Shown here: positions 1 through 64,000 of the stretch, piece by piece
Layout: each line of letters starts with the position of its first letter
Numbering within the stretch: the stretch's first letter is position 1
NCBI RefSeq assembly: GCF_000009365.1
Contig: NC_008260.1
Location: forward strand, 903,501 to 967,500
Direction: 5' to 3'
From: Alcanivorax borkumensis SK2
GTDB taxonomy: Bacteria; Pseudomonadota; Gammaproteobacteria; Pseudomonadales; Alcanivoracaceae
Length of the DNA stretch: 64,000 bases
Notes under the pieces: generated by a model
What the model saw: the letters and a program-made list of their open reading frames with translations, nothing else
Database searches by the model: none
Told to the model about the DNA's origin: nothing
Program-made: the position numbers and the translations under genes

Positions 1-1007
1 GAGAAATTCAGTGGCAGCATCAGGGTGCGGTCGAAGCGAGGCCGGTGGTAGGCAGGCTCCAGTGCACGGGCAACGGTTTCTGGCTGGAAGATCTGTTGGT
101 CACCATAGCGGCCATTGTTGAGCAACATCTGGAAAAAACGGCTGGCCTCTTCTGCGGTGGCGTAGAGGTTGCCTGCGGGCACGATCACCTCTTGAAAACG
201 ATCATCGTTGGTGACCTCCACCACTTCATCAATGCTGCCGCCCACAGCATAATTGAGAAACAGATCGACCAGTTTCAACGGCACCCCAGTGGATACATCT
301 ACCGCACGTTCTTCGCCGGTCTTGCCGAAGGTAAAGTATTTCATTCCCATGGGTTGGCGGATGACCCGGTCCAGGGTGGCATTCAGGGATTCGCCGGTTA
401 CCGCTTCAACCACGGCGCCAAGAATGAAGCCTGCGGTAATGGCATGGTAAGCCTGCGTATTGAGGCCGCTGGGCTTGGCGGCACAGAGAATGTCGATTAT
501 TTCCTGCGGCCGGTAGAGGATGTCTGTTTCCAGCGGCTCTTGGGGGCGTGGAATGCCGGCTTGATGGGTAAGCAGATGGCGCAGGGTTGTCCGGCCCTTG
601 CCGTTCTGGCCGTAGGCGGGCAGATAGCGGGTTACCTTATCATCTAGACTGATCTGGCCCTGTTCTACTAGATGGTGCAGCAGCATAGCGCTAACCACCT
701 TGGAGGCAGAGAACAGGCACACGGGAGTATCTGGTGTCATGATGCGTTGCGCCTGTGGGTCTGCATAGCCGATGCTGCGATTAAGCATGAGCTCGCCGTG
801 GCGACGCAGGCACAGGCTGATCGCTGGGCTCATGCCGCTGCGATACAGTTTGCGGGTGGCACGCCAGATAGCCTCAACCTGTTCGGAGCCCATGCCCGTT
901 TTGCTCAGTGGCGCTTCATCACCGTGCAGGGTTAGTTCATCAAGGCTGCGGGGAATAGGGTTGCCATGCTTACTGATCAGGCGGCGTACACGCGGGCGAA
1001 GGGCCAT
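1..1007 (-). CDS. Serine hydrolase of the beta-lactamase/PBP family (3' end cut by window edge)
   Basis: Open from an ATG at 1007 to the left edge, about 335 codons, so the C-terminus is outside the window. The translation has the beta-lactamase family fold signature: S-A-S-K (residues about 100-103) is the SxxK nucleophile/lysine pair, followed by the usual helix, then a GKGRTTLRHLLTHQAGI segment typical of this family, and a Tyr (in YHAIT) at the place of the second motif. There is no clear signal peptide, so it may be cytoplasmic. Members include esterases, D-amino-acid amidases and class C beta-lactamases; the substrate cannot be told from sequence. The start codon is the first ATG of the open frame; no strong ribosome site is seen. 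Confidence 0.85.
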   Translation of the reverse strand, partial: MALRPRVRRLISKHGNPIPRSLDELTLHGDEAPLSKTGMGSEQVEAIWRATRKLYRSGMSPAISLCLRRHGELMLNRSIGYADPQAQRIMTPDTPVCLFSASKVVSAMLLHHLVEQGQISLDDKVTRYLPAYGQNGKGRTTLRHLLTHQAGIPRPQEPLETDILYRPQEIIDILCAAKPSGLNTQAYHAITAGFILGAVVEAVTGESLNATLDRVIRQPMGMKYFTFGKTGEERAVDVSTGVPLKLVDLFLNYAVGGSIDEVVEVTNDDRFQEVIVPAGNLYATAEEASRFFQMLLNNGRYGDQQIFQPETVARALEPAYHRPRFDRTLMLPLNF

Positions 1008-1293
1008 AATTGTCTCGCTAAAAGGGTCGTACAAGGAGTATGCAGGCGGCGATAGTAGAGGCCGACGCTATATTTATTGTGAAAGTACGACATTGTCCAT
1101 GATCGTTGGGGCACTGCAATGGCTGCCTGCGCCATCTGATTGGCGTTAAATCACAACAAATTGACCCGTTGAAACCTGTCTACTGCGTTACAATGAAACG
1201 TAGTGTTTATTACGCTGCTGTTGGCTACAACGATGAGCGCCCTCGCTGTGGCGCGATAACTTATTAGAACAAAAGCTCTTAACAGGAGGCCCC

Positions 1294-1611
1294 ATGGAGA
1301 CCATCAAGCAATCCAATTTTCAGAGCTTTGCGGAGTTTTATCCCTATTACCTGCAGGAGCATGGCAACCCTACCTGCCGCCGGCTGCACTTTTTCGGCAC
1401 CCTGGGGCTGTTCGGTGTGCTGGCCGGTGTGTTGATGACCGGCAACCTGTGGGGGCTATTGCTGTTACCGATAGTGGGCTATGGCTTTGCTTGGGTGGGA
1501 CATTATGTTTTTGAAAAAAACCGCCCAGCCACGTTCAAGCACCCTTGGTACAGCCTTGCGGGTGATTTCGTCATGTTCAAAGATATTCTCACCGGGCGGA
1601 TTGAGTGGTAG
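1294..1611 (+). CDS. Mpo1-like (DUF962) membrane protein
   Basis: 105 residues. The N-terminus carries the family pattern of a Phe/Tyr-rich segment, then H-x-x-G-N-P-x-x-R-x-x-H-F-x-G (about residues 21-36), two hydrophobic helices (about 36-56 and 57-72), and a second His pair region (GHYVFEKNRPATFKHP, about 69-84). In yeast Mpo1 this family is a dioxygenase acting on 2-hydroxy fatty acids, with the His residues binding iron; the bacterial role is not established. A good Shine-Dalgarno (AGGAGG) sits 7 bases upstream of the ATG. It is followed at about 50 bases by the truncated globin gene on the same strand. Confidence 0.85.
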   Translation: METIKQSNFQSFAEFYPYYLQEHGNPTCRRLHFFGTLGLFGVLAGVLMTGNLWGLLLLPIVGYGFAWVGHYVFEKNRPATFKHPWYSLAGDFVMFKDILTGRIEW

Positions 1612-1660
1612 AGGGCGTAACCACAGGCAACAGGCTGGACGCTCGCCCGAGGAAAGCAGA

Positions 1661-2134
1661 ATGACGGCGGTTGGATATTTTCGGCCCGGTGAATCGTCGG
1701 CCAAGGATAGTGAGCTGCCGGATCTGGATTGTCGGGAAAATATTGATGCCATGGTCCACGGGTTTTATCAGCGCTTGCTGAATGATCCAGTCATGGCGCC
1801 GGTATTTTTGGCGGTGGCGGGTATCGACCTGCAGCAGCACCTGCCGACCATCTGCCAGTACTGGTACAAAATGCTACTCGGTGAACAGGGTTATCAGCGG
1901 CACATGATGGCCAAGCATCGGGCGCTGGATGATCGTGAGCCGCTGACCGGGGAGCATCACGAACGGTGGCTGGGGCATTTTATGGCGAACCTGGACGGCA
2001 ACTTTCACGGGCCGATGACTGACCGTGCTCGCTTGATTGCCCAGCGCGTCATGAATAATCTCTATAGCCAGCTCAGTGCCCGCCGGGCCAGCGGCTTCCT
2101 AGAACAGGGGAATGATGAAGTTACCCACGAGTAA
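1661..2134 (+). CDS. Group III truncated hemoglobin
   Basis: 157 residues from the ATG at 1661, chosen because GAGGAAAG lies just upstream; the frame is open further 5' but without family similarity. The core from about residue 25 (ENIDAMVHGFYQRLLNDPVMAPVF) is the 2/2 globin helix B region, and REPLTGEHHERWLGHF (about 92-107) contains the proximal-His region characteristic of group III truncated hemoglobins. These proteins bind heme and O2 or NO; the best studied one (Campylobacter Ctb) affects O2 supply and NO stress. The 20-residue N-terminal extension is not part of the fold. A second, VHb-like globin is found in the nitrate cluster at 53.0 kb. Confidence 0.85.
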   Translation: MTAVGYFRPGESSAKDSELPDLDCRENIDAMVHGFYQRLLNDPVMAPVFLAVAGIDLQQHLPTICQYWYKMLLGEQGYQRHMMAKHRALDDREPLTGEHHERWLGHFMANLDGNFHGPMTDRARLIAQRVMNNLYSQLSARRASGFLEQGNDEVTHE

Positions 2135-2272
2135 GCTCGCACCACTCAGGTAGCAGCTGGTAATCAAAATTGGATCTGAACCCAGTGCCTCTCGACGCAA
2201 ATGAAAATACACGCCAGCCCCCAGCAATCCTGCTGCCACAATGAACATCCCAATCCAGAGAATTTGGCTCAT
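2099..2272 (-). CDS. Small two-helix membrane protein, unknown function
   Basis: 57 residues if started at the ATG at 2272 (MSQILWIG...). Two hydrophobic segments (about 3-20 and 35-55) separated by a short charged loop with H-L-R-R-E suggest a two-span inner-membrane protein. Its 3' end overlaps the 3' end of the convergent globin gene by 36 bases. The ribosome site is weak (GGGGCACC before the ATG). I do not recognise a family; the amphipathic layout and its placement in an otherwise empty gap make it a plausible real gene. Confidence 0.5.
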   Translation of the reverse strand: MSQILWIGMFIVAAGLLGAGVYFHLRREALGSDPILITSCYLSGASLLVGNFIIPLF

Positions 2273-2415
2273 GACGGTGCCCCGTTTATTGTCGTGAAGC
2301 AGTTTCTGTGTGTTACGCAAAGAGTGAGCATGGTTTGCTGCAACCCGCGACGCACCTTTGTTTTACTCTTGGAACCATTTTTTTGTCAATTTCGCCTGCC
2401 GTACAGCATCACAAT

Positions 2416-3624
2416 TTAGCCAATGATTCCCTGGGCCTGTAGCTCAGCAAATTCCGCGTCGCTTAGGCCTAGTTCATCACGGAGTACGCTGTGGTTATGG
2501 CTGCCCACCTCTCCGCCTGGCCAACGGGTTTTGCCGGGGGTGTCAGCTAATCGCGGGGTGATCGCCGGAACTTTTAAGGGTTTACCGTTGATCTCTACCT
2601 GCTGGAACAGGCCGCGGGCTTGAAAGTGAGGGTCCTCCATCATGTCGGCTACAGAATAGATGGGGCCGGAAGGCACTCGGGCCTCGGCGAGGATGGCGAG
2701 AATGTCGTCGCTGGGCAGGCTGCGACACCAGCTGTCCAATGCTGCATCAATGGCCTCTTCATGCTCAACGCGGCCGGCATTGTTGGCCATGGCCGGGTCT
2801 TCGGCCATATCTGGCCGGCCCGCAGCGGCCATCAAACGCTTGAAAATAGAATCGCCATTGCCACCAATCACCACGAATTTGCGATCGGCACAGCGGTAGG
2901 TGTTAGTGGGCACAATGCCGGTGACCGTGGAGCCTGCGGGTTCACGAATCACGCCGGCTCCATCGAATTCGGGAATCACGCCTTCCAGTAGGTTGAACAC
3001 GGATTCGTACAGGGCGATGTCCACGACTTGGCCACGCGCACTGTTTTGGCGCTCGAACAGGGCGAGCAGGATGCCAAGGGCTGCGTGCAGACCGGCAATG
3101 GTGTCACCCAGCGACAGGTTGGGGCGCACCGGGCGCTCGCCGGGGAAACCATTCACATAGCGCAGCCCTCCGATGCCTTCGCACACCGAGGCGTAGCCGG
3201 GTTTGTTGGCGTAGGGGCCGGTCTGTCCGTAGCCGGAAATACGGGTATAGATTAACCCGGGGTTATCGGTGGCAAAACTGTCCGGGCCCAATCCCCAGTT
3301 TTCCATGGTGCCGGGGCGGAAGTTTTCGATCACCACATCGGCGCCCACCATCAATCGACGGGCCAGTGCTTTGCCTTGGTCGGTTTTCAAATCCAGGGTC
3401 ACCGACTTCTTGTTGCGCCCCAGGCTGCGCCACCAGAACGAGGTGCCATTCTCGTCCAGTTTGCGCCAGCCGCGAATCGGGTCACCACCGGGCGGCTCCA
3501 CTTTCACCACATCGGCGCCGAAGTAAGCCAGCAGAGTGCCGGTAAACGGCCCGGCCAGCAGTTGTCCCAGTTCGATAACGCGCACGCCGTCTAAAGGCAG
3601 GCGGCGGGATGGAGTGTCAGACAT
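2416..3624 (-). CDS. Family III CoA-transferase (CaiB/BaiF type)
   Basis: 402 residues, full length for the family. The N-terminus GVRVIELGQLLAGPFTG and the following GADVVKVEPPGGDPIRGW are the CoA-binding signature; the catalytic Asp is in LSLGDTIAGLHAALGI (about residues 170-186). These enzymes move CoA between carboxylic acids through an Asp-thioester; the acceptor cannot be deduced. GGAGG lies 5 bases before the ATG. It stands alone, with trmH diverging after a 200-base gap. Confidence 0.9.
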   Translation of the reverse strand: MSDTPSRRLPLDGVRVIELGQLLAGPFTGTLLAYFGADVVKVEPPGGDPIRGWRKLDENGTSFWWRSLGRNKKSVTLDLKTDQGKALARRLMVGADVVIENFRPGTMENWGLGPDSFATDNPGLIYTRISGYGQTGPYANKPGYASVCEGIGGLRYVNGFPGERPVRPNLSLGDTIAGLHAALGILLALFERQNSARGQVVDIALYESVFNLLEGVIPEFDGAGVIREPAGSTVTGIVPTNTYRCADRKFVVIGGNGDSIFKRLMAAAGRPDMAEDPAMANNAGRVEHEEAIDAALDSWCRSLPSDDILAILAEARVPSGPIYSVADMMEDPHFQARGLFQQVEINGKPLKVPAITPRLADTPGKTRWPGGEVGSHNHSVLRDELGLSDAEFAELQAQGIIG

Positions 3625-3826
3625 TAGGGCCTCCGATAAGTGAATTTTTTAGCGCACAAGACTATAGGATTCGGCGCGTCAGTGGCAGTCGGGCCGCCCG
3701 CGATTGCGCTTGTTCATGTAGAATAGCGACACCACATAATCGCACTCATAAGCGAGCGGTCTCTTTACTGAATGAAGACGGCCGGCGAAGCGGTGTAGTG
3801 ATCTGAATAGGCTCTAAGGAAAACCC

Positions 3827-4519
3827 ATGACCCCGGAACGTTACCGTCGCATTTGCGATACCCTGGACCGCCGCCAGCCTGATCTGACTGTCATTATGGA
3901 CGGTGTTCACAAACCCCATAATATCGCCGCCATTGTGCGCACCTGCGACGCGGTGGGCATTCTTGATGTACATGCGGTGCTGCCTAAAAATCGTGCCCGC
4001 ATGGCTGCAGGGACGGCCATGGGTTCCCAGCGTTGGGTGCAGGTGCACAAACGCGATGAAAGCACCGACGTGATCCGTGAATTGCAGGGGCAGGGGGTAC
4101 AGGTGCTGGCGGCACACCTGTCGGATGACGCTATTGAGTATCGGCAGGTAGATTACACCCGTCCCACTGCACTGCTGTTGGGGACTGAAAAGTTTGGCGT
4201 CAGCGATGAGGTGGCCAGCGCGGTGGATCAGAATGTAACCATTCCCATGATGGGTATGGTGGAGTCATTTAACGTGAGTGTGGCGGCGGCGATCATTCTT
4301 TCCGAGGCCTGCGAGCAGCGCCGTGCCAAGGGCTTTTATGACCAGCCTCGGGTGGCCGCGGCCCGCTATCATGAGCTGTTGTTCCGCTGGGGCTATGCCC
4401 GTATTGCCCGCTTGTGCGATGCCCACGGCGTGCCGTATCCGGAGCTGGATGAAGAAGGGCAGGTGAAAGACAGTGCCGCGCTTACGGCGCTGTTGCAGAA
4501 GACTCAGACGGAGGCGTAG
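3827..4519 (+). CDS. trmH: tRNA (guanosine-18-2'-O)-methyltransferase TrmH
   Basis: 230 residues, SPOUT-fold class. The three SPOUT motifs are present: N-I-A-A-I-V-R-T-C-D-A (about 27-38), GTEKFGVSDE (about 125-134) and NVSVAAAIILSEA (about 149-161), which build the knotted SAM site. The C-terminal extension (GYARIARLCDAHGVPYPELDE) is typical of TrmH rather than the rRNA enzyme RlmB. It methylates G18 in the D-loop of tRNAs. The start ATG is preceded by CTAAGGAAAACCC. Confidence 0.95.
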   Translation: MTPERYRRICDTLDRRQPDLTVIMDGVHKPHNIAAIVRTCDAVGILDVHAVLPKNRARMAAGTAMGSQRWVQVHKRDESTDVIRELQGQGVQVLAAHLSDDAIEYRQVDYTRPTALLLGTEKFGVSDEVASAVDQNVTIPMMGMVESFNVSVAAAIILSEACEQRRAKGFYDQPRVAAARYHELLFRWGYARIARLCDAHGVPYPELDEEGQVKDSAALTALLQKTQTEA

Positions 4520-4931
4520 TGGCGGCTTTGTTGGTTGCGATAGACGCCACCGGCCCGAGCATTATTGCCCCCCACGCCGGGAACCGCAGGGTATTGTCCA
4601 TGGTGGCGTAGCGCAGGCGGCGAATATCGGTGCCTCGTTCGCAGGCCAGAGCGATCATCGCGACCAACGACCTTGCCGTGGCGAATCTGATCCACCGCCG
4701 CAGTAGTATCGGCTTTATAGAATATGCCCGTGGTCACGCCCTCTAGGGCAGCGCTCAAAAACGCTTACGATAGGCATCAGGTACACGATCTGGTCAGATT
4801 TCGCGTGCGTAGCAGAGGGGGCGCTAGTAACGCTGACGAGCAGCGTAATCAAACCAATTCATCCCTGTCTGACAGTCATTTTGTGATTCTTTTTAAGGAT
4901 GTTAGAGAGGCGAAAAAGAAGATTTGAGATT
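4520..4931. other. Gap without a supported gene
   Basis: About 400 bases between trmH and the methyltransferase. On the minus strand two overlapping frames (4758-4504 and 4667-4482) together read like one frameshifted polypeptide (…AVDQIRHGK then VAMIALACERGTDI…), but I do not recognise a family, so this is only a possible gene relic. No terminator is obvious. Confidence 0.3.
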
Positions 4932-5603
4932 ATGCCAATAGAACAGGAAAGAGTAGGGCTTAAGGCCCTGCATGAACGGCTGCATCGTGTGCTGCCGACG
5001 GTGTCTTTGTCGTGCCAGCCTTTGCCGCAAACACCGGCCCTGCGCCTGTGGTTGCTCGATGAGTTGTTCCCTGAGCAAGCTCTGGCTCCAGAGATTGTTA
5101 ATGCAATTATGGAAGAGCCCCCGTATTGGTCGTTCTGCTGGGCTTCGGGCCAGGTACTGGCGCGATATCTACTGGATAACCCCAGTTGTGTAGCTGGACG
5201 CTGTGTGGTGGACGTCGGCCCGGGTTCAGGGGTGGTTGCGATTGCCGCCGCCATGGCTGGGGCGCGTAAGGTGATTGCCTGTGATTTGGATGAGGATGCG
5301 CTCACTGCCACGGCCATGAACGCCCGGGAAAACGGTGTTGATGTGAGCTTGAGTAATGATCTCAGTGCGGCCCTACAAGAAGCAGATTTAACCACCGCCG
5401 CTGATATCCTTTATGACCGAGATAATCTGCCGTTACTGGCCCAGTTGCAGTTGGCCAGTGCGGTGCTGTTGGCGGACTCTCGGGTGCCAGACCTGAACCC
5501 GCCAGGTTACCGTTTACTAGGAGAATGGGAATCTTGTACTTGGCCGGACTTAGGGGAATCGCAAGAGTATAACCACGTTCGTCTGTTTGCTTCGGAACCG
5601 TAG
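4932..5603 (+). CDS. Class I SAM-dependent methyltransferase, NNT1/EFM7 (COG3897) type
   Basis: 223 residues from the ATG at 4932; an in-frame ATG at 4899 exists but its only AAGG abuts the codon, so 4932 is preferred (AGAAGA upstream). The sequence has the COG3897 layout: L-D-E-L-F-P-x-x-A-L-A-P-E segment, E-E-P-P-Y-W-S-F-C-W-A-S-G, then SAM motif I VVDVGPGSGVVAIAAA and the acidic motif II ACDLDEDAL. Relatives methylate lysines or N-termini of proteins (EF1A, ETF-beta). The substrate here is unknown. A hairpin with a short T run follows at 5703. Confidence 0.8.
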   Translation: MPIEQERVGLKALHERLHRVLPTVSLSCQPLPQTPALRLWLLDELFPEQALAPEIVNAIMEEPPYWSFCWASGQVLARYLLDNPSCVAGRCVVDVGPGSGVVAIAAAMAGARKVIACDLDEDALTATAMNARENGVDVSLSNDLSAALQEADLTTAADILYDRDNLPLLAQLQLASAVLLADSRVPDLNPPGYRLLGEWESCTWPDLGESQEYNHVRLFASEP

Positions 5604-5702
5604 CGGATTGTTCTGGTCAGAAAAAAGTGGGTGACCCCCAATCCTTAGTGCCCGCTTTGTGCTACAAGCATTTCTGGGTGTCATCCGCTACTGCCTTTAG
5701 CT

Positions 5703-5728
5703 CATCATCGTTTTTAACGATGATGTTT
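5703..5728 (+). terminator. Hairpin with short T tract, possible terminator
   Basis: An 8-base perfect stem CATCATCG / CGATGATG around a 7-base loop, followed by TTT. It lies 100 bases after the methyltransferase stop and 45 bases before the DegQ start, so it could either end the first transcript or sit in the protease leader. Confidence 0.4.
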
Positions 5729-5772
5729 CCTTGCAACAGGAGGAACAACCGTTGTTTGAAAAAACGTTGTCT

Positions 5773-7155
5773 ATGAAAAATAAGCCGAGTCTTTCTCTTG
5801 TCTGTGTGCTGATGTTGTTATACCTGGCCTTTTCCCCGGTTCATGCGGCCTTGCCTGCCGTCACCGCTGAAGGCGATGCGCTTCCCTCTCTGGCCCCCAT
5901 GCTGGAGAAAACCTCCCCGGCGGTGGTCAATATCGCTATCGAAACCCGGGTGAGGGCAGCGCGAAACCCATTAATGGATGACCCTTTCTTTCGCCGGTTC
6001 TTCAATATACCGGAACAACAGCGGCCTGCAGAGCGCCGTGCGGTTAGTGCCGGCTCCGGGGTCATTGTGGATGCTAGAGAAGGTTATGTGCTGACCAATG
6101 CCCATGTGGTTAAGAATGCTGACAACATTGAAGTCACTCTCACTGATGGACGTGAACTGTCGGCGGAGCTGGTGGGAGTGGATGATGAAGTGGATCTTGC
6201 CGTACTTAAACTCGAAGATGCGGAGCGCCTGACTCAGATTGCGATTGCTGATTCCACAGGCTTGCGGGTGGGTGATTTTGTGGTGGCCATCGGCAACCCC
6301 TTTGGGCTTGGGCAAACGGTGACCAGCGGTATCGTGTCTGCACTGGGGCGTACTGGTCTTGGCATTGAAGGGTACGAGAGCTTTATTCAGACCGATGCCT
6401 CCATTAATCCTGGGAACTCTGGTGGGGCGCTGGTTAATCTGAACGGCGAGTTGGTCGGTATAAATACCGCCATTTTGGCCCCAGCCGGCGGTAATGTGGG
6501 CATCGGTTTTGCCATCCCCACGGAGATGGCCGAAAACGTGATGCAGCAGTTGATTGAACACGGTGAAGTACGCCGTGGCATGCTTGGTGTCACCATTCAG
6601 GACTTAACGGCTGAATTGGCTGAAGCCTTTGGTGTAGAGCGCCAGCGTGGTGTAGTCATTACTCAAGTGGTTGAAGATAGTGCGGCAGAGAAAGCGGGTT
6701 TGAAAAGTGGTGACGTCGTTACTGCCGTGGACGGCCGCCCGGTAAACCGAGCCGCGGACCTGCGCAATAAAGTGGGTATGGCTCCGGTGGGCGAGAAGGT
6801 CACTCTCAGTATCCTCCGTGAGGGTAACAAGAGAAATATTACTGCTGTGATTAGCGAGTTATCGCGGGAAACCGCAGGTGGTGAGGTGGTTTCCAAATTC
6901 CTGGAAGGTGCCAATCTGCGCGACTTGAGAAAAGGCGAATTGCAACATGCCGACACGGGCGTGCTGGTGGACGAAGTAGAACGAGGCTCTCCCGCCTGGC
7001 GTGCCGGGTTGCGTAAAGGTGATGTGATCATCAACGTGAATCGACAGGATGTTGAAACCATGGACGGATTACGTAAAGCGGTGGACGATAAAGAAGCTGC
7101 CCTGTTGTTGCGGGTTAACCGCAATGGTGGCGTTTTCTTTGTGGTAGTGCGCTAA
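5773..7155 (+). CDS. Periplasmic Do-family serine protease/chaperone (DegQ/MucD type)
   Basis: 460 residues from the ATG at 5773, where a Lys-rich N-terminus, a hydrophobic stretch and VHA cleavage site (about residues 27-28) form a Sec signal peptide; longer in-frame starts would bury it. The trypsin-like catalytic triad is complete: His in TNAHVVKN, Asp in DEVDLAVLKLE, Ser in NPGNSGGAL. Two PDZ domains follow (about 260-350 and 375-460). It degrades or refolds misfolded envelope proteins. It is monocistronic with a strong terminator right after it. Two PDZ domains fit DegP/DegQ/MucD and exclude DegS. Confidence 0.93.
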   Translation: MKNKPSLSLVCVLMLLYLAFSPVHAALPAVTAEGDALPSLAPMLEKTSPAVVNIAIETRVRAARNPLMDDPFFRRFFNIPEQQRPAERRAVSAGSGVIVDAREGYVLTNAHVVKNADNIEVTLTDGRELSAELVGVDDEVDLAVLKLEDAERLTQIAIADSTGLRVGDFVVAIGNPFGLGQTVTSGIVSALGRTGLGIEGYESFIQTDASINPGNSGGALVNLNGELVGINTAILAPAGGNVGIGFAIPTEMAENVMQQLIEHGEVRRGMLGVTIQDLTAELAEAFGVERQRGVVITQVVEDSAAEKAGLKSGDVVTAVDGRPVNRAADLRNKVGMAPVGEKVTLSILREGNKRNITAVISELSRETAGGEVVSKFLEGANLRDLRKGELQHADTGVLVDEVERGSPAWRAGLRKGDVIINVNRQDVETMDGLRKAVDDKEAALLLRVNRNGGVFFVVVR

Positions 7156-7173
7156 TCGACGGTCGGTAGCGCC

Positions 7174-7210
7174 GACAAAAAAGCCGGCAATCAGTGCCGG
7201 CTTTTTTGTC
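7174..7210 (+). terminator. Strong intrinsic terminator
   Basis: A-rich flank, stem AAGCCGGC / GCCGGCTT around ATCAGT, then TTTTT; the A and T runs make it able to act on both strands. It closes the degQ-like transcript. Confidence 0.9.
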
Positions 7211-7214
7211 TCTT

Positions 7215-7440
7215 ATTTTCCGTAGGTCGGCTTAGCTGTAGCTGTATGCTGACAGCCAGAGTTACTGTCGGAGCCATGCAAAATAGCCAGATGCTGAGCC
7301 GGGTTCTGCCCGGCGTTGTATAAAGTAGCGCGCAGCGCATCAGCGGTGGGCGGTCTACAGCGTAGCGTTTATCCTGGCGATTCAGGGTGATGATATAAAT
7401 GCCTTCGCGTTGTTCGCAACGGGATCGCTCACAGCACCAC
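7215..7440 (-). pseudogene. Frameshifted remnant of an enoyl-CoA hydratase/isomerase (N-terminal part)
   Basis: Reading the minus strand from about 7440, one frame gives CEQREGIYIITLNRQDKR and AVDRP, the hallmark N-terminus of crotonases (…VITLNRPEKRNAVDRPT…). Near 7348 the similarity moves to another frame, giving TADALRATLYNAGQNPAQHL and then AILHGSD before stopping at about 7221. The piece covers only the first third of a normal hydratase and lacks the oxyanion-hole and catalytic regions, so it is a dead gene. It accounts for most of the gap between the protease and the thioredoxin gene. Confidence 0.7.
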
Positions 7441-7542
7441 CTGGGTTCTCTGGCCGCGAAATCATGACAGAGAAATTATCTAAGCATAAGATTGGCCGGT
7501 ATCTCTCCTGCGGCATAGCCGTCTAGAGAGTTGGAGAAAGTG

Positions 7543-7857
7543 ATGACGTATGTGCGTGAGTATGAGGATGAGAGCATTACCCGCGAGCAGCTGGATGAGA
7601 GTGCCGGGCTGAGGGTTATTGAGTTTGGCGCCAATTGGTGTGGCTACTGCATTGCCGCACAACCGGATATCGAAGCGGCGCTAGCGGAACACCCTGAGCT
7701 CAAGCATGAAAAGATAGCAGACGGGCCGGGTAGGCCCCTGGGCCGCAGTTTCCGTGTGAAGTTATGGCCAACATTGATAGCGATTCGTGATGGTGAGGAA
7801 ATAAACCGGGTGGTGCGGCCAGAGAGTGCTGATCAGGTTCGCCAACTTTTCTTGTAG
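7543..7857 (+). CDS. Thioredoxin-family protein
   Basis: 104 residues from the ATG at 7543, with GGAG 7 bases upstream. The active site is W-C-G-Y-C (about residues 32-36), a variant of WCGPC with Tyr instead of Pro, preceded by VIEFGANW and followed by a cis-Pro segment LWPTLI. No signal peptide, so a cytoplasmic thiol reductant is likely. The changed dipeptide should alter redox potential compared with TrxA. The downstream quinone oxidoreductase is convergent. Confidence 0.85.
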   Translation: MTYVREYEDESITREQLDESAGLRVIEFGANWCGYCIAAQPDIEAALAEHPELKHEKIADGPGRPLGRSFRVKLWPTLIAIRDGEEINRVVRPESADQVRQLFL

Positions 7858-7883
7858 CGCTTTCCCCGGGGATTGCGTATGAG

Positions 7884-8915
7884 CTATTGAGGCACTTCAA
7901 GAACCACCTTGCCCACGGATTGACCCGATTGCAGTAGTGCTAAGGCGGCATGGGCATCGTCGAAGGCGAAGCGGTGGCCAACGTGAGGTGGGGGTAAATC
8001 AATGGCTTGTAGTTCGCGTAGCAAGGTCTGCATGATGGTTTTTTGTTCCCATAGCCAGATCAGGTTAAAAGCCATTACCGATCGGTTGTTGCTGATCATG
8101 TCCATGACGTCATAGCGAGGGCGGCGTAGGTAACGCCAGGCGGCTTTAAGATAATTAGGGCGGTTGCCGGTCGGTGTGAATTCGGCGGCGCCGAAAACCA
8201 CCAGACGGCCCATGGGATTGAGTGCTGCAAAGCTGGCTTGCTGGACGGTGCCGCCTATGGCATCGAGTACTAGATCAAAACGGTGGCCGCTTTCTGTCAG
8301 TTGCCGTGAAAAATCCCGTTGCCGTACCAACACATCGCTAAAACCCATGTCTTGCAGTATTCGTGCTTTGTTTGGATTACCCACAGTACCCACGGGGGTG
8401 GCGCCCAGCGCTTGCGTCAGCTTCATGGCTTGCAAACCGACACCGCCAGCGGCGCTGTGAATCAGGACGTTGTGGTCGGGTTGGAGGTTGCCCAAGGTCG
8501 TCAGTGCATACCAGGCGGTGAGTGTCTGGGCGGGGAAAGCCGCGCCCTGAGGAAAATCCCAGTGGTGGGGCAGTGGCATCAAATAATCAGGTTCGCTATC
8601 AATCACGGAGCAATAACCGCCGAAGCGGGTCACGCCCATTACCCGGTCGCCCACCTTAAACAGACTGTCAGTCGCTTTGTTGTGAGCCCCAGCATCGATG
8701 ACCGTGCCGGAAAATTCCAGCCCTGGGGTGAACGCGCCTTGTGGCGTTGCGGAATACAGTCCGGTGAGAGCGAAAATGTCGGCAAAATTCAGGCCTACTG
8801 CATGGACGCCTATGCGTAGCTGCCCGAGCGGTAATGTCGGTAGAGGCATTGTTTTTTGGGTCAGTCTGGCAAGGCTACCCGCTTTGGGGGTTTCCCAGGC
8901 CGTTAGCGTGGGCAT
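7884..8915 (-). CDS. Zinc-independent MDR oxidoreductase (quinone oxidoreductase-like)
   Basis: 343 residues starting at the ATG at 8915 (MPTLTAWETP), which matches the N-terminus of the family; a longer frame to 8969 adds unrelated sequence. GroES-like domain first (GLNFADIFALTGLY, PGLEFSGTV), then the Rossmann domain with the NADPH motif SAAGGVGLQAMKLT (about 150-164) and a C-terminal GKVVLEV. The zinc-binding Cys residues of alcohol dehydrogenases are missing, as in Qor. Likely reduces quinones or enals with NADPH. Confidence 0.85.
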   Translation of the reverse strand: MPTLTAWETPKAGSLARLTQKTMPLPTLPLGQLRIGVHAVGLNFADIFALTGLYSATPQGAFTPGLEFSGTVIDAGAHNKATDSLFKVGDRVMGVTRFGGYCSVIDSEPDYLMPLPHHWDFPQGAAFPAQTLTAWYALTTLGNLQPDHNVLIHSAAGGVGLQAMKLTQALGATPVGTVGNPNKARILQDMGFSDVLVRQRDFSRQLTESGHRFDLVLDAIGGTVQQASFAALNPMGRLVVFGAAEFTPTGNRPNYLKAAWRYLRRPRYDVMDMISNNRSVMAFNLIWLWEQKTIMQTLLRELQAIDLPPPHVGHRFAFDDAHAALALLQSGQSVGKVVLEVPQ

Positions 8916-9033
8916 GGTGAATTCCGACAGTGAAACGGGCAGTATGCGTTGTCGAAGGGTTGGCCTCAATGTGCATCACCAAGCAGGGTTAGACTTTGAT
9001 GTGGTCTTTGCTTTTTTTTCAGGAAAGTGAAGA

Positions 9034-9456
9034 ATGGATTTTAAAAGCGGTAGTCGATGGAGCCTGAAAATAGTGAATAATCCAGATATAGGAAAGCTAA
9101 TTTTACGCCTGTCTTTAGGGCTAATGCTGCTGTTGCATGGTGTCCATAAGCTTCATGCTGGCGTGGGCTGGATTTTCGCTATGTTAGCGCAGCATGATCT
9201 CCCTGGGGTTTTGGCCTATGGGGTATTCATTGGCGAGGTGATCGCGCCAGTGATGATCATTATGGGTTATCAGACACGCATTGGCGCCGGCTTGATTGTC
9301 ACCAACATGCTGGTCGCTCTGGTATTAGCGCATATGGGAGAGCTTTTCAGCCTGAATAATACTGGTGGCTGGGCGATTGAACTGCAGGCGTTCTATTTGT
9401 TCACCGCGGCGGCGTTAGTATTCTTGGGGGCAGGAAAGTACGCGATGAAAAACTGA
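9034..9456 (+). CDS. DoxX family membrane protein
   Basis: 140 residues with four hydrophobic spans (about 20-40, 60-80, 85-103, 115-135). LILRLSLGLMLLLHGVHKL is the DoxX N-terminal signature, with GEVIAPVMIIMG in helix 2. The family is linked to thiol/redox stress in some bacteria and to quinone oxidation in archaea, but its role here is unknown. AGGAAAG lies upstream of the ATG. A 9-base inverted repeat without a T run follows at 9474-9495. Confidence 0.85.
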   Translation: MDFKSGSRWSLKIVNNPDIGKLILRLSLGLMLLLHGVHKLHAGVGWIFAMLAQHDLPGVLAYGVFIGEVIAPVMIIMGYQTRIGAGLIVTNMLVALVLAHMGELFSLNNTGGWAIELQAFYLFTAAALVFLGAGKYAMKN

Positions 9457-9569
9457 TTAGCTGATCGGATCCCTAGCGCCCGATGTTGGGCGCTAAAAGA
9501 TAAAGACGATCGCGTCAGGTCTTTTCAACGTCAAGCATCGGGCTTTTCCATATTAGGTTACGCAGGGCA

Positions 9570-9965
9570 TTAAGCCAGACGATTTTTCTCTGTGATCTGA
9601 CCGTTCAGTGTCCAGAAATCATAGAGAATACCTAGTCCGAACAGGCCTGCGGTAAGCAGGTAGATAATGCCAGTGACGACTTTGCCCATGTAAAAGCGGT
9701 GAACACCGAAAATGCCCAAGAAGGTGAGAAAAATCCAGCTGAGGTTGTAATCAATACTGCCTGCCTCGTAGCGCGTGTCCGCCGCGTCATCCATGCCGGG
9801 AATCAGGAACAGGTCAATAATCCAACCGATGAAGAACAGCCCCAGGGTAAAGAACCAAAGCGTGCCTGTGAGCGGGCGGCCATAGTAAAAACGGTGGGCA
9901 CCCATGAAGCCAAAGATCCATAGTAGATAACCAATCACTTTACTGTGTGTGTCTTGGTTCTGCAT
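9570..9965 (-). CDS. TM2 domain protein with two TM2 units
   Basis: 131 residues. Each half carries the TM2 signature G-x-x-G-x-H-R-F-Y ([11 protein letters not shown] near residue 18, [11 protein letters not shown] near 84) and two hydrophobic helices, so the protein is an internal duplication with four spans. Function unknown. AAGGAATC precedes the ATG. It is 26 bases downstream of purT on the same strand and may be cotranscribed with it. Confidence 0.88.
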
Positions 9966-9990
9966 ATTTGATTCCTTTTATAACGAGGGT

Positions 9991-11184
9991 TTACAGGTCG
10001 ACCTTGAATGCTGCAATAGCGGTGTTGGCTTTGTCTCGTGCTGCGTCAATAGTATCTGCTTTTGCTAATGCCACCCCCAGCCGGCGGCTGCCGTTGATGT
10101 CCGGCTTGCCAAACAGTCGCACTTCCGTATCCGCGTTGGCTAAGGCCGTGTTCAGGCCATGGTAGCGCATGGCTTCAGACTGGCCTTGTATCAGTAGCAC
10201 GGAGGAAGCCGACGCCCCTCGTTGTTCAATGGTTGGTATTGGCAGGCCGAGAATGGCGCGGGCATGCAAGGCGAATTCGGATAGGGTTTGGGAAATCAGT
10301 GTGACCAGCCCGGTGTCGTGGGGGCGGGGGGAGACTTCACTGAAGTACACCTGATCGCCTTTGATAAATAATTCGACTCCGAAAATACCCAAGCCGCCAA
10401 GGGCATCGGTAATGGCCAGTGCGACTTCACGAGATGCTTGTAATGCTGCGGCGCTCATCGGTTGTGGCTGCCAAGATTCTTGATAATCGCCGTTTTCTTG
10501 GCGGTGACCAATGGGGGCACAATAACTGGTCTTAATCTCGCTGCCGGCCTTGTGGCGTACCGTTAGCAAGGTGATTTCGTAGTCAAAGTCCACAAACCCT
10601 TCCACGATGACCCGTCCTTTACCTGCGCGCCCGCCGGATTGTGCGTACTCCCACGCGGGCAGAATGTCGGCTTCGTTTTTCAGGGTGCTTTGGCCTTTCC
10701 CTGAAGAGCTCATCACCGGTTTGACCACGCAGGGGAAGCCAATTTCGCGCACGGCTTGTTGATAGCCTGCCAGGCTATCTGCAAAGCGATAGGGTGAGGT
10801 GGGCAATGATAGTTCTTCTGCTGCAAGGCAGCGGATGCCCTCGCGGTTCATGGTTAGCTGTGCAGCGCGAGCGGTGGGTACCACTGTGTAGCCTTCTGCT
10901 TCCAGCTTAACCAGTTCGTCTGTGGCGATAGCTTCAATTTCCGGAACGATCAGCGCAGGTTTTACCTGTTCGACTACTGCTCGCAGGGCGGTGCCATCCA
11001 GCATGTTGATGACATGACTATGTTGGGCGACCTGCATGGCAGGAGCGTGAGCATAACGATCCACCGCAATCACTTCGCAGCCATAGCGAATTAGTTCCAA
11101 AGCAACTTCGCGGCCTAGCTCGCCGGAACCCAGCAGCATCACACGGGTGGCGTTGTCGGTGAAAGGGGTGCCAATGACAGTCAT
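9991..11184 (-). CDS. purT: Formate-dependent phosphoribosylglycinamide formyltransferase 2
   Basis: 397 residues, ATP-grasp fold. [15 protein letters not shown] (about 16-30) is the N-terminal substrate domain, [13 protein letters not shown] (about 155-167) the ATP-grasp P-loop, and [25 protein letters not shown] the metal-binding core. It makes formyl-GAR from GAR, formate and ATP in purine synthesis. The ATG at 11184 is preferred over a TTG at 11196 because GAGAG lies at the right distance from it. Confidence 0.95.
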
Positions 11185-11345
11185 AACAGCTCTCAATATG
11201 TGTGGTGCCCTGATTGTAATGAAAAGCAGACGCTACGCCAGCAGTGGCTGCCCTTGCCTCATTCTGTGCGCAGGAGGCTTGCGGTACACTTGGTGTGTTG
11301 TGCTTGCTGGGCGAGTTAGTCTGGGGCGTGAATTAAGGAGAGTAG

Positions 11346-11804
11346 GTGGACGATCAAGACTGGATGCAACAGGCTCTAATGCTGGCTCGTCAGGCGGCAG
11401 ATCAGGGAGAGGTGCCTGTGGGGGCGCTGGTGGTTCGTGGAGGGCAGTTGTTGGGGCAGGGCTATAACCAGCCGATTACCGCCAATGATCCCAGTGCTCA
11501 TGCGGAGATCATTGCCATGCGTAGTGCGTCCCTTGCAGAAAAGAATTACCGTCTTAGCGGTTGTACGCTCTATGTCACCCTAGAGCCCTGCACCATGTGT
11601 TTTGGTGCCATGGTTCATGCCCGCATCGGCAGGCTTGTATATGGCGCTAGTGAGCCACGTGCGGGGGTATGCGAAAGCCAGTTGCAGCTGCCATCGGTGG
11701 ATTTCTACAATCATCGGGTGGAAGTGGAAAAAGGCGTTTTGGCAGAGGAAAGCGCTATGCTGCTCAAACGTTTCTTTGCGGATCGTCGAAAGAGGCCGCG
11801 TTAG
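11346..11804 (+). CDS. tadA: tRNA-adenosine(34) deaminase
   Basis: 152 residues from a GTG start preceded by AAGGAG. Zinc-deaminase motifs: H-A-E (in PSAHAEIIAM, about residue 50) and P-C-x-x-C (LEPCTMCFGAM, about 81-91). It converts A34 to inosine in the wobble position of tRNA-Arg(ACG). Its target tRNA gene is in this window at 34.8 kb. A terminator follows about 100 bases downstream. Confidence 0.95.
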   Translation: MDDQDWMQQALMLARQAADQGEVPVGALVVRGGQLLGQGYNQPITANDPSAHAEIIAMRSASLAEKNYRLSGCTLYVTLEPCTMCFGAMVHARIGRLVYGASEPRAGVCESQLQLPSVDFYNHRVEVEKGVLAEESAMLLKRFFADRRKRPR

Positions 11805-11900
11805 AACGTTGCTGGGAAAACAGACCTTTCGTGGCGTCAGCAGAAACGATCTGCTCAGGTTGTGTTGCTTGCTGTGAGAGTGCTGAGATCACAGAACGAA

Positions 11901-11928
11901 AAAAGGGCCGGTAAAAACCGGCCCTTTT
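11901..11928. terminator. Bidirectional terminator between tadA and the OmpA gene
   Basis: Perfect stem AAAAGGGCCGGT / ACCGGCCCTTTT with loop AAAA, placed between two convergent genes; A and T runs on both sides serve both strands. Confidence 0.9.
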
Positions 11929-11944
11929 CAGTTAGCGTGGCTCC

Positions 11945-13099
11945 TTACTGGAACTGCGCTTCTTTGGTGGTCGCTTTCAGGATAGTTTCTACGCGACGGT
12001 TTTCGGCGCGGCCTTCGCTGGTCTTGTTGTCAGAGATAGGCTTCTCTTCACCGTAACCCACAGTGGTGATGCGATCTGCGCTAACGCCGAACTTGTCAAC
12101 CAGTACGGCCTTCACAGCATCTGCACGCTGCTGGGACAGTTTCTTGTTGTAAGCGGCTGAACCAGTGCTGTCAGTATGGCCTTCCAGTACTAGGTTGGCT
12201 GACGGGTACTGGCGCATGTCTTCGGCTAGGTTTTCCAAAGACGGGTAAGAGGTCTGACGGACTTCGGTTTTATCGTGGCCGAATTCAACGTACAGAGTCT
12301 CCTTCACGTCCTTTTCTAGGTATTTCTGACAGCCTTTGTCATCAACTAGGGCCCCAGCAGGAGTGTTCGGGCAGTCGTCCATGCTGTTGACGATGCTATC
12401 GTTGTCGTCGTCCAGTTCACAACCAGTGGCATCTACCTGCGCGCCTGCTGGGGTGTTGGCGCACTGATCCCGGTCGTCTGGCACACCATCGCCATCGCTA
12501 TCAGTAACGACATTTTCGATCGGAGCCGGTTCTTGTTCGTTGCTGGAACCGCCGATTAGGAAGTTAAGGCCAGCGTAAACTTCGGCATCCCAGCGCTCTG
12601 CGTCAAAGCTGTAGTAAGGACGTGCGCCTACGTCCAGCAGAAAGTGTGGGTGGAGGAGGGTTTGGAAACCCGTTTCCAGTGTGCCGATTGTTTCAGCATT
12701 GTCGTCTGAGCTGTTGCTGGTAGGCTCGAAACGCAGTTCACCCGCACCTATACCCACATAGGGTTCGAAGGCGGAGTTGCCTGCGAAATGTTTGCGGATT
12801 GCGCCGTGGGCAATATTGATATCGGCATCACCGCCGAGATTGGTGTTGGAGTTGTTACGCTCCCACCAACCTTGGAAGGACCAGTCACGATTAAAGCGGT
12901 AACCCATTTGAGCGCCGGGAAGGGTCACTTCGCTATCGCTGGTGTTTTGGTCAATGTGGTCACCCACGTCCAGCCAATTTTCACTGATGTGCCCGCCGAA
13001 GTAGAAAAACTGTTCGGGGATGTCGTCAGCAATGACAGTGGTGGTCGCGGTGACCGATGCGCAAGCAATGCTCGCCGCTAAAAAACGTTTAGCGTTCAT
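11945..13099 (-). CDS. OmpA/OprF-like outer membrane protein with thrombospondin type 3 repeats
   Basis: 384 residues from the ATG at 13099, which has GGAAGGAGC just upstream and gives a proper signal peptide ending near VIADD (residue 24). A beta-barrel region (about 25-185) is followed by a calcium-binding TSP3 linker with repeated D-x-D-x-D-G / D-x-D-N-D-S and C-x-N-T-P-A-G-A blocks (about 195-250), then an OmpA domain that binds peptidoglycan (LVLEGHTDSTGSAAYN and a C-terminal ENRRVETIL). It tethers the outer membrane to the wall and may form a porin. Confidence 0.92.
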   Translation of the reverse strand: MNAKRFLAASIACASVTATTTVIADDIPEQFFYFGGHISENWLDVGDHIDQNTSDSEVTLPGAQMGYRFNRDWSFQGWWERNNSNTNLGGDADINIAHGAIRKHFAGNSAFEPYVGIGAGELRFEPTSNSSDDNAETIGTLETGFQTLLHPHFLLDVGARPYYSFDAERWDAEVYAGLNFLIGGSSNEQEPAPIENVVTDSDGDGVPDDRDQCANTPAGAQVDATGCELDDDNDSIVNSMDDCPNTPAGALVDDKGCQKYLEKDVKETLYVEFGHDKTEVRQTSYPSLENLAEDMRQYPSANLVLEGHTDSTGSAAYNKKLSQQRADAVKAVLVDKFGVSADRITTVGYGEEKPISDNKTSEGRAENRRVETILKATTKEAQFQ

Positions 13100-13275
13100 A
13101 AGCTCCTTCCTTATTTTATTCAGTAGGCAGATCAAACACATTACCAGTGTTGGCTAGCCTGTCTCCCATGTAAATCCTCACATAGAGATTAATAAAAAAA
13201 TTTACAAATATGGATTTTATTCGGTAGCAGGAAGGCGTTTTTTTGTAACGTTGTAATGTTAAAGCATTAAAAGTT

Positions 13276-14133
13276 TTATTTTTGTGGGTCCTTAATATTA
13301 GCCTGTTTGGCCTGTTGAGGTGTTACATCAGCGATGTCTTTGTATGAGGGGGGTTGGAGTACTTTTTCACGCCCTTCGTTGCGGTTCTGGTAGAGCGCAT
13401 AATCTGCTTCGTTAAGCAGGGGGTTAAGGCTGCGGCCGCTATTTTCAGTGCTTGCGACTCCGATACGGGCTGAGACGATAACCGATTCTTCTGGCTGCGG
13501 TGCCGCTCCTAGGCTGGAAAGCTCGAGATTGCTGGCCAAGGTTTTTAACCCTTCCCCCATGCGCGCGGCATCGTCGAAATTGGTGTGGGGAAGCACCAAA
13601 AGAAATTGAGCGCCATCAAAACGTCCAAATAGATCACTCTCGCGGATTTTCTCCCGAATGCAGTCTGCAAATAAGCGAAGGGCTTTTTCTCCAGTATGGC
13701 GCCCGTAACGATCCAGTAGCTGGGTGAAATCCGCAATTTCGATAAGCAGGATGGAGACGGTGTAACTGTGCCGTTGGCTAAGCGCCAGTTCCCGTTCAAG
13801 CATGCCAAGCAGGTGGGGGCGATTGAACAAGCCGGTGAGGTGATCCTCTCGCGCCAGTTGTTGAAGTTGGTGGTTGTATCGGTCTAGCGCGACCAGTCGG
13901 CAGCTGAATAGATAGAGCGGTGGGGCAACCAGTAATAGGGGTAGTAAGACGGCAAGAACCAGTGGCGACAACCAATCGCGTTCACCGACCAGCATGATGC
14001 CAATGCTGGTCAGCACCAGGGACACCAAGATGGAAATGAGAGTGATGAAGACGGTGCCTTTTAGCGCTGAGCGGCGGTCGCTATTACGGATTAGCTTGGC
14101 GGTCGTCGCTACCACATGAAAAAGCTTACCCAT
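13276..14133 (-). CDS. Membrane-anchored GGDEF-domain protein with degenerate active site
   Basis: 285 residues. Two hydrophobic helices (about 27-50 and 54-77) precede a GGDEF domain beginning at DHLTGLFNR (about 97). Where the cyclase signature R-x-G-G-[DE]-E-F is expected the sequence is R-F-D-G-A-Q-F (about 166-172), so the substrate-binding Gly and the metal/catalytic Glu are lost. It probably cannot make c-di-GMP and may act as a binder or regulator. Tail of about 30 polar residues after the domain. Confidence 0.85.
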   Translation of the reverse strand: MGKLFHVVATTAKLIRNSDRRSALKGTVFITLISILVSLVLTSIGIMLVGERDWLSPLVLAVLLPLLLVAPPLYLFSCRLVALDRYNHQLQQLAREDHLTGLFNRPHLLGMLERELALSQRHSYTVSILLIEIADFTQLLDRYGRHTGEKALRLFADCIREKIRESDLFGRFDGAQFLLVLPHTNFDDAARMGEGLKTLASNLELSSLGAAPQPEESVIVSARIGVASTENSGRSLNPLLNEADYALYQNRNEGREKVLQPPSYKDIADVTPQQAKQANIKDPQK

Positions 14134-14221
14134 GCTCGATGGTCCCCCCCAACGTGTTGATTATTATGCTTTGTCAGTATCACGGTTGCCCGCATGGCGT
14201 GCAACCGTTAGCGAGTGAGCA

Positions 14222-14746
14222 TCAACGCTGTAGTAGGTTTTCTTTTAGTGGTCGTGAATAAGGCGTTTCACCAAACCAAATGCGTAAATAGTTGCGGGCA
14301 AAGTCATCCCCGGTTTCTGTGGCCAGCAGGGTGTTGTTAAGTGCCAGTGTCAGGCTGTTGGGGCGATAGGTTAGGGTATAGACATCACCGTCACCAATGT
14401 CCTGGTAATGGTTGTTGAATTGTTTGAATCGCGCTTTATAGCGTTCGAAGTCAGCTTTGCTGAGATTTTTTTCCAGGAAATTGAGTGCAGCCTTAGCGAA
14501 GGCATCACCGGGCACTTCACGAAAGTAGCGGAAGCTTAGCCGCATGGGAGGGTTTTGTAGGTTGCTGGCTTGGCACTTGTGCCGTGACAGAGTGGCCTCT
14601 CCTACCGTAATGAAACGCAGTGCTTTTACATCGCTACGGGCACAAACCTGCCAAGGCTGGTTGTTCTCGCTGGTGTAGCCAGGGGCAGTGAATATCGCAG
14701 TAACGAATAGCAGTACCGCTCGACTTATCAGTGTTTTCTTAACCAT
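14222..14746 (-). CDS. Chalcone isomerase-like periplasmic protein
   Basis: 174 residues with a signal peptide (about 1-25, ending ...PGYTS). The body matches the chalcone_3 pattern: ALRFITVGEATLS near the start, KPMRL-type segment (PPMRLSFRYFREV), and the C-terminal LRIWFGETPYSRPLKENLL. Plant relatives bind fatty acids or flavonoids; bacterial ones have no proven enzyme activity. It overlaps the upstream lipoprotein gene by 19 bases and so is translated with it. Bacterial versions often travel with Cfa-like methyltransferases, DUF1295 and DUF2878 proteins, as here. Confidence 0.75.
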   Translation of the reverse strand: MVKKTLISRAVLLFVTAIFTAPGYTSENNQPWQVCARSDVKALRFITVGEATLSRHKCQASNLQNPPMRLSFRYFREVPGDAFAKAALNFLEKNLSKADFERYKARFKQFNNHYQDIGDGDVYTLTYRPNSLTLALNNTLLATETGDDFARNYLRIWFGETPYSRPLKENLLQR

Positions 14747-15297
14747 CGTGTTATTGGTCCTATCAAGGGTAAGTGCTGATCAACTCCTTGGCTGCTATCC
14801 CAGAAGTCCTGTTGAAAAATGACTTGTCCCTGTGCATTAAAGCGTAATTGACTGATCCCTATCGTGCGCGATAGCCGTTCGCTTCCAAGCATCGTAAAAC
14901 GTGCGTCCATTACCCAGCGTAAGTAAAGATCGCTGCCGTCATTGATAACCTTGGTAATCGTCAACGACATGCTGTTAAGGCCCTCTGCTGTGGCCTGTAA
15001 GTGGGCGGCTAGTTCGTCTCGGGCTGTCAGGGTCACTAGAGTGTCATTGAAATACACCGGGTCGGCATAGATTGAGTCGATTTGTTCTGGAATCAGCGTC
15101 GCGTTCAGTGGGTTATAAAAAGCGGCAAAACGATTTATTACGCTGCTATCAGGTGGGGGGCTGGCTTGTGCTTCTGATGATGCGAGTGCTTGCTGATACT
15201 GGTTTGTGTACCCGTAGGGGCCTTTGACAGTACTGCTACACGCATTCAGTAGCACAGCCATCAATAACGAAATGGGTAATCTCAAGGAAGAATTCAT
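14728..15297 (-). CDS. Lipoprotein with NTF2/SnoaL-like domain
   Basis: 189 residues from the ATG at 15297; the longer open frame to 15570 has no signal sequence, while this start gives a short lipoprotein signal with lipobox L-N-A-C (about residues 16-19). The rest (INRFAAFYNPLNATLIPEQIDSIYADPVYFNDTLV... to ISQLRFNAQGQVIFQQDFWD) is an NTF2-like alpha+beta cone fold used for binding small hydrophobic ligands. It is divergent from the DUF2878 gene, leaving about 140 bases for control of both arms. Confidence 0.75.
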   Translation of the reverse strand: MNSSLRLPISLLMAVLLNACSSTVKGPYGYTNQYQQALASSEAQASPPPDSSVINRFAAFYNPLNATLIPEQIDSIYADPVYFNDTLVTLTARDELAAHLQATAEGLNSMSLTITKVINDGSDLYLRWVMDARFTMLGSERLSRTIGISQLRFNAQGQVIFQQDFWDSSQGVDQHLPLIGPITRWLRKH

Positions 15298-15435
15298 CGG
15301 ATCACTCTGGCGAATAAGCAGTGAATCGGGTGTGAAGCCTCGAAAAATAGACTTCAACGCAGGTATGGCCAGCCGGGTAAAGAATGTGGATAACGATTCA
15401 CGGGGCTTTGACGAGGCCTGCCGCAAGCTCAACCC

Positions 15436-15972
15436 ATGAATCTGCCCGCTAATGTTGTCATTGTGAATTTTCTTGCCTTCCAGTTGCTCTGGCCAGCAGC
15501 CGTTTTGGGCGCGTCTCTGGGTTGGGCCATGCTCGCTTGGTGTGTGTTGCTGGCCATGCTGATTACGCAAGTCGCACTGACCGGTCGATGGCGTAACGAT
15601 GGGGTGTTGGTAGTGGCAGGGGCGGCTCTATGTGTCGTGATGGAGCCGTTGTGGCTATTGACTGATGTGTTGGAATATAGGAATTGGCCGCATCGTTGGT
15701 GGGCTCCGCATTGGGTTTGGGCTTTGTGGATGGGGTTTGCTGTGAGTTTTCGTTACAGCCTTGGCTGGTTGTGTGGCCGCCCCGCTCTCGCTGCTTTATT
15801 TGGTGCGGTGGGAGGCGTTTTTTCCGTCACTATGGGTATGCGTTTGGGGGCTGCGAGTGCCCCACAGGGTTGGGTATTGCTGGCGGTTATTTACGCTATT
15901 GGTTGGGCCATAGCGGTACCAATATTGGCACAAGTTGCCACGATGACAATGCGGGGAAAAGAGAATGCTTAA
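15436..15972 (+). CDS. DUF2878 family membrane protein
   Basis: 178 residues with about five hydrophobic spans and the Trp-rich family core (GRWRNDGVLVV, E-P-L-W-L-L-T-D-V-L, PHWVWALWMGF). Function unknown. DUF2878 genes are usually next to DUF1295 and Cfa-like methyltransferase genes. Its 3' end overlaps the next gene by 8 bases, so the three genes 15436-17751 form one translationally coupled operon. Confidence 0.85.
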   Translation: MNLPANVVIVNFLAFQLLWPAAVLGASLGWAMLAWCVLLAMLITQVALTGRWRNDGVLVVAGAALCVVMEPLWLLTDVLEYRNWPHRWWAPHWVWALWMGFAVSFRYSLGWLCGRPALAALFGAVGGVFSVTMGMRLGAASAPQGWVLLAVIYAIGWAIAVPILAQVATMTMRGKENA

Positions 15973-16738
15973 TATTCATTACCTGTTACTTATTGTTCTG
16001 CTGATGGTGGCTACGGTGTTGTGGCTGCAACAGCTGCGCACTCAAAATGCCGGTTGGGTCGATGTGTTTTGGGCTTGGTCCGTGGGTATTGTCGGAATGA
16101 GCTTTTTGCTGACAGGTAGCGGCGCGCTGCTTCCCCGTGTGATTGCAGGCAGTCTTTTATTGGTGTGGTCGCTGCGCCTTGGCGGTCATATTTTCCAAAG
16201 AGTCAGTCAGGAAACATCAGAAGATGGACGTTATGCCGCTATGCGAGAGGCGTTAGGAGGCAAGGCCCAGCCGGTTTTTCTGTTTTTTTATTGGGGCCAA
16301 GCGCTGCTGGCCTGGTGTTTTGCACTGACGTTTTGGGTGGTGGCCGAGCAAGACTTTTTCACCACGCCTCTGGTTCTTCTCGGGGGGGGGATGGGTTTGT
16401 TTGCGATTGCTCTGGAGTCTCTGGCAGATAAACAGTTAGCAAGGTTTAAGAAGCGCCCGGACAGCAAAGGCAAAACCTGTCGTGAAGGACTATGGCGGTA
16501 TAGCCGCCACCCCAACTATTTTGGCGAGTGGTTGCACTGGGTTAGTTACCCGGTGATTGCCATCGGCGCGCTGCACGGCGAATGGCTATGGTTGTTGCCG
16601 TTGGCCATGTTTGTGTTTCTGTGGTTTGTCACCGGCATTCCGTATACCGAAAAACAGGCGCTGAAATCCCGCGGTGATAATTACCGTGACTACCAGCGCA
16701 CCACGAGTGCGTTCTTTCCTTGGAGACCTAAATCATGA
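15965..16738 (+). CDS. DUF1295 (steroid 5-alpha-reductase-like) membrane protein
   Basis: 257 residues, about six membrane spans. The C-terminal motif GLWRYSRHPNYFGEWLHW (about 175-192) and the final DNYRDYQRTTSAFFPW are the hallmark of the DUF1295/steroid-reductase/ICMT superfamily and bind NADPH or SAM plus lipid substrate. By analogy it should reduce or modify a membrane lipid. It overlaps the following methyltransferase gene by 4 bases (ATGA). Confidence 0.9.
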   Translation: MLNIHYLLLIVLLMVATVLWLQQLRTQNAGWVDVFWAWSVGIVGMSFLLTGSGALLPRVIAGSLLLVWSLRLGGHIFQRVSQETSEDGRYAAMREALGGKAQPVFLFFYWGQALLAWCFALTFWVVAEQDFFTTPLVLLGGGMGLFAIALESLADKQLARFKKRPDSKGKTCREGLWRYSRHPNYFGEWLHWVSYPVIAIGALHGEWLWLLPLAMFVFLWFVTGIPYTEKQALKSRGDNYRDYQRTTSAFFPWRPKS

Positions 16739-17751
16739 TGATTCAAATGGCTGAATCTGGCCTGTTACCCGATGGGCTGGTGCGTTTGGGTATTCGTCGT
16801 CTGTTGAGACAGCGGCTGCAGCAGGAAAAACAGCGCGATAACCGTCAGACCTTTGAAGCGGCTCTCCAGCAGGGGCCAGTGGCGGTGGGCCAAGATGAAG
16901 CCAATGAGCAGCATTATGAAGTAGATGCTCGGTTTTATGAGCAGGTATTGGGCTCACATTTGAAGTACTCCAGCGGCTATTGGCCTAGTTCATCGAGTTG
17001 CTTGGACGATGCTGAACGGGCGATGTTGGCCATGACCTGTGAGCGAGCTGATTTGTTAGATGGTCAAGATGTGCTGGAAATGGGTTGTGGGTGGGGGTCA
17101 TTGACACTGTGGATGGCTAAACAGTATCCCAATAGTCGGATTACAGCGATTTCCAATTCGTCATCCCAGCGAGCCTTTATTTTAGGGCGCGCTGCTGAGC
17201 GCGGATTGGATAATGTGGACGTGATTACCGTCGATGCTTCCCAGTATCAGCCTTCCAAGCCCTATGACAGGGTGGTTTCGGTAGAAATGTTCGAACATAT
17301 GCGAAATCACAAAACCTTGATGTTACGTATTCACGATTGGTTGAAGCCGGGGGGGAAATTATTCATCCATGTGTTCTGCCATCATGATCTGACGTACCTG
17401 TTTGAGACGGAAGGCAGCAAGGACTGGATGGCTAAGTATTTTTTCACCGGTGGAATGATGCCTGCCTATGATTGGCTGCCGCAGTGCGCGGGGAACCTTG
17501 AGGAGGAACAGCGTTGGGCGGTGAATGGGACGCACTATGCACGAACGCTGGAGGCCTGGTTGGTGTTGGCGGATGAAAAGCGTGAACAGTTGATTCTCCT
17601 GCTGGATGAAGTTTATGGCGAGGGGAAAGGTAAAGTCTGGTTGCAGCGTTGGCGTATATTTTTCATGGCGTGTGCTGAGTTGTTTAACTATGGTGAGGGA
17701 CAAGAGTGGTTTGTTGCACACTACCGTTTCAGTAAAGCTGTTGTCAGTTGA
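16735..17751 (+). CDS. Cyclopropane-fatty-acid-synthase-like SAM methyltransferase
   Basis: 338 residues. SAM motif I is LEMGCGWGSLTLWMA (about 112-126), followed by ISNSSSQRAFI, VEMFEHMRNH and WLKPGGKLFIHVF, the Cfa/coclaurine-methyltransferase pattern. The N-terminal HYEVDARFYEQVLGSHLKYS marks the sub-group. Enzymes of this kind add a methyl(ene) group to unsaturated acyl chains of phospholipids; related genes in photosynthetic bacteria make methylated or furan fatty acids under singlet-oxygen stress. The photolyase, sigma factor and flavin amine oxidase-like genes that accompany fuller clusters are not in this window. Confidence 0.85.
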   Translation: MMIQMAESGLLPDGLVRLGIRRLLRQRLQQEKQRDNRQTFEAALQQGPVAVGQDEANEQHYEVDARFYEQVLGSHLKYSSGYWPSSSSCLDDAERAMLAMTCERADLLDGQDVLEMGCGWGSLTLWMAKQYPNSRITAISNSSSQRAFILGRAAERGLDNVDVITVDASQYQPSKPYDRVVSVEMFEHMRNHKTLMLRIHDWLKPGGKLFIHVFCHHDLTYLFETEGSKDWMAKYFFTGGMMPAYDWLPQCAGNLEEEQRWAVNGTHYARTLEAWLVLADEKREQLILLLDEVYGEGKGKVWLQRWRIFFMACAELFNYGEGQEWFVAHYRFSKAVVS

Positions 17752-17800
17752 GCCGGCGATATTGCGGCCATTGATGTAACGTTTTGATGATGAGTTATGC

Positions 17801-19060
17801 ATGAAAAAAACCGGCGTCCAGCATCGTATAACCCGTGTCTATCTGGTTCAGTTATTGCTGATCAGTCTGGCCACCGTGCTGGGTGTATGGGCGACGGCCA
17901 ATATCATTGAGCATGTGTTGGTCAAACAGGCCCTAATCAAGGAGGCCGATCATTATTGGTCTTTGTTTGAGGCAAATTCAACGCAACCACGGCCCAATAC
18001 CCGCCACTTATTCGGTTTGCTGACCAGTGACGCGGTGCATGATGCCGTGCCGAAGGTACTCATGGATCTACCTGATGGCTATCAACGTGTGGATCTAGCC
18101 GGAGAACGGCCTATTGTTTATATCGAGCATCGCGATGACGCCCGGCTTTATTTAATCTTTGATGAAAAGCGCTTGTCAGTGCTGGCATTCATGTTCGGGA
18201 TTTTACCACTGACGGGGGTGCTGTTGGTGATCTATATCACCTCGTTTCTCGGTTGGAAAAAATCCCGCGATTTACTCTCTCCACTGGTGCAGCTTTCTGA
18301 TGCGTTGCGACAGACTCCGGTAAACGACCCAAGCGTGGCTCGCCCTGATCTAAGCGAAATAGCGGCGGACGCCGGCAGTGAAGTGGCTGTGCTGGTTACC
18401 GCTTTGGATGGTTATGCCAATCGGTTAGTGTCGTTTGTAGAGCGTGAGCGCCAGTTTACCCGTGATGCCAGCCATGAGTTACGTACGCCACTGGCCGTGT
18501 TTCGAGCCAACCTGGAATTGCTGGTGATTCAGATTGGGGATCGGCCACTGATACGGCGTATGGATGACACGGTTGATGATATGGAGGCGACGTTGGAGAC
18601 ATTGCTGATGCTGGCTCGTACCGAGCAGCATAGCCAGCAAAGTGAAGACGTGATTGTTAATGATCTGTCGGTGAATTTGATCGAACGCCTTAGCCCGTTG
18701 GCCGAACGCAAGCACATTCGATTACAGGTCCGGCAGACTGCACTGTTGAGTGTGAATTGCCCGGAAGCTGCGTTGACCATTGTGCTGACAAACCTGGTTC
18801 GCAATGCCATCAACTACAGTGGATCGGGTGATGTCACCATCGTGGTAATGGAGCAAGCGGTGCAGGTTGTGGATTATGGTGCGGGCATGGATGCGGAAGA
18901 ATTATCGCGCATCATGCAACCTTTTGAGCGTGGTACGAGCATCGAAAGCGGCCATGGGTTGGGGTTGGCGATTGTGCAGCGCCTGTGCGAACGCTATCGC
19001 TGGTCGTTGATGGTAGCTAGTGAACCCGGTAAAGGCACGGAAGTCAGAGTGCAATTCTAA
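17801..19060 (+). CDS. Sensor histidine kinase
   Basis: 419 residues: membrane span about 14-34, periplasmic sensor of about 95 residues, second span about 133-155, HAMP-like linker, then HisKA with RDASHELRTPLAV (phospho-His about residue 227) and a HATPase domain with N-box NLVRNAINYS, G1 DYGAGM, F-box and G2 GHGLGLAIV. All catalytic motifs are intact. The most likely partner is the OmpR-type regulator at 20030-20728, which lies on the other strand beyond the GAF gene. Ligand unknown. Confidence 0.9.
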   Translation: MKKTGVQHRITRVYLVQLLLISLATVLGVWATANIIEHVLVKQALIKEADHYWSLFEANSTQPRPNTRHLFGLLTSDAVHDAVPKVLMDLPDGYQRVDLAGERPIVYIEHRDDARLYLIFDEKRLSVLAFMFGILPLTGVLLVIYITSFLGWKKSRDLLSPLVQLSDALRQTPVNDPSVARPDLSEIAADAGSEVAVLVTALDGYANRLVSFVERERQFTRDASHELRTPLAVFRANLELLVIQIGDRPLIRRMDDTVDDMEATLETLLMLARTEQHSQQSEDVIVNDLSVNLIERLSPLAERKHIRLQVRQTALLSVNCPEAALTIVLTNLVRNAINYSGSGDVTIVVMEQAVQVVDYGAGMDAEELSRIMQPFERGTSIESGHGLGLAIVQRLCERYRWSLMVASEPGKGTEVRVQF

Positions 19061-19090
19061 ATGTATATTTCTTCTCTGCGGAGCGCATTC

Positions 19091-19963
19091 TTATATCGCC
19101 ATTTCCTGGGCTCTGTTTAGGGGGCGCTGTTCAATCCGGACCAGTAGTTGTTTGGCGTTTAACGCATCACGAATGCGATGAATAGTGTTTTCCGCTTTGT
19201 TGGAATCTGCGTCAGCGAGAAGAATCCCGAAATGGTTGTTGCCCAGATGCGCAATGCTGTCCTGCTCGCGTAACAGGGCCGCGAGAGAGTCGGCGATCGT
19301 TATGCTGTTGCTACCCTGGGGTGCTTGTAAAGCAAGCACCGACGATTCCATGCCAAAATCCCGACAGTGCTGTTGTTCCTGAGTGATGATGTCTGCCCAG
19401 CCCTGCTGGCTGGGTAAGCCTGTATCAACGCAACGATCTGGGTGTTCCAGGAAAATATTGATGCGCTGTTGCTCGATGTCACGCAGGGCATGGGCTAGTA
19501 AGAAGCTGATAAGCCGTGCTTCATGCTGAAGAGTGGGCAGGGCTTGTTCCAAGGCTGGGTTCTGGGGGGTGGGATCCAGTGCGTAAAGGGTGCCAAAAAG
19601 CTGGTGTTTTAGGTCGACCAGAGGCAAGCCAATATAGGCGCCGATTGTCAGCTCATCTTTGATCGGTGCCTGATTATACAGCGGAGTGGCCGGGGCGTTG
19701 GCGGTAATGCAGGGGGCGCCCTGTTGCAGCATTCGGGCCCCATAGTTTTTTGCCCATTGCAGGCGGCTGCCTTGGGTCAAGCCGTAATAAGTATCCCGGG
19801 TTCGCAGTACCGTTAGTTCTTCATTGTGGTGGCGGGTGATCATCCACAGGGCCATACCAAAACGTTTTTGTAGTTCGTCAAGGTGAGCATCCAGTAACTC
19901 TGGGCAGGAAGAGTAACTGGTTAACGCTTTATTGGTGCTGTTGCTGTTGCTGTCGATGGGCAT
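19091..19963 (-). CDS. GAF-domain protein with degenerate GGDEF-like domain
   Basis: 290 residues, no membrane span. Residues about 20-165 fit a GAF domain (FGMALWMITRH..., IGAYIGLPLVDLKHQLFGTLYALD). The C-terminal part ends with LREQDSIAHLGNNHFGILL, which aligns with the LRxxDxxxRxGGDEFxxLL core of GGDEF domains but with N-N-H in place of G-D-E, so it should be inactive as a cyclase. It lies between a histidine kinase and a response regulator gene, 66 bases downstream of the latter, so it may be part of the same signalling unit. Confidence 0.7.
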   Translation of the reverse strand: MPIDSNSNSTNKALTSYSSCPELLDAHLDELQKRFGMALWMITRHHNEELTVLRTRDTYYGLTQGSRLQWAKNYGARMLQQGAPCITANAPATPLYNQAPIKDELTIGAYIGLPLVDLKHQLFGTLYALDPTPQNPALEQALPTLQHEARLISFLLAHALRDIEQQRINIFLEHPDRCVDTGLPSQQGWADIITQEQQHCRDFGMESSVLALQAPQGSNSITIADSLAALLREQDSIAHLGNNHFGILLADADSNKAENTIHRIRDALNAKQLLVRIEQRPLNRAQEMAI

Positions 19964-20029
19964 AAATGGGCAAAATTACTTTTTGCCCATTTTCAGCCCC
20001 TAACCCATCAAAGTGCAAGTGCCCTTGGA

Positions 20030-20728
20030 TCACGGTGCGATTTCGGTCATTTCCTGGATGCTGAAACCGACTCCAGGCAGGGTATTCAGCAGGGCCTCGT
20101 CGAAGGGTTTGTCCACGGCTTTGCGCAGATTATACAGATGGCTGCGCAGGGCATCTGAATCGGGCACCAAGTCGCCCCAAAGCTCATGCTCCAGTTGTTC
20201 TCGGCTTACTACCTTGGGCGATTCACGCATTAATATACGCAAGATGCGGAAGGCGGTGGGGGAGAGTTTTAGCCGTTGCCCGCCACGGCGAACTTCCTGG
20301 CGAGCCGGGTCCAGCTCCAGATCGGCAATCTGCAGAGTGTTGGCGGTCACTTCTTTGCGCTGTCGACGTATCAATGCAGAGACCCGGGCAACCAGTTCCG
20401 GTAAAGCAAAAGGCTTGACGATGTAGTCGTCTCCGCCACGATCAAACCCTTCTAGTTTGTCTTCCAGTTGGTCTCGGGCAGTCATAAATATAACGGGCAT
20501 ATCCAGTGCCAGTTCTTCGCGCAAGTACTGGCAGAAACTGTAGCCGTCTTCGCCGGGAAGCATCACATCTAGAAGCATCAAGTCGTAATGATGCTCCTGG
20601 ACCAGTTCCCGGGCCAGGCGAGTGTTACCGGCGTAGTCCACAGTGGCGCCTTGTTGCTCTAGGTATTCCAATACGGTTTGGGCCAGCTGGCGATGATCTT
20701 CTACCAGCAAAATGGACAGATTATTCAC
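20030..20728 (-). CDS. OmpR-family response regulator
   Basis: 232 residues. Receiver domain with acidic pair ED (about 10-11), phospho-acceptor Asp in LLDVMLPG (about 53), Lys in IVKPF; C-terminal winged helix from about 125 (LSPTAFRILRILMRESPKVVSREQLEHELWG, ... RSHLYNLRKAVD). Binds DNA as a dimer after phosphorylation. GGAGAG lies upstream of the ATG. Likely partner of the convergent histidine kinase at 17801-19060. Confidence 0.92.
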   Translation of the reverse strand: MNNLSILLVEDHRQLAQTVLEYLEQQGATVDYAGNTRLARELVQEHHYDLMLLDVMLPGEDGYSFCQYLREELALDMPVIFMTARDQLEDKLEGFDRGGDDYIVKPFALPELVARVSALIRRQRKEVTANTLQIADLELDPARQEVRRGGQRLKLSPTAFRILRILMRESPKVVSREQLEHELWGDLVPDSDALRSHLYNLRKAVDKPFDEALLNTLPGVGFSIQEMTEIAP

Positions 20729-20890
20729 AGGACTCTCCTTGTGTGTCTGTGAGTATCCTCACTGCTCGCCCGTCAAGGTTCCGTCAATTGCCTTCACGTG
20801 CCTGAATCATTCCACTTTCAGCGCTTTCCTTCCTTAGCGCAATCCACAAACGATCAACGGCTCAACAGGCTCAATATTATTCATTGAGTG

Positions 20891-21883
20891 TTAGTCATTC
20901 AGCGCACCCGTGCGAGCGAAGCGCTGCCGGTAATGACTGGGTGATAAGCCGGTGTGACGTTTGAAGAGGCGTGAAAAACTGCTTACATCCTGGTAGCCCA
21001 CGCGCTCGGCTAGTTTGGCCAGATTATTGCTGCCCCGCTCCAGCATTTTTCGAGCGGCTTCAATGCGAACTCGCTGCAGATACTGCAAAGGTGGCTCGCC
21101 TAGCGTGGTGGTGAATCGCCGTTGCAACTGGCGCGGACTCAGGCACGCCCTCTCTGCCAGCTCTCCAAGACTGGTGTTTTCCTTGAAGTGCTCATGGATC
21201 CAGGCCTGAATGGCTTGTACTTGGTCGTCTTGATGGTAGGTATGGGCAGGCAAGCCTGCGTAGATGCTTTGCAGGTCGTTGCGTACATCGATGACAAAGG
21301 CTCGCGCCAGTTCGCGGGCCATTTCTGCACCGCAAAAGCGTTCAACCAACAAAATGGTTAGGTCTCGCCAGGCGGTGCCGCCACCGGCACAAAAAATATT
21401 GTCGTGGCGGGTAATAAGCTCCCGTTCGGTTAGGTTGACTTGTGGATAACGGTGGCGAAATTCTTGGCTAAATCCCCAGTGGGTGGTAGCCGTTTTGCCG
21501 TCTAATAATCCGGCTTCTGCTAACAGGAAGGCCCCGGTACAGTTGCTGGCCAGATCTGCGCCGCCCTGATGCAGAAAGCGTAACCAGGACAGCGTGTCCT
21601 TTTCTTGTGACAACACGGTTTCGATCTGGCCGCCAATGGTGGGTACCACCACCAGATCAGCTTGATCTATTTGCTCCAGAGAGCAATCCACCGCCATGCG
21701 TATGCCGTTGGTACAACGCACCGGGGTGCCGCCACGAGACACCACGTGTACTTTAAATTGCCGGCTCAGGGGTTGACCGTGGATTCGATTCCAGGTCACT
21801 CCGGTCAAATTGAGTAAATCCACCACTCCGGTCAGGGCTGAGGCAAAGACGCCGTCAAAAGCTAATACCGCTACCGTAAACAT
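20891..21883 (-). CDS. GlxA-type AraC-family transcriptional regulator
   Basis: 330 residues. The N-terminal half is a DJ-1/PfpI-like class I amidotransferase fold (VAVLAFDGVFASALTGVVDLL, nucleophile-elbow-like ASNCTGAFLLAEAGLLDG with Cys about 114). The C-terminal half is an AraC HTH pair: LSPRQLQRRFTTTLG and YQDVSSFSRLFKRHTGLSPSHYRQRF. Such regulators often control catabolism of quaternary amines or acids. It is divergent, with a 92-base gap, from an acyl-CoA dehydrogenase gene, which is the obvious candidate target. Confidence 0.9.
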   Translation of the reverse strand: MFTVAVLAFDGVFASALTGVVDLLNLTGVTWNRIHGQPLSRQFKVHVVSRGGTPVRCTNGIRMAVDCSLEQIDQADLVVVPTIGGQIETVLSQEKDTLSWLRFLHQGGADLASNCTGAFLLAEAGLLDGKTATTHWGFSQEFRHRYPQVNLTERELITRHDNIFCAGGGTAWRDLTILLVERFCGAEMARELARAFVIDVRNDLQSIYAGLPAHTYHQDDQVQAIQAWIHEHFKENTSLGELAERACLSPRQLQRRFTTTLGEPPLQYLQRVRIEAARKMLERGSNNLAKLAERVGYQDVSSFSRLFKRHTGLSPSHYRQRFARTGALND

Positions 21884-21975
21884 CTGTCGTTTTCCGCCAT
21901 GAATTAGTCATAGGCGACAATGCCAGAGGCAACATAACGATGGCAATCTGTTATCCAAAATAACGGGAGGCTATT

Positions 21976-23763
21976 GTGAGTGATGTGATTCTTGACCGCC
22001 GTGATTTGAGCTTTCAGCTTTTTGAGGTGCAGGATACCGATAGCCTGTTTGCCCGCCCGCGCTTTGAAGATCACAGCCGTGAGACCATAGAAGCGGCACT
22101 GGATACTGCGGAGAAACTGGCGCGGGAAAAGTTCGCAAACCACAACGCTCTGTCTGATAAAGAGGAGCCGGCCTTTGTGGATGGCAAAGTGGTGATGCGG
22201 CCCGAGGTCAAAGAAGCGTTTGATGCTTATATCCGCGCCGGTTTTCTTTCATCGCGAGCCCGCTATGAAGAGGGCGGTATGCAGCTGCCTGAAATTGCCG
22301 CCGCGGCTTGTAAAGGCATGTTCACGTGCGTGAATCCCAGTTCTACCGGTTATGTCTTCCTGACGGCGGCAGCAGCCAATGTGATTCGCAACTTTGGCAA
22401 TGACACGCTAAAAGCCCGCTTCCTAGAACCGATGATGGCGGGCCGTTTCACCGGCACCATGGCGCTGACGGAGCCCCATGCTGGTTCTTCTCTCACAGAT
22501 ATACGCACCCGTGCGGTTCCACAGGATAACGGCAGTTATCGGATCAAGGGCAGCAAGATTTTTATTTCTGGTGGCGAGAATGAGCTGGCGGATAATATTG
22601 TCCACTTGGTGTTGGCGAAAATTCCCGGTGGCCCGGTCGGCGTTAAAGGTATTTCTCTGTTTGTGGTGCCGAAATATCGACTTGATAATAACGGCCACCC
22701 GGACGTCCGCAATGATGTGATTTTGGCGGGTCTGATCCACAAGTTGGGTTACCGTGGCACCACGAGCACGGCCTTGAGCTTCGGCGACGCTGATGATTGC
22801 CATGGTTATTTGGTGGGTGAAGCCCATCAAGGCCTGCGTTATATGTTCCAGATGATGAATGAAGCGCGGCTCGGTGTCGGGTTCGGCGCTGGTTTGCTTG
22901 GTTATCGTGGTTATCGGTTTGCGCTGGATTATGCCCGTGACCGGCGACAGGGCCGCCACCCTGACGACGCCGATTTTTCCAAGCCGCAGGTGCCGCTCAT
23001 TGAGCATGCCGATGTGAAGCGGCTGCTGCTCACCCAGAAAGCCTATGCAGAAGCCGCCATTGCAATGAGCTTGTATGGCTACCGCCTGGTTGACGATATT
23101 GAAACCGGGAACGAGACGACGTCAAAAGAGGCTGAGCTGCTCCTTGATCTGCTGACCCCGGTTTTGAAAACCTGGCCTTCTGAGTTTGGTGTAAGAGCCA
23201 ATGACATGGCCATTCAGGTTTTTGGTGGTGCGGGTTACACCCGTGAGTATCCGGTGGAGCAAGTGTGGCGTGATAATCGCCTTAACCCGATCCACGAAGG
23301 CACCACTGGCGTGCAGGGGCTAGATTTGTTGGGCCGCAAAGTGTGGGTAAACAATGGCAAAGGCCTGGTGCTGCTGGCCAGCCGTATCATGGCCGATGTG
23401 CTGGCCACCGCTAATGAGAACTGTAAGCCCATGGCAGGTGCGTTGCAGGCCATGCTCCCCTTGATTGAAAAAGCGACTCAGGCGGTGGGCAACCAAATGG
23501 CCAGTGCAGGTGCTCGTATTGCCTTGTCTAACGCTAACGCGTACCTGCAGTTGCTTGGCCAGGTGGTGGCAGCGTGGATGTGGTTGCGACAGGCCAATGC
23601 GGCAGCCTTGTTGACGAATCCTGATGATGCAGCCTTTGCCAAAGGGAAACTGCAGGCCGCCCGTTACTTCTTCAGATGGGAATTGCCGCGGGTAAAGTGG
23701 GATGCACAACAGTTGATTAATGGCGACGACACTTTTGCAGATATGGATCCCAGCTGGTTCTAA
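21976..23763 (+). CDS. Acyl-CoA dehydrogenase (long form with C-terminal domain)
   Basis: 595 residues from a GTG start with GGGAGG 5 bases upstream. Contains FAD-binding segments ALTEPHAGSSLTDIRTRA and QVFGGAGYTREYPVEQ, and the catalytic base Glu in NPIHEGTTGVQGLDLLGRK (about residue 440). The extra C-terminal domain (about 465-595) marks the longer class of fatty or dicarboxylic acyl-CoA dehydrogenases also found next to GlxA-type regulators. It introduces the C2-C3 double bond in beta-oxidation and passes electrons to ETF. Chain-length preference unknown. Confidence 0.92.
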   Translation: MSDVILDRRDLSFQLFEVQDTDSLFARPRFEDHSRETIEAALDTAEKLAREKFANHNALSDKEEPAFVDGKVVMRPEVKEAFDAYIRAGFLSSRARYEEGGMQLPEIAAAACKGMFTCVNPSSTGYVFLTAAAANVIRNFGNDTLKARFLEPMMAGRFTGTMALTEPHAGSSLTDIRTRAVPQDNGSYRIKGSKIFISGGENELADNIVHLVLAKIPGGPVGVKGISLFVVPKYRLDNNGHPDVRNDVILAGLIHKLGYRGTTSTALSFGDADDCHGYLVGEAHQGLRYMFQMMNEARLGVGFGAGLLGYRGYRFALDYARDRRQGRHPDDADFSKPQVPLIEHADVKRLLLTQKAYAEAAIAMSLYGYRLVDDIETGNETTSKEAELLLDLLTPVLKTWPSEFGVRANDMAIQVFGGAGYTREYPVEQVWRDNRLNPIHEGTTGVQGLDLLGRKVWVNNGKGLVLLASRIMADVLATANENCKPMAGALQAMLPLIEKATQAVGNQMASAGARIALSNANAYLQLLGQVVAAWMWLRQANAAALLTNPDDAAFAKGKLQAARYFFRWELPRVKWDAQQLINGDDTFADMDPSWF

Positions 23764-24176
23764 TCTTGCCTCGATTTCGATCGGGCTATGCAGGTTGGAT
23801 TAACCGAGTGCGCTTATCGTTATCACGCTTTAAATCTGTCATTGGCAAAAGACGCTCTGCTAGCCTTTTGAACCCACGTTAAGGGGCTTTTTAGGGGGGG
23901 GCGCGAGTTAGCGTACAAACACCCGTTATTTCGGCTCAGTGCTAGGGTGGCTGATTTTGTGTGTTCTGCTCAATGGCCGATGCGAGATGTTTGCTGCTAA
24001 AGCAAAACGTCCTCTCCTTATCGTGTCGCTACGATGCTGCTTGTGGCCGTGATGGTCGTACTGATTTCTATTCGGTGACTAGGGGGCATGACATGGATGA
24101 ATCCAACTGTGCACTTTCCGTGGGCGCACAAGCGTTTAGCCTGGTAGAGAGATGAAATCGGTTTTTCTGGCTCCAC
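23764..24176. other. Gap with no recognisable gene
   Basis: About 410 bases between the acyl-CoA dehydrogenase stop and the terminator before fabB. It contains a run of eight G at about 23896 and only short frames with no family signature. Confidence 0.5.
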
Positions 24177-24213
24177 AAAAAAGCCCGGCTACGGTAAGTG
24201 CCGGGCTTTTTTG
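24177..24213. terminator. Intrinsic terminator between convergent genes
   Basis: AAAAAAGCCCGGC / GCCGGGCTTTTTT with loop TACGGTAAGT; symmetric A and T runs let it stop fabB transcription (minus strand) as well as reads from the left. Confidence 0.88.
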
Positions 24214-24268
24214 GTGAGGGCTAGAAAACGCTTTTGGCGCTGTCAGCCATTACTGCACAGGGTTGAGC

Positions 24269-25483
24269 TTAGTCCTGCCATTTGCGCAACACCAGGCTGG
24301 CATTGGTGCCACCGAAACCAAAGCTGTTGCTCAGTACGGTGGTGGGGCCGCTATCTTTGCCTTTCACGAGTACTGGCATGCCTTCGGCTTGTTCATCCAA
24401 TGTTTGAATATTGGCACTGACGGCGGTGAAGTCGTTCTGCATCATCAGCATGCAGTAGATTGCTTCCTGAACCCCGGCTGCGCCCAGGCTGTGGCCGGAC
24501 AGGCTCTTGGTGGAACCAATTGAGGGGCACTGATCTGCAAACACTTCGCGGATAGCTTTCAGCTCGGCCACGTCTCCCACGGGTGTGCTGGTGCCGTGGG
24601 CGTTGATGTAATCAATGGAGCCATCCACCGTGGCTAGCGCCTGACGCATACAACGTGCCGCGCCTTCGCCGTTGGGGGCCACCATGTCGTGGCCATCGCT
24701 GGTGGCGCCGTAGCCTAACACTTCCGCATAAATGGTCGCGCCACGGGCCTTGGCGTGTTCCAGCTCTTCCACTACCACCATGCCGCCGCCGCCGGCGATC
24801 ACGAAGCCATCACGGGTGGCATCGTACGCCCGTGACGCCTGTTCGGGGGTGTCGTTGTACTTGCTGGATAGGGCCCCCATAGCATCGAATAAGCAGCTCA
24901 AGGTCCAGTGTTCTTCTTCACCACCGCCGGCAAATACCACGTCTTGTTTGCCCAGTTGAATCTGTTCTACGGCATTGCCAATACAGTGGGCACTGGTCGC
25001 ACAGGCAGAAGCGATGGAGTAGTTCACCCCTTTGATCTTAAACGGTGTGGCCAGGCATGCTGAGACGGTTGATGCCATCACCCGCGGTACCATGTAAGGA
25101 CCAACCCGCTTTACGCCGCGGTTGCGGGCGATGTCGGCGGCTTCCACCTGGTTAAAGGAGGAATGGCCACCTGAGCCGGCGATCAGGCCGGTGCGTTCAT
25201 TGCTGACCTGCTCGTCGCTGAGCCCGGAGTCAGTAATCGCATTCTGCATGGCCACGTAGGCATAGGCGGCCGCATCACCCATGAAGCGGCGTGGTTTACG
25301 GTCGATAAAATCATCAAGCTGGATGTCGGGAGTGCCCGCTATTTGGCTGCGCATGCCGATTTCCTGATATTGCTCTTTAAAGCGGATACCGGAACGGCCT
25401 TCTCGCAATGAACGAGTGACGCTGTCAGCGTCGTTGCCTAGACAGGAAACTATGCCCATCCCTGTGATTACTACGCGGCGCAT
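24269..25483 (-). CDS. fabB: 3-oxoacyl-ACP synthase I
   Basis: 404 residues, full length. Condensing-enzyme triad: Cys in [14 protein letters not shown] (about 163), His in [11 protein letters not shown] and His in [14 protein letters not shown]. It elongates unsaturated acyl-ACP made by FabA and is required for unsaturated fatty acids. The start is 9 bases after the fabA stop, so the two form an operon. Confidence 0.97.
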
Positions 25484-25492
25484 GAATCGCTC

Positions 25493-26020
25493 CTAAAAAC
25501 CATCGGTAGAAGTGAACAAGCCAACTTTCAGATCGTCGGCCTGATAGATGTCTTTTCCGTCCACAGATACGGTGGCATCCGCCAAGCCCAGAACCAGCTT
25601 GCGGGAAATGACCCGTTTCAGGTCGATTCGATAAGTCAGCTTTTTGGCTGTAGGCAAAACCTGGCCGGAAAACTTCACGTTACCTACGCCCAGTGCACGG
25701 CCCCGGCCTGGGTTGCCTACCCAGCCCAGGAAAAACCCGAGCAGCTGCCAGGTAGCATCCAAGCCCAAGCAACCGGGCATCACCGGGTCGCTTTCAAAAT
25801 GGCAATCAAAGAACCAGAGATCTGGGTGGATATCGAGTTCGGCGATGATTTCACCTTTGCCGTATTTGCCCCCCTGGTCGCTGATATGGGTGATACGGTC
25901 CATCATCAGCATGTTGGGTAAAGGCAATCGCGCATTATTGGGGCCAAAGAGTTCCCCGTGCGCGCAGGCGAGGAGATCCTCGCGTGTATAAGAAGATTTT
26001 TGTGTTGTCGTAGTGCTCAA
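25493..26020 (-). CDS. fabA: 3-hydroxydecanoyl-ACP dehydratase/isomerase
   Basis: 175 residues. Hot-dog fold with catalytic His in [12 protein letters not shown] and Asp in [16 protein letters not shown]. Introduces the cis double bond at the C10 stage of fatty acid synthesis. The start is a TTG, chosen because GGAG lies 7 bases before it and because the N-terminus (…[18 protein letters not shown]) then matches the family length; no ATG is available in range. Confidence 0.96.
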
Positions 26021-26407
26021 AGTCTTACTCCATGCAGGCCAGGGCGACGCATTTTGAGTATATGGATTATTCGTGACGTTTTATCTTCAGCGCGGTGACA
26101 CACTGTTATGTTCTAGCTGATAGTAGCAAAGCAAAGTGAAAGCATACGAATAGCAACCGTCTCAAAATATGTCTTGGCGTCGTTTTACCGAAAATGACCG
26201 ATGAACGGAGCGTGACCACGGCGGTCTAGTATCGTTGAGGGGGATCGTTTCATTGTGGCAGAGCCATGGACTTGCAATTGCCGGACCATCTACCGATGCT
26301 ATGCGCGCTGGATCGCGCCAAAGCAGCGTCCGGCGGCCCTTTGACCAGTCAGAATCGCAAGTTGTTTATCCCAGTCGTGTATTTAGTCGTATAAGTAAGG
26401 AGCTCTC
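26021..26407. other. Divergent control region between fabA and ccmF
   Basis: 387 bases. A 42-codon frame opens at the ATG at 26265 and ends at 26393, but its ribosome site is poor and no family is recognised. No operator for FabR/DesT could be assigned by eye. Confidence 0.4.
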
Positions 26408-28378
26408 GTGGCGGCAGAAATCGGGCATCTCTCTCTGTGGTTGGCACTGGCCGCAGCATTGTGTCTATCAGTGTTTCCGCTGATTGGCGTTTATCGCAAC
26501 ATGCCCGCTTGGCAGTGGTACGCTCGACCGTTGGCCTGGATCCAATGGTTGGCAATGACCATCGCCATGGTGGCGTTAGGCTATTGCTTCTACATCAATG
26601 ATTTCTCGGTGACCTATGTGGCTGGCCACAGTAACTCGGCATTGCCGCTGGCGTACCGGTTGTCCGCCATTTGGGGCGGCCATGAAGGGTCCCTGTTGTT
26701 GTGGGGCTGGATGCTGTCCGGGTGGGCCGCCATGGTCGGGCTGCTGAGTCGCAGTGTGCCGTTGCCCATGGTGAGCCGGGTATTGTCTGTCATGGGCATG
26801 ATTGCCGTGGGCTTTATGTTGTTCATGCTACTTACGTCCAATCCTTTCGATCGAAACCTGCCCTGGTTTCCGCTGGACGGTGCTGACCTGAACCCGCTGT
26901 TACAGGATCCGGGGCTGATCATTCACCCGCCGATGCTTTATATGGGCTACGTGGGCTTTGCGGTGGCGTTTGCATTTGCCGTGGCGGGGTTGCTGATGGG
27001 CAACCTGGATCCTGCCTGGGCCCGCTGGGCGCGGCCGTGGACCACGGTAGCGTGGAGCTTCCTAACGGTGGGCATCGCGCTGGGCTCCTGGTGGGCCTAT
27101 TACGAGTTGGGCTGGGGCGGCTGGTGGTTCTGGGACCCGGTGGAAAACGCTTCCTTGCTGCCGTGGTTAGCCGGGACCGCGCTCATTCACTCTTTAGCGG
27201 TGAGTGAGAAACGCAATATGTTCCGTGCCTGGACAGTGTTGCTGGCGATCATTACGTTTTCCTTGAGCCTGTTGGGTACCTTCTTGGTCCGCTCGGGGGT
27301 GCTAACGTCGGTTCATGCCTTTGCCAATGATCCGGCACGGGGGGCCTTTATCCTGGGTTTCCTTATCGTCGTCGCCGGGGGGGCGTTAACGTTGTTTAGT
27401 CTGCGTGCGTCATCGTTACGCAGCAACACCGGATTCAAACCGGTATCCCGGGAAGCTTTCCTGTTGGGTAATAACCTGATTTTGCTAACCGCCACTTCTG
27501 TGGTGTTGATGGGGACGCTATTTCCCCTGATTGGCGAAGCGCTGGACATGAAAATCTCCATCCGCAGCCCATACTTCAATGGTTTCTTTGTGCCGTTGGC
27601 GCTGGTGTTGATTCTATTGATGGTGCCGGGGGTGTTCAGTAACTGGAAACGTCAGGACGGCAATACCTTGCTTAAACGCATGGCCCTGTTGGCTCCTGCT
27701 GCGATCATTGCGGGATGGTTCGGCTCTCGATTGCCCGATCCAAGCCCCTGGCAGGGCGTTTTGGCCATCATGCTGGCTTTGTTCCTGGTTTTTGCTCATA
27801 TAGATGATGTAATCCGCCGGGCTAGCGCTTACAAGCAAGGTTTCGTTACGGGTTTGGGTAAGCTGGGGCGCGGTTACTGGGGCATGGTGTTCGCTCATTG
27901 TGGTTTGGCGGTGTTGATCGCCGGTATTACATTGGTGAGCTTCCATGAGGTGGAGCGGGACATTCGTATGGGGCCGGGCGATACGGCTGAACTGGGCCAT
28001 TACACCTTTGTGTTCGACAGCTTGGATAAATACAGCGGGCCCAACTTTGACGCTACCCGCGGCCATTTTCATGTCAGCCATGACGGGGACCCGGTGGCGG
28101 TGATGCACCCGGAAAAACGGACTTATCACGCCAGTGGCCAGGTAATGACAGAAGCGGCGATTGATGCTGGTTTCTGGCGCGACCTCTATGTGGCGCTAGG
28201 TGAGCCCTTGGATAACAGCGATGCTTGGGCTGTGCGTATTTATTTCAAACCAGGCATTCGGTGGATCTGGCTGGGGGCATTGATTATGGCCCTTGGCGGC
28301 GCGCTGGCATTGACGGACAAACGTTATCGGCGCAACCGTTTTGCCACCAATGACGCAGGAGTGGCCAATGAAAGCTAA
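26408..28378 (+). CDS. ccmF: Cytochrome c heme lyase subunit CcmF
   Basis: 656 residues from a GTG preceded by AAGGAG. About 15 membrane spans with the Trp-rich heme-handling motif GWGGWWFWDPVENASLLPWL (about 236-255) and several conserved His (for example in GGHEGSLLLW and IHPPMLYMGY). It takes heme from CcmE and joins it to apocytochrome c with CcmH. It starts the ccmFGHI operon; ccmA is found alone 33 kb away at the right edge. Confidence 0.96.
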   Translation: MAAEIGHLSLWLALAAALCLSVFPLIGVYRNMPAWQWYARPLAWIQWLAMTIAMVALGYCFYINDFSVTYVAGHSNSALPLAYRLSAIWGGHEGSLLLWGWMLSGWAAMVGLLSRSVPLPMVSRVLSVMGMIAVGFMLFMLLTSNPFDRNLPWFPLDGADLNPLLQDPGLIIHPPMLYMGYVGFAVAFAFAVAGLLMGNLDPAWARWARPWTTVAWSFLTVGIALGSWWAYYELGWGGWWFWDPVENASLLPWLAGTALIHSLAVSEKRNMFRAWTVLLAIITFSLSLLGTFLVRSGVLTSVHAFANDPARGAFILGFLIVVAGGALTLFSLRASSLRSNTGFKPVSREAFLLGNNLILLTATSVVLMGTLFPLIGEALDMKISIRSPYFNGFFVPLALVLILLMVPGVFSNWKRQDGNTLLKRMALLAPAAIIAGWFGSRLPDPSPWQGVLAIMLALFLVFAHIDDVIRRASAYKQGFVTGLGKLGRGYWGMVFAHCGLAVLIAGITLVSFHEVERDIRMGPGDTAELGHYTFVFDSLDKYSGPNFDATRGHFHVSHDGDPVAVMHPEKRTYHASGQVMTEAAIDAGFWRDLYVALGEPLDNSDAWAVRIYFKPGIRWIWLGALIMALGGALALTDKRYRRNRFATNDAGVANES

Positions 28379-28916
28379 TTCTCCCTGGGTGTTTTTGCCC
28401 TTGGTCGGGTTTGTGTTGCTAGCGGTGCTGTTGGCCAGTGGCTTGGGGCGCGATCCGCAGGAACTGCCATCTGCTCTAGTGGGTAAACCGGTGCCATCAT
28501 TTTCTCTGTCGTCGCTGCTGACCGAAGAAACCTATACGGAGGATTCTTTGAAAGGGCGCTGGCAGTTACTCAATGTATGGGCTACTTGGTGCCCGACTTG
28601 CCATGTTGAACATCCCTATTTACTGGAGCTGGCCGCTCGGGGCGTGGCCATTGCCGGTTTGAATTATAAAGACGAGCTGCCCGCTGCCCGCCAGTATTTG
28701 GCCAACTTGGGCAATCCATTCACCCATGTCATTGTCGATGCGGATGGTCAGCTGGGTCTGGATTTAGGGGTGTACGGTGCCCCGGAAACCTTTTTGATTA
28801 ACCCGGCTGGCGAGATCGTATTGCGCCATGCGGGTGATCTGAATGCCCGTGTTTGGGAAGAAAAATTCCTGCCGTTACTGCCCGCTCAGGCGGGGCAGGG
28901 TAAGGGGGGCCAATAA
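28368..28916 (+). CDS. ccmG: Thiol:disulfide interchange protein CcmG/DsbE
   Basis: 182 residues from the ATG at 28368 (GGAG upstream); it overlaps ccmF by 11 bases. One N-terminal membrane anchor (about 6-24) and a periplasmic thioredoxin fold with W-C-P-T-C (about residues 72-76) and the CcmG-type acidic/GVYGAPETF segment. Keeps the CxxCH cysteines of apocytochromes reduced. Confidence 0.95.
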   Translation: MKANSPWVFLPLVGFVLLAVLLASGLGRDPQELPSALVGKPVPSFSLSSLLTEETYTEDSLKGRWQLLNVWATWCPTCHVEHPYLLELAARGVAIAGLNYKDELPAARQYLANLGNPFTHVIVDADGQLGLDLGVYGAPETFLINPAGEIVLRHAGDLNARVWEEKFLPLLPAQAGQGKGGQ

Positions 28917-29353
28917 TGCTACGTATTGTCTTGTTGCTCACCTTGTCCATGTCAGCTTTTGCCGCTATCGATGTTTACCAGTTCGATAATCAGCAGCAGG
29001 AGCAGCGTTTTCGTATCCTTTCAGAAGAGCTGCGTTGCCCGAAATGTCAGAACCAAAGCATCGCCGATTCGGATGCGGGTATCGCCCAGGACATGCGTAC
29101 GCGGGTGCATACCATGATTCTGGAAGGCAAGAGCGATGAACAGATCGTTGATTATTTTGTTTCCCGCTATGGAGACTTTGTCAGCTATCGGCCACCAGTG
29201 AATGCCGGCACCTCGATCCTGTGGCTAGGGCCAATACTGTTATTGCTGGGCGGTGCCGTTTTGATCGTGTTGTTGCTGCGAAAAGCCAGCCGTAAGGCCG
29301 CACTGGAAGAACAGAAATTGCAGAATAAAGAGCCGGGAGAGGGAACAAAATGA
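28916..29353 (+). CDS. ccmH: Cytochrome c maturation protein CcmH
   Basis: 145 residues. Signal peptide, then the redox motif L-R-C-P-K-C-Q-N-Q (about 40-48) and a C-terminal membrane helix (about 102-120). Short form without the TPR domain, which is carried by the separate CcmI. The start codon overlaps the ccmG stop (TAATG), giving tight coupling. Confidence 0.95.
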   Translation: MLRIVLLLTLSMSAFAAIDVYQFDNQQQEQRFRILSEELRCPKCQNQSIADSDAGIAQDMRTRVHTMILEGKSDEQIVDYFVSRYGDFVSYRPPVNAGTSILWLGPILLLLGGAVLIVLLLRKASRKAALEEQKLQNKEPGEGTK

Positions 29354-30375
29354 TGTTGTGGGTGATGTCGCTGGTTCTGTTACTGATATTGGCTGCCATG
29401 CTGTGGTTGATGTGGCGGAGTGAAGCCCGCAAGGCCGGCAAAAACATGTCCGGGGCTTTGGGGATTCCATTGGTGATGGTGATTCTGGCGGGTGCTGGCT
29501 ACGGATTAATTGGGCTAAATGAGCACACTGGCACCTGGTTAACGCATAAGCAGGAATACGGTGATGTTGCGCAGCAAATCATTGCCGGCCAACCACCGGA
29601 GAAGGCGGCCTCCGAAGTGCCCGCTGGCGCTCTGGTGCGGGTTCTTCAGTCTGAACTTTCGCAAACGCCCTCTGCCGTGGGCTGGTATGCATTGGGGGCC
29701 CTGTATGATCAGCTAGGCGCGCCGGTACAAACGGAGGAAGCTGCCCGTAAGGCTCTGCAGCTCAACCCAGAGAATGCCGCCATGCATTTATTACTGGCTC
29801 GGGCACTGATCGAAAAGAACGAGGCACGACTAACTGATCCCGCTTTAGATGAGATTCGCTGGGTACTGGATCGTGAACCGAATCATGATGGTGCCTGGAT
29901 GCTGTTGGCCATGTCGGCCGATCGAGCTGGTCGTTACGCGTTGGCGGAACAGGCTTGGGCGTCGTTGCTGTCGCGACACAGTCAGGGTGAAACCGCAGAT
30001 CTGTTACAGCGAGGACTGAATCGAGCAAGAGAACAGAAGCAACGGGAAGGGCTTTTCGCCAATCTCAGCGCTACAGTTCATGGCGAAAATCTACCCGCTG
30101 GGGGCACTTTGTTTGTGTTTCTGCGTGAAGCGGGTAGTGCGGGGCAGCCCTTGGCTGCGCAACGAAAAGTTGTCCCTCATTTCCCTATTAATATTGAGCT
30201 TACGGCGGCTAACTGGCTACAGTCCTATCCGGACGAGCAGGCAGATCTTGTCATTGGCGCACGTTATACACCGGCACCTGGAGCCTCGGTGGACCAAGCT
30301 GCCATTACCGCCGTCCCCACCCCGCTCAAACTCCCCCAGCGCCAGCCCGCAGTGCTTAATTTGTCCCGCCAATAG
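29350..30375 (+). CDS. ccmI: Cytochrome c maturation protein CcmI (TPR)
   Basis: 341 residues. Two N-terminal membrane helices (about 2-20 and 36-58), then TPR repeats (VGWYALGALYDQLGAPVQTEEAARKALQLNPENAAMHLLLARAL is broken here into two units, about 110-160 and 170-205) and a C-terminal beta-rich periplasmic domain. Presents apocytochrome C-termini to the CcmFH lyase. Four-base overlap (ATGA) with ccmH. Confidence 0.9.
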   Translation: MMLWVMSLVLLLILAAMLWLMWRSEARKAGKNMSGALGIPLVMVILAGAGYGLIGLNEHTGTWLTHKQEYGDVAQQIIAGQPPEKAASEVPAGALVRVLQSELSQTPSAVGWYALGALYDQLGAPVQTEEAARKALQLNPENAAMHLLLARALIEKNEARLTDPALDEIRWVLDREPNHDGAWMLLAMSADRAGRYALAEQAWASLLSRHSQGETADLLQRGLNRAREQKQREGLFANLSATVHGENLPAGGTLFVFLREAGSAGQPLAAQRKVVPHFPINIELTAANWLQSYPDEQADLVIGARYTPAPGASVDQAAITAVPTPLKLPQRQPAVLNLSRQ

Positions 30376-30389
30376 GGGCTTGTTGCCTT

Positions 30390-30413
30390 GGGCTGCTACC
30401 TAAGTAGCAGCCC
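30390..30413 (+). terminator. Hairpin after ccmI, possible terminator
   Basis: Ten-base perfect stem GGGCTGCTAC / GTAGCAGCCC with loop CTAA, 15 bases after the ccmI stop; there is no T run, so termination strength is doubtful. Confidence 0.45.
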
Positions 30414-30472
30414 CTATCCCTTGTGATGAACGGGGCCTCAAGGTAAAGTTGCAGCCCTTCGGAGGCTGGGTT

Positions 30473-31316
<844 letters not shown>

Positions 31317-31343
31317 TTACTGCTTTGCCGGTACCTGAATAGC

Positions 31344-31380
31344 AAAAAAAGAATGGGAAGCTGAGGCTTCCCGTTTTTTT
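31344..31380 (+). terminator. adk terminator
   Basis: Stem GGGAAGC / GCTTCCC with loop TGAG, preceded by an A run and followed by GTTTTTTT. Confidence 0.9.
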
Positions 31381-31714
31381 GCCTATTACCACCACAGTTA
31401 CATAATGGCGTATTCTTTTTTGCGGATTAACAGTGCACAGGGCCCTAGCCTTGCCTAGCACCACATCCGGTCCGTGTTCTTGGCCGTTTACTATTCCTGC
31501 CAGCGCAAAGCCTTTCTAACGTGTGTGTGATTCTAAACGCGCCATCCTTAGAGGCGCGGCTGGACTTAATTCGCCGGCTGCTGGCTTACTTTTAGCGCCA
31601 TCGCGGTTAGCGCAATTGCGCGGATGATATGCATATCGATTATTTTTGGGGGGTTTACCTTGCGGTTCTCTTCCCGGCTGACCTTGTAGTGGTCAACGAA
31701 TACCGGACAGTGAT

Positions 31715-32373
31715 TTAAGATTTCCTCTGCCACAACGGGGCGATGCCGCCGTTAAAGGAATGAGGACGGTACTGGTTGTAGTGACCCATCAGGTAGTCAC
31801 CGATATCTTTTTCTCTACCTCGCAGGCGGATGCTCTGCTCCATCCAGATATAGAGGATCTCTGCGCACCACATTTTATTCGGGGGTGCCACAGTAAACCT
31901 TCGTCCCTCCATGGTTCGGTATATCTGGCCTGCTTGCTTGCAGGCATATGGGCCTGGCGGCTTAAAGATCAAGCCGATTTCACGTCACAGGCTTCACACC
32001 GTGATGTGATCGATTTCCTCTCCTTGCCCATTAAGAGCCTTTTGTATCGTGTGGCTTGTCCCTGAGCTTCTACTTTGCCTGAACACGTGATTAACGATAG
32101 CTTCAGGGCCACAGGCTCCGCATTAATATGGTGGCGCCGCTGATGAGGGTGCTCGTAGTAGCTGGAGCGGCTTCTGCACGCGCTGTTCAGAGCCGAGAGT
32201 TTGGCCTCTAGCCATGATGCTTACCCTCAAACGGTTTAACCCAGCGCTGCAGCGCACCCTCGATAACACCCAGCGATATTCTGACCTGAGAAAATGTGTA
32301 GCGCTGATCCAAAGCTCGGTGGGCAGGCTTGCTGCTGGAGTTCAGATGTAAAGGAACGTCTTCTTTTGGTCAT
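31715..32373 (-). mobile_element. Degraded IS3-family insertion sequence (orfA and orfB remnants)
   Basis: On the minus strand, an orfA begins at 32373 (MTKRRRSFTSE), shifts frame, and continues LDQRYTFSQVRISLGVIEG then ALQRWVKPFEGKHHG before a stop at 32208; this is the HTH part of IS3 OrfA. Then comes OrfB material in several frames (RSRSSYYEHPHQRR; REIGLIFKPPGPYACKQAG; FTVAPPNKMWCAEILYIW). After ILYIW the frame jumps directly to the C-terminal end (DIGDYLMGHYNQYRPHSFNG), so most of the DDE catalytic core is deleted. The C-terminal piece 31972-31715 is still an open frame. The element is dead; terminal inverted repeats were not found. Confidence 0.75.
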
Positions 32374-32379
32374 TTGATT

Positions 32380-32842
32380 CCTCATTTAGGGTGGCAACTT
32401 TATTACCGTAGTTGGTGCACGGGTTCATTCGGCCACTGCAGTCTTAAATGCGGTGAGAAATGAAATAGGTTGTATAGATAGGTTGGTTTGAATCTGTATC
32501 TGGCAGCTATGTGAGTATTAAAGGGCCGGGTTATCTATGGCATGAAGGTGGTGGGCGGAGTGGTGAAATAAAGGCTTCTTAGGGCGTGCAGTAGGGAAGG
32601 GCAAAGGAACGAAGATGTGGTGTTAGTAAGCCCCGATCTTAACTTGTTAAGAAATAAAAGCTGTGAAAAATAAAACAAAGAAGCGATTAAGATAAACGAA
32701 AGGAAAAAGAGTTATCAGAAACGGTGAAAAATCAGGAAATAAAAATTGAGTTGGTTAAATAATGTACCAACCGATTTTCTTTTATGCTATTTTCCATTTG
32801 TCGCAGTAATTGATGACAATGCCATAGCTTAGGAGATCAATC
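32380..32842. other. AT-rich gap upstream of the AlgP-like gene
   Basis: About 460 bases with no gene seen. The last 200 bases are markedly A-rich, which may be an UP-element-type promoter or a bend before the AlgP-like gene. Confidence 0.4.
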
Positions 32843-33568
32843 ATGGCTAAAGCAAAGAAAGCCGCCGCAAAAAAAACTGCGGCACGTAGGCCCGCAGCAA
32901 AAAAAGCTGCTGCAGTAAAAGCACCGGCTCTTCCTAAATCTGTTACCAACGCTGAGGCCAAGGTTAAGCTACAAGGTAAAGCCGTTGCTCAGGCAGAAAA
33001 GAAAGTTACCCAGTCACAAACTAAACTAGATAAACATCGCGCCAAGATCGACGCTGAAAATGCCAAGCTGTCGAAGCTGCGTGCTGATGTTGCTGCCAAG
33101 CGTGAAAAAGCACAAAAAACTCCTACTGCAGCCGCTAAGCGTGCTGTTGATACCGCTCGTGGCCGTATGAATACCGGACGCTTGAAACTTCAGGATATTC
33201 GTGCTGAAGCAAAACTGATTCGCGCCGAGATCCAGGCCGCGAAGAAAGTTGTCGCCCGCGAAGTGAAAAAAATGCGCACAGCTGAGCGTAATCTGAAAGC
33301 GAAGTTACGTGATCACGAACGTAAACTGGCGAAGAAAGCTAAAGCAGAACAGAAGAAGATTGAACAAAAGGCGAAAGTGGCAGCTCGTAAAGCGGCAGCC
33401 AAAGCCAAGCGTGTTGCCAAGAAGGCAGCGCCAAGCAAGCCTAAGAAGGCGCCTGCCAAAAAAGCGGTGGCCAGTAAACCTGCGGCAAAGAAAACAACCC
33501 CTCGTAAAGCCCCTGCTAAGAAGGCGGCAGCTAAGCGTGCTCCGGCCAAGAAGGCTGCGTCTTCCTGA
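32843..33568 (+). CDS. AlgP-like Lys/Ala-rich histone H1-like protein
   Basis: 241 residues, of which Lys and Ala make up about half. An N-terminal [17 protein letters not shown] tail, a long predicted coiled coil with hardly any Pro (about 40-170, heptads such as [20 protein letters not shown]), and a C-terminal tail of repeated K-x-P-A-K-K-A/A-A-A-K units (about 190-241). This architecture matches AlgP (AlgR3), a histone H1-like regulator in pseudomonads. It should bind DNA non-specifically through both tails. AGGAGA lies before the ATG. Confidence 0.8.
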
Positions 33569-33593
33569 TACGTTAGCGAGCTTTATAGAGTCC

Positions 33594-33620
33594 AAAAGCC
33601 CCGCACTGCGGGGCTTTTTT
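33594..33620 (+). terminator. Terminator of the AlgP-like gene
   Basis: AAAAGCCCCGC / GCGGGGCTTTTTT with a three-base ACT loop and a 6-T run. Confidence 0.92.
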
Positions 33621-33792
33621 ATGCCTGCGAATATTGCCTAGCCGGGAAGGGAGCAGGGTGGGCTCAATAAGGCGGGGAAGTGACGAGGGGCTTCTTTGAG
33701 GCTGTAACCCGCGTGAGTGAATGGGGATATGGGTCTGCTTGACCTCTATGGTCTGGGTGAAAGAGGTAAAGAATAGATCGCCAAAAGGAGTT

Positions 33793-33811
33793 GATAATGA
33801 TTCGCGTTAGG
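33793..33811 (+). promoter_or_regulatory. Candidate Fur box upstream of bfd
   Basis: GATAATGATTCGCGTTAGG agrees with the 19-base Fur consensus at about 13 positions, the left half exactly. It lies 38 bases before the bfd start. bfd is Fur-repressed in other gammaproteobacteria. Confidence 0.5.
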
Positions 33812-33848
33812 GTTAGCATCCTTTCCAGAGATTGAGGAAAGGCGACTT

Positions 33849-34085
33849 ATGTACATATGCATTTGTAAGGGCATTACTGACAACCATATACGGGAAGCGG
33901 TCGATTCTGGCTGCGACAGCCTGCGTGATCTTCGTCGGGAACTTGGGGTTGGAAGTCAGTGTGGTAAATGTGCCCGTCACGCCCGCCAAATTTTGCGTGA
34001 AACCCGTAGCGTGAATGAGGCGACCTCTTTCTCGAATTCTTCTACCGCTGGTGAAGCCGTTGTTTTCTGGCCACAAACCGCATAA
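33849..34085 (+). CDS. bfd: Bacterioferritin-associated ferredoxin
   Basis: 78 residues. The four [2Fe-2S] ligands are at C-I-C (about 4 and 6) and C-G-K-C (about 38 and 41) in the BFD arrangement. Bfd gives electrons to bacterioferritin to release stored iron; the bfr gene follows directly. AGGAAAGG lies upstream of the ATG. The C-terminal 20 residues after the cluster domain are not conserved. Confidence 0.93.
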   Translation: MYICICKGITDNHIREAVDSGCDSLRDLRRELGVGSQCGKCARHARQILRETRSVNEATSFSNSSTAGEAVVFWPQTA

Positions 34086-34102
34086 AAATCGTTCTCATTT
34101 TC
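34084..34102 (-). promoter_or_regulatory. Candidate Fur box between bfd and bfr
   Basis: Read on the minus strand, GAAAATGAGAACGATTTTT fits the Fur consensus at about 13 of 19 positions. It overlaps the bfd stop codon and lies about 110 bases before bfr. Confidence 0.4.
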
Positions 34103-34104
34103 AT

Positions 34105-34133
34105 AAGCGCTTGTATTTGAAGCGCTTTTCTTT
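34105..34133 (+). terminator. Possible terminator after bfd
   Basis: AAGCGCTT repeated as its own reverse complement around a 7-base spacer, followed by a T-rich tract TTCTTTGTTT. Confidence 0.6.
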
Positions 34134-34208
34134 GTTTGACTTGTCTCTGCCACATTCTTGCTGAACAATGGGCGCCTACCCCCAAGTTCATGTGACGGAG
34201 ATACCCCA

Positions 34209-34688
34209 ATGAAAGGCGACGCCAAAGCGATTGAATTCCTCAACCGTGCACTCGGCAATGAACTGGTTGCGATCAACCAATACTTCCTCCACGCCAAAAT
34301 GTATCAGGACTGGGGACTGCAGGCTCTCTACGCCAAGGAATATCACGAATCTATTGATGAGATGAAACATGCTGACATGTTAGTCGAGCGTATTTTGTTT
34401 CTGGAAGGTATTCCTAATCTTCAGGACCTGGGCAAGTTGATGATTGGTGAGAACACCAAGGAAATGCTGGAGTGCGATCTCAAGCTGGAGCAAATGGCTG
34501 TGCCTGACCTACGCGAAGGTATTGCTTACTGCGAATCCATTCAGGATTACATCAGTCGTAACCTGCTCAAAGAGATTCTTGAATCCGAAGAAGAGCATAT
34601 CGATTGGCTGGAAACTCAGCTCGGTTTGATCGATAAAGTGGGCTTGGAAAATTACATGCAAAAACAAATGGCGTCTGCAGAAGGCTGA
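34209..34688 (+). CDS. bfr: Bacterioferritin
   Basis: 159 residues from the ATG at 34209 (GGAG upstream). All ferroxidase ligands are in place: Glu18, Glu51, His54, Glu94, Glu127 and His130, and Met52 is the heme axial ligand. Forms a 24-mer cage that oxidises and stores iron. Partner of Bfd, encoded just upstream. Confidence 0.97.
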
Positions 34689-34778
34689 CTGCTGAACTTT
34701 TAACCGATATACGCTTGACTCACCGCGGGGCTTTCGGAATAATGCGCAGCCTCTCGGGGCGTTACAGCAACGAGACTT

Positions 34779-34855
34779 GCACCGGTAGCTCAGCTGGATA
34801 GAGCAACTGGCTACGAACCAGTAGGTCGGGGGTTCGACTCCCTCCCGGTGCACCA
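34779..34855 (+). tRNA. tRNA-Arg (anticodon ACG)
   Basis: 77 bases including an encoded CCA end. Acceptor stem GCACCGG / CCGGTGC with discriminator A, D-arm with AGCTCAGCTGGATAGAGC, anticodon stem CTGGC / loop CTACGAA, T-arm with GGTTCGACTCC. The A34 is the target of TadA, whose gene is also in this window. Confidence 0.97.
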
Positions 34856-34862
34856 TACGATT

Positions 34863-34894
34863 AAAAAAAGGCTCCCAAATGGGAGCCTTTTTTT
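34863..34894 (+). terminator. tRNA transcript terminator
   Basis: AAAAAAAGGCTCCC / GGGAGCCTTTTTTT with loop AAAT, immediately after the tRNA. Confidence 0.93.
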
Positions 34895-35122
34895 ATGCCG
34901 CTCTGCGGGCGCCAGATGCTTCATCTCGTAGGCAACACGTTACGGACTTGGTGGGCACACTCATGCTCTATAGTGTGAGGCTCTTTTTCAATATCCCCGA
35001 CACACCATATTGCTTTTCATACTAGGTACAGCGGTATTTTTTTATTCAATGGCCTAGAGAGTTCTTCCCTTCACACGGTTAGTTGACCAAAATCACCATC
35101 CAGAGCCTCGCACGGTTCATTG

Positions 35123-35140
35123 CAGATTGTCGACAATCTG
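35123..35140. promoter_or_regulatory. Perfect 18-base palindrome, probable operator of oadGAB
   Basis: CAGATTGTCGACAATCTG is its own reverse complement. The core TTGTCGACAA resembles sites of FadR-class GntR regulators. It is 132 bases before oadG, in the only sizeable gap upstream of that operon (34896-35271), which otherwise shows no gene. Confidence 0.6.
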
Positions 35141-35271
35141 TCTACATTGCCCTTTAAACTGCGAAAGCAGTATCGGCTCACAAGGCCACTACGATGCCCG
35201 CCCAAACGGCGGTGCCTCATGCTTTCGCACGCGGTGACTGAATCCGCTTTTGGAACCAAAAGGAGTGTTCC

Positions 35272-35517
35272 ATGAACACCATGATGGCCCAGGGTGTCGA
35301 ACTCATGCTGATTGGCATGGGGGTTGTATTTGTTTTTCTGATTGTGCTGGTCGCTGTGACAACCATTATGTCGGCACTGGTCCAGAAATTTGCCCCAGAG
35401 CAATCATCTCCGGCACCGCAGCTTGCTTCACCCCCTTCTCAAGATTTGCCGCCGCCGGCAATCATCAAAGCGATCGAAAAAGCGGTGCAGCAGCACCGTC
35501 AGACTTCTCTGTCATAG
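35272..35517 (+). CDS. oadG: Oxaloacetate decarboxylase gamma subunit
   Basis: 81 residues: a short N-terminus, one long membrane helix (about 12-34) and a Pro/Ala-rich cytoplasmic tail ending KAIEKAVQQHRQ. Small membrane-anchoring subunit that holds the alpha and beta subunits together. AAAAGGAG lies upstream of the ATG. First gene of oadGAB. Confidence 0.9.
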   Translation: MNTMMAQGVELMLIGMGVVFVFLIVLVAVTTIMSALVQKFAPEQSSPAPQLASPPSQDLPPPAIIKAIEKAVQQHRQTSLS

Positions 35518-35532
35518 ATACCGGATTATTCC

Positions 35533-37332
35533 ATGAGTGACCTGAAACCGTTGGGCATTACTGATGTGGTGTTACGCGATGCGCACCAATCCCTGTTTGC
35601 CACCCGTATGCGTTTGGATGACATGTTGCCGATTGCCGCGGAACTGGATGACATTGGCTTCTGGTCGTTGGAATCCTGGGGTGGGGCGACCTTTGACGCC
35701 TGTATCCGTTATCTGGGTGAAGATCCTTGGCAACGTATCCGAGAATTGAAACAGGCCATGCCGAAAACGCCGCAGCAAATGTTGCTGCGCGGCCAAAACC
35801 TGCTGGGCTATCGCCACTACGCGGATGATGTGGTGGATACCTTTGTGGAGCGGGCAGCAGAAAACGGCGTGGACGTGTTTCGTGTGTTTGATGCCATGAA
35901 CGACATGCGCAACATTGAACGGGCCATCGCCGCCGTGGTGAAACAGGGCAAGCACGCCCAGGGCACCATCGCCTACACGGTCAGCCCGGTTCATACTTTG
36001 GATATGTGGGTGGAGCAGGGCAAAGTTATCGAACAGATGGGGGCCCACTCGGTTGCCATTAAAGACATGGCCGGGCTGTTGCGGCCTGCGGTGGCGTATG
36101 AACTGGTGACTCGCTTGAAAGCGGCCCTGAATATTCCCGTGCACATGCAGTCTCACGCCACCACTGGGCTGTCCACGGCCACGGCGTTGAAAGCGGCGGA
36201 GGCGGGTATCGATAACGTGGATACGGCCATTTCGTCCATGTCGATGACCTACGGCCACAGCCCTACAGAATCAGTGGTGGCCATGCTGGAAGGTACGGAC
36301 CGGGATACCGGATTGGATATCAAAAAGCTGACCCGTATTGCCGGGTATTTTCGTGAGGTGCGTAAAAAGTACGCCGCCTTCGAGGGTAGCTTGCGTGGAG
36401 TGGATGCACGCATCCTGGTGGCACAGGTGCCGGGCGGCATGCTGACCAACATGGAAAGCCAGCTGAAAGAGCAGGGCGCGGCGGACCGATTCGATGAAGT
36501 GCTGAAGGAAATTCCCGTCGTTCGCGAGGACCTGGGCTTTATTCCCCTGGTGACGCCTACTTCGCAAATCGTCGGCACCCAAGCAGTGCTTAATGTGCTT
36601 TCCGGCGAGCGCTACAAAGTCCTCAGCAAGGAAACCCGCGGCATTCTGCGTGGTGAATATGGCGCTGCTCCCGCGCCGTACAATGCCGAATTGCAGCAGC
36701 GAGCGTTGGATGGCGATGAGCCGGTCACCTGCCGCCCCGGTGACTTGCTCGACAACGAAATGGACAGCCTGCGTGACGAAGTGCTGTGCTTGGCAAAAGA
36801 CAAAGGCCTGACGCTGGAGGAAGGGCCGCGGTTAACCGATGACGTGCTCACCTACGCGCTGTTCCCGCAAATTGGCCAACGTTTTCTGGAAAACCGTGGC
36901 GATGCCTCGGCGTTTGAGGCGGCGCCCAATGAACGCGGTGCAAACACGTGTGATAGCGCTCAGGCTGAAGGCGTTTACACCGTGGAAGTGGATGGCCAGC
37001 AGTACACGGTAAAAGTGAACGAGGGCGGAGATGTCACCGGCCTGCGTGAAATGGGAGACCGGGCCGATCAAACGGCTACCGCCGCGCCCGCCGCAAACCC
37101 GGCCAACAGTGTGTCGGTGGCTGCGCCGTTAGCCGGAAATATTTTTCAGGTACTGGTAAAGCCTGGCGATCAGATCAGCGAAGGGCAAAAAATCATGGTG
37201 TTGGAAGCCATGAAAATGGAAACCGATGTGTCCAGTACCTGTGCCGGTGTGGTCAGCGAGGTTATTGTGAAAGAGGGCGATGCCGTGACTGTGGGGCAAG
37301 CCTTGCTCAGCGTGGAGCCTGCCCATGGATAA
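35533..37332 (+). CDS. oadA: Oxaloacetate decarboxylase alpha subunit (biotin carboxyltransferase)
   Basis: 599 residues. Carboxyltransferase TIM barrel first ([15 protein letters not shown] with the metal-binding Asp), the PYC-OADA helical region about 300-470, an Ala/Pro linker, and a biotinyl domain with E-A-M-K-M-E-T near the C-terminus (about 560). Transfers CO2 from oxaloacetate to biotin. Overlaps oadB by 8 bases. Confidence 0.96.
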
Positions 37333-38623
37333 GCTGCAAACCCTTTGGCACAGCACCGGGCTGTTTCACATGAGCGGCGGCCAGTTAGTCATGTTGCTGG
37401 TTTGTCTGGTGTTGTTGTGGTTGGCGATTCACAAGAAATTCGAGCCGCTACTGTTGTTGCCCATTGGTTTTGGTGGCCTGCTGGCGAATATTCCTCTGGC
37501 GGGCTTGGCGGAGTCTGCTATTAGCCAGGCGCTGCATTTTGGTCCAGCCGAGCTACTGGCCTCCATGGCGCAGGTGCTGGGCATGGAACCCGATGCTGGC
37601 CGTGAGGCGCTTTATACGGCGGCTCAATCGGCAGGTCCCTCAGTACAGGACCAGTTGCACCATCTGGCCGGCAACGCCAATTACGGTGACGGAATTCTGT
37701 ATTTAATTTATACCGTGGGCCTGACCACCGGGATCTTTCCGTTGTTGATCTTCATGGGCGTGGGAGCGATGACGGATTTCGGCCCGCTGCTGGCGAACCC
37801 ACGCACCCTGTTGCTGGGTGCTGCCGCGCAGTTCGGTATTTTCGCCGCCTTGATGGGGGCGTTGGCTCTGAATTTTCTAGGGTTGGAGTTTTCCCTATCG
37901 GATGCGGCGGCCATTGGCATTATCGGTGGCGCGGATGGCCCCACCTCGATCTATGTCACCACCAAACTGGCGCCACACTTACTCGGTGCCATTGCTGTAG
38001 CGGCATATTCCTACATGGCGCTGGTGCCGATTATTCAGCCTCCCATTATTCGTGCGCTGACGTCGGAAAAAGAACGCCAGATAAAAATGGAACAATTGCG
38101 TCCTGTCAGTCGAGTGGAAAAAATTCTGTTCCCTATTTTGCTGTTAGTGTTGGTGGCCCTCGTGCTTCCCGATGCCGCGCCGCTATTGGGCATGTTCTGC
38201 TTGGGTAACCTGATGAAGGAATCCGGTGTTGTGAACCGGTTAGTGGATACCACCAGTAACGCGCTGATTAATGTGGTCACCATCATGCTGGGGTTAGCCG
38301 TGGGCTCGAAACTCAGCGCCGACAAATTCCTGGTGATGGAAACCCTGGGCATTCTAGCCTTGGGCCTGGCGGCGTTCATGATTGGCACCGCAACCGGCGT
38401 GTTAATGGCCAAGCTGCTCAACCGCGTTAGTCGCCACCCGGTTAACCCCATCATTGGCGCTGCCGGTGTCTCCGCCGTGCCTATGGCGGCACGGGTGGCT
38501 AACAAGGTAGGGCTGGACGCCAACCCCCATAACTTCCTTCTGATGCACGCCATGGGCCCTAACGTGGCTGGAGTTATCGGCTCTGCTGTGGCCGCCGGCG
38601 TGCTGCTCAACTTTGCCGGCTGA
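37325..38623 (+). CDS. oadB: Oxaloacetate decarboxylase beta subunit (Na+ pump)
   Basis: 432 residues with about nine spans. Contains the pump motifs [20 protein letters not shown] with the coupling Asp (about residue 203) and [19 protein letters not shown] / [21 protein letters not shown] near the C-terminus. Decarboxylates carboxybiotin and exports Na+, in line with a marine lifestyle. Last gene of oadGAB. Confidence 0.96.
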
Positions 38624-38737
38624 TCGATTTTCCCCGCGGTGGCCCCAGGGTCACGCGATCCTTTGCTGCCACGGGGAACCCGCAGAGTTATAGTACGTCG
38701 AAGACGCAATCCCCCGCCCTTCGATGGAGTTCTCCCG

Positions 38738-39736
38738 TTGCCGCTGACGCTACAAACGCTGACTGAAAAACTGTATCGGATCCGACATATCTGGGCGTTT
38801 ATCAGTTTTTCGTTGGGCCTGAGTAGTTATTTCCTAGTGGATCGCCAACCCTGGCTGGCGGCGGTACTCACCGGGCTGTTGGTGTTGAGCTGGCTATTAC
38901 TGCTTACCGAAGGAATCTGGCAGAACAAATTCATCGGAACCCGTTTTGATGGCTTGCCCCAGGGCATGCTCAAATTGTTATTGCAGGCAGTGCATCAAGA
39001 GGCATTCTTTTTCAGCTTGCCATTCGTGTTGCTGCAATGGTCCGGTGGCGCGGAATATATTTTCTTCACCACCCTGGTGGTCAGTGCGGCCTTGGCCAGT
39101 ATTATTGATCCGGTCTATTTTTGGCTGGCCCGGCATCGGGCGCTGTATTTCGGCTTCCACGCCTGGGCGTTGTTTGTGGCCCTGCTAGTGCTGTTGCCGC
39201 TAATCTTTCACTGGAGTACCGACTCGGCCCTGGCGTGGGCAGGCTGGCTCACCGCCCTGTTTGCCTTGCCCAGCTTCTGGCGGTTTGGCGGGCCACGAAA
39301 GTGGTTTCGCTGGCTGGGGCTGATACTGATCTCGTGCCTAATTGCGCTGGCCCCGCGCTGGCTAGCCCCGCTGGTGCCACCGCTAACGTTGTCTTTGCAG
39401 GAGCGCGCCGTCGCTTTGTCATTCAATCGCGCCGAGCGCAAGCCGCTGGTGAGTGGCGAAGTTTTTAGCGCAAACGAAGTGGCCGAAGGGCTGTATGCCT
39501 ACACCGCCATCAAGGCGCCATTGGGGCTCGGGCAGGAGGTGTACCACTACTGGTTCCGCAACGGCGAACAGGTGGACCGCATTCCATTGAAAGTCTCTGG
39601 CGGGCGGGAATCGGGCTTTCGCACCTGGTCCCACAAACGCCACATTCCTGTGCCGTCACAGGGGCACTGGCGGGTAGAAGTGCGTACCGGGGATAACCAG
39701 ATCATCGGCGTGATGCGGTTTACTATCACACCCTGA
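38738..39736 (+). CDS. DUF5924/DUF2914 membrane protein
   Basis: 332 residues from a TTG at 38738 with GGAG 8 bases upstream; the open frame reaches 38639 but the extra Arg/Pro-rich sequence does not look like protein start. Six or seven spans occupy about 15-215. The soluble C-terminus (about 225-332) ends in the DUF2914 pattern VYHYWFRNGEQVDRI…, FRTWSHKRHIPVPSQGHW and IIGVMRFTI. Function unknown. It follows oadB after about 110 bases. Confidence 0.75.
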   Translation: MPLTLQTLTEKLYRIRHIWAFISFSLGLSSYFLVDRQPWLAAVLTGLLVLSWLLLLTEGIWQNKFIGTRFDGLPQGMLKLLLQAVHQEAFFFSLPFVLLQWSGGAEYIFFTTLVVSAALASIIDPVYFWLARHRALYFGFHAWALFVALLVLLPLIFHWSTDSALAWAGWLTALFALPSFWRFGGPRKWFRWLGLILISCLIALAPRWLAPLVPPLTLSLQERAVALSFNRAERKPLVSGEVFSANEVAEGLYAYTAIKAPLGLGQEVYHYWFRNGEQVDRIPLKVSGGRESGFRTWSHKRHIPVPSQGHWRVEVRTGDNQIIGVMRFTITP

Positions 39737-40199
39737 TTCCTGCGGCTCCCCAGTCGCCCCTTCGCCCCCAAGCCCCTCAACACCCCAACCCGCGTTGGCG
39801 CCTTGCTCGCAAGGCGAAGAGGCTGACGTCACTGCCGTGCCTTCGCGAGCCTCTGCCTTTTCGGACGCTAGGCCCAGGGTTTTTCAGACCCTTTTGGGCC
39901 GAAGCCCTCCAAACCGCTATCCCGACTATGCCGTGCTCAACAGAACCCGCCATATCTTTGTAGGATATGGCTTACAGAAAAAGCTAAGCGGTTGATATAG
40001 AGTGGTTTTTGGAACTGGGGAGTATCGGGGAAAGTCAGAAAATAGGCCGCTTCTTCGCGTTTTGCCAGACGAGATGGATTCTTTTTTTCACGGTAAGAAT
40101 CTGACGGCCTTGCGAATTTCTGTGTTTCCCCCGAAAGCCATAAAGAATTATGTCGAAAAAAGATAGGTCGAATCGTTCGACTGAATACGCTGTTATGGC
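39737..40199. other. Gap before the cassette array
   Basis: About 460 bases with no gene. It holds a perfect 8-base stem GCCATATC / GATATGGC at 39949-39971. No integrase gene or recognisable attI site was found here. Confidence 0.5.
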
Positions 40200-40206
40200 G
40201 TTAGGA
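40200..40206 (+). repeat. Unpaired integron core site (GTTAGGA) at the start of the cassette array
   Basis: GTTAGGA fits the GTTRRRY recombination core except at its last base and lies just before the first cassette gene. No matching RYYYAAC half is seen upstream, so it is either an attI-type junction or the surviving half of an attC whose other half was lost. Confidence 0.55.
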
Positions 40207-40213
40207 GTGATAC

Positions 40214-40756
40214 GTGAGTAGCAGCTCAATAAGTAGAAGAATGGAATCTTGTATTGAGGCTTTGATGGAAAAGGACTTTGAAGCAGCGCTAGTTCACTAT
40301 TTTCCGGCTCTAGACAAGACTGCAAAAAAACGACGACCTGCTGCGAAAGTCGGTGAGCGAATTAGGGCTTTTCTTGATGACGAGCTTGAAATCATTAGCG
40401 ATATAGCTACAAAAAATATATTTATAGTCAACTGTAACGGGGTGTCGTTTCCAGAAGCTATATACAAATTTGGTCGGACTTCGATAGCTCACGAGGGCGA
40501 GCTAGACCCTCGTCTAAACTTTAACAATAACTCCGGCATGGAGATAGGTGATACCTGGAACCTACCGCCATCCTTTATTACGGGGCTTTCAATTGCGGTG
40601 ATATTGGCCCCAGAAAATACTGCTGAGCGTTTCCAAAAAGACTACGAAGTAGCTATTCACGAGGAAAGGTTTAGCGTTAATGCTCTTTGGGGGCAGCGAC
40701 AGCTAATCAGAGATAAAATGGAAGCAAGATATGGTCGTGCAATATTTTCCACATAG
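40214..40756 (+). CDS. Integron cassette protein, unknown
   Basis: 180 residues from a GTG with GGAG 7 bases upstream. No signal peptide or membrane span. Starts with a helical region (RRMESCIEALMEKDFEAALVHYFPALDKTAKKR) followed by mixed alpha/beta sequence. I do not recognise a family. The gene is more AT-rich than its neighbours and ends directly at an attC site, so it is a mobile cassette with imported codon use. Confidence 0.75.
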   Translation: MSSSSISRRMESCIEALMEKDFEAALVHYFPALDKTAKKRRPAAKVGERIRAFLDDELEIISDIATKNIFIVNCNGVSFPEAIYKFGRTSIAHEGELDPRLNFNNNSGMEIGDTWNLPPSFITGLSIAVILAPENTAERFQKDYEVAIHEERFSVNALWGQRQLIRDKMEARYGRAIFST

Positions 40757-40840
40757 CCATAACAATCGCAGGCAATCCGACGCCTTTTTCATTCCGCCTC
40801 CGGCTCCATTACAAAGCCGCGGTTGCTGCGGGCGTTAGCA
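40757..40840 (+). repeat. attC site 1
   Basis: 84 bases from CCATAAC to GTTAGCA. Left arm CCATAACAATCGCAGGCAA pairs imperfectly with right arm TTGCTGCGGGCGTTAGCA, with the extra unpaired G expected of L''. Starts at the first base after the upstream gene's stop codon, as in typical cassettes. Confidence 0.85.
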
Positions 40841-40856
40841 CTCAAAAGGGGAAGTT

Positions 40857-41390
40857 ATGAGCAAGGGGAAAGTAGCTTTAGGTATTGCATTGGGGCTGTT
40901 TGCTATCTACGTGGTGGCTGCGCCTTTCATTACCGTGTATCAAATGAAATCTGCCGCAGAAAACTATGATGGGGAGGCCCTTTCCGAACACATTGAGTTC
41001 CCTAGTGTTCGTCAGAGCCTAAAGGACCAGATGAATGTTATGTTCGCGAAGCAGATGACGGAAGACGAGGAAATGAAAGACAACCCGTTTGCGGTGTTGG
41101 GAGCGGCGTTTGCGGGAGTGATGGTCGACAAAATGGTGGATGCCTATGTCACTCCGGCAGGCATCACTCAGCTAATGGCAGGCGAGAAGCCCCAGCCGGG
41201 AGCGGGACAAGGTGACGACAGTACTGGCAGCGCGGAACGCAACCCATGGGAGGATGCTTCTATGTCGTACGAATCTTTCGATAAATTTGTTGTAAAGGCC
41301 AAAGGCGCGGACGGTGGAGATGGAAAGTTTGTCCTTCGCCGACAAGGCATTGGCTGGAAACTCACAGAGATCATCATTCCATTGGAATGA
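40857..41390 (+). CDS. DUF2939-type cassette protein
   Basis: 177 residues. One N-terminal membrane helix (about 6-27), then the DUF2939 pattern: SAAENYDGEALSEHIEFPSVRQSLKDQ (about 32-58, here given in part), a region ending VDAYVTPAGITQLMAG, an acidic linker, and SYESFDKFVVKAK…FVLRRQGIGWKLTEIIIP. Looks like a membrane-tethered periplasmic protein. Function unknown; the family is widespread in proteobacteria. GGGGAAG lies before the ATG. Second cassette of the array. Confidence 0.8.
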   Translation: MSKGKVALGIALGLFAIYVVAAPFITVYQMKSAAENYDGEALSEHIEFPSVRQSLKDQMNVMFAKQMTEDEEMKDNPFAVLGAAFAGVMVDKMVDAYVTPAGITQLMAGEKPQPGAGQGDDSTGSAERNPWEDASMSYESFDKFVVKAKGADGGDGKFVLRRQGIGWKLTEIIIPLE

Positions 41391-41391
41391 G

Positions 41392-41464
41392 TGCTAACAA
41401 GTGCATGCCAGTTGGACTGGCTTTCCGCTGCGCTCCAAATCAGCCACAAATGCGGGCGTTAGCT
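41392..41464 (+). repeat. attC site 2
   Basis: 73 bases from TGCTAAC to GTTAGCT, with the outer arms exactly complementary over GCTAAC / GTTAGC and inner imperfect pairing. Follows the second cassette stop by 1 base. Confidence 0.88.
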
Positions 41465-41480
41465 TCTTTCGAGGGATTTC

Positions 41481-42296
41481 ATGATCCTATACAAGTACAT
41501 GTCATTCGGTGCCGCGCGCAAGGTTATAGAAACCTTGTCACTAGGATTTTCATGCCTTGAAGACTTGAATGACCCTTTTGAATGCACAGCCTTTGGTTTT
41601 AAAGACAATGATGAGGCTGCTGTAAGCGCGAAAATTGCCACGGGTGCTTGTAGAAACCGTTTCTCAAAAAAATACGGTGTCTTATCTTTGACTCGTCAAC
41701 CTTTAAATGCGCTTATGTGGTCACATTATGGTGATTCTCACCAAGGGGTAGTTCTTGGTTTTGATTGTGATGCGGCCGGGTTTTCAGATCTGCAAAGCAA
41801 CGTAATTCCAAGCCAGTATGGAGAGATGATCTACTCAGCTACGAAGCCGCATAAGGATCTGGCTGTAATTAGCGAGCATGAGCTAATGGATATAGGTGGC
41901 AGCCTTCGCTTTGATTCAAGTGCGTTCAATCTAATGAAGAGAGCTTTTCTATATAAATCTCTTGAGTGGGCATACGAAGAAGAAGTCCGTGTCGTTAAAA
42001 ATATAGAAAATCTTCCCTTCAGTTACCATACCGGTGGTGGGCGTTACAGGGAATGGAATAAGGTGACGGTATTTGGCCGACCTTTATACTGCTTCTCAGT
42101 GCCAGGGATCTCGCTTAAAGAAATTTATTTGGGTAGGCATATATATAGAAATGTTACCAAGAGAGCCTCTGTTACCGATGAAGAATTGAGAGGTGTGCTT
42201 CAGTCCTGGGGGAGAAAAGATATCAAGATGATGCAATGTGAACCAGATGTTAACTCCTGGAGCCTCGTTGCAAAACCATCTATCAATAAAAGCTAA
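41481..42296 (+). CDS. DUF2971-type cassette protein
   Basis: 271 residues. Begins LYKYMSFGAARKVIETLSLGFS, then LNDPFE (about 28-36), MWSHYGDSHQGVVLGFD (about 73-90) and YKSLEWAYEEEVRVV (about 153-168), all typical of DUF2971. The function is not established; members are frequent in cassette arrays, islands and near defence genes. AT-rich compared with flanks. The stop codon TAA is inside the attC left core. Confidence 0.85.
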   Translation: MILYKYMSFGAARKVIETLSLGFSCLEDLNDPFECTAFGFKDNDEAAVSAKIATGACRNRFSKKYGVLSLTRQPLNALMWSHYGDSHQGVVLGFDCDAAGFSDLQSNVIPSQYGEMIYSATKPHKDLAVISEHELMDIGGSLRFDSSAFNLMKRAFLYKSLEWAYEEEVRVVKNIENLPFSYHTGGGRYREWNKVTVFGRPLYCFSVPGISLKEIYLGRHIYRNVTKRASVTDEELRGVLQSWGRKDIKMMQCEPDVNSWSLVAKPSINKS

Positions 42297-42360
42297 CTAG
42301 TGGATGTTGCCGGACGTTCCTACGCTGCGCTCCGGCACGCCGCAAAGCCAGGCGTTAAAT
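42291..42360 (+). repeat. attC site 3
   Basis: 70 bases from AGCTAAC to GTTAAAT; arms GCCGGACG.. / ..GCAAAGCCAGGC flank a palindromic middle around TCCTACGCTGCGCTCCGG. Last attC of the array. Confidence 0.85.
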
Positions 42361-42664
42361 AAGCGCAGGAAGAAATTGAAATCGAGTTATTGGGCTATAC
42401 GGATGAGTTACTGCAGGTCGATAACCCGCAAAGCCCCCGAAGTCACGATATCTAGCTTCGCTATCTGAGCTGAGGGCTATAGCGCATTTTCTATTGGCTT
42501 TTGCCGACGAGATTGAAATCGAAGGGAACCAATTTGGACACGAGCATTTCGAATTCGGTCCCAGGATAACCCAGTGTTGGTTGTTTTAAGTCCTGATACC
42601 GCGTGGGGAGCACCGCTAACAGCTGAAAGCCACCTTTTCTGTCAGTGCGTTCCTGCGCCAAACC
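42361..42664. other. Truncated segment after the last attC
   Basis: About 300 bases with no start-to-stop gene. The first 31 codons (…EEIEIELLGYTDELLQVD…) read open straight from the attC edge and then stop, so this may be the rest of a further cassette or its junction with the chromosome. No further attC is seen. Confidence 0.45.
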
Positions 42665-43819
42665 CTAAAACCGTTCCTTTCCCAGTGGCATCAACAGCAC
42701 CGCTGCGCCTATCAACGCCACTGCTGCGCCGATCAACCCGGGCGAAAAACTCCCTCTGCTTTCCAGTAACCATGCCGTGACTACTGGCCCCAGTATCTGC
42801 CCGACCCCATAGCAGGCGGTTAATGCGCCTAGGGCGGCGCTGGCGGCGTGGGGGGCCAGTTGGCGGGCGCAGTACATGCTTAGGGCGACCACGGCGGTAA
42901 AGGTGCCGCCTACCAGCAGGCCACTGGTGACCAGCCCGGCCAGACCGGGGAGCCAGGCGGGAGCACTCACGCCTACGGCCTGCACTACCAGCGCCATCAT
43001 CAAGGCATTGCGCTCGCTTGTGTGGCTGGCCAGTTTGCCCCACAGCAGGTTGGCGGGAACGGCAGCCAGGCCCACGGCAAGCCAAGTATAGAAGGCGGCG
43101 CTGTCCAGCCCAGGCAGTTGTTGTTTGGCGATCACCGGCAGGTAGGTGGTGCTGGTGATGTAGCCGAACCCGGCGAGAGAATAACTGGCAATAAGGAAGC
43201 CCAGAGCTTTGCGGTTTACCGGTACCCGGGTATGGGCATGTTCACTGGCGTGGGGCAGGGCGGGAATCACACGCAGAAACGCCATGAAGACAAGTGCCAG
43301 CGCGCCGCAGGAAAACCACATAAAGGGATAGCGGCCTTGCAGGAACTCAACCAATGCTACGGTGAGGGCGGCGATGCTGATGCCCAAGCCAATGCCGGCG
43401 TAATGGATATTGCCTAACCGGGCGCGCAGGTGATTGGGCAAGGCGCCAAGCACCAGGGCAGAGCCGTTGACCATGATGATGGCGCTGGCGATGCCGGCCA
43501 AGAAGCGGTTGATTGCCCAAGGAAGAAACGTCTCGCTGAGACCCATCAATAGGCTGCTAACCACACTCACCCACAGTGCGACCCAGAAGGCGCTACGTGC
43601 CCGGTGAGAGGGGACGGCCATGGCAAGCATGGCACCCAGCAGGTAACCGCCGTAGTTCACCGCCGCTAGATAGCCGCCACTCACCGCCGTTAGCGCTGTG
43701 TCAGCAATCATGCCGGGCAGGGCAGGGGTAAAGAGAAAGCGGCCAATGCCCAGGGCAATGACCAAACTGAGGGCGCCGGCCAGGGCAATGCGCAGGGCGT
43801 CGTTGTCGTGTTGGGCCAT
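42665..43819 (-). CDS. YbfB/YjiJ-type MFS transporter
   Basis: 384 residues with about 12 spans; N-terminus LVIALGIGRFLFTPALPGM (about 19-37) is the YbfB/YjiJ signature, and LWGKLASHTSERNALM lies in the loop between helices 8 and 9. Substrate unknown. It is divergent from the nitrate operon and 519 bases away. Confidence 0.85.
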   Translation of the reverse strand: MAQHDNDALRIALAGALSLVIALGIGRFLFTPALPGMIADTALTAVSGGYLAAVNYGGYLLGAMLAMAVPSHRARSAFWVALWVSVVSSLLMGLSETFLPWAINRFLAGIASAIIMVNGSALVLGALPNHLRARLGNIHYAGIGLGISIAALTVALVEFLQGRYPFMWFSCGALALVFMAFLRVIPALPHASEHAHTRVPVNRKALGFLIASYSLAGFGYITSTTYLPVIAKQQLPGLDSAAFYTWLAVGLAAVPANLLWGKLASHTSERNALMMALVVQAVGVSAPAWLPGLAGLVTSGLLVGGTFTAVVALSMYCARQLAPHAASAALGALTACYGVGQILGPVVTAWLLESRGSFSPGLIGAAVALIGAAVLLMPLGKERF

Positions 43820-43968
43820 AAGGGCTCGGTCTAAATTAATGATGGATGGCTGCGGTCATGTGCCGGGCAGCCTAGCAGGTCGGCGCTTGTTGCTCTGCAC
43901 CTTTCAGATGATGTTCATTATTTCTCTCAGTGATAATGGGCCTTTGGTCGCAAGCGGTGCGCATTTTT

Positions 43969-43985
43969 TTCACCATACTGGCGCA
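43969..43985 (+). promoter_or_regulatory. NtrC-like enhancer site
   Basis: TTCACC-ATACT-GGCGCA fits the NtrC consensus TGCACC-N5-GGTGCA at 10 of 12 positions with exact spacing, about 185 bases upstream of the sigma-54 promoter, the usual range for NtrC. Confidence 0.55.
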
Positions 43986-44152
43986 AAAGCGGGTTTTGTG
44001 GGGGGTGATCGGCTATGCAGCACAACAGTGATGCATTTTGGTGAGAACGAAATGATTCACAATAGTGCTGTTTGTGCAATTTATGGGCGTGGCCATCGTT
44101 TCTGTAGACAGCATTAATCGTTAAGTTATTGAAAGTATTGTGTTTTCAAAGT

Positions 44153-44167
44153 TGGCACAGCAATTGC
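44153..44167 (+). promoter_or_regulatory. Sigma-54 promoter of the nitrate operon
   Basis: TGGCAC-AGCAA-TTGC is an exact match to the -24/-12 consensus TGGCAC-N5-TTGC with GG and GC 10 bases apart. Transcription should start near 44179, leaving a 160-base leader before nasF. Confidence 0.85.
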
Positions 44168-44180
44168 CTTAGTGGGTACA

Positions 44181-44302
44181 TCACAGCAACAGTGTTGTGA
44201 CCCAAATACTTCTTCGTGATCAATGGCGATCACGATCAGATTCGAGCAAAGGCGCTCATGGCATCCGGTCAACGATGACAGGATTCTCTGAGCGCTTTTT
44301 TT
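44181..44302 (+). promoter_or_regulatory. Nitrate-responsive leader RNA: tandem hairpins and attenuator terminator (ANTAR target)
   Basis: Hairpin P1 (44181-44200): stem TCACAGC / GTTGTGA, loop AACAGT. Hairpin P2 (44215-44234): perfect stem CGTGATC / GATCACG, six-base loop AATGGC with the A1 and G4 that ANTAR proteins recognise; P1 has A1 but A at position 4. Then a terminator: GCGCTCA (44252) / TGAGCGC (44289) with an inner ATCC / GGAT pair, followed by seven T (44296-44302). The layout matches NasR/NasT antitermination leaders; nasT and nasS are encoded at the end of this cluster. Confidence 0.82.
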
Positions 44303-44338
44303 ATGCCAGCGCGATAGCAGGCAAATGAGGGAAGACGG

Positions 44339-45700
44339 ATGAAAAAGTTTATTCGCATAGCAATTACTGCACTGACGGTGGGGCTCTCGGCCAACGCCAT
44401 GGCGGAAGATTCTGTGGGCTGGCCGGAAAAGGCTGATCTGAAGTTTGGCTTCATCAAGCTGACCGACATGGCGCCGCTCGCTGTGGCCTACGAGAAAGGG
44501 TTTTTTGAAGAAGAAGGTTTGTTTGTGACCTTAGAGGCCCAGGCCAACTGGAAAGTCCTGCTAGACCGGGTGATTGACGGTCAGCTGGATGGGGCGCACA
44601 TGCTGGCAGGCCAGCCGCTGGGGGCGACTATTGGCTACGGCACCGAAGCGCACATTGTTACGGCGTTTAGCATGGACTTAAACGGTAATGGCATCACCGT
44701 TTCCAATGCGGTGTGGGAGGAAATGAAGAAGAGCATCCCGGTGGAGAATGGCAAACCGGTGCATCCGATCAAGGCGGATGCACTCAAGCCGGTGGTGGAA
44801 AAGTACAAAGCTGAGGGCAAGTCTTTCAACATGGGCATGGTGTTCCCGGTATCCACTCACAACTACGAGCTGCGTTACTGGCTGGCCGCCGGTGGCCTCA
44901 ACCCGGGTTTCTACGCCCCACACAAGGGCGACACCAGTGGCCAGCTGCAGGCTGACGTATTGCTGTCGGTTACCCCGCCACCACAAATGCCGGCCACCTT
45001 GGAAGCGGGCACCATTTACGGTTACTGCGTGGGTGAGCCTTGGAATCAGCAAGCTGTATTCAAAGGTATCGGTGTGCCGGTAATTACTGATTACGAAATC
45101 TGGAAGAACAACCCGGAAAAAGTGTTCGGTGTGAGTAAGGGTTGGGCAGACAAGTATCCCAACACCCATATCCGTGTAGTGAAAGCGATGATTCGTGCGG
45201 CCAAGTGGCTGGATGAGAACGACAATGCCAACCGCCCGGAAGCAGTGAAGATCCTGTCTCAGCCTAACTATGTGGGGGCGGATTATGACGTGATCGCCAA
45301 CTCAATGACCGGGACCTTTGAATATGAGAAAGGTGATAAGCGTGAAGTGCCGGACTTCAATGTGTTCTTCCGCTACAACGCTACCTATCCATTCTACTCC
45401 GATGCCATCTGGTACCTGACGCAGATGCGTCGCTGGGGCCAAATCAGCGAATCCAAACCGGATAGCTGGTACATGGATATCGCCAAGCAAGTGTATCGCC
45501 CGGACATCTATGCCCAGGCGGCTAAGGCGCTGATTGCTGAAGGCAAGATCTCTGCGGATGAGTTTCCTGACTTCGCCACCGAAGACGGCTTTAAAGCACC
45601 GCAAAAAGGCTTTATCGACAACATCACTTACGACGGCCGCAAACCTAATGCGTACCTGAAGAAGTTTCCGATTGGTCTGAAAGAGGGCGACGCGCTTTAA
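44339..45700 (+). CDS. nasF: Nitrate ABC transporter substrate-binding protein
   Basis: 453 residues with a Sec signal peptide cleaved near AMA-ED (residues 21-22). Shows the NrtA/NasF pattern [44 protein letters not shown] and [12 protein letters not shown], all nitrate-pocket regions. Periplasmic receptor for nitrate (possibly nitrite). First gene after the sigma-54 promoter and attenuator. It is homologous to the cytoplasmic sensor NasS encoded at 54.4 kb, a typical pairing. Confidence 0.93.
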
Positions 45701-45729
45701 CAGCGTGTCTCCTTCAAGGAGAAGCAATC

Positions 45730-46731
45730 ATGGTGACCCTGACTTTCCCAACTTGGATGGAACCCTACCGTGCGCTGGCTACCGGCAAGATGTCCGGTGA
45801 GCAGTGGCAGGCGTTGCTGCGCCAGTTGATCTGGCCGGTGATGGGCATTGCCGCCTTTCTGTTGCTCTGGCAGCTGGCGGCCCAACGTATCGACACGTCG
45901 TTGGGGCAATTCCCGGGGCCAGCGGATGTTTGGCAGCAGGCAGGGTCTCTGGTGGATGAACATCAGGCGTCCCGAGCGAAGGAAGAGGCGTTTCACGAAC
46001 GCCAGGAAAAATACATTGCTTCGCGTCTGCAGCAGCAGCCGGACTGGGAGCCGGTCCAACGGAATTACACGGGGGCGCCGACCTTCTTTGATCAGATTGG
46101 CACCAGCTTGATCACGGTGATGAGTGGCTTCTTGCTGGCATCATTGATTGCGATTCCTCTCGGTATCGTCATTGGTTTGAGCAGCACTGCGTATGCGGCT
46201 ATGAATCCGCTGATTCAGTTGTTCAAACCGGTGTCACCGTTGGCATGGTTGCCCCTGGTCACCATGGTGGTGAGCGCGTTGTATGTGACCGACGACCCGA
46301 TGGTGGCTAAGTCGTTCCTGACGTCCATGTTCACAGTGTCTCTATGTTGTCTGTGGCCAACGCTGATGAACACCTCCGTGGGGGTGACGTCTGTGAGCCA
46401 GGATCTGACCAACGTCTCTTTGGTGCTGCGGCTGAATGCGCTGAGCCATATACGCAAGATTGTACTGCCTTCTGCACTGCCAATGATGTTCACCGGTTTG
46501 CGCCTGAGCTTGGGGATCGCCTGGATGGTGCTGATCGCTGCCGAGATGCTGGCGCAGAATCCGGGGCTGGGGAAATTTGTTTGGGATGAATTTCAGAACG
46601 GTAGTTCTCAATCTCTCGGCCGAATTATGGTTGCCGTTATCGTAATTGGTCTGATCGGTTTTCTGCTGGATCGCTTAATGCTCATGCTGCAACGCGCTCT
46701 GGTGTGGGACAAATCTTCCGTACAGCGCTAA
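45730..46731 (+). CDS. nasE: Nitrate ABC transporter permease
   Basis: 333 residues. One N-terminal span, an extended hydrophilic loop (about 75-115), then the permease core with about six spans and an EAA-type loop (LRLNALSHIRKIVLPSALPMMFTGLRLSLGIAW, motif about 233-265). NrtB/NasE-type. Transports nitrate with NasF and NasD. GGAG upstream of the ATG. Confidence 0.93.
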   Translation: MVTLTFPTWMEPYRALATGKMSGEQWQALLRQLIWPVMGIAAFLLLWQLAAQRIDTSLGQFPGPADVWQQAGSLVDEHQASRAKEEAFHERQEKYIASRLQQQPDWEPVQRNYTGAPTFFDQIGTSLITVMSGFLLASLIAIPLGIVIGLSSTAYAAMNPLIQLFKPVSPLAWLPLVTMVVSALYVTDDPMVAKSFLTSMFTVSLCCLWPTLMNTSVGVTSVSQDLTNVSLVLRLNALSHIRKIVLPSALPMMFTGLRLSLGIAWMVLIAAEMLAQNPGLGKFVWDEFQNGSSQSLGRIMVAVIVIGLIGFLLDRLMLMLQRALVWDKSSVQR

Positions 46732-46747
46732 GCACAGGGAAAACGAC

Positions 46748-47587
46748 ATGAAAGCATTACTGGAACTCTCCAACGTTGGTATGAAATTCGATACGCCCAA
46801 GGGCCAGTTCGAAGCCCTGAAAGAGGTGAACCTTAAAATTGATTCCGGCGAATTTGTTTCTCTGATTGGTCACTCCGGATGTGGTAAATCCACCGTGCTC
46901 AACATCGTCGCGGGCCTGCTACAGGCCACCGATGGCGGTGTCATTCTCGACAACCATGAGGTGACCGAGCCAGGCCCGGAACGGGCCGTAGTATTCCAGA
47001 ACCATTCGCTGCTGCCCTGGCTCACCTCGTTCGAAAATGTCGAGCTGGCGGTCAAGCAGGTCTTCAAAAAGACCAAGACCAAAGCGGAAATACGCGACTG
47101 GGTAGAGCACAACTTGGAACTGGTGCACATGGGGCACGCCCTGCACAAAAAGCCAGACGAAATTTCCGGGGGTATGAAACAGCGGGTGGGTATTGCCCGT
47201 GCGTTGGCCATGCAGCCCCAGGTGCTGCTCATGGATGAACCCTTTGGTGCGCTTGATGCACTGACCCGTGCTCACCTGCAGGATTCCCTGATGGAAATCC
47301 ATGCTCAGCTGGGCACCACGGTGATCATGATTACCCACGATGTGGATGAGGCGGTACTGCTGTCCGATCGTATCGTCATGATGACCAATGGCCCGTCTGC
47401 CACCATTGGCGAAATTTTGGACGTGAACGTACCGCGGCCACGAGATCGCCTGGCACTGGCAGATGACCCGACCTTTGTGCGCTGTCGTCAACAGGTGCTT
47501 CAGTTCCTGTACGAAAAGCAGCGCAAGGTGGAGCCAATGCGAAAACGCAATAGCAATAACGCTGAGGCGGCTCGCAAACAGGCTTGA
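46748..47587 (+). CDS. nasD: Nitrate ABC transporter ATPase
   Basis: 279 residues. Walker A GHSGCGKST (about 38-46), Q-loop VVFQNHSLLPW, signature SGGMKQRVGIARAL (about 139-152), Walker B VLLMDEPFGALD and the switch His in MITHDVDEA. NrtD/NasD-type without the regulatory nitrate-binding extension of NrtC. Closes the transporter unit; 120 bases separate it from the porin. Confidence 0.94.
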   Translation: MKALLELSNVGMKFDTPKGQFEALKEVNLKIDSGEFVSLIGHSGCGKSTVLNIVAGLLQATDGGVILDNHEVTEPGPERAVVFQNHSLLPWLTSFENVELAVKQVFKKTKTKAEIRDWVEHNLELVHMGHALHKKPDEISGGMKQRVGIARALAMQPQVLLMDEPFGALDALTRAHLQDSLMEIHAQLGTTVIMITHDVDEAVLLSDRIVMMTNGPSATIGEILDVNVPRPRDRLALADDPTFVRCRQQVLQFLYEKQRKVEPMRKRNSNNAEAARKQA

Positions 47588-47707
47588 AGTAAACGCATAA
47601 CGATGGAATGAACCCACCTGCTTTTTTGTGCACGGAAAGCGGGAACAGGGAAGGTGCGCTCTGAATTAACCAAAAAACGATTTTAACTTTGGGAAGGTGT
47701 TGAGGAA

Positions 47708-48892
47708 ATGATGATGAAAAATGCTGCCATTGCTGCCGGTGTCCTGCTCTCCGCGCTGGGTGTTACAGGTACCGCTAACGCCGAAGATGATGCCTTTATT
47801 ACGGCTCTCAAAGGCGGTACTCCGCTGCTGAACATGCGCCTGCGCTACGAAGAAGTCGACATTGACGGTATGGCTGACGAAGGTCAGGCACTCACCCTGC
47901 GTACCCGTTTGGGCTACCAGAGTGGCAAATTTTACGGCTTCGACGTAATGGGCGAATTTGAAGATACCCGCATCGTTGGCCAGGTGGATAATTATGCCCC
48001 GGAGCAAGGTGGCTATCCGATCATTGCGGATCCGGAAGTGACTGAACTGAACCGCGCTGCCATTCGCTACACTGGTAGCGATGCGTTGGAAGGCCTGGTT
48101 GCTACCTATGGCCGTCAACGCATCATTTATGACAATGCGCGCTTTGTGGGCAATGTGGGCTGGCGCCAGGATGAGCAAACCTTCGACGGTGCCAAGCTAG
48201 ACTATGGTGTCGGTGATCTGACGTTCTCCACGGCGTACCTGACTCAAGTAAATGGCATTACCCCATCGTTTGATGCCAATACCTCCCATTATCTGTTCAA
48301 CGCTAGCTGGGCCGGCGCGCCAGGTGGGTCTCTAAGCGCCTATGGCTATCTGCTTGAAACAGACAATGTGACGGATTCCGATAACGATACTTTCGGCCTG
48401 CGTTATGCCGGTGCTTTTGATCTGGACTCACTCAAATTGTTGCTGACTCTGGAAGGGGCCCAGCAGGAAGTGGACGCCGGTGATACCGAGTACTACTTTG
48501 CCGAATTGGGCGCACAAATTGCTGGCGTGACAGTAAAAGTGGCACAGGAAGTGCTTGGTTCTGATGATGGCACCGTAGCGTTCCAGACGCCTCTGGCCAC
48601 CAAGCATGCCTTTAATGGCTGGTCGGATCAGTTCTTGGCGACACCGGATGATGGTCTGGAAGATACCTTTGTGTCAGTGGGTGGCAAGCTGGCGGGTTTC
48701 AAGTTGCTGGCGGTATTCCATGACTTCAAGTCCAACGAAGGCAGCACTGACTACGGTACAGAAACCAATGTGCTGGTAGCGCGCCCAATCGGTAAAAACT
48801 ACGTAGTAGGACTGAAGTATGCAGACTACAGCGCCGATGACTTCAAGTCTGATACCCGCAAGTACTGGGCCTGGGCAGAACTGAAATTCTGA
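47708..48892 (+). CDS. Outer membrane porin of the nitrate cluster
   Basis: 394 residues. Signal peptide ending TANA-ED (about 24-26), then alternating beta-strand sequence to a terminal aromatic residue (WAWAELKF), the mark of an outer membrane beta-barrel. The opening LLNMRLRYEEVDIDG resembles alginate-export-type porins. Position between the transporter and the redox genes suggests it lets nitrate or nitrite cross the outer membrane; this is an inference. Confidence 0.8.
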   Translation: MMMKNAAIAAGVLLSALGVTGTANAEDDAFITALKGGTPLLNMRLRYEEVDIDGMADEGQALTLRTRLGYQSGKFYGFDVMGEFEDTRIVGQVDNYAPEQGGYPIIADPEVTELNRAAIRYTGSDALEGLVATYGRQRIIYDNARFVGNVGWRQDEQTFDGAKLDYGVGDLTFSTAYLTQVNGITPSFDANTSHYLFNASWAGAPGGSLSAYGYLLETDNVTDSDNDTFGLRYAGAFDLDSLKLLLTLEGAQQEVDAGDTEYYFAELGAQIAGVTVKVAQEVLGSDDGTVAFQTPLATKHAFNGWSDQFLATPDDGLEDTFVSVGGKLAGFKLLAVFHDFKSNEGSTDYGTETNVLVARPIGKNYVVGLKYADYSADDFKSDTRKYWAWAELKF

Positions 48893-48935
48893 TCCCCGAC
48901 CTTCCCCGTTAGATCCTCAGAAAAGGAGGTGTCAG

Positions 48936-50915
48936 GTGGAAGCAAAACGTTATCAGCCCCAACCCCGGGTACCTGATGCCCAGGCCGAACAGCCCGTCAT
49001 CATTGTTGGCAATGGCCCGGCGGGAATACAGTGCCTGGTGGAGTTGCGCCGCCGTGGTGTGACCACACCAGTGAAGCTGTTCGGTGCAGAGCATTGGGCC
49101 CCGTATGATCGCGTCAAGCTTTCCACCTTTCTTTTCGGATCCACCGACTTTGATGATCTCACCAACTTGCCCCCTGAACTGGATGACTCGGTAGAGCATC
49201 TGGTTGGGCGGCCTGTTACCGGGATTAATCCCGGCCGTCGCTGGGTAGAGGACAGACTCGGTCAGCGTCACCACTACAGTAGCCTGGTTCTGGCGCTGGG
49301 CAGTGACGCCCATATTCCTTCCATACCGGGCACAACCTTGTCTGGTGTGTTGCGTTTTCGCGATATGGCCGACGCCCAAGCGTTAATCGCCCGTCGCTTG
49401 CGAAGTACCCATACCGTTGTCATTGGCGGCGGTCTTCTCGGTATTGAAGCTGCCCACGGATTGTGTCGTTTCGGCACCAACGTCACCTTGATTCAGCATG
49501 CCGATCGGTTGATGAATCGCCAGCTTGATAGTGAAGCGGCCAGCATGGTGGCCAATAACCTGCGCGAAGCCGGTGTGGATATACGGCTCAATACCAGTGT
49601 CCGGCGTATTAAGGGAACGGAACGTGTGGAGTCAGTGGTGCTTGCGGATGGCAGTGAGCTGCCTTGCGACACGGTGGTCTTCGCAACGGGAATTGCCCCG
49701 CGGACAGCACTGGCCCGCAAGGCGGGGCTCAAGGTTGCTAATGGTATTCGTGTCACTGCGAGCATGCAGACCTCAGATCCGCATATTTATGCGGTGGGCG
49801 AGTGCGCCCAGTTTGAAGATCGGGTATGCGGCCTAGTGATGCCGGCACTGCAACAGGCCCGGGTCGCTGCGGGATGCCTTGCCGGCAGTGATGACAGTTA
49901 TACACCGGTGGCTGATAGCACTTGGCTAAAAGTTTTGTCGTTGGAGGTATTCAGTGCCGGGCGCTTTACTGACGAAGAGCGGGGCATGGTGCATCGCAGT
50001 CTTGTTTACCACGATAGCAATGCTGGCATTTATCGTGCCTTGATGTTGCGCGCCGGGCGGTTGGTGGGCGTGGTTTCCGTGGGCTCTTGGGCGGAACGTC
50101 AGAAAGTGCTCAATCGCATCGCCGATGGTCGTCGCATACAGCCTTGGGAAGTATTGCGTTTCCGCTTCACTGGTGAGCTGAATGAAGGGGGCGCCGGGCA
50201 AGTGAGCGAATGGCCGGCCGCCACCGTGATCTGTCAGTGCCGGGGGCTGTCCCGTCGCCAACTACAGGATTTCATGGCCGACGGCTGTGACGTGGCCACC
50301 CTGAAATCTGTGAGCGGCGCCGGCACGGTATGTGGTGGCTGTGAGCCGCTGCTGGATAGTTTGTGCAGTGGTGGTGCAGCTGCCGCCCGTAAGGTGCCTG
50401 GGGCCACCGCGCTAGCCATTATCTCAGCCGTTGCCGCGTTTGTTATGGCATTGGCCTTCTGGTTGCCGTCACCGGCTCCGGCCAGCTCGGTACAGAATAT
50501 TTCTCTGTTTGAACAATTTTCCCGCAACGGCTTGTGGCGACAGTGGAGCGGCTATGCCGTGTTGGCCGTTTCTGTGCTGCTGTTGCTGATGTCCTTGAAA
50601 AAACGTTTTCCGAAAGTGCCCATGGGGAGTTTTACGGGGTGGCGCATTGCCCATGCAGTACTGGCTTTGCTTGCTTTGTTAGCACTGTATTGGCACACCG
50701 GTTTTTCATTGGGGGAAAACCTAAACCGCTGGCTGATGTTGAGTTTTATCGGTGCCGCCATGGTTGGCATTACTGCGGCGCTGCTAACCCGTCTGCAGGT
50801 TGCCATGAACGGAGTGGGGTGGCTGCGACAAGGCAGCACTTGGCTGCACATTCTGGTGTGCTGGCCGCTGCCGACGCTACTGATCTTTCACATCGTTTCG
50901 GCGTACTACTTCTAA
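48936..50915 (+). CDS. NirB-like flavoprotein fused to a BFD-type [2Fe-2S] domain and a five-helix heme-b-type membrane domain
   Basis: 659 residues from a GTG with AGGAGGTG upstream. Residues 19-400 are a NirB/rubredoxin-reductase type FAD/NAD(P)H module: FAD motif IIVGNGPAGIQ (22-32), NAD(P)H motif VVIGGGLLGIEAA (161-173), second FAD motif HIYAVGEC (283-290). Residues 430-475 are a BFD-like [2Fe-2S] domain with Cys433, Cys435, Cys466, Cys469. Instead of the sulfite/nitrite-reductase half of NirB it continues with five membrane helices (about 490-510, 538-553, 570-588, 599-618, 636-656). The third has His573 and His587 and the fifth His638 and His652, both H-X13-H, as in ferric-reductase-type heme b proteins. 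Likely carries electrons from NAD(P)H across the membrane. Followed after 12 bases by the multiheme cytochrome. Confidence 0.85.
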   Translation: MEAKRYQPQPRVPDAQAEQPVIIVGNGPAGIQCLVELRRRGVTTPVKLFGAEHWAPYDRVKLSTFLFGSTDFDDLTNLPPELDDSVEHLVGRPVTGINPGRRWVEDRLGQRHHYSSLVLALGSDAHIPSIPGTTLSGVLRFRDMADAQALIARRLRSTHTVVIGGGLLGIEAAHGLCRFGTNVTLIQHADRLMNRQLDSEAASMVANNLREAGVDIRLNTSVRRIKGTERVESVVLADGSELPCDTVVFATGIAPRTALARKAGLKVANGIRVTASMQTSDPHIYAVGECAQFEDRVCGLVMPALQQARVAAGCLAGSDDSYTPVADSTWLKVLSLEVFSAGRFTDEERGMVHRSLVYHDSNAGIYRALMLRAGRLVGVVSVGSWAERQKVLNRIADGRRIQPWEVLRFRFTGELNEGGAGQVSEWPAATVICQCRGLSRRQLQDFMADGCDVATLKSVSGAGTVCGGCEPLLDSLCSGGAAAARKVPGATALAIISAVAAFVMALAFWLPSPAPASSVQNISLFEQFSRNGLWRQWSGYAVLAVSVLLLLMSLKKRFPKVPMGSFTGWRIAHAVLALLALLALYWHTGFSLGENLNRWLMLSFIGAAMVGITAALLTRLQVAMNGVGWLRQGSTWLHILVCWPLPTLLIFHIVSAYYF

Positions 50916-50927
50916 AGGGCGGGTGCG

Positions 50928-52268
50928 GTGATGGGCAGTAAGAAACATCCTTCGGCGTTGTGGGCTATCTGGCTGTTTGGTTCGGTCGGCTTGGCCATTT
51001 GGTTGAGTCTTCAATTAGTGGATGAAGACGCAGCAAAGACCGCTTTTATCCCTGGCCCAATGACCCACGGCCATCACCAGATCGAGATGCAATGCAGTGT
51101 TTGTCATGGCCCTGGCTTCGACAGCGAAACCGTATTGCAAAATGCCTGTATTGATTGTCATGGGGAGCAATTGGAAGACGCCCAAGATTCTCATCCCAAA
51201 TCCAAATTTACTGACCCTCGTAATGCCGACCGGCTGGCCAATGTGGATGCCCGGCTTTGCGTGTCCTGCCATGTGGAGCATCGTCCCGAACTTGACGTCG
51301 GCTTGGGGGTGACTCTGCCCATGGACATGTGCGGCCACTGTCATGAAGGCATTGCCGAAGATCGGCCGAGTCATGAGGGAATGGGTTTCGATACTTGTGC
51401 GAATGCGGGTTGTCATAATTTCCACGATAACCGCGCGTTGTATGAAGACTTTCTGCTTGCCCATTCCGATGAGCCTTGGCTGAAGCCGCCTGCCCGGCAA
51501 CCGCCCCGTAACCTGCTTGCCAGACAGATGAAAGATGACGCTCTGCTGGCGTTGATGCGCGGCCAGGGCAAAGCGCCTGAAGGCACGCCAACCCCTGAGC
51601 ACTGGGAGGGGACGGCCCATGCACAAGCGGGCGTCACCTGCACCGCTTGCCATGGTGCTGCCGGTGAGTGGGTCGATTCACCGGAGATGCTGCAGTGCGC
51701 CACCTGCCATAAGCCGGAGTCAGAAGGGTTTCTGCAGGGCCGGCATGGCATGCGCTTGGCCCAAGGGCTGGCGCCGATGACGCCGTCGCAGTCTGTGCTC
51801 AACATGCATGTGGAGGCCAGTCATCGCGAGCTGACGTGTATCAGCTGTCACGGCGCCCATGACTTTGATACCCAGAGTGCTGCCGTGGATAGCTGTATTG
51901 GCTGCCACAATGACGAGCACAGCAACGAATACCTGCGTTCCCCTCATCATGACCTGTGGAAAAAGGAAAAGCGCGGCGAGTTGCCGCCCGGTAGCGGTGT
52001 CACCTGTGCCTCCTGCCACATGCCCCGTGAAGAGCATCGCGACGACATTTTTGTCCAGCACAACCAGAGCCTGACCATGCGCCCGGTGGAAAAGATGGTG
52101 CGTCCGGTATGCCTGCAATGCCATAGCTTGGCGTTTTCACTGGATGCCTTAGCCGATCCGCATCTGCTGGAAAACAACTTCAACGGCAAGCCCGAACACC
52201 ATGTACCGTCCATCGATATGGCGGTGGACCGTGACGAGGCCCGCGACAAAAAAATAGGGCCTTACTGA
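50928..52268 (+). CDS. Membrane-anchored undecaheme cytochrome c
   Basis: 446 residues (GTG at 50928; ATG at 50931 also possible). One uncleaved N-terminal anchor (about 10-30), the rest periplasmic. Ten CxxCH sites begin at residues 56, 74, 111, 135, 238, 257, 304, 323, 360 and 395, and one CX4CH begins at 157, as in cytochrome c3. The C-terminal third (CHNDEHSNEYLRSPHHDLW … CASCHMPREEH) resembles the octaheme hydroxylamine-oxidoreductase/ONR group, but no CxxCK active site is seen. Probable electron acceptor of the flavoprotein-heme b protein upstream, or a reductase of nitrogen oxides. Needs the Ccm system, part of which is in this window. Confidence 0.88.
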   Translation: MMGSKKHPSALWAIWLFGSVGLAIWLSLQLVDEDAAKTAFIPGPMTHGHHQIEMQCSVCHGPGFDSETVLQNACIDCHGEQLEDAQDSHPKSKFTDPRNADRLANVDARLCVSCHVEHRPELDVGLGVTLPMDMCGHCHEGIAEDRPSHEGMGFDTCANAGCHNFHDNRALYEDFLLAHSDEPWLKPPARQPPRNLLARQMKDDALLALMRGQGKAPEGTPTPEHWEGTAHAQAGVTCTACHGAAGEWVDSPEMLQCATCHKPESEGFLQGRHGMRLAQGLAPMTPSQSVLNMHVEASHRELTCISCHGAHDFDTQSAAVDSCIGCHNDEHSNEYLRSPHHDLWKKEKRGELPPGSGVTCASCHMPREEHRDDIFVQHNQSLTMRPVEKMVRPVCLQCHSLAFSLDALADPHLLENNFNGKPEHHVPSIDMAVDRDEARDKKIGPY

Positions 52269-52310
52269 TTTACGCATAACGAAGTTTAAAAACCTGAGGA
52301 GGTATTACCC

Positions 52311-52907
52311 ATGCGACACGTCATGAAACGCAAAGCCACCACCCTGATGGCCACGGCCATTTCCGCCCTGATACTCAGTGGCTGTGGAGGTGAACAAGCC
52401 GCAACGCCTGTCAGCGGGATTGAACCCAAGGTCTACACCGATTCCCTGTTCGCAGTGATGAACGCAGACCGAACCAACTACACCAAGCTGATCATCGGGC
52501 GTCTTGGTCCGGCAGGGGCGGATAGCATCAAACCCCATGAGTACTGGGAAGACCTTGAAAATGGCGCACCACTGCCAGCACAGATGTTTCGCTACGGGGC
52601 GGAGTCGGTGAGTGAGATGACCAGTGAATTCAGCTACTCGTTGCAGTCACTGTGGCCGATCAATGGGCAAAACGAACCGAAGACCGGCCTGGAGAAAGAG
52701 GGCTTGCAGTACATCGTGGATAACCCTGGTGAAAATTTTTACGGTGAAGAAAAACTGGGTGATGTGACCTACTACACCGCCGTTTATCCAGATGTGGCTG
52801 TGGCCGCGCCGTGTGTGGCTTGCCACAACAACCATAAGGATTCTCCGAAAACCGATTTCGAACTGGGCGATGTGATGGGCGGCGTGGTGATTAGGGTGCC
52901 GATGTAG
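52311..52907 (+). CDS. Heme-c lipoprotein with Tll0287-like (DUF3365) domain
   Basis: 198 residues. Lipobox L-S-G-C at about 22-25 shows a lipoprotein. The body fits the Tll0287-like domain (SLQSLWPINGQNEP, PGENFYGEEKLGDVTYYTAVYPDVA), ending with a single heme site CVACH at 168-172 and a C-terminal GDVMGGVVIRVPM. Such domains sense redox or gases in other proteins; here a lone heme lipoprotein may take electrons from the multiheme cytochrome. GAGGAGG lies before the ATG. Confidence 0.8.
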   Translation: MRHVMKRKATTLMATAISALILSGCGGEQAATPVSGIEPKVYTDSLFAVMNADRTNYTKLIIGRLGPAGADSIKPHEYWEDLENGAPLPAQMFRYGAESVSEMTSEFSYSLQSLWPINGQNEPKTGLEKEGLQYIVDNPGENFYGEEKLGDVTYYTAVYPDVAVAAPCVACHNNHKDSPKTDFELGDVMGGVVIRVPM

Positions 52908-53013
52908 GCGCTCTAAAGTTCGATCAACAACGACCCAAGTACGGGCTTAACCGATTATAGCGTCGGATGGGCGGCGCTAAAGGCCATTATCTATATTCAA
53001 CGGGAGAAACATC

Positions 53014-53421
53014 ATGACTCCGGTACAGATTGCTTTGGTACAGAACAGCTGGGACAAGGTGGATGCTATTTCCGATCAGGCTGCGAGCTTGTTTTACGAT
53101 CGCCTGTTTACCAATGACCCCGCCCTGAAACCGCTCTTCAAGGGCAACATGGAAGAACAGGGCAAGAAGCTGATGACCATGATTGGTGTGGCAGTGAGAG
53201 GCTTGGACAAGCTCGATACCATCGTCCCCGCTGTTCAGAAGCTGGGCGCTCGTCACAAGGATTATGGTGTGAAACCAGCAGACTACGACACGGTGGCACA
53301 GGCCTTGCTTTGGACTTTGGGCCAGGGGCTGGGCGATGCGTTCGACAGCGACACAGAAGCCGCCTGGGTTGCCGCCTACACCATTTTGGCCACGACCATG
53401 ATTGCCGCCGCGGACTATTAA
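53014..53421 (+). CDS. VHb-like single-domain globin
   Basis: 135 residues. Key heme-pocket residues match Vitreoscilla hemoglobin and flavohemoglobin globin domains: Tyr28 (B10), Gln49 (E7) and His81 (F8, in LGARHKDYGV). This pocket binds O2 tightly and is competent for NO dioxygenation given a reductase. There is no flavin domain, so a separate reductase is needed; the flavoprotein at 48.9 kb is a possible donor. Placed in a nitrate cluster it may remove NO made from nitrite. GGGAG precedes the ATG. Confidence 0.9.
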   Translation: MTPVQIALVQNSWDKVDAISDQAASLFYDRLFTNDPALKPLFKGNMEEQGKKLMTMIGVAVRGLDKLDTIVPAVQKLGARHKDYGVKPADYDTVAQALLWTLGQGLGDAFDSDTEAAWVAAYTILATTMIAAADY

Positions 53422-53440
53422 GGCGCCTAGAGGGATAAGG

Positions 53441-53482
53441 GCCATTTTGGCACCTGGATTTGCACCACAATGGCTCGCTTTT
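53441..53482 (+). terminator. Possible terminator between globin and nasT
   Basis: GCCATTTTGG pairs with CCACAATGGC (9 of 10) around a 14-base loop, followed by CGCTTTT. Confidence 0.5.
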
Positions 53483-53539
53483 GGGGTGCCTTATTCATGG
53501 AAAATAAAATAGACCATAAAACAATGGGTTAGAAAGAGT

Positions 53540-54190
53540 ATGACTGGCACAACCGTTGCAGAACACTTCAATAATTCCATTTGTTCGGATGCGCCAGACA
53601 TTATGGCTCTGACAATTATGCTGGTAGATGACCAGCCCCCCCGCGCGGCGATCCTCGAGCGGGCCCTCATTGATGAGGGCCACAAGATTCTGTGCCGGCT
53701 CACCAGCGCTGCCGGCCTTGCCGAGAAAGTGCGCTCCAGTAACCCGGATGTGGTGATTGTGGACATGGATGCGCCGGACCGCGATACCCTGGAAAGCATG
53801 GCGTTGGTGCAGCGTGACATGCCACGCCCCATGGTCATGTTTTGCCATCAGGACGATGAGGATCTGGTGGTTGCCGCATTGCGCGCGGGTGTTAGCGCCT
53901 ACGTGGCCGGCGAAACAGACCTGACCCGGGTGCGTGGGGTAATGCGTGTGGCGACCGCGCGTTTTCGGGAATATCAGGCGTTACGTGAAGAGCTGGAAGA
54001 AACCCGTGAAGCGTTGGCCGAACGCAAAATTATCGAGCGGGCTAAAGGGCTGCTGATGCAGCGTCGTCGGCTTAACGAACAGGATGCCTACAGCACCCTG
54101 CGTCGCCAGGCCATGAACAGCGGGCAACCGTTGATTCAGGTGGCCCGATCGGTGCTCGATTATGCCGAAATGCTCAAGGCGCAAGGGTAG
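53540..54190 (+). CDS. nasT: ANTAR antiterminator response regulator NasT
   Basis: 216 residues. Receiver-like domain (LTIMLVDDQPPRAAILERAL; VVIVDMDAPDRD holds the Asp) followed by a coiled helix and the ANTAR RNA-binding domain (about 150-212) with ERKIIERAKGLLMQRRRLNEQDAYSTLRRQAM. Binds tandem hairpins in leader RNA to prevent termination; the leader at 44181-44302 is the evident target. ATG at 53540 is chosen for its AGAAAGAG; ATG at 53603 is an alternative. Confidence 0.92.
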   Translation: MTGTTVAEHFNNSICSDAPDIMALTIMLVDDQPPRAAILERALIDEGHKILCRLTSAAGLAEKVRSSNPDVVIVDMDAPDRDTLESMALVQRDMPRPMVMFCHQDDEDLVVAALRAGVSAYVAGETDLTRVRGVMRVATARFREYQALREELEETREALAERKIIERAKGLLMQRRRLNEQDAYSTLRRQAMNSGQPLIQVARSVLDYAEMLKAQG

Positions 54191-54238
54191 AAAGACTAGC
54201 GCTTAATGCCCAAAGGATAATGTTGAACAGGAGATAGC

Positions 54239-54391
54239 ATGCGACGAGTGATGCCCTTGATGAAGGCGCGAAGCCTTATGGATATGTCGGATAAGACCGT
54301 GAGCCGCGCCCCTATTGTCGACGGCCTTCGGAGTGTGCGCCGCCAGGCGTCTGAGGTCCGGCGCCCTTCGTGTACGGAGCCGCCCCGATGA
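54239..54391 (+). CDS. Small 50-residue protein coupled to nasS
   Basis: 50 codons from an ATG with GGAG five bases upstream, ending in a TGA that overlaps the nasS ATG (ATGA). The peptide is basic and Arg-rich, with many Met at its start (MRRVMPLMKARSLMDMSDK) and no known family. It may be a real small protein, or a leader peptide that couples nasS translation. It fills the nasT-nasS gap exactly. Confidence 0.5.
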   Translation: MRRVMPLMKARSLMDMSDKTVSRAPIVDGLRSVRRQASEVRRPSCTEPPR

Positions 54392-55548
54392 AAGTGCGTA
54401 TTGGCTACATGCCGCTCACCGATAGCTTGCCCCTTGCGGTGGCTCAGGAGGGGGGATTCTTTGCCGCCGAAGGGCTGGATGTGGAATTGCAGCCGGAGTG
54501 GAGCTGGGCCAGTCTGCGGGACCGTCTGTTGGTGGGGCAACTGGATGCGGCACCCCTGTTGGCGCCCATGCTGTTGTCCACGTCACTGGGGCTGGGGTGC
54601 ATCAAGAAGCCCCTGGCCACCGCCTTTTCCATGGGCCTTAACGGCAATGGAGTGACTGTATCGCCGATGTTGTTTCAGGGCTTGTGCGCCTTGTCGGAAG
54701 GTCCGACACCTAACGATATTGCTGCCGCCATGAACAAGCTGGTGGCGGCTCGGGCTTCCAGCGGTGAATCCCCTCTGGTGTTGGCCGTGGTGTTTCCTTT
54801 TTCCTGCCATGCCTATCAGTTGCGTCATTGGTTAAGTGTTGCGGGGTTGGATCCGGATCACGACGTTAAGCTGGTGGTGCTGCCCCCTTCGCAGATGGTG
54901 GACCACCTGCGAATGGGCCACATTGATGGCTTTTGTGTTGGCGAACCGTGGAATAGCTTGGCCGCCCTGACGGGTGCCGGGCATTGTATTTTGTCGGGTT
55001 ATCAAATTTGGGAGAACGCGCCGGAGAAGGTATTGGCGGTCTCCAGGGACTGGGTGTCACGACATCCGGACACTCACCGGGCGGTGCTGCGGGCGCTGTA
55101 TAAAGCGGCCTGCCATGCGGATGAAAACTTGGTTGAAAGTCTGTCCTTGCTGGCGCATCCGGCGTGGCTGGATGTGCCAGCAGAAATCATCGCTGCGCCG
55201 TTCAGCCAACGGTTGCCCGGTGGGCTGACAGGGCAACCGTTCCTGCCACATCATTTCCATGTATTTGCCGGTTTTCACGCTAACTTTCCTTGGCGCTCGG
55301 ATGCGGCTTTTCTGCTCCAGGAAATGCAGCGTTGGCGGCAATGCTCTCTGGAGGAGGCGAAAACTTTTGCGGCCCAGTGCTATCGCACTGACTTGTTCCG
55401 CGATGCCATGAGCGACCTTACCAGCCTGCCGATCATGGACAGCAAACCGGATGAACGCCATGGTGGCCATTGGCAGTTGCCCGGTGAGCCTAAGCCGGTA
55501 GAGCTAGGGCCCGATCGGCTGCTGGGCGCCCTTGATCTAAAGGCTTAG
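54388..55548 (+). CDS. nasS: Nitrate/nitrite sensor protein NasS
   Basis: 386 residues from the ATG at 54388. Similar to the NasF receptor (IGYMPLTDSLPLAVAQEGGFF, FSMGLNGNGVTVS, GFCVGEPWN) but without a signal peptide, so cytoplasmic: the NasS type. In the absence of nitrate NasS holds NasT; nitrate releases it and NasT binds the leader RNA. Its start overlaps the preceding 50-codon ORF by four bases. Confidence 0.92.
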   Translation: MKVRIGYMPLTDSLPLAVAQEGGFFAAEGLDVELQPEWSWASLRDRLLVGQLDAAPLLAPMLLSTSLGLGCIKKPLATAFSMGLNGNGVTVSPMLFQGLCALSEGPTPNDIAAAMNKLVAARASSGESPLVLAVVFPFSCHAYQLRHWLSVAGLDPDHDVKLVVLPPSQMVDHLRMGHIDGFCVGEPWNSLAALTGAGHCILSGYQIWENAPEKVLAVSRDWVSRHPDTHRAVLRALYKAACHADENLVESLSLLAHPAWLDVPAEIIAAPFSQRLPGGLTGQPFLPHHFHVFAGFHANFPWRSDAAFLLQEMQRWRQCSLEEAKTFAAQCYRTDLFRDAMSDLTSLPIMDSKPDERHGGHWQLPGEPKPVELGPDRLLGALDLKA

Positions 55549-55578
55549 CAGGATTGGTGATGACGGTGCGGGGAGGGG

Positions 55579-55618
55579 CTTGCCTGCACGTGGTTCAAAA
55601 GAACCCGTTGCAGGCAAG
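55579..55618. terminator. Long hairpin between convergent nasS and metE
   Basis: CTTGCCTGCA / TGCAGGCAAG outer stem and GGTTC / GAACC inner stem around AAAA. Only three T follow, so it may act by stability. Confidence 0.55.
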
Positions 55619-55695
55619 TTTCGACATTTCAGGAGCAGGTCAGCGTTAGCCTGAAAGGCGTAACCGGACAGGCCAGCGCTGAACGACAGGAAAGG

Positions 55696-57987
55696 CTAGC
55701 TCGCCTGCCGCAACTGTTTCGCCGCATTGACCATGTTTGCCAAGGCTGCTCGGGTTTCGTCCCACTTGCGGGTTTTCAAGCCGCAGTCCGGGTTTACCCA
55801 TAACCGTTCTTTAGGCAAGCGTTCGGCCGCTTTTTCCATTAGCTGTACCATCCAGGCCACGTCTGGCTCGTTGGGCGAGTGAATATCGTAAACGCCGGGG
55901 CCAATGTCATTGGGGTAGTGGAAATCTCGGAAGGCATCCAGCAGCTCCATGTTGGAGCGGGAGGTTTCGATGGTAATCACATCCGCATCCAGCGCCGCGA
56001 TAGCTTCGATGATGTCGTTGAATTCCGAGTAACACATGTGGGTGTGAATCTGGGTGTCGTCATCCACGCTGACAGTGGCCAGGCGGAAACAATCCACCGC
56101 CCAGTCCAGATATTGCGTCCACTCTTCTTGGCGTAGCGGTAAGCCTTCGCGCAGAGCGGGTTCGTCAATCTGGATAACCTTGATGCCGGCCTTTTCCAGA
56201 TCCTGTACTTCATCACGTAATGCTAAGGCAATCTGGCGGCAGGTGTCCGCACGGGGCTGGTCATCGCGCACGAACGACCACTGCAAAATGGTGACCGGCC
56301 CGGTGAGCATGCCTTTTACCGGCTTGTGGGTAAGAGACTGGGCGTAACGGGCCCACTCCACGGTCATGGCCTGGGGGCGCTGCACATCGCCGAAAATGAT
56401 GGGGGGTTTTACGCAGCGTGAGCCATAGCTCTGCACCCAACCGAAGCGAGTAAAGGCGAAACCGTCCAGCAGTTCACCGAAGTATTCCACCATGTCATTA
56501 CGTTCGGCTTCACCATGCACCAGCACATCCAGCTCCACCTCTTCCTGGTAGCGAATGCAGCGAGCAATCTCTTCCTGCATTTGTTGCTGGTATTGCGCAT
56601 CGTTTAGCTTGCCGGCTTTCCAGTCCCGGCGAGCGGTACGGATTTCTCGAGTCTGCGGGAAAGAGCCGATAGTGGTGGTGGGGAAAGCGGGCAACTGCAG
56701 GGCGTGTTGCTGCTGCGCAATGCGTTCGGCAAACGGGCTCACCCGGTCGCGGGAGAGCTGGCTGGCATCCGCTAGGCGCTGGGCCACGGCAGGATTATGA
56801 ATCCGCGAAGATAGACCGCGAGCCTGGAGGGCAGCGCGCTGTGTTTGCAGCCCGCTATTAACGTTGCTGTTGCCACGCAGGGCACCGCCAAGCAGTGCCA
56901 GTTCTTCCAGTTTCTGTTTGGCAAAGCTCAGCCAGCTTTTCAGTTCGTTATCGAGGGTGTCTTCCTGCTCCAGATCCACCGGGCAGTGCAACAAAGAGCA
57001 GGACGGCGCCAGCCAGAGCCGATCCCCCAGTTCATTGTGCAGGGCGGTGATGTTATCCAGAGCCGCGTCTAGATCGGTGCGCCAGATGTTGCGGCCGTTG
57101 ATTACACCCAACGACAGCACCTTATCACCCAGACGGGGGATCACTTGGCCCAGGTCGTCATTACCACGAACCCGGTCCAGATGCAGGCCGTGCACGGGCA
57201 GTTCCAGTGCGGTGAACAGGTTGTTACCGAGCCCGCCAAAGTAGGTGGCCAGTAACAGTTTAGTCTGGCTGGCCGAGGCCAATTGGTCGTATACGCGCAG
57301 GTAGGCTCGTTGCCAGCTATCGGGTAAATCCAGAACCAGAATAGGCTCGTCGATTTGCACCCATTGAACGCCTTGGTTTGCGAAGCGTTGCAATATTTCG
57401 CGGTAAACCGGAATCAGGTTATCCAGCAACGCGAGCTTGGCACTGTCTTCGGCGCCTTCAAAGCGGTCCCCCTTACTCAGGTACAGATAAGTAAGCGGGC
57501 CGGGGATCACCGGCTTGGGGTTGTGGCCCTGCGCTTTGGCCTCTTCGACCTGCTCGAACAGGCTTTCCCGGGCAATACGGAAGGTTTGGTCGGCGGCTAG
57601 CTCCGGCACCAGGTAGTGGTAGTTGGTATCAAACCACTTGGTCATTTCGCAGGCCGCTGCCGGGGTGCCGGTGGGCGCACGTCCACGGGCCATACGGAAT
57701 AAGGTGTCCAGGTTCACTGGGGCATTTGCATCTTGCTCGAAGCGTGATGGCACGACACCCAGCAGAGAGGAGAACTCCAAAATATGATCATACCAAGCGA
57801 AATCGCCCACCGGCATCAAGTCTACTCCGGCGTCGGCCTGTAAGGCCCAGTGGCGTTCACGGAGGCTTTTGCCCACGTGTTCCAATTCGCTCTGTTGCAG
57901 GTCGCCGGCCCAGTAAGCTTCCTGTGCCTGTTTCAGTTCGCGGCGGGCGCCGATGCGCGGAAAGCCCAAGTTGTGCAGGGTGGTCAT
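55696..57987 (-). CDS. metE: Cobalamin-independent methionine synthase
   Basis: 763 residues from the ATG at 57987, where [19 protein letters not shown] matches the family; AAGGAA lies upstream. The zinc-binding catalytic half has HTHMCYSEF (His and Cys ligands) and NPDCGLKTR (Cys ligand), and DEPALREG for the substrate. Transfers the methyl group of 5-methyltetrahydropteroyl-triglutamate to homocysteine in the cytoplasm. Divergent from metR, its usual activator. Confidence 0.97.
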
Positions 57988-58120
57988 GACATTATTCCTT
58001 CGCCATTGCTTGCAAGCACACTTCACGCAATACGTTGCTGTGGTGCCTTGCTTGTTTAAGGTCGAGGGTATTGTGGTGGCTATGCTTCATGAGGCAAAAT
58101 CAAATATCTCACTATAAGTA

Positions 58121-58133
58121 TGAATTTTTCTCA
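58121..58133. promoter_or_regulatory. Candidate MetR site between metE and metR
   Basis: TGAATTTTTCTCA matches the MetR palindrome TGAA-N5-TTCA at 7 of 8 fixed positions, about 135 bases from metE and 83 from metR. Confidence 0.5.
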
Positions 58134-58215
58134 ACAATAGAATTTGCTTGCTCCAGGCGTCTCATCGCCTGCAAGCCAGTTTTCACCTCTACAATTAGCT
58201 CAAGGAAAGGCATTC

Positions 58216-59139
58216 ATGCTTGAACTCAGACATCTCGCTACGTTGCGTGCCATTGAGGAGGCTGGATCACTGGTGGAGGCGGCAGAGCGGCTGCACGTTA
58301 CCCAGTCGGCCTTGTCTCATCAGTTGAAAGATCTTGAACATCGATTGGGTGTGGCGCTGTTGGTGAGGCGAACCCGGCCGGTGCGTTTTACCACGGCCGG
58401 GTTGCGAGTGCTGGCGCTAGCACGCGATGTGCTCCCCCGGGTGCAGCAAACAGAAAGGGAACTGAAACGCTTGGCCGCCGGCCAGACTGGGCGGCTACAT
58501 ATCGCCATCGAGTGCCATTCCTGTTTTCAGTGGCTAATGCCGGCCCTGGATGCGTTTCGGGAACACTGGCCTGAAGTGGAGTTGGATTTATCGGCGGCGT
58601 TCAGTTTTGCACCGTTGCCTGCGCTGGCGCGGGGAGACCTGGATATGGTGGTGAGTTCCGATCCGGTGGAAAACGATGCCGTGCTGTATGTGCCATTGTT
58701 CCGCTACGAGCTGGTGCTGGCGGTGTCACGACAATCGCCGCTGGCGGGGAAAAAGTGGATCCTCCCCGACGACATCACCGACCAAACGCTGATTACCTAC
58801 CCGGTGGATCGTGAGCGACTGGATGTGTTCAGCGCCTTTTTGGGCCCGGCGGGTAAAGAACCCGCAGCCATACGCACGGCTGAGCTGACCCCCATGACAG
58901 CGCAATTAGTGGCCGCAGGTCGCGGTGTAGCCGCGTTACCAAACTGGGCACTAACGGAATATACCGAACACGATTTATTGAAAACCGTACGGCTTGGTGA
59001 AAAGGGGGTGTGGCGAACGCTTTATGCGGCAGTGCGTGTGGAGGACGAACAGACCCCCTATGTGCAGGAGTTTCTCGGCACCGCCCGGGACCTGTGTTTC
59101 AAGACGCTAAGTGGTGTGCGGGCAGTAAAGGGCAGTTAA
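58216..59139 (+). CDS. metR: LysR-type regulator MetR
   Basis: 307 residues from the ATG at 58216 (AAGGAAAGG upstream). N-terminal winged HTH (LRAIEEAGSLVEAAERLHVTQSALSHQLKDLE is the LysR signature, residues about 10-40) and a co-inducer domain beginning LHIAIECHSCFQWLMPAL, which is specific to MetR. Activates metE with homocysteine as co-inducer. Divergent from metE. Confidence 0.95.
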   Translation: MLELRHLATLRAIEEAGSLVEAAERLHVTQSALSHQLKDLEHRLGVALLVRRTRPVRFTTAGLRVLALARDVLPRVQQTERELKRLAAGQTGRLHIAIECHSCFQWLMPALDAFREHWPEVELDLSAAFSFAPLPALARGDLDMVVSSDPVENDAVLYVPLFRYELVLAVSRQSPLAGKKWILPDDITDQTLITYPVDRERLDVFSAFLGPAGKEPAAIRTAELTPMTAQLVAAGRGVAALPNWALTEYTEHDLLKTVRLGEKGVWRTLYAAVRVEDEQTPYVQEFLGTARDLCFKTLSGVRAVKGS

Positions 59140-59203
59140 TGTTTATAAAAAATAACGGTAGGGCTGGTTCTATGGGGGGCACGCTTGCGGGTGGCTAGCC
59201 TCG

Positions 59204-59557
59204 CTAGCGGCGCGATTTTTGTTCGTCTGTTTCGGTTGCCAGATCAACGAGGAGTTCTGTTTTTACCTGACCTCCCCACACCCAAGCATTTTCTTTAAAC
59301 TGGCGATGCCGTGTGTCTACGGGGTTGCTGGAATCTGCCATAACGTGCTGTGACTGTTTGATAGAGTCCGCTCGCATGTAGCAAAGTAGATAATCTTTGC
59401 CCTCAAGTGCTAGTGAGAACCAGGATTCCACACAGACACCTTCCGCACGCAAGCTTTCTAGTGCCTGTTCCTTGTGATTTTCGATAAAGGCTTTCCAGTC
59501 GTGGACTTCGTTGTCGCTGTTTGGTTTCAGTTCAATCAGGGCGGCGATGACATCCAT
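59204..59557 (-). CDS. DUF6176-like small protein
   Basis: 117 residues, soluble, with the pattern IALIELKPN..E-x-x-x-W-K near the start, EALESLRAEGVCVESWFSLALEGKDYLLCYMRA (here in part, about 32-64) and a C-terminal acid tail. Fits a dimeric alpha/beta-barrel-type (ABM-like) fold. Function unknown. Confidence 0.65.
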   Translation of the reverse strand: MDVIAALIELKPNSDNEVHDWKAFIENHKEQALESLRAEGVCVESWFSLALEGKDYLLCYMRADSIKQSQHVMADSSNPVDTRHRQFKENAWVWGGQVKTELLVDLATETDEQKSRR

Positions 59558-59628
59558 GTCAGTCCTTATTTGTGTATTCTAAAATGCGAGAGCCATTGAG
59601 CATGAGGCTTGCTGAGTAATACTAACGC

Positions 59629-60093
59629 TTAGTCCCTGTCGCGATACTGAATTTGTAAGCCTTTGAGGAAATTGCGCAGGATCTGGTCTTTGCACTCCCG
59701 GTAGTGCTTGTGGCCGGGTTTGCGAAAGAAGGCACTGAGCTCATGTTTGCTCATGCGGAAGTCGGCCAGTTCTAGTACGGCCAGCACGTCTTCGGCTTGC
59801 AAGCTTAGGGCGATTTTCAGTTTCATGAAAATCATGTTGTTGGTCAGGCGGCTTTCTGGTTCTGGCTGCTGCCCTGGCTTTTTGCCGCGCAATGCGTTGA
59901 TCAGGCCGTTGAGAAAAATTGCCAGAGTGCGATCGGTGCACTTTTGGAAGGCCGGGTCCTCATCTTTTTTCAGCCAGTTACTGATTTGTTCCCGGGTGAC
60001 GGTTTCTCCGGCTTCAGCGAAGACGCCAATCATGCGGCTGTCGTCAAAATCGAAAATGTACCGGGTGCGGCGGAGGACATCGTTGTTGAGCAT
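59629..60093 (-). CDS. DUF1456 (YehS-like) protein
   Basis: 154 residues made of two copies of the DUF1456 unit: NNDVLRRTRYIFDFDDSRMI … FLNGLI (about 2-70) and NNMIFMKLKIALSLQAEDVL … FLKGLQIQYR (about 84-152). Each repeat ends in a conserved LxNFLxGL-like segment. Soluble; role unknown. Confidence 0.9.
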   Translation of the reverse strand: MLNNDVLRRTRYIFDFDDSRMIGVFAEAGETVTREQISNWLKKDEDPAFQKCTDRTLAIFLNGLINALRGKKPGQQPEPESRLTNNMIFMKLKIALSLQAEDVLAVLELADFRMSKHELSAFFRKPGHKHYRECKDQILRNFLKGLQIQYRDRD

Positions 60094-60567
60094 GCTGGAC
60101 CTGTGGTGAGGGAAACGGAGGGCGCGACTGCCCTAGTTCAAGCCGTAATGGTACAGGGAACCGCAGGAGGGGGACACGGGGGCATTATCGCTTAATCGCT
60201 AGGGGGGGCGATTTTTTTGCCCGATAATGCCCGCCTTGAGGGTTTTGTTAGGCAGGCAAAGCAGCGCGTGTTGATGGAATCTTGGGGGGGGGGGGCTGCA
60301 GGATGCAGGATGCTTAAGAACACAGTGCCTATGCCGCCGTCACCTGCGTCGGCGGTGCCCAGGGGGGCGTTTACCCATGGCCAGATACGGGTTTTCAGGA
60401 CGGTGATCGTCAGGGGCGATGGGAGACCCCAGTGCCCCACCCGTTTCAACGATGCCTGTGCGCATGATCCTGCCCATGCTATGGGGGGCCTTCTAGCATG
60501 GGGTCGCCCCGATACTCATGGGCGACTCATGGGTGGGGCTTGTGCCAAATGTATGGGTTAAGGCTGT
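60094..60567. other. Gap with G-rich low-complexity sequence
   Basis: About 470 bases with no gene. Contains a 12-base G homopolymer at 60284-60295, tandem GCAGGAT copies just after it, and several short CATGGGG-type repeats around 60475-60540. A possible small hairpin ATCGC / GCGAT followed by T7 lies at 60195-60218. Confidence 0.5.
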
Positions 60568-61161
60568 TTAATGATTTCCGCGTTCTTGTGCAGCAAAAAT
60601 CTGCTCAATACGCTCGCTATCATGGCAGAACGTGAGCATGGAATCTTGGAAGGGGTACCGTGCCTCTTCGTCCAAATGATGTAGCCATTGGGCCAATTGT
60701 TGCTGGTAGTGAAAGTAGGGGCAGTCTTGCACCTTGCTGGCGTTTATCTCTGCAAACAGCGGTACGGTAATGTTCCGTGGTTGTTCACCGGTGGGGGGGG
60801 CGATGGTGCGCGTTTCTGCTACTGCATCGGGGTAGTCCGGGTGGCTGATTTTCCAATGAGTCGAGGCCATGTAGCTGGCGGGCATAGCCATATGAAAACC
60901 AATATGGGATTCGCCGGGTAAAGTGAACTCGCCTTTAGCATTACTGATGGCGGTGCGTGGCGTCTGCTCTGGGTCCTCGGCTAAGGTAATCGAGCGGATG
61001 GTGGCGCCGCTGATCGGTTCGCCAGTGTTGCCATCAACCACCGTGCCAGTTACCGGTTGTGCGTCCCACATACGTTGAATGGTGGGAATACAGCCGGCCA
61101 GCAACAGCATCAAGCTGACGATAATAAGCGGGCACGCGAAGGATTTTTTTAGTGATGACAT
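60568..61161 (-). CDS. Lipoprotein with carboxypeptidase-regulatory-like domain
   Basis: 197 residues. Lipobox L-L-A-G-C at about 20-24. Residues about 35-100 form a beta-sandwich of the CarboxypepD_reg type (VTGTVVDGNTGEPISGATI … NAKGEFTLPG). The rest is unlike known domains. An envelope protein of unknown role. It starts 2 bases after the stop of the upstream membrane protein gene, so they share a transcript. Confidence 0.75.
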   Translation of the reverse strand: MSSLKKSFACPLIIVSLMLLLAGCIPTIQRMWDAQPVTGTVVDGNTGEPISGATIRSITLAEDPEQTPRTAISNAKGEFTLPGESHIGFHMAMPASYMASTHWKISHPDYPDAVAETRTIAPPTGEQPRNITVPLFAEINASKVQDCPYFHYQQQLAQWLHHLDEEARYPFQDSMLTFCHDSERIEQIFAAQERGNH

Positions 61162-61163
61162 AG

Positions 61164-61787
61164 TTACGAGGCCGTCATGATTAAGGAAGAGAGAAAGGCT
61201 TCTGTTTGTTCAGGGAAATAGCCACTGGCGAGGCCCAATAGAATGAGCCCCCACAGAACCATGCCTAGCATTATCCAGATGCCGTTGGCTAATGTTAGGC
61301 GGTTATTGCGCCGACCTTGCGTATCGTCTTGTGAAAAGTTGATAGTTTTTTGTGCTTTGAACATCACCGCCCAAGTCACGGGTATAAGCGCCAGTGAAAC
61401 CAAGTCCAGTATCCCAAAGCTATCCATTCTGGCGGCGGCCCGGTCGCATACGGTGCTGATCAGGTTGGCAAGAATATACAGGGTGGCTAAGGCGAAGACC
61501 GGTAACGGTTTTGCTTTGCCTTCGTTTTCCTGATTGATGGTTTTCAACAGCGGGCCAAAGAAAAAAACGCTGAACAGGGCTCGCCATACCGGCTGTACAT
61601 TCTTTCCTCGATGGTTTTTTTGGTATTGCCAGTTTTTGAAATTCCAGTAAAGGCCGTAAATACCCATAGTGGCCCAGAAAAGTAGATTGAACTTCCAGGG
61701 GGCGACCACATAGAGCGCGACCCCGGCGGCTTCAGGTTTTGCAGTTAGGATCTCGCTGGCCGGGGCTTGGTATACGTTGGATTCCAT
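61164..61787 (-). CDS. Multi-span membrane protein, unknown
   Basis: 207 residues. N-terminus MESNVYQAPASE is soluble, then four hydrophobic segments (about 33-48, 68-84, 98-112, 125-145) and a last one (about 168-190). The YGLYWNFKNWQYQK segment is the pattern found in many small proline-poor YdgC-like or DUF4234-like proteins, but I cannot assign a family. Immediately upstream of the lipoprotein gene on the same strand. Confidence 0.7.
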   Translation of the reverse strand: MESNVYQAPASEILTAKPEAAGVALYVVAPWKFNLLFWATMGIYGLYWNFKNWQYQKNHRGKNVQPVWRALFSVFFFGPLLKTINQENEGKAKPLPVFALATLYILANLISTVCDRAAARMDSFGILDLVSLALIPVTWAVMFKAQKTINFSQDDTQGRRNNRLTLANGIWIMLGMVLWGLILLGLASGYFPEQTEAFLSSLIMTAS

Positions 61788-61824
61788 TCGCTGTTTCCGG
61801 TTTTTTGGCTAACGTTGGCTGTGG

Positions 61825-62292
61825 TTACGGCCAGCTTTTATAAGGTTTGGTGCTTAATGCGCTGTTGTAATAGCGCGTTTCTCCCGTAACTTCTTCCCCC
61901 AGCCAAGCCGGTTTTTCAAAGGACGTTTTTTCACTGGGGAGCTCGATTTCTGCAACGATTAAACCCTCATTATCACCGTGAAACACATCGATTTCCCAGC
62001 ACAGCTCCCCTTGAGGCAATCGATAGCGGGTCTTGTCGATGACGCCGGCGCCACACAATTCGGCCAGCATCTGCTGGGCGTCAGCCAGTGGAATAGCGTA
62101 TTCAAACTCACTGCGGGTCGCGCCCACGGTTTTTCCCTTGATGGTCAACCAGGCCGTGTCGCCAGTGGTGCGCACTCGCACGGTGGCGTTCTTGTCGTGG
62201 CTTAAATAACCCTGTGTTAATCGCTCTCCTGCGAGGGAGTCGGTGATGCTGAGGTCGCGAACAAGAAACTTGCGTTCAATTTCCAGTGCCAT
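61825..62292 (-). CDS. CYTH-domain triphosphatase-like protein
   Basis: 155 residues. The defining E-x-E-x-K motif is E4-I-E6-R-K8, followed by alternating charged strands of the triphosphate tunnel fold (TVRVRTTGDTAWLTIKG, EIDVF, VAEIELPSE, GEEVTGETRYYNSAL). These enzymes hydrolyse tripolyphosphate or thiamine triphosphate. Overlaps the next gene upstream by 17 bases. Confidence 0.92.
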   Translation of the reverse strand: MALEIERKFLVRDLSITDSLAGERLTQGYLSHDKNATVRVRTTGDTAWLTIKGKTVGATRSEFEYAIPLADAQQMLAELCGAGVIDKTRYRLPQGELCWEIDVFHGDNEGLIVAEIELPSEKTSFEKPAWLGEEVTGETRYYNSALSTKPYKSWP

Positions 62293-62686
62293 GGTCTAGT
62301 CCCAGTTGGTCAAAACTGATGTTGAATCCGAGGGCCTGAAAACCGTTGAGGATCTCGGTGGGGAGGTAAAAAGAAGGATCGTCCATGAAGAAGTATTGCG
62401 ATACTCCGATGCCAAAGCGGTAGTCCGCAGGCAGGTTATTCACAGGTACGCTGAGGCGTTGCAGCTTGAGCAGCAGCTTTTCGAAATGATCCCGGTGACT
62501 AGCGTTCTGGTCTAGTTGGCTGGACACAATCCAGCGGTTCTGACGGTGCTTGGCTTCGGGGTTAGCGTCGCTGAAACTTTCTCCTTTACGCCAGTAATCG
62601 TCAGCACTTTGCCCCATTAGTACATCCAACTGGGCCGGATCGTGATCAAAATTGAAAATGGCGAAGTAGACGTGGTGCTCGCTCAT
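62276..62686 (-). CDS. DUF4279-like protein
   Basis: 136 residues, soluble. Sequence order YFAIFNFDHDPAQLDVLMG, a W-R-K-G segment (about 32-36), NRWIVSSQLD, and FYLPTEILNGFQALGFNISFDQ fits DUF4279, a small alpha/beta family also found among putative immunity proteins. Translationally coupled to both neighbours (4-base overlap with blc, 17-base with CYTH). Confidence 0.6.
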   Translation of the reverse strand: MSEHHVYFAIFNFDHDPAQLDVLMGQSADDYWRKGESFSDANPEAKHRQNRWIVSSQLDQNASHRDHFEKLLLKLQRLSVPVNNLPADYRFGIGVSQYFFMDDPSFYLPTEILNGFQALGFNISFDQLGLDHGTGN

Positions 62687-63255
62687 TGCTTACTGGGCCG
62701 CAGGTCACGGTTACGTTCCAGTTGATCTACGGGGAAGCCTTTAGTCTTGGCCAGCTGTAACAGTGCCTGATACTGGTCATCGCCCAGCTCCGGCTGGCGC
62801 GCGAGTATCCACAGATATTTGCGGCTGGGTTCTCCTATCACCACAGTCTGGTAGTCCTTATCCAGAGCAATAATCCAGTAGTTGCCTTCGGTAATGGTGG
62901 GGATCAATTTCGATACCCAGTTATCAAAGCGCACTTTCAATTTGGCATTGCCGGTATTGGGGACAACCCGTGCCGTGCCCACGGCTTCACGGCTCTCGTC
63001 GCCTTCGCGTTGGCAGCGGTTCACTATTTTAAGGGTGCCGTCGTCATTGGCGCTGTAGGTGGCGGTGGAATCGTAACAGCCGCGCTGAAACCATTGTGGC
63101 AAACGGGCAATTTCATACCAGGTGCCGGTATAACGTTGTAAGTCGACTTGACCCACCGTGGCCAGGGGTTTGTCGCCCCCACAGGCGCAAAGCAGCCCGC
63201 TGACGAGCAAGATGGCCAGCAGGCGAGTGGTGCGGACAGGGTGAGGCATGAACAT
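62683..63255 (-). CDS. blc: Outer membrane lipocalin Blc
   Basis: 190 residues. Lipobox L-C-A-C at about 22-25; lipocalin motif G-T-W-Y-E-I-A-R-L-P (about 44-53), TEGNYWIIALDKDYQ and the C-terminal arg segment LWILARQPEL. Binds lysophospholipids or fatty acids at the outer membrane. First gene of a coupled run blc, DUF4279, CYTH. Confidence 0.92.
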   Translation of the reverse strand: MFMPHPVRTTRLLAILLVSGLLCACGGDKPLATVGQVDLQRYTGTWYEIARLPQWFQRGCYDSTATYSANDDGTLKIVNRCQREGDESREAVGTARVVPNTGNAKLKVRFDNWVSKLIPTITEGNYWIIALDKDYQTVVIGEPSRKYLWILARQPELGDDQYQALLQLAKTKGFPVDQLERNRDLRPSKQ

Positions 63256-63362
63256 CTTTTTCTCCCATGTTAAGGCTTACAGCCTAGATCGGCTTATTAG
63301 CGTCGAGCAAGCCCGTTTTGAACTGTCGTGCTATACTGCTGCGCTGTTTTAGGGAGCCCGAT

Positions 63363-64000
63363 TTGAGCCAGCCAGCCACCCATTCTGACGCCGAACCCGC
63401 CACCCGCTTGGTGCTTGAGCAGCTCAGCTGCGAGCGCGATGATCGGTTGTTGTTCAGTGGTTTGAGTTTCACCGCATCGGCTGGTGAAATCTGGCAGATT
63501 ACCGGGGCCAACGGGGCAGGTAAGACCACGCTGTTGCGGATTCTGGTGGGGCTCCATGGCTTCTATGAGGGTGAGCGCCAGTGGTGGCAGCCTCAGTGGC
63601 AGCAGCAATTACTGTACTTGGGGCATGAGCCTGGGGTACGTGAAGAGCTAAATCCACTGGAAAATCTGCGTTACGCTTGTGCGTTAAGCCAGCAGGGGGG
63701 AGACCCCATGGCGGCGCTGGCTGCCGTGGGGCTGCAAGGTTTTGAGGAGGTGCCGGCGGCACACCTGTCTGCTGGGCAAAAGCGTCGCATTGCCTTGGCG
63801 CGTCTGTGGCTAGACCGTAAAGCCGTGTGGGTGCTCGATGAGCCCTATACTGCCATCGATCAAGATGGGGTGGCGGCGCTGGACCAGCAAATCCAGCAGG
63901 CGGCTGAAGCGGGCACCTTGGTGATTTATACCTCTCACCACCAGGTTGGCGATGGCGTGCGGCGATTACATCTGGCCCACGGGCAGGCAGAAGTGACGGA
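63363..64000 (+). CDS. ccmA: Heme exporter ATPase CcmA (3' end cut by window edge)
   Basis: Open from a TTG at 63363 (GGGAG upstream) to the right edge, at least 212 codons, close to full length. Walker A GANGAGKTT (about 50-58), signature LSAGQKRRIALARL (about 137-150), Walker B VWVLDEPYTAID and switch H-H in TSHHQ. ATPase of the CcmABCD complex that loads heme on CcmE. Lies 33 kb from ccmFGHI, so the ccm genes are in two blocks; ccmBCDE presumably follow outside the window. Confidence 0.92.
   Translation, partial: MSQPATHSDAEPATRLVLEQLSCERDDRLLFSGLSFTASAGEIWQITGANGAGKTTLLRILVGLHGFYEGERQWWQPQWQQQLLYLGHEPGVREELNPLENLRYACALSQQGGDPMAALAAVGLQGFEEVPAAHLSAGQKRRIALARLWLDRKAVWVLDEPYTAIDQDGVAALDQQIQQAAEAGTLVIYTSHHQVGDGVRRLHLAHGQAEVT

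Follow-up and report, generated by a model that had tools for sequence, protein, structure and literature searches.

An NAD(P)H-type flavoprotein fused to a predicted heme b membrane domain, and an adjoining 11-heme cytochrome c, in an apparently variable cassette of the nitrate operon of Alcanivorax borkumensis SK2

Inner-membrane proteins carrying two HX13H motifs are already in print as parts of the PCC3 and PCC4 clusters (He et al. 2017, PMC5566968), and other pairs of multiheme cytochromes and inner-membrane proteins near redox proteins are noted in the same paper. In the PCC3/PCC4 proteins as described there, five helices are predicted, the HX13H motifs lie on helices 3 and 5, and the gene adjoins those of multiheme cytochromes. 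HX13H pairs on two helices are likewise found in the ferric reductase domain (FRD, PF01794) of ferric reductases and NOX enzymes, where an NAD(P)H-FAD front end on the same chain passes electrons outward. In NOX, this flavoprotein part is C-terminal and of the FNR type. As for nitrate assimilation, the narK-bjgb-flp-nasC unit of B. japonicum, under NasST control, encodes a flavoprotein and a single-domain haemoglobin (Flp and Bjgb) that are needed for NO resistance; as described, this unit lacks a membrane heme domain and a multiheme cytochrome, and its flavoprotein also serves NasC (PMC4724949).

Here, we analysed a window of 64,000 nucleotides from Alcanivorax borkumensis SK2 (NC_008260.1), to whose positions all coordinates refer; all features named lie on its + strand. 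A nitrate ABC transporter operon (44339..47587) comprises nrtA (44339-45700), nrtB (45730-46731) and nrtC (46748-47587), with matches to NMT1_2, BPD_transp_1 and ABC_tran and a score of 346.9 bits, above the cut-off, to the NtrCD model. A gene for an outer-membrane porin of the Alginate_exp family (Pfam) follows at 47708..48892. The three same-strand genes singled out by the original prediction lie exactly where it had put them: a fusion protein of 659 aa (48936-50915), an inner-membrane-anchored cytochrome c of 446 aa (50928-52268) and a heme lipoprotein of 198 aa (52311-52907), with intergenic gaps of 12 and 42 bases. Downstream are a single-domain haemoglobin gene (53014..53421, PF00042), nasT (53540..54190), encoding a response regulator with an ANTAR RNA-binding domain (Pfam), and a gene for an NMT1_2-family protein (54370..55548, Pfam), which by its place beside nasT is probably the nitrate/nitrite sensor NasS.

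The fusion had been read as a FAD/NAD(P)H and BFD-type [2Fe-2S] protein joined to membrane helices, and domain matches bear this out. Pyr_redox_2 covers residues 21-308 (Pfam) and Fer2_BFD residues 431-474 (50226..50357; E 3e-5, its 24.7 bits slightly below the Pfam cut-off of 26), and the four BFD cysteines (Cys433, 435, 466 and 469) are invariant in all 54 full-length alignment rows. These N-terminal domains are those of NirB; however, the NirB model was matched over only the first 465 of its 794 positions, with 349.7 bits against a curated cut-off of 578, and the siroheme C-terminal half is absent. The C-terminal part is a five-helix membrane domain (50403..50909). Another locus (L109) shows an independent fusion, in which the partner of this membrane domain is an NAD(P)H flavoprotein of cNMP-BFD-FNR type.

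As predicted, the membrane domain contains two HX13H pairs and no further ones, His573 (50652) with His587 (50694) and His638 (50847) with His652 (50889). All four histidines are invariant, both in the 54 full-length rows and in 61/61 membrane domains. They are the predicted ligands of two hemes b, one bound by His573/His638 on the cytoplasmic side and one by His587/His652 on the periplasmic side. The loops beside His573 and His638 contain on average 5.35 and 3.81 K+R versus 0.48 and 0.74 D+E, respectively, and these charges would place both loops inside and the other two outside, in a positive-inside topology. Helices were assigned from hydropathy and a low-confidence model, with the HX13H motifs on helices 3 and 5.

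Although two HX13H motifs on two helices are a feature of PF01794 as well, no kinship to ferric reductases and NOX was detected: no PF01794 match was obtained for the window's membrane domain at E 10, or across this genome at E 0.001. Moreover, the flavoprotein part is N-terminal here, of the NirB/rubredoxin-reductase type, and includes a [2Fe-2S] step. The membrane domain did prove homologous to proteins in which the inner-membrane motifs of PCC3/PCC4 occur (ORFs of 9 loci, hmmsearch E 3e-8 to 6e-15; hhalign probability 96.6%, versus 0.5% for an NrtB control). The published motifs identified these comparison proteins, by themselves in L052 and L053 and together with multiheme genes nearby in L141-L143; the sequences of the paper itself were not among them. 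As two-HX13H inner-membrane proteins have been published (PMC5566968), the membrane part of the fusion is not new. The likeness is nevertheless incomplete. WX3H precedes the motif on helix 3 (W569 kept in 53/54 rows), while on helix 5 a W at -4 occurs in 11/54; SGXXG on helix 4 is absent from the window protein and from L109 but present in L052, L053 and L141-L143. The fused NirB-type NAD(P)H/FAD/BFD module, the specific 11-heme cytochrome, the sCache_heme lipoprotein, the globin and the lack of a porin belonging to the cassette also set this locus apart.

The cytochrome possesses the ten CxxCH motifs and the single CX4CH (residues 157-163) originally counted, and a hydrophobic anchor precedes the first heme in 55/57 cytochromes. 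The 22 heme cysteines are invariant in 58/58 sequences. At the CX4CH site, Cys, Cys and His are kept in all 58 rows, and in L134 the site is a canonical CxxCH, making eleven there; from this, the site appears to bind a real heme. Eleven non-motif histidines, set against 11 hemes, are conserved (ten in 58/58 rows, one in 57/58). The neighbouring CxxCH lipoprotein, also correctly predicted, belongs to the Tll0287-like (sCache_heme) family (PF11845; E 5e-18, 66.3 bits versus a cut-off of 24.1), with a lipobox LSGC and a CXXCH conserved in 57/57. Like the Tll0287 proteins of PMC12889525, it is a stand-alone PF11845 domain with CXXCH, but their axial Cys was not found here, the only conserved cysteines being those of CXXCH and the lipobox; Met92, His175 and Met189 are conserved instead (57/57). 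A small monoheme cytochrome c, of cbb3 type by Pfam in the one tested, is encoded downstream in 27/57 loci and is absent from the window's cassette.

The same membrane domain was then traced through other genomes. The gene of the 11-heme cytochrome lies downstream on the same strand in 57 of 60 loci, with 146-212 bases between the membrane-domain frame and the first heme motif, and a same-strand Tll frame with CxxCH was present in 57/57, at most 345 bases from the cytochrome in 56. The three genes of the original prediction are thus a near-obligate trio, but the unit really comprises four (48936-53421), the globin having been missed: among 17 genomes of the genus, globin occurs in 10/10 fusion-bearing and 0/7 fusion-lacking ones. 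In four of the latter (loci L168-L171), porin and nasT are adjacent, indicating that the nitrate operon can dispense with the cassette as a unit; the porin goes with the nrt operon and was found in 14/57 loci. Related bacteria appear to gain or lose the cassette as a whole, and globin genes and signals of nitrate control often accompany it. Since related species carry or lack all of it at one site of the same operon, its role is cleanly testable. A single-domain globin was found in 30/57 loci, a truncated globin in 8 and a hemerythrin in 6 (44 in total), never two kinds together. Truncated globins are accompanied by their own FNR-type reductase in 5/8 loci, so the globin need not use the cassette flavoprotein. 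Globins mostly follow the fusion gene while hemerythrins precede it, so no single fixed slot is filled. Hmp scored above cut-off in 5/10 carriers and 3/7 non-carriers of the genus, which argues against flavohaemoglobin replacing the cassette. In a sample of the class, 27/369 genomes contained the membrane domain, including one (G329) with a front end of the FNR type.

The nitrate control that had been proposed is supported by the leader before nrtA. It contains a NasT (ANTAR) antitermination-type hairpin with the hexaloop AAUGGC (44214..44235), found by sequence and hexaloop scans, and an intrinsic terminator, GCGCTCA...TGAGCGC followed by a T run (44252..44302), which is paired in the computed fold. 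ANTAR targets usually have two hexaloops; one was found by the strict pattern. Rfam returned no RNA family at the leader region. AAYGGY hexaloop hairpins were present in 13/17 nrtA leaders (Markov controls: mean 0.085, maximum 1). Among 32 loci without upstream nrt or porin genes, four have a NasT-type hairpin before the fusion gene, three of them with a T run (control mean 0.135, maximum 1). NasA was matched in 18/27 carriers versus 99/342 non-carriers of the class sample (Fisher p 1.3e-4, uncorrected for ancestry). The expectation that the fusion should keep company with both cytochrome and nitrate genes held for the former and only in part for the latter: nitrate genes occur in 24/57 loci, 33/57 have none in the stretch analysed (some stretches ending at contig ends), and 9/27 carriers in the class sample have no NasA match.

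Gene order, domains, invariant ligands, the behaviour of the cassette and the leader signals, all features of the sequences themselves, lead us to a model to which we would give an even chance: the four genes would form an accessory cassette for a nitrate/nitrite-induced NAD(P)H:periplasmic multiheme-cytochrome oxidoreductase, most likely protecting against NO or nitrosative by-products. According to the model, nitrate or nitrite would turn the cassette on through NasS-NasT antitermination. NAD(P)H would reduce the FAD of the NirB-type domain, and electrons would pass to the BFD [2Fe-2S] cluster, the inner and then the outer heme b, the 11-heme cytochrome and finally small periplasmic heme proteins, putatively the Tll0287-type lipoprotein and, in those 27 loci, the monoheme cytochrome c. 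The heme wire would bring reductant to the periplasm, and the globin (elsewhere truncated globin or hemerythrin) would handle NO or O2 in the cytoplasm, for which Flp-Bjgb is a precedent. This path, essentially that first proposed, fits the domain order, histidine invariance, positive-inside topology, cytochrome pairing and the L109 fusion. If true, cytoplasmic NAD(P)H could reduce hemes in the periplasm directly, with no need for the quinone pool, and globins of unknown reductant would be tied to a defined electron path. Against the model count, besides the results above on Rfam, the single hexaloop, Hmp, the reductases of truncated globins and the position of hemerythrins, the 33/57 loci without a nitrate gene in the stretch, the 28/32 loci without a leader hairpin, the 13/57 loci in which no globin or hemerythrin was found (some at contig ends), AlphaFold models too poor for use (mean pLDDT 46 and, for the cytochrome, 36), and one stand-alone Tll0287-type protein that, when tested, did not bind NO strongly (PMC12889525). 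A bolder and rather doubtful version is a two-compartment NO defence: on sensing of nitrate or nitrite, an undescribed and patchily inherited exporter would reduce NO or another nitrogen oxide in the periplasm, at the sCache_heme lipoprotein, cytoplasmic NO would be cleared by the partner globin, truncated globin or hemerythrin, and one flavoprotein would power both.

An identical electron path could also act as a redox valve, with NAD(P)H electrons entering a periplasmic cytochrome c pool and leaving through cytochrome c oxidase without passing the quinone pool, so that redox would be balanced during nitrate use and no N-oxide would be a substrate. The monoheme cytochrome c would be a natural carrier to the oxidase, but given that it is missing from the window's cassette and that the globin and hemerythrin partners would be left unexplained, we regard this as unlikely. 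The original prediction saw the locus as a possible substitute for missing nitrite reduction, which would make the 11-heme cytochrome or the lipoprotein itself a periplasmic nitrite reductase, or else an NO reductase. Nitrate-type control agrees with this, as do short stretches of the cytochrome that match NrfA and octaheme nitrite reductases with E values down to 1.6e-9; these matches are, however, local and confined to heme-motif patches. All 11 motifs end in His in 58/58 rows and none is CxxCK. Some NrfA use CxxCH instead of CxxCK at the catalytic heme, so this absence is not decisive, and NrfA also has as many extra histidines as hemes, so counting histidines is not enough to rule out an open heme. 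The search for NasA and NirBD elsewhere in the genome was successful: narK, nirB and nirD (above curated cut-offs) and a NasA-type molybdoenzyme, called from gene place and from matches below the cut-off (406 bits to NasC, against 1100), lie at ~1.2276-1.2363 Mb, and the NasA-type enzyme is present in 17/17 genomes of the genus, whether or not they carry the cassette. The idea that the locus is their stand-in is weakened by this, and a reductase of this kind seems improbable.

Homology to the PCC3/PCC4-motif proteins would suit electron export to the outer membrane or beyond, for example for ferric reduction, through a similar conduit. A lipobox was recognised in 41/56 Tll proteins, none of the 41 with Asp at +2, as in outer-membrane lipoproteins; but 15/56 show no lipobox, and the Alginate_exp porin, which genomes lacking the cassette keep beside nrtABC, is not part of the unit, making export very improbable. 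Inward flow, with a donor in the periplasm feeding the quinone pool or NAD(P)+, is proposed for PCC3/PCC4 in iron oxidizers (PMC5566968). It is hardly to be expected here, as the FAD/BFD front ends of two kinds both belong to NAD(P)H-oxidoreductase families and no recognised donor gene occurs in the cassette. In four loci, on the other hand, a GPP34 domain, recognised by Pfam in three of them and by identity in the fourth, replaces the flavoprotein on the membrane domain; these forms have no NAD(P)H module, so NAD(P)H may not be the sole possible electron source.

When the sequence was re-read, the three adjacent genes of the original prediction lay where it had placed them, and its observation as a whole was borne out and widened. 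The first gene (48936-50915) encodes a 659-residue fusion whose N-terminal part consists of FAD/NAD(P)H and BFD domains of NirB type. Only positions 1-465 of the 794 in the NirB model are covered, with a score under the cut-off, and a Pfam search at E 10 assigned the last ~175 residues to no family. Assignment of the membrane domain to FRD was dropped for want of a profile match. The second gene (50928-52268) carries ten CxxCH and one CX4CH motif, and the third (52311-52907) encodes a Tll0287-like protein with PF11845 and a lipobox. A single-domain globin gene (53014-53421), nasT and nasS follow downstream, while nrtABC and a porin gene precede the cassette.

The occurrence of this arrangement was examined in genome samples, with up to nine candidates per genome scored by the membrane-domain profile in class and order samples, and up to four by the cytochrome in a phylum sample. 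In the class sample of 369 genomes the profile matched at least 35 at E 1e-5 (at least 27 at E 1e-20 or better), and in the order sample of 390 genomes at least 39 (at least 37 at 1e-20). The cytochrome was found at E 1e-60 in at least 3 of 398 genomes, one of them outside the class; in this outside locus (L173) it has eleven canonical CxxCH. Alcanivorax species were among the named relatives at 80-87% identity. In plasmid records (tblastn), the best matches listed were of NirB type, and in no record did a single region cover 80% of the query. Flanks of 60 hits and four named loci gave 64 loci; L140-L143, weak matches in other cytochrome clusters, were set apart, leaving 60. The flank set leaves out hits G313, G597, G577, G532, G592, G668, G522 and G467 and weak hits G053, G258, G200, G386, G231 and G290, although short loci of G053 and G258 entered the membrane-domain motif and homology comparison; L009 (4.4 kb) stood outside the neighbour counts.

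The 11-heme cytochrome was present in 57 of the 60 loci, the exceptions being L096 (a short cytochrome frame with four motifs), L119, where the frame is split, and L109, whose fetched stretch yielded no such cytochrome. Its first heme motif always starts 146-212 bases past the membrane-domain frame on the same strand (57/57). A same-strand Tll0287-like frame with CxxCH was likewise found in 57/57, at most 345 bases from the cytochrome in 56; in the remaining case, L094, it lies inside a long frame whose start could not be placed. Split or shortened frames, affecting fusion and cytochrome in L119, the cytochrome in L096 and the globin in genome G003 (C1:1282404-1282806), would reflect either decay or sequencing error.

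The original prediction had named variability of the four histidines in its two H-X13-H pairs as evidence against it; they were invariant in all 61 membrane domains compared. Together with four BFD cysteines, they were also invariant in all 54 rows of the full-length alignment (53 loci, one being the FNR-type L109, plus the window). Hydropathy of the fusion peaks at residues 500, 546, 579, 608 and 647. Strong positive charge marks loops 555-571 and 619-636 but not loops 511-536 and 589-600, which would place the flavoprotein together with His573 and His638 on the cytoplasmic side, and His587 and His652 on the periplasmic side. AlphaFold models, built from six and five alignment rows, reached mean pLDDT of 46 (fusion) and 36 (cytochrome); five helices are compatible with the fusion model, at a mean pLDDT too low for use. 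In the 58 cytochromes compared, all 22 heme cysteines and the motif histidines are invariant, and 11 further histidines are conserved (ten in 58/58, one in 57/58), so that each heme could have a distal ligand of its own. CxxCK is absent from all 58 sequences. As NrfA and octaheme nitrite reductases match in short patches only, the cytochrome is read as a probable electron wire, an open heme being possible. The CX4CH site is canonical CxxCH in the cytochrome of L134 (7511-8989), which supports its being a true heme site. The proposed electron path is plausible and well conserved.

The membrane-domain profile also finds inner-membrane proteins, some adjoining very large multiheme cytochromes, that carry WX3HX13H and SGXXG, the motifs described for inner-membrane proteins of the electron-conduit clusters PCC3/PCC4 (He et al. 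2017, PMC5566968). With hhalign, the membrane domain matched proteins bearing these motifs with a probability of 96.6%; a permease used as control gave 0.5%. For PCC3/PCC4-type proteins, two hemes b and electron transfer across the membrane have already been proposed, and further cytochrome/inner-membrane-protein pairs noted, with a supplementary table (PMC5566968) that may list part of the fusion/cytochrome pairing. Among the titles listed in our literature search, which did not extend to supplementary tables, no paper on this fusion with its 11-heme cytochrome was found. Distant relatives with the PCC3/PCC4 motifs in L141-L143 lie in clusters holding large multiheme cytochromes; in L141, neighbouring genes have 43 and 21 heme motifs. 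L140 encodes a stand-alone 197-aa membrane protein with two HX13H (offsets 9493-10084, minus strand) and, in the same stretch, a 229-aa five-motif cytochrome; this would be the same kind of pair in a shorter version.

The front end of the membrane domain varies among loci, a NirB-type flavoprotein being present in nearly all. In L109 (7333-9921), cNMP-binding, BFD, FNR-type FAD/NAD and membrane domains form a single chain. GPP34 (Golgi phosphoprotein 3) is joined to the membrane domain, with no flavoprotein, in L107 (8486-9736), L134 (9005-10174, minus strand) and L135 (8474-9652) according to Pfam; in L136 (8538-9713) GPP34 is recognized only by 53% identity to L135. All four GPP34 fusions still adjoin the 11-heme cytochrome and the Tll0287-like frame.

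Within the genus, the fusion was present in 10 of 17 genomes and the globin in exactly the same 10 (its frame split in G003). Six of the seven fusion-lacking genomes kept nrtA, and in the four of these six that were inspected (L168-L171) the porin adjoins nasT with the cassette absent; in L168 the 0.5-kb gap between them holds only a 91-aa frame. As the globin tracks the fusion and porin and nasT adjoin without the cassette, fusion, cytochrome, Tll0287-like protein and globin travel together as a block that the nitrate genes can do without. In L172, from a sister genus, the porin is absent as well. Flavohaemoglobin was considered as a substitute for the cassette and rejected, no anti-correlation or complementary pattern being seen in the genus.

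As for the purpose of the cassette, reduction of nitrite had been suggested partly on the ground that canonical NasA and NirBD are missing, which is true of the locus and not of the genome. The window occupies 903501-967500 of a single 3,120,143-base contig, and at about 1.2276-1.2363 Mb lie narK, nirB and nirD, together with genes for a NasB-like flavoprotein and a molybdoenzyme of NasA type. The first three score over curated cut-offs; the molybdoenzyme falls below them (NasC 406 bits, cut-off 1100; Fdh-alpha 432, cut-off 666) and is called NasA-type, tentatively, from its genomic place and a C-terminal BFD stretch. In L014, genes for a 447-aa NirB-like flavoprotein (11281-12624) and a NasA-type enzyme (12621-15305) lie beside nirBD, and the final stretch of this enzyme, 841-892, matches the BFD portion of NirB. 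The suggested purpose is weakened by these genes elsewhere in the genome and, with a NasA-type gene in 17/17 relatives, a substitute for nitrite reduction was dropped as the leading reading. An association with nitrate genes does exist: they lie near 24 of 57 loci, and NasA was found in 18/27 membrane-domain carriers vs 99/342 other genomes of the class sample (Fisher p 1.3e-4, uncorrected for ancestry and genome incompleteness). The original prediction had also named, as evidence against it, occurrence without the cytochrome genes and regardless of nitrate genes; since nine carriers are without NasA, the link to nitrate genes is no more than a tendency. No shared theme emerged among ten neighbours taken from seven loci without a nitrate gene (two RapA, glycine dehydrogenase, TonB receptor, MCP, tRNA synthetase, FadL-type porin, M48 peptidase, XdhC and amidohydrolase).

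We prefer, as a hypothesis, a role in handling NO, nitrosative stress or O2, mainly because three unrelated O2/NO-binding families replace one another beside the fusion. Counted on the same strand within 6.5 kb, a single-domain globin occurs in 30/57 loci, a truncated globin in 8/57 (five with an FNR-type reductase) and a hemerythrin in 6/57, and in no locus of the 57 were two of these kinds found together. Neither globin nor hemerythrin was found in 13/57, some at contig ends; a small monoheme cytochrome c occurs in 27/57. Globins lie downstream of the fusion (upstream in L094) and hemerythrins upstream: a hemerythrin-like gene just precedes the fusion, with no globin found, in L104 (Pfam) and in L108 and L128-L131 (matches to the L104 protein). 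In a nitrate unit controlled by NasST, a flavoprotein and a single-domain globin are described as giving protection from NO (PMC4724949). The lack of a complementary pattern for flavohaemoglobin counts against the NO role. As for the Tll0287-like protein, one sCache_heme protein fused to signalling modules is reported to have NO-sensor properties, and one stand-alone protein to be Cys/His-ligated and to bind NO poorly (PMC12889525). The cassette proteins are stand-alone like the latter but lack a conserved axial Cys, so their heme ligands may differ.

Concerning control of the locus, ANTAR proteins recognize RNA targets by an A1/G4 hexaloop rule. The nrtA leader of the window contains a terminator as well as a hairpin whose hexaloop is AAUGGC; Rfam gave no match over 41000-56500. 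For the function of NasS-NasT we follow PMC3795266. Hairpins with AAYGGY precede the nrtA gene in 13 cases out of 17, against a control mean of 0.085. Among 32 loci without nrt or porin genes just upstream of the fusion, such a hairpin stands directly before the fusion gene in four (controls mean 0.135); its absence from the other 28, like the Rfam result, counts against control of this kind. In three of these four, including L103, whose fetched stretch contains no nitrate gene, it is followed by a T run after an apparent inverted repeat, as judged by eye.
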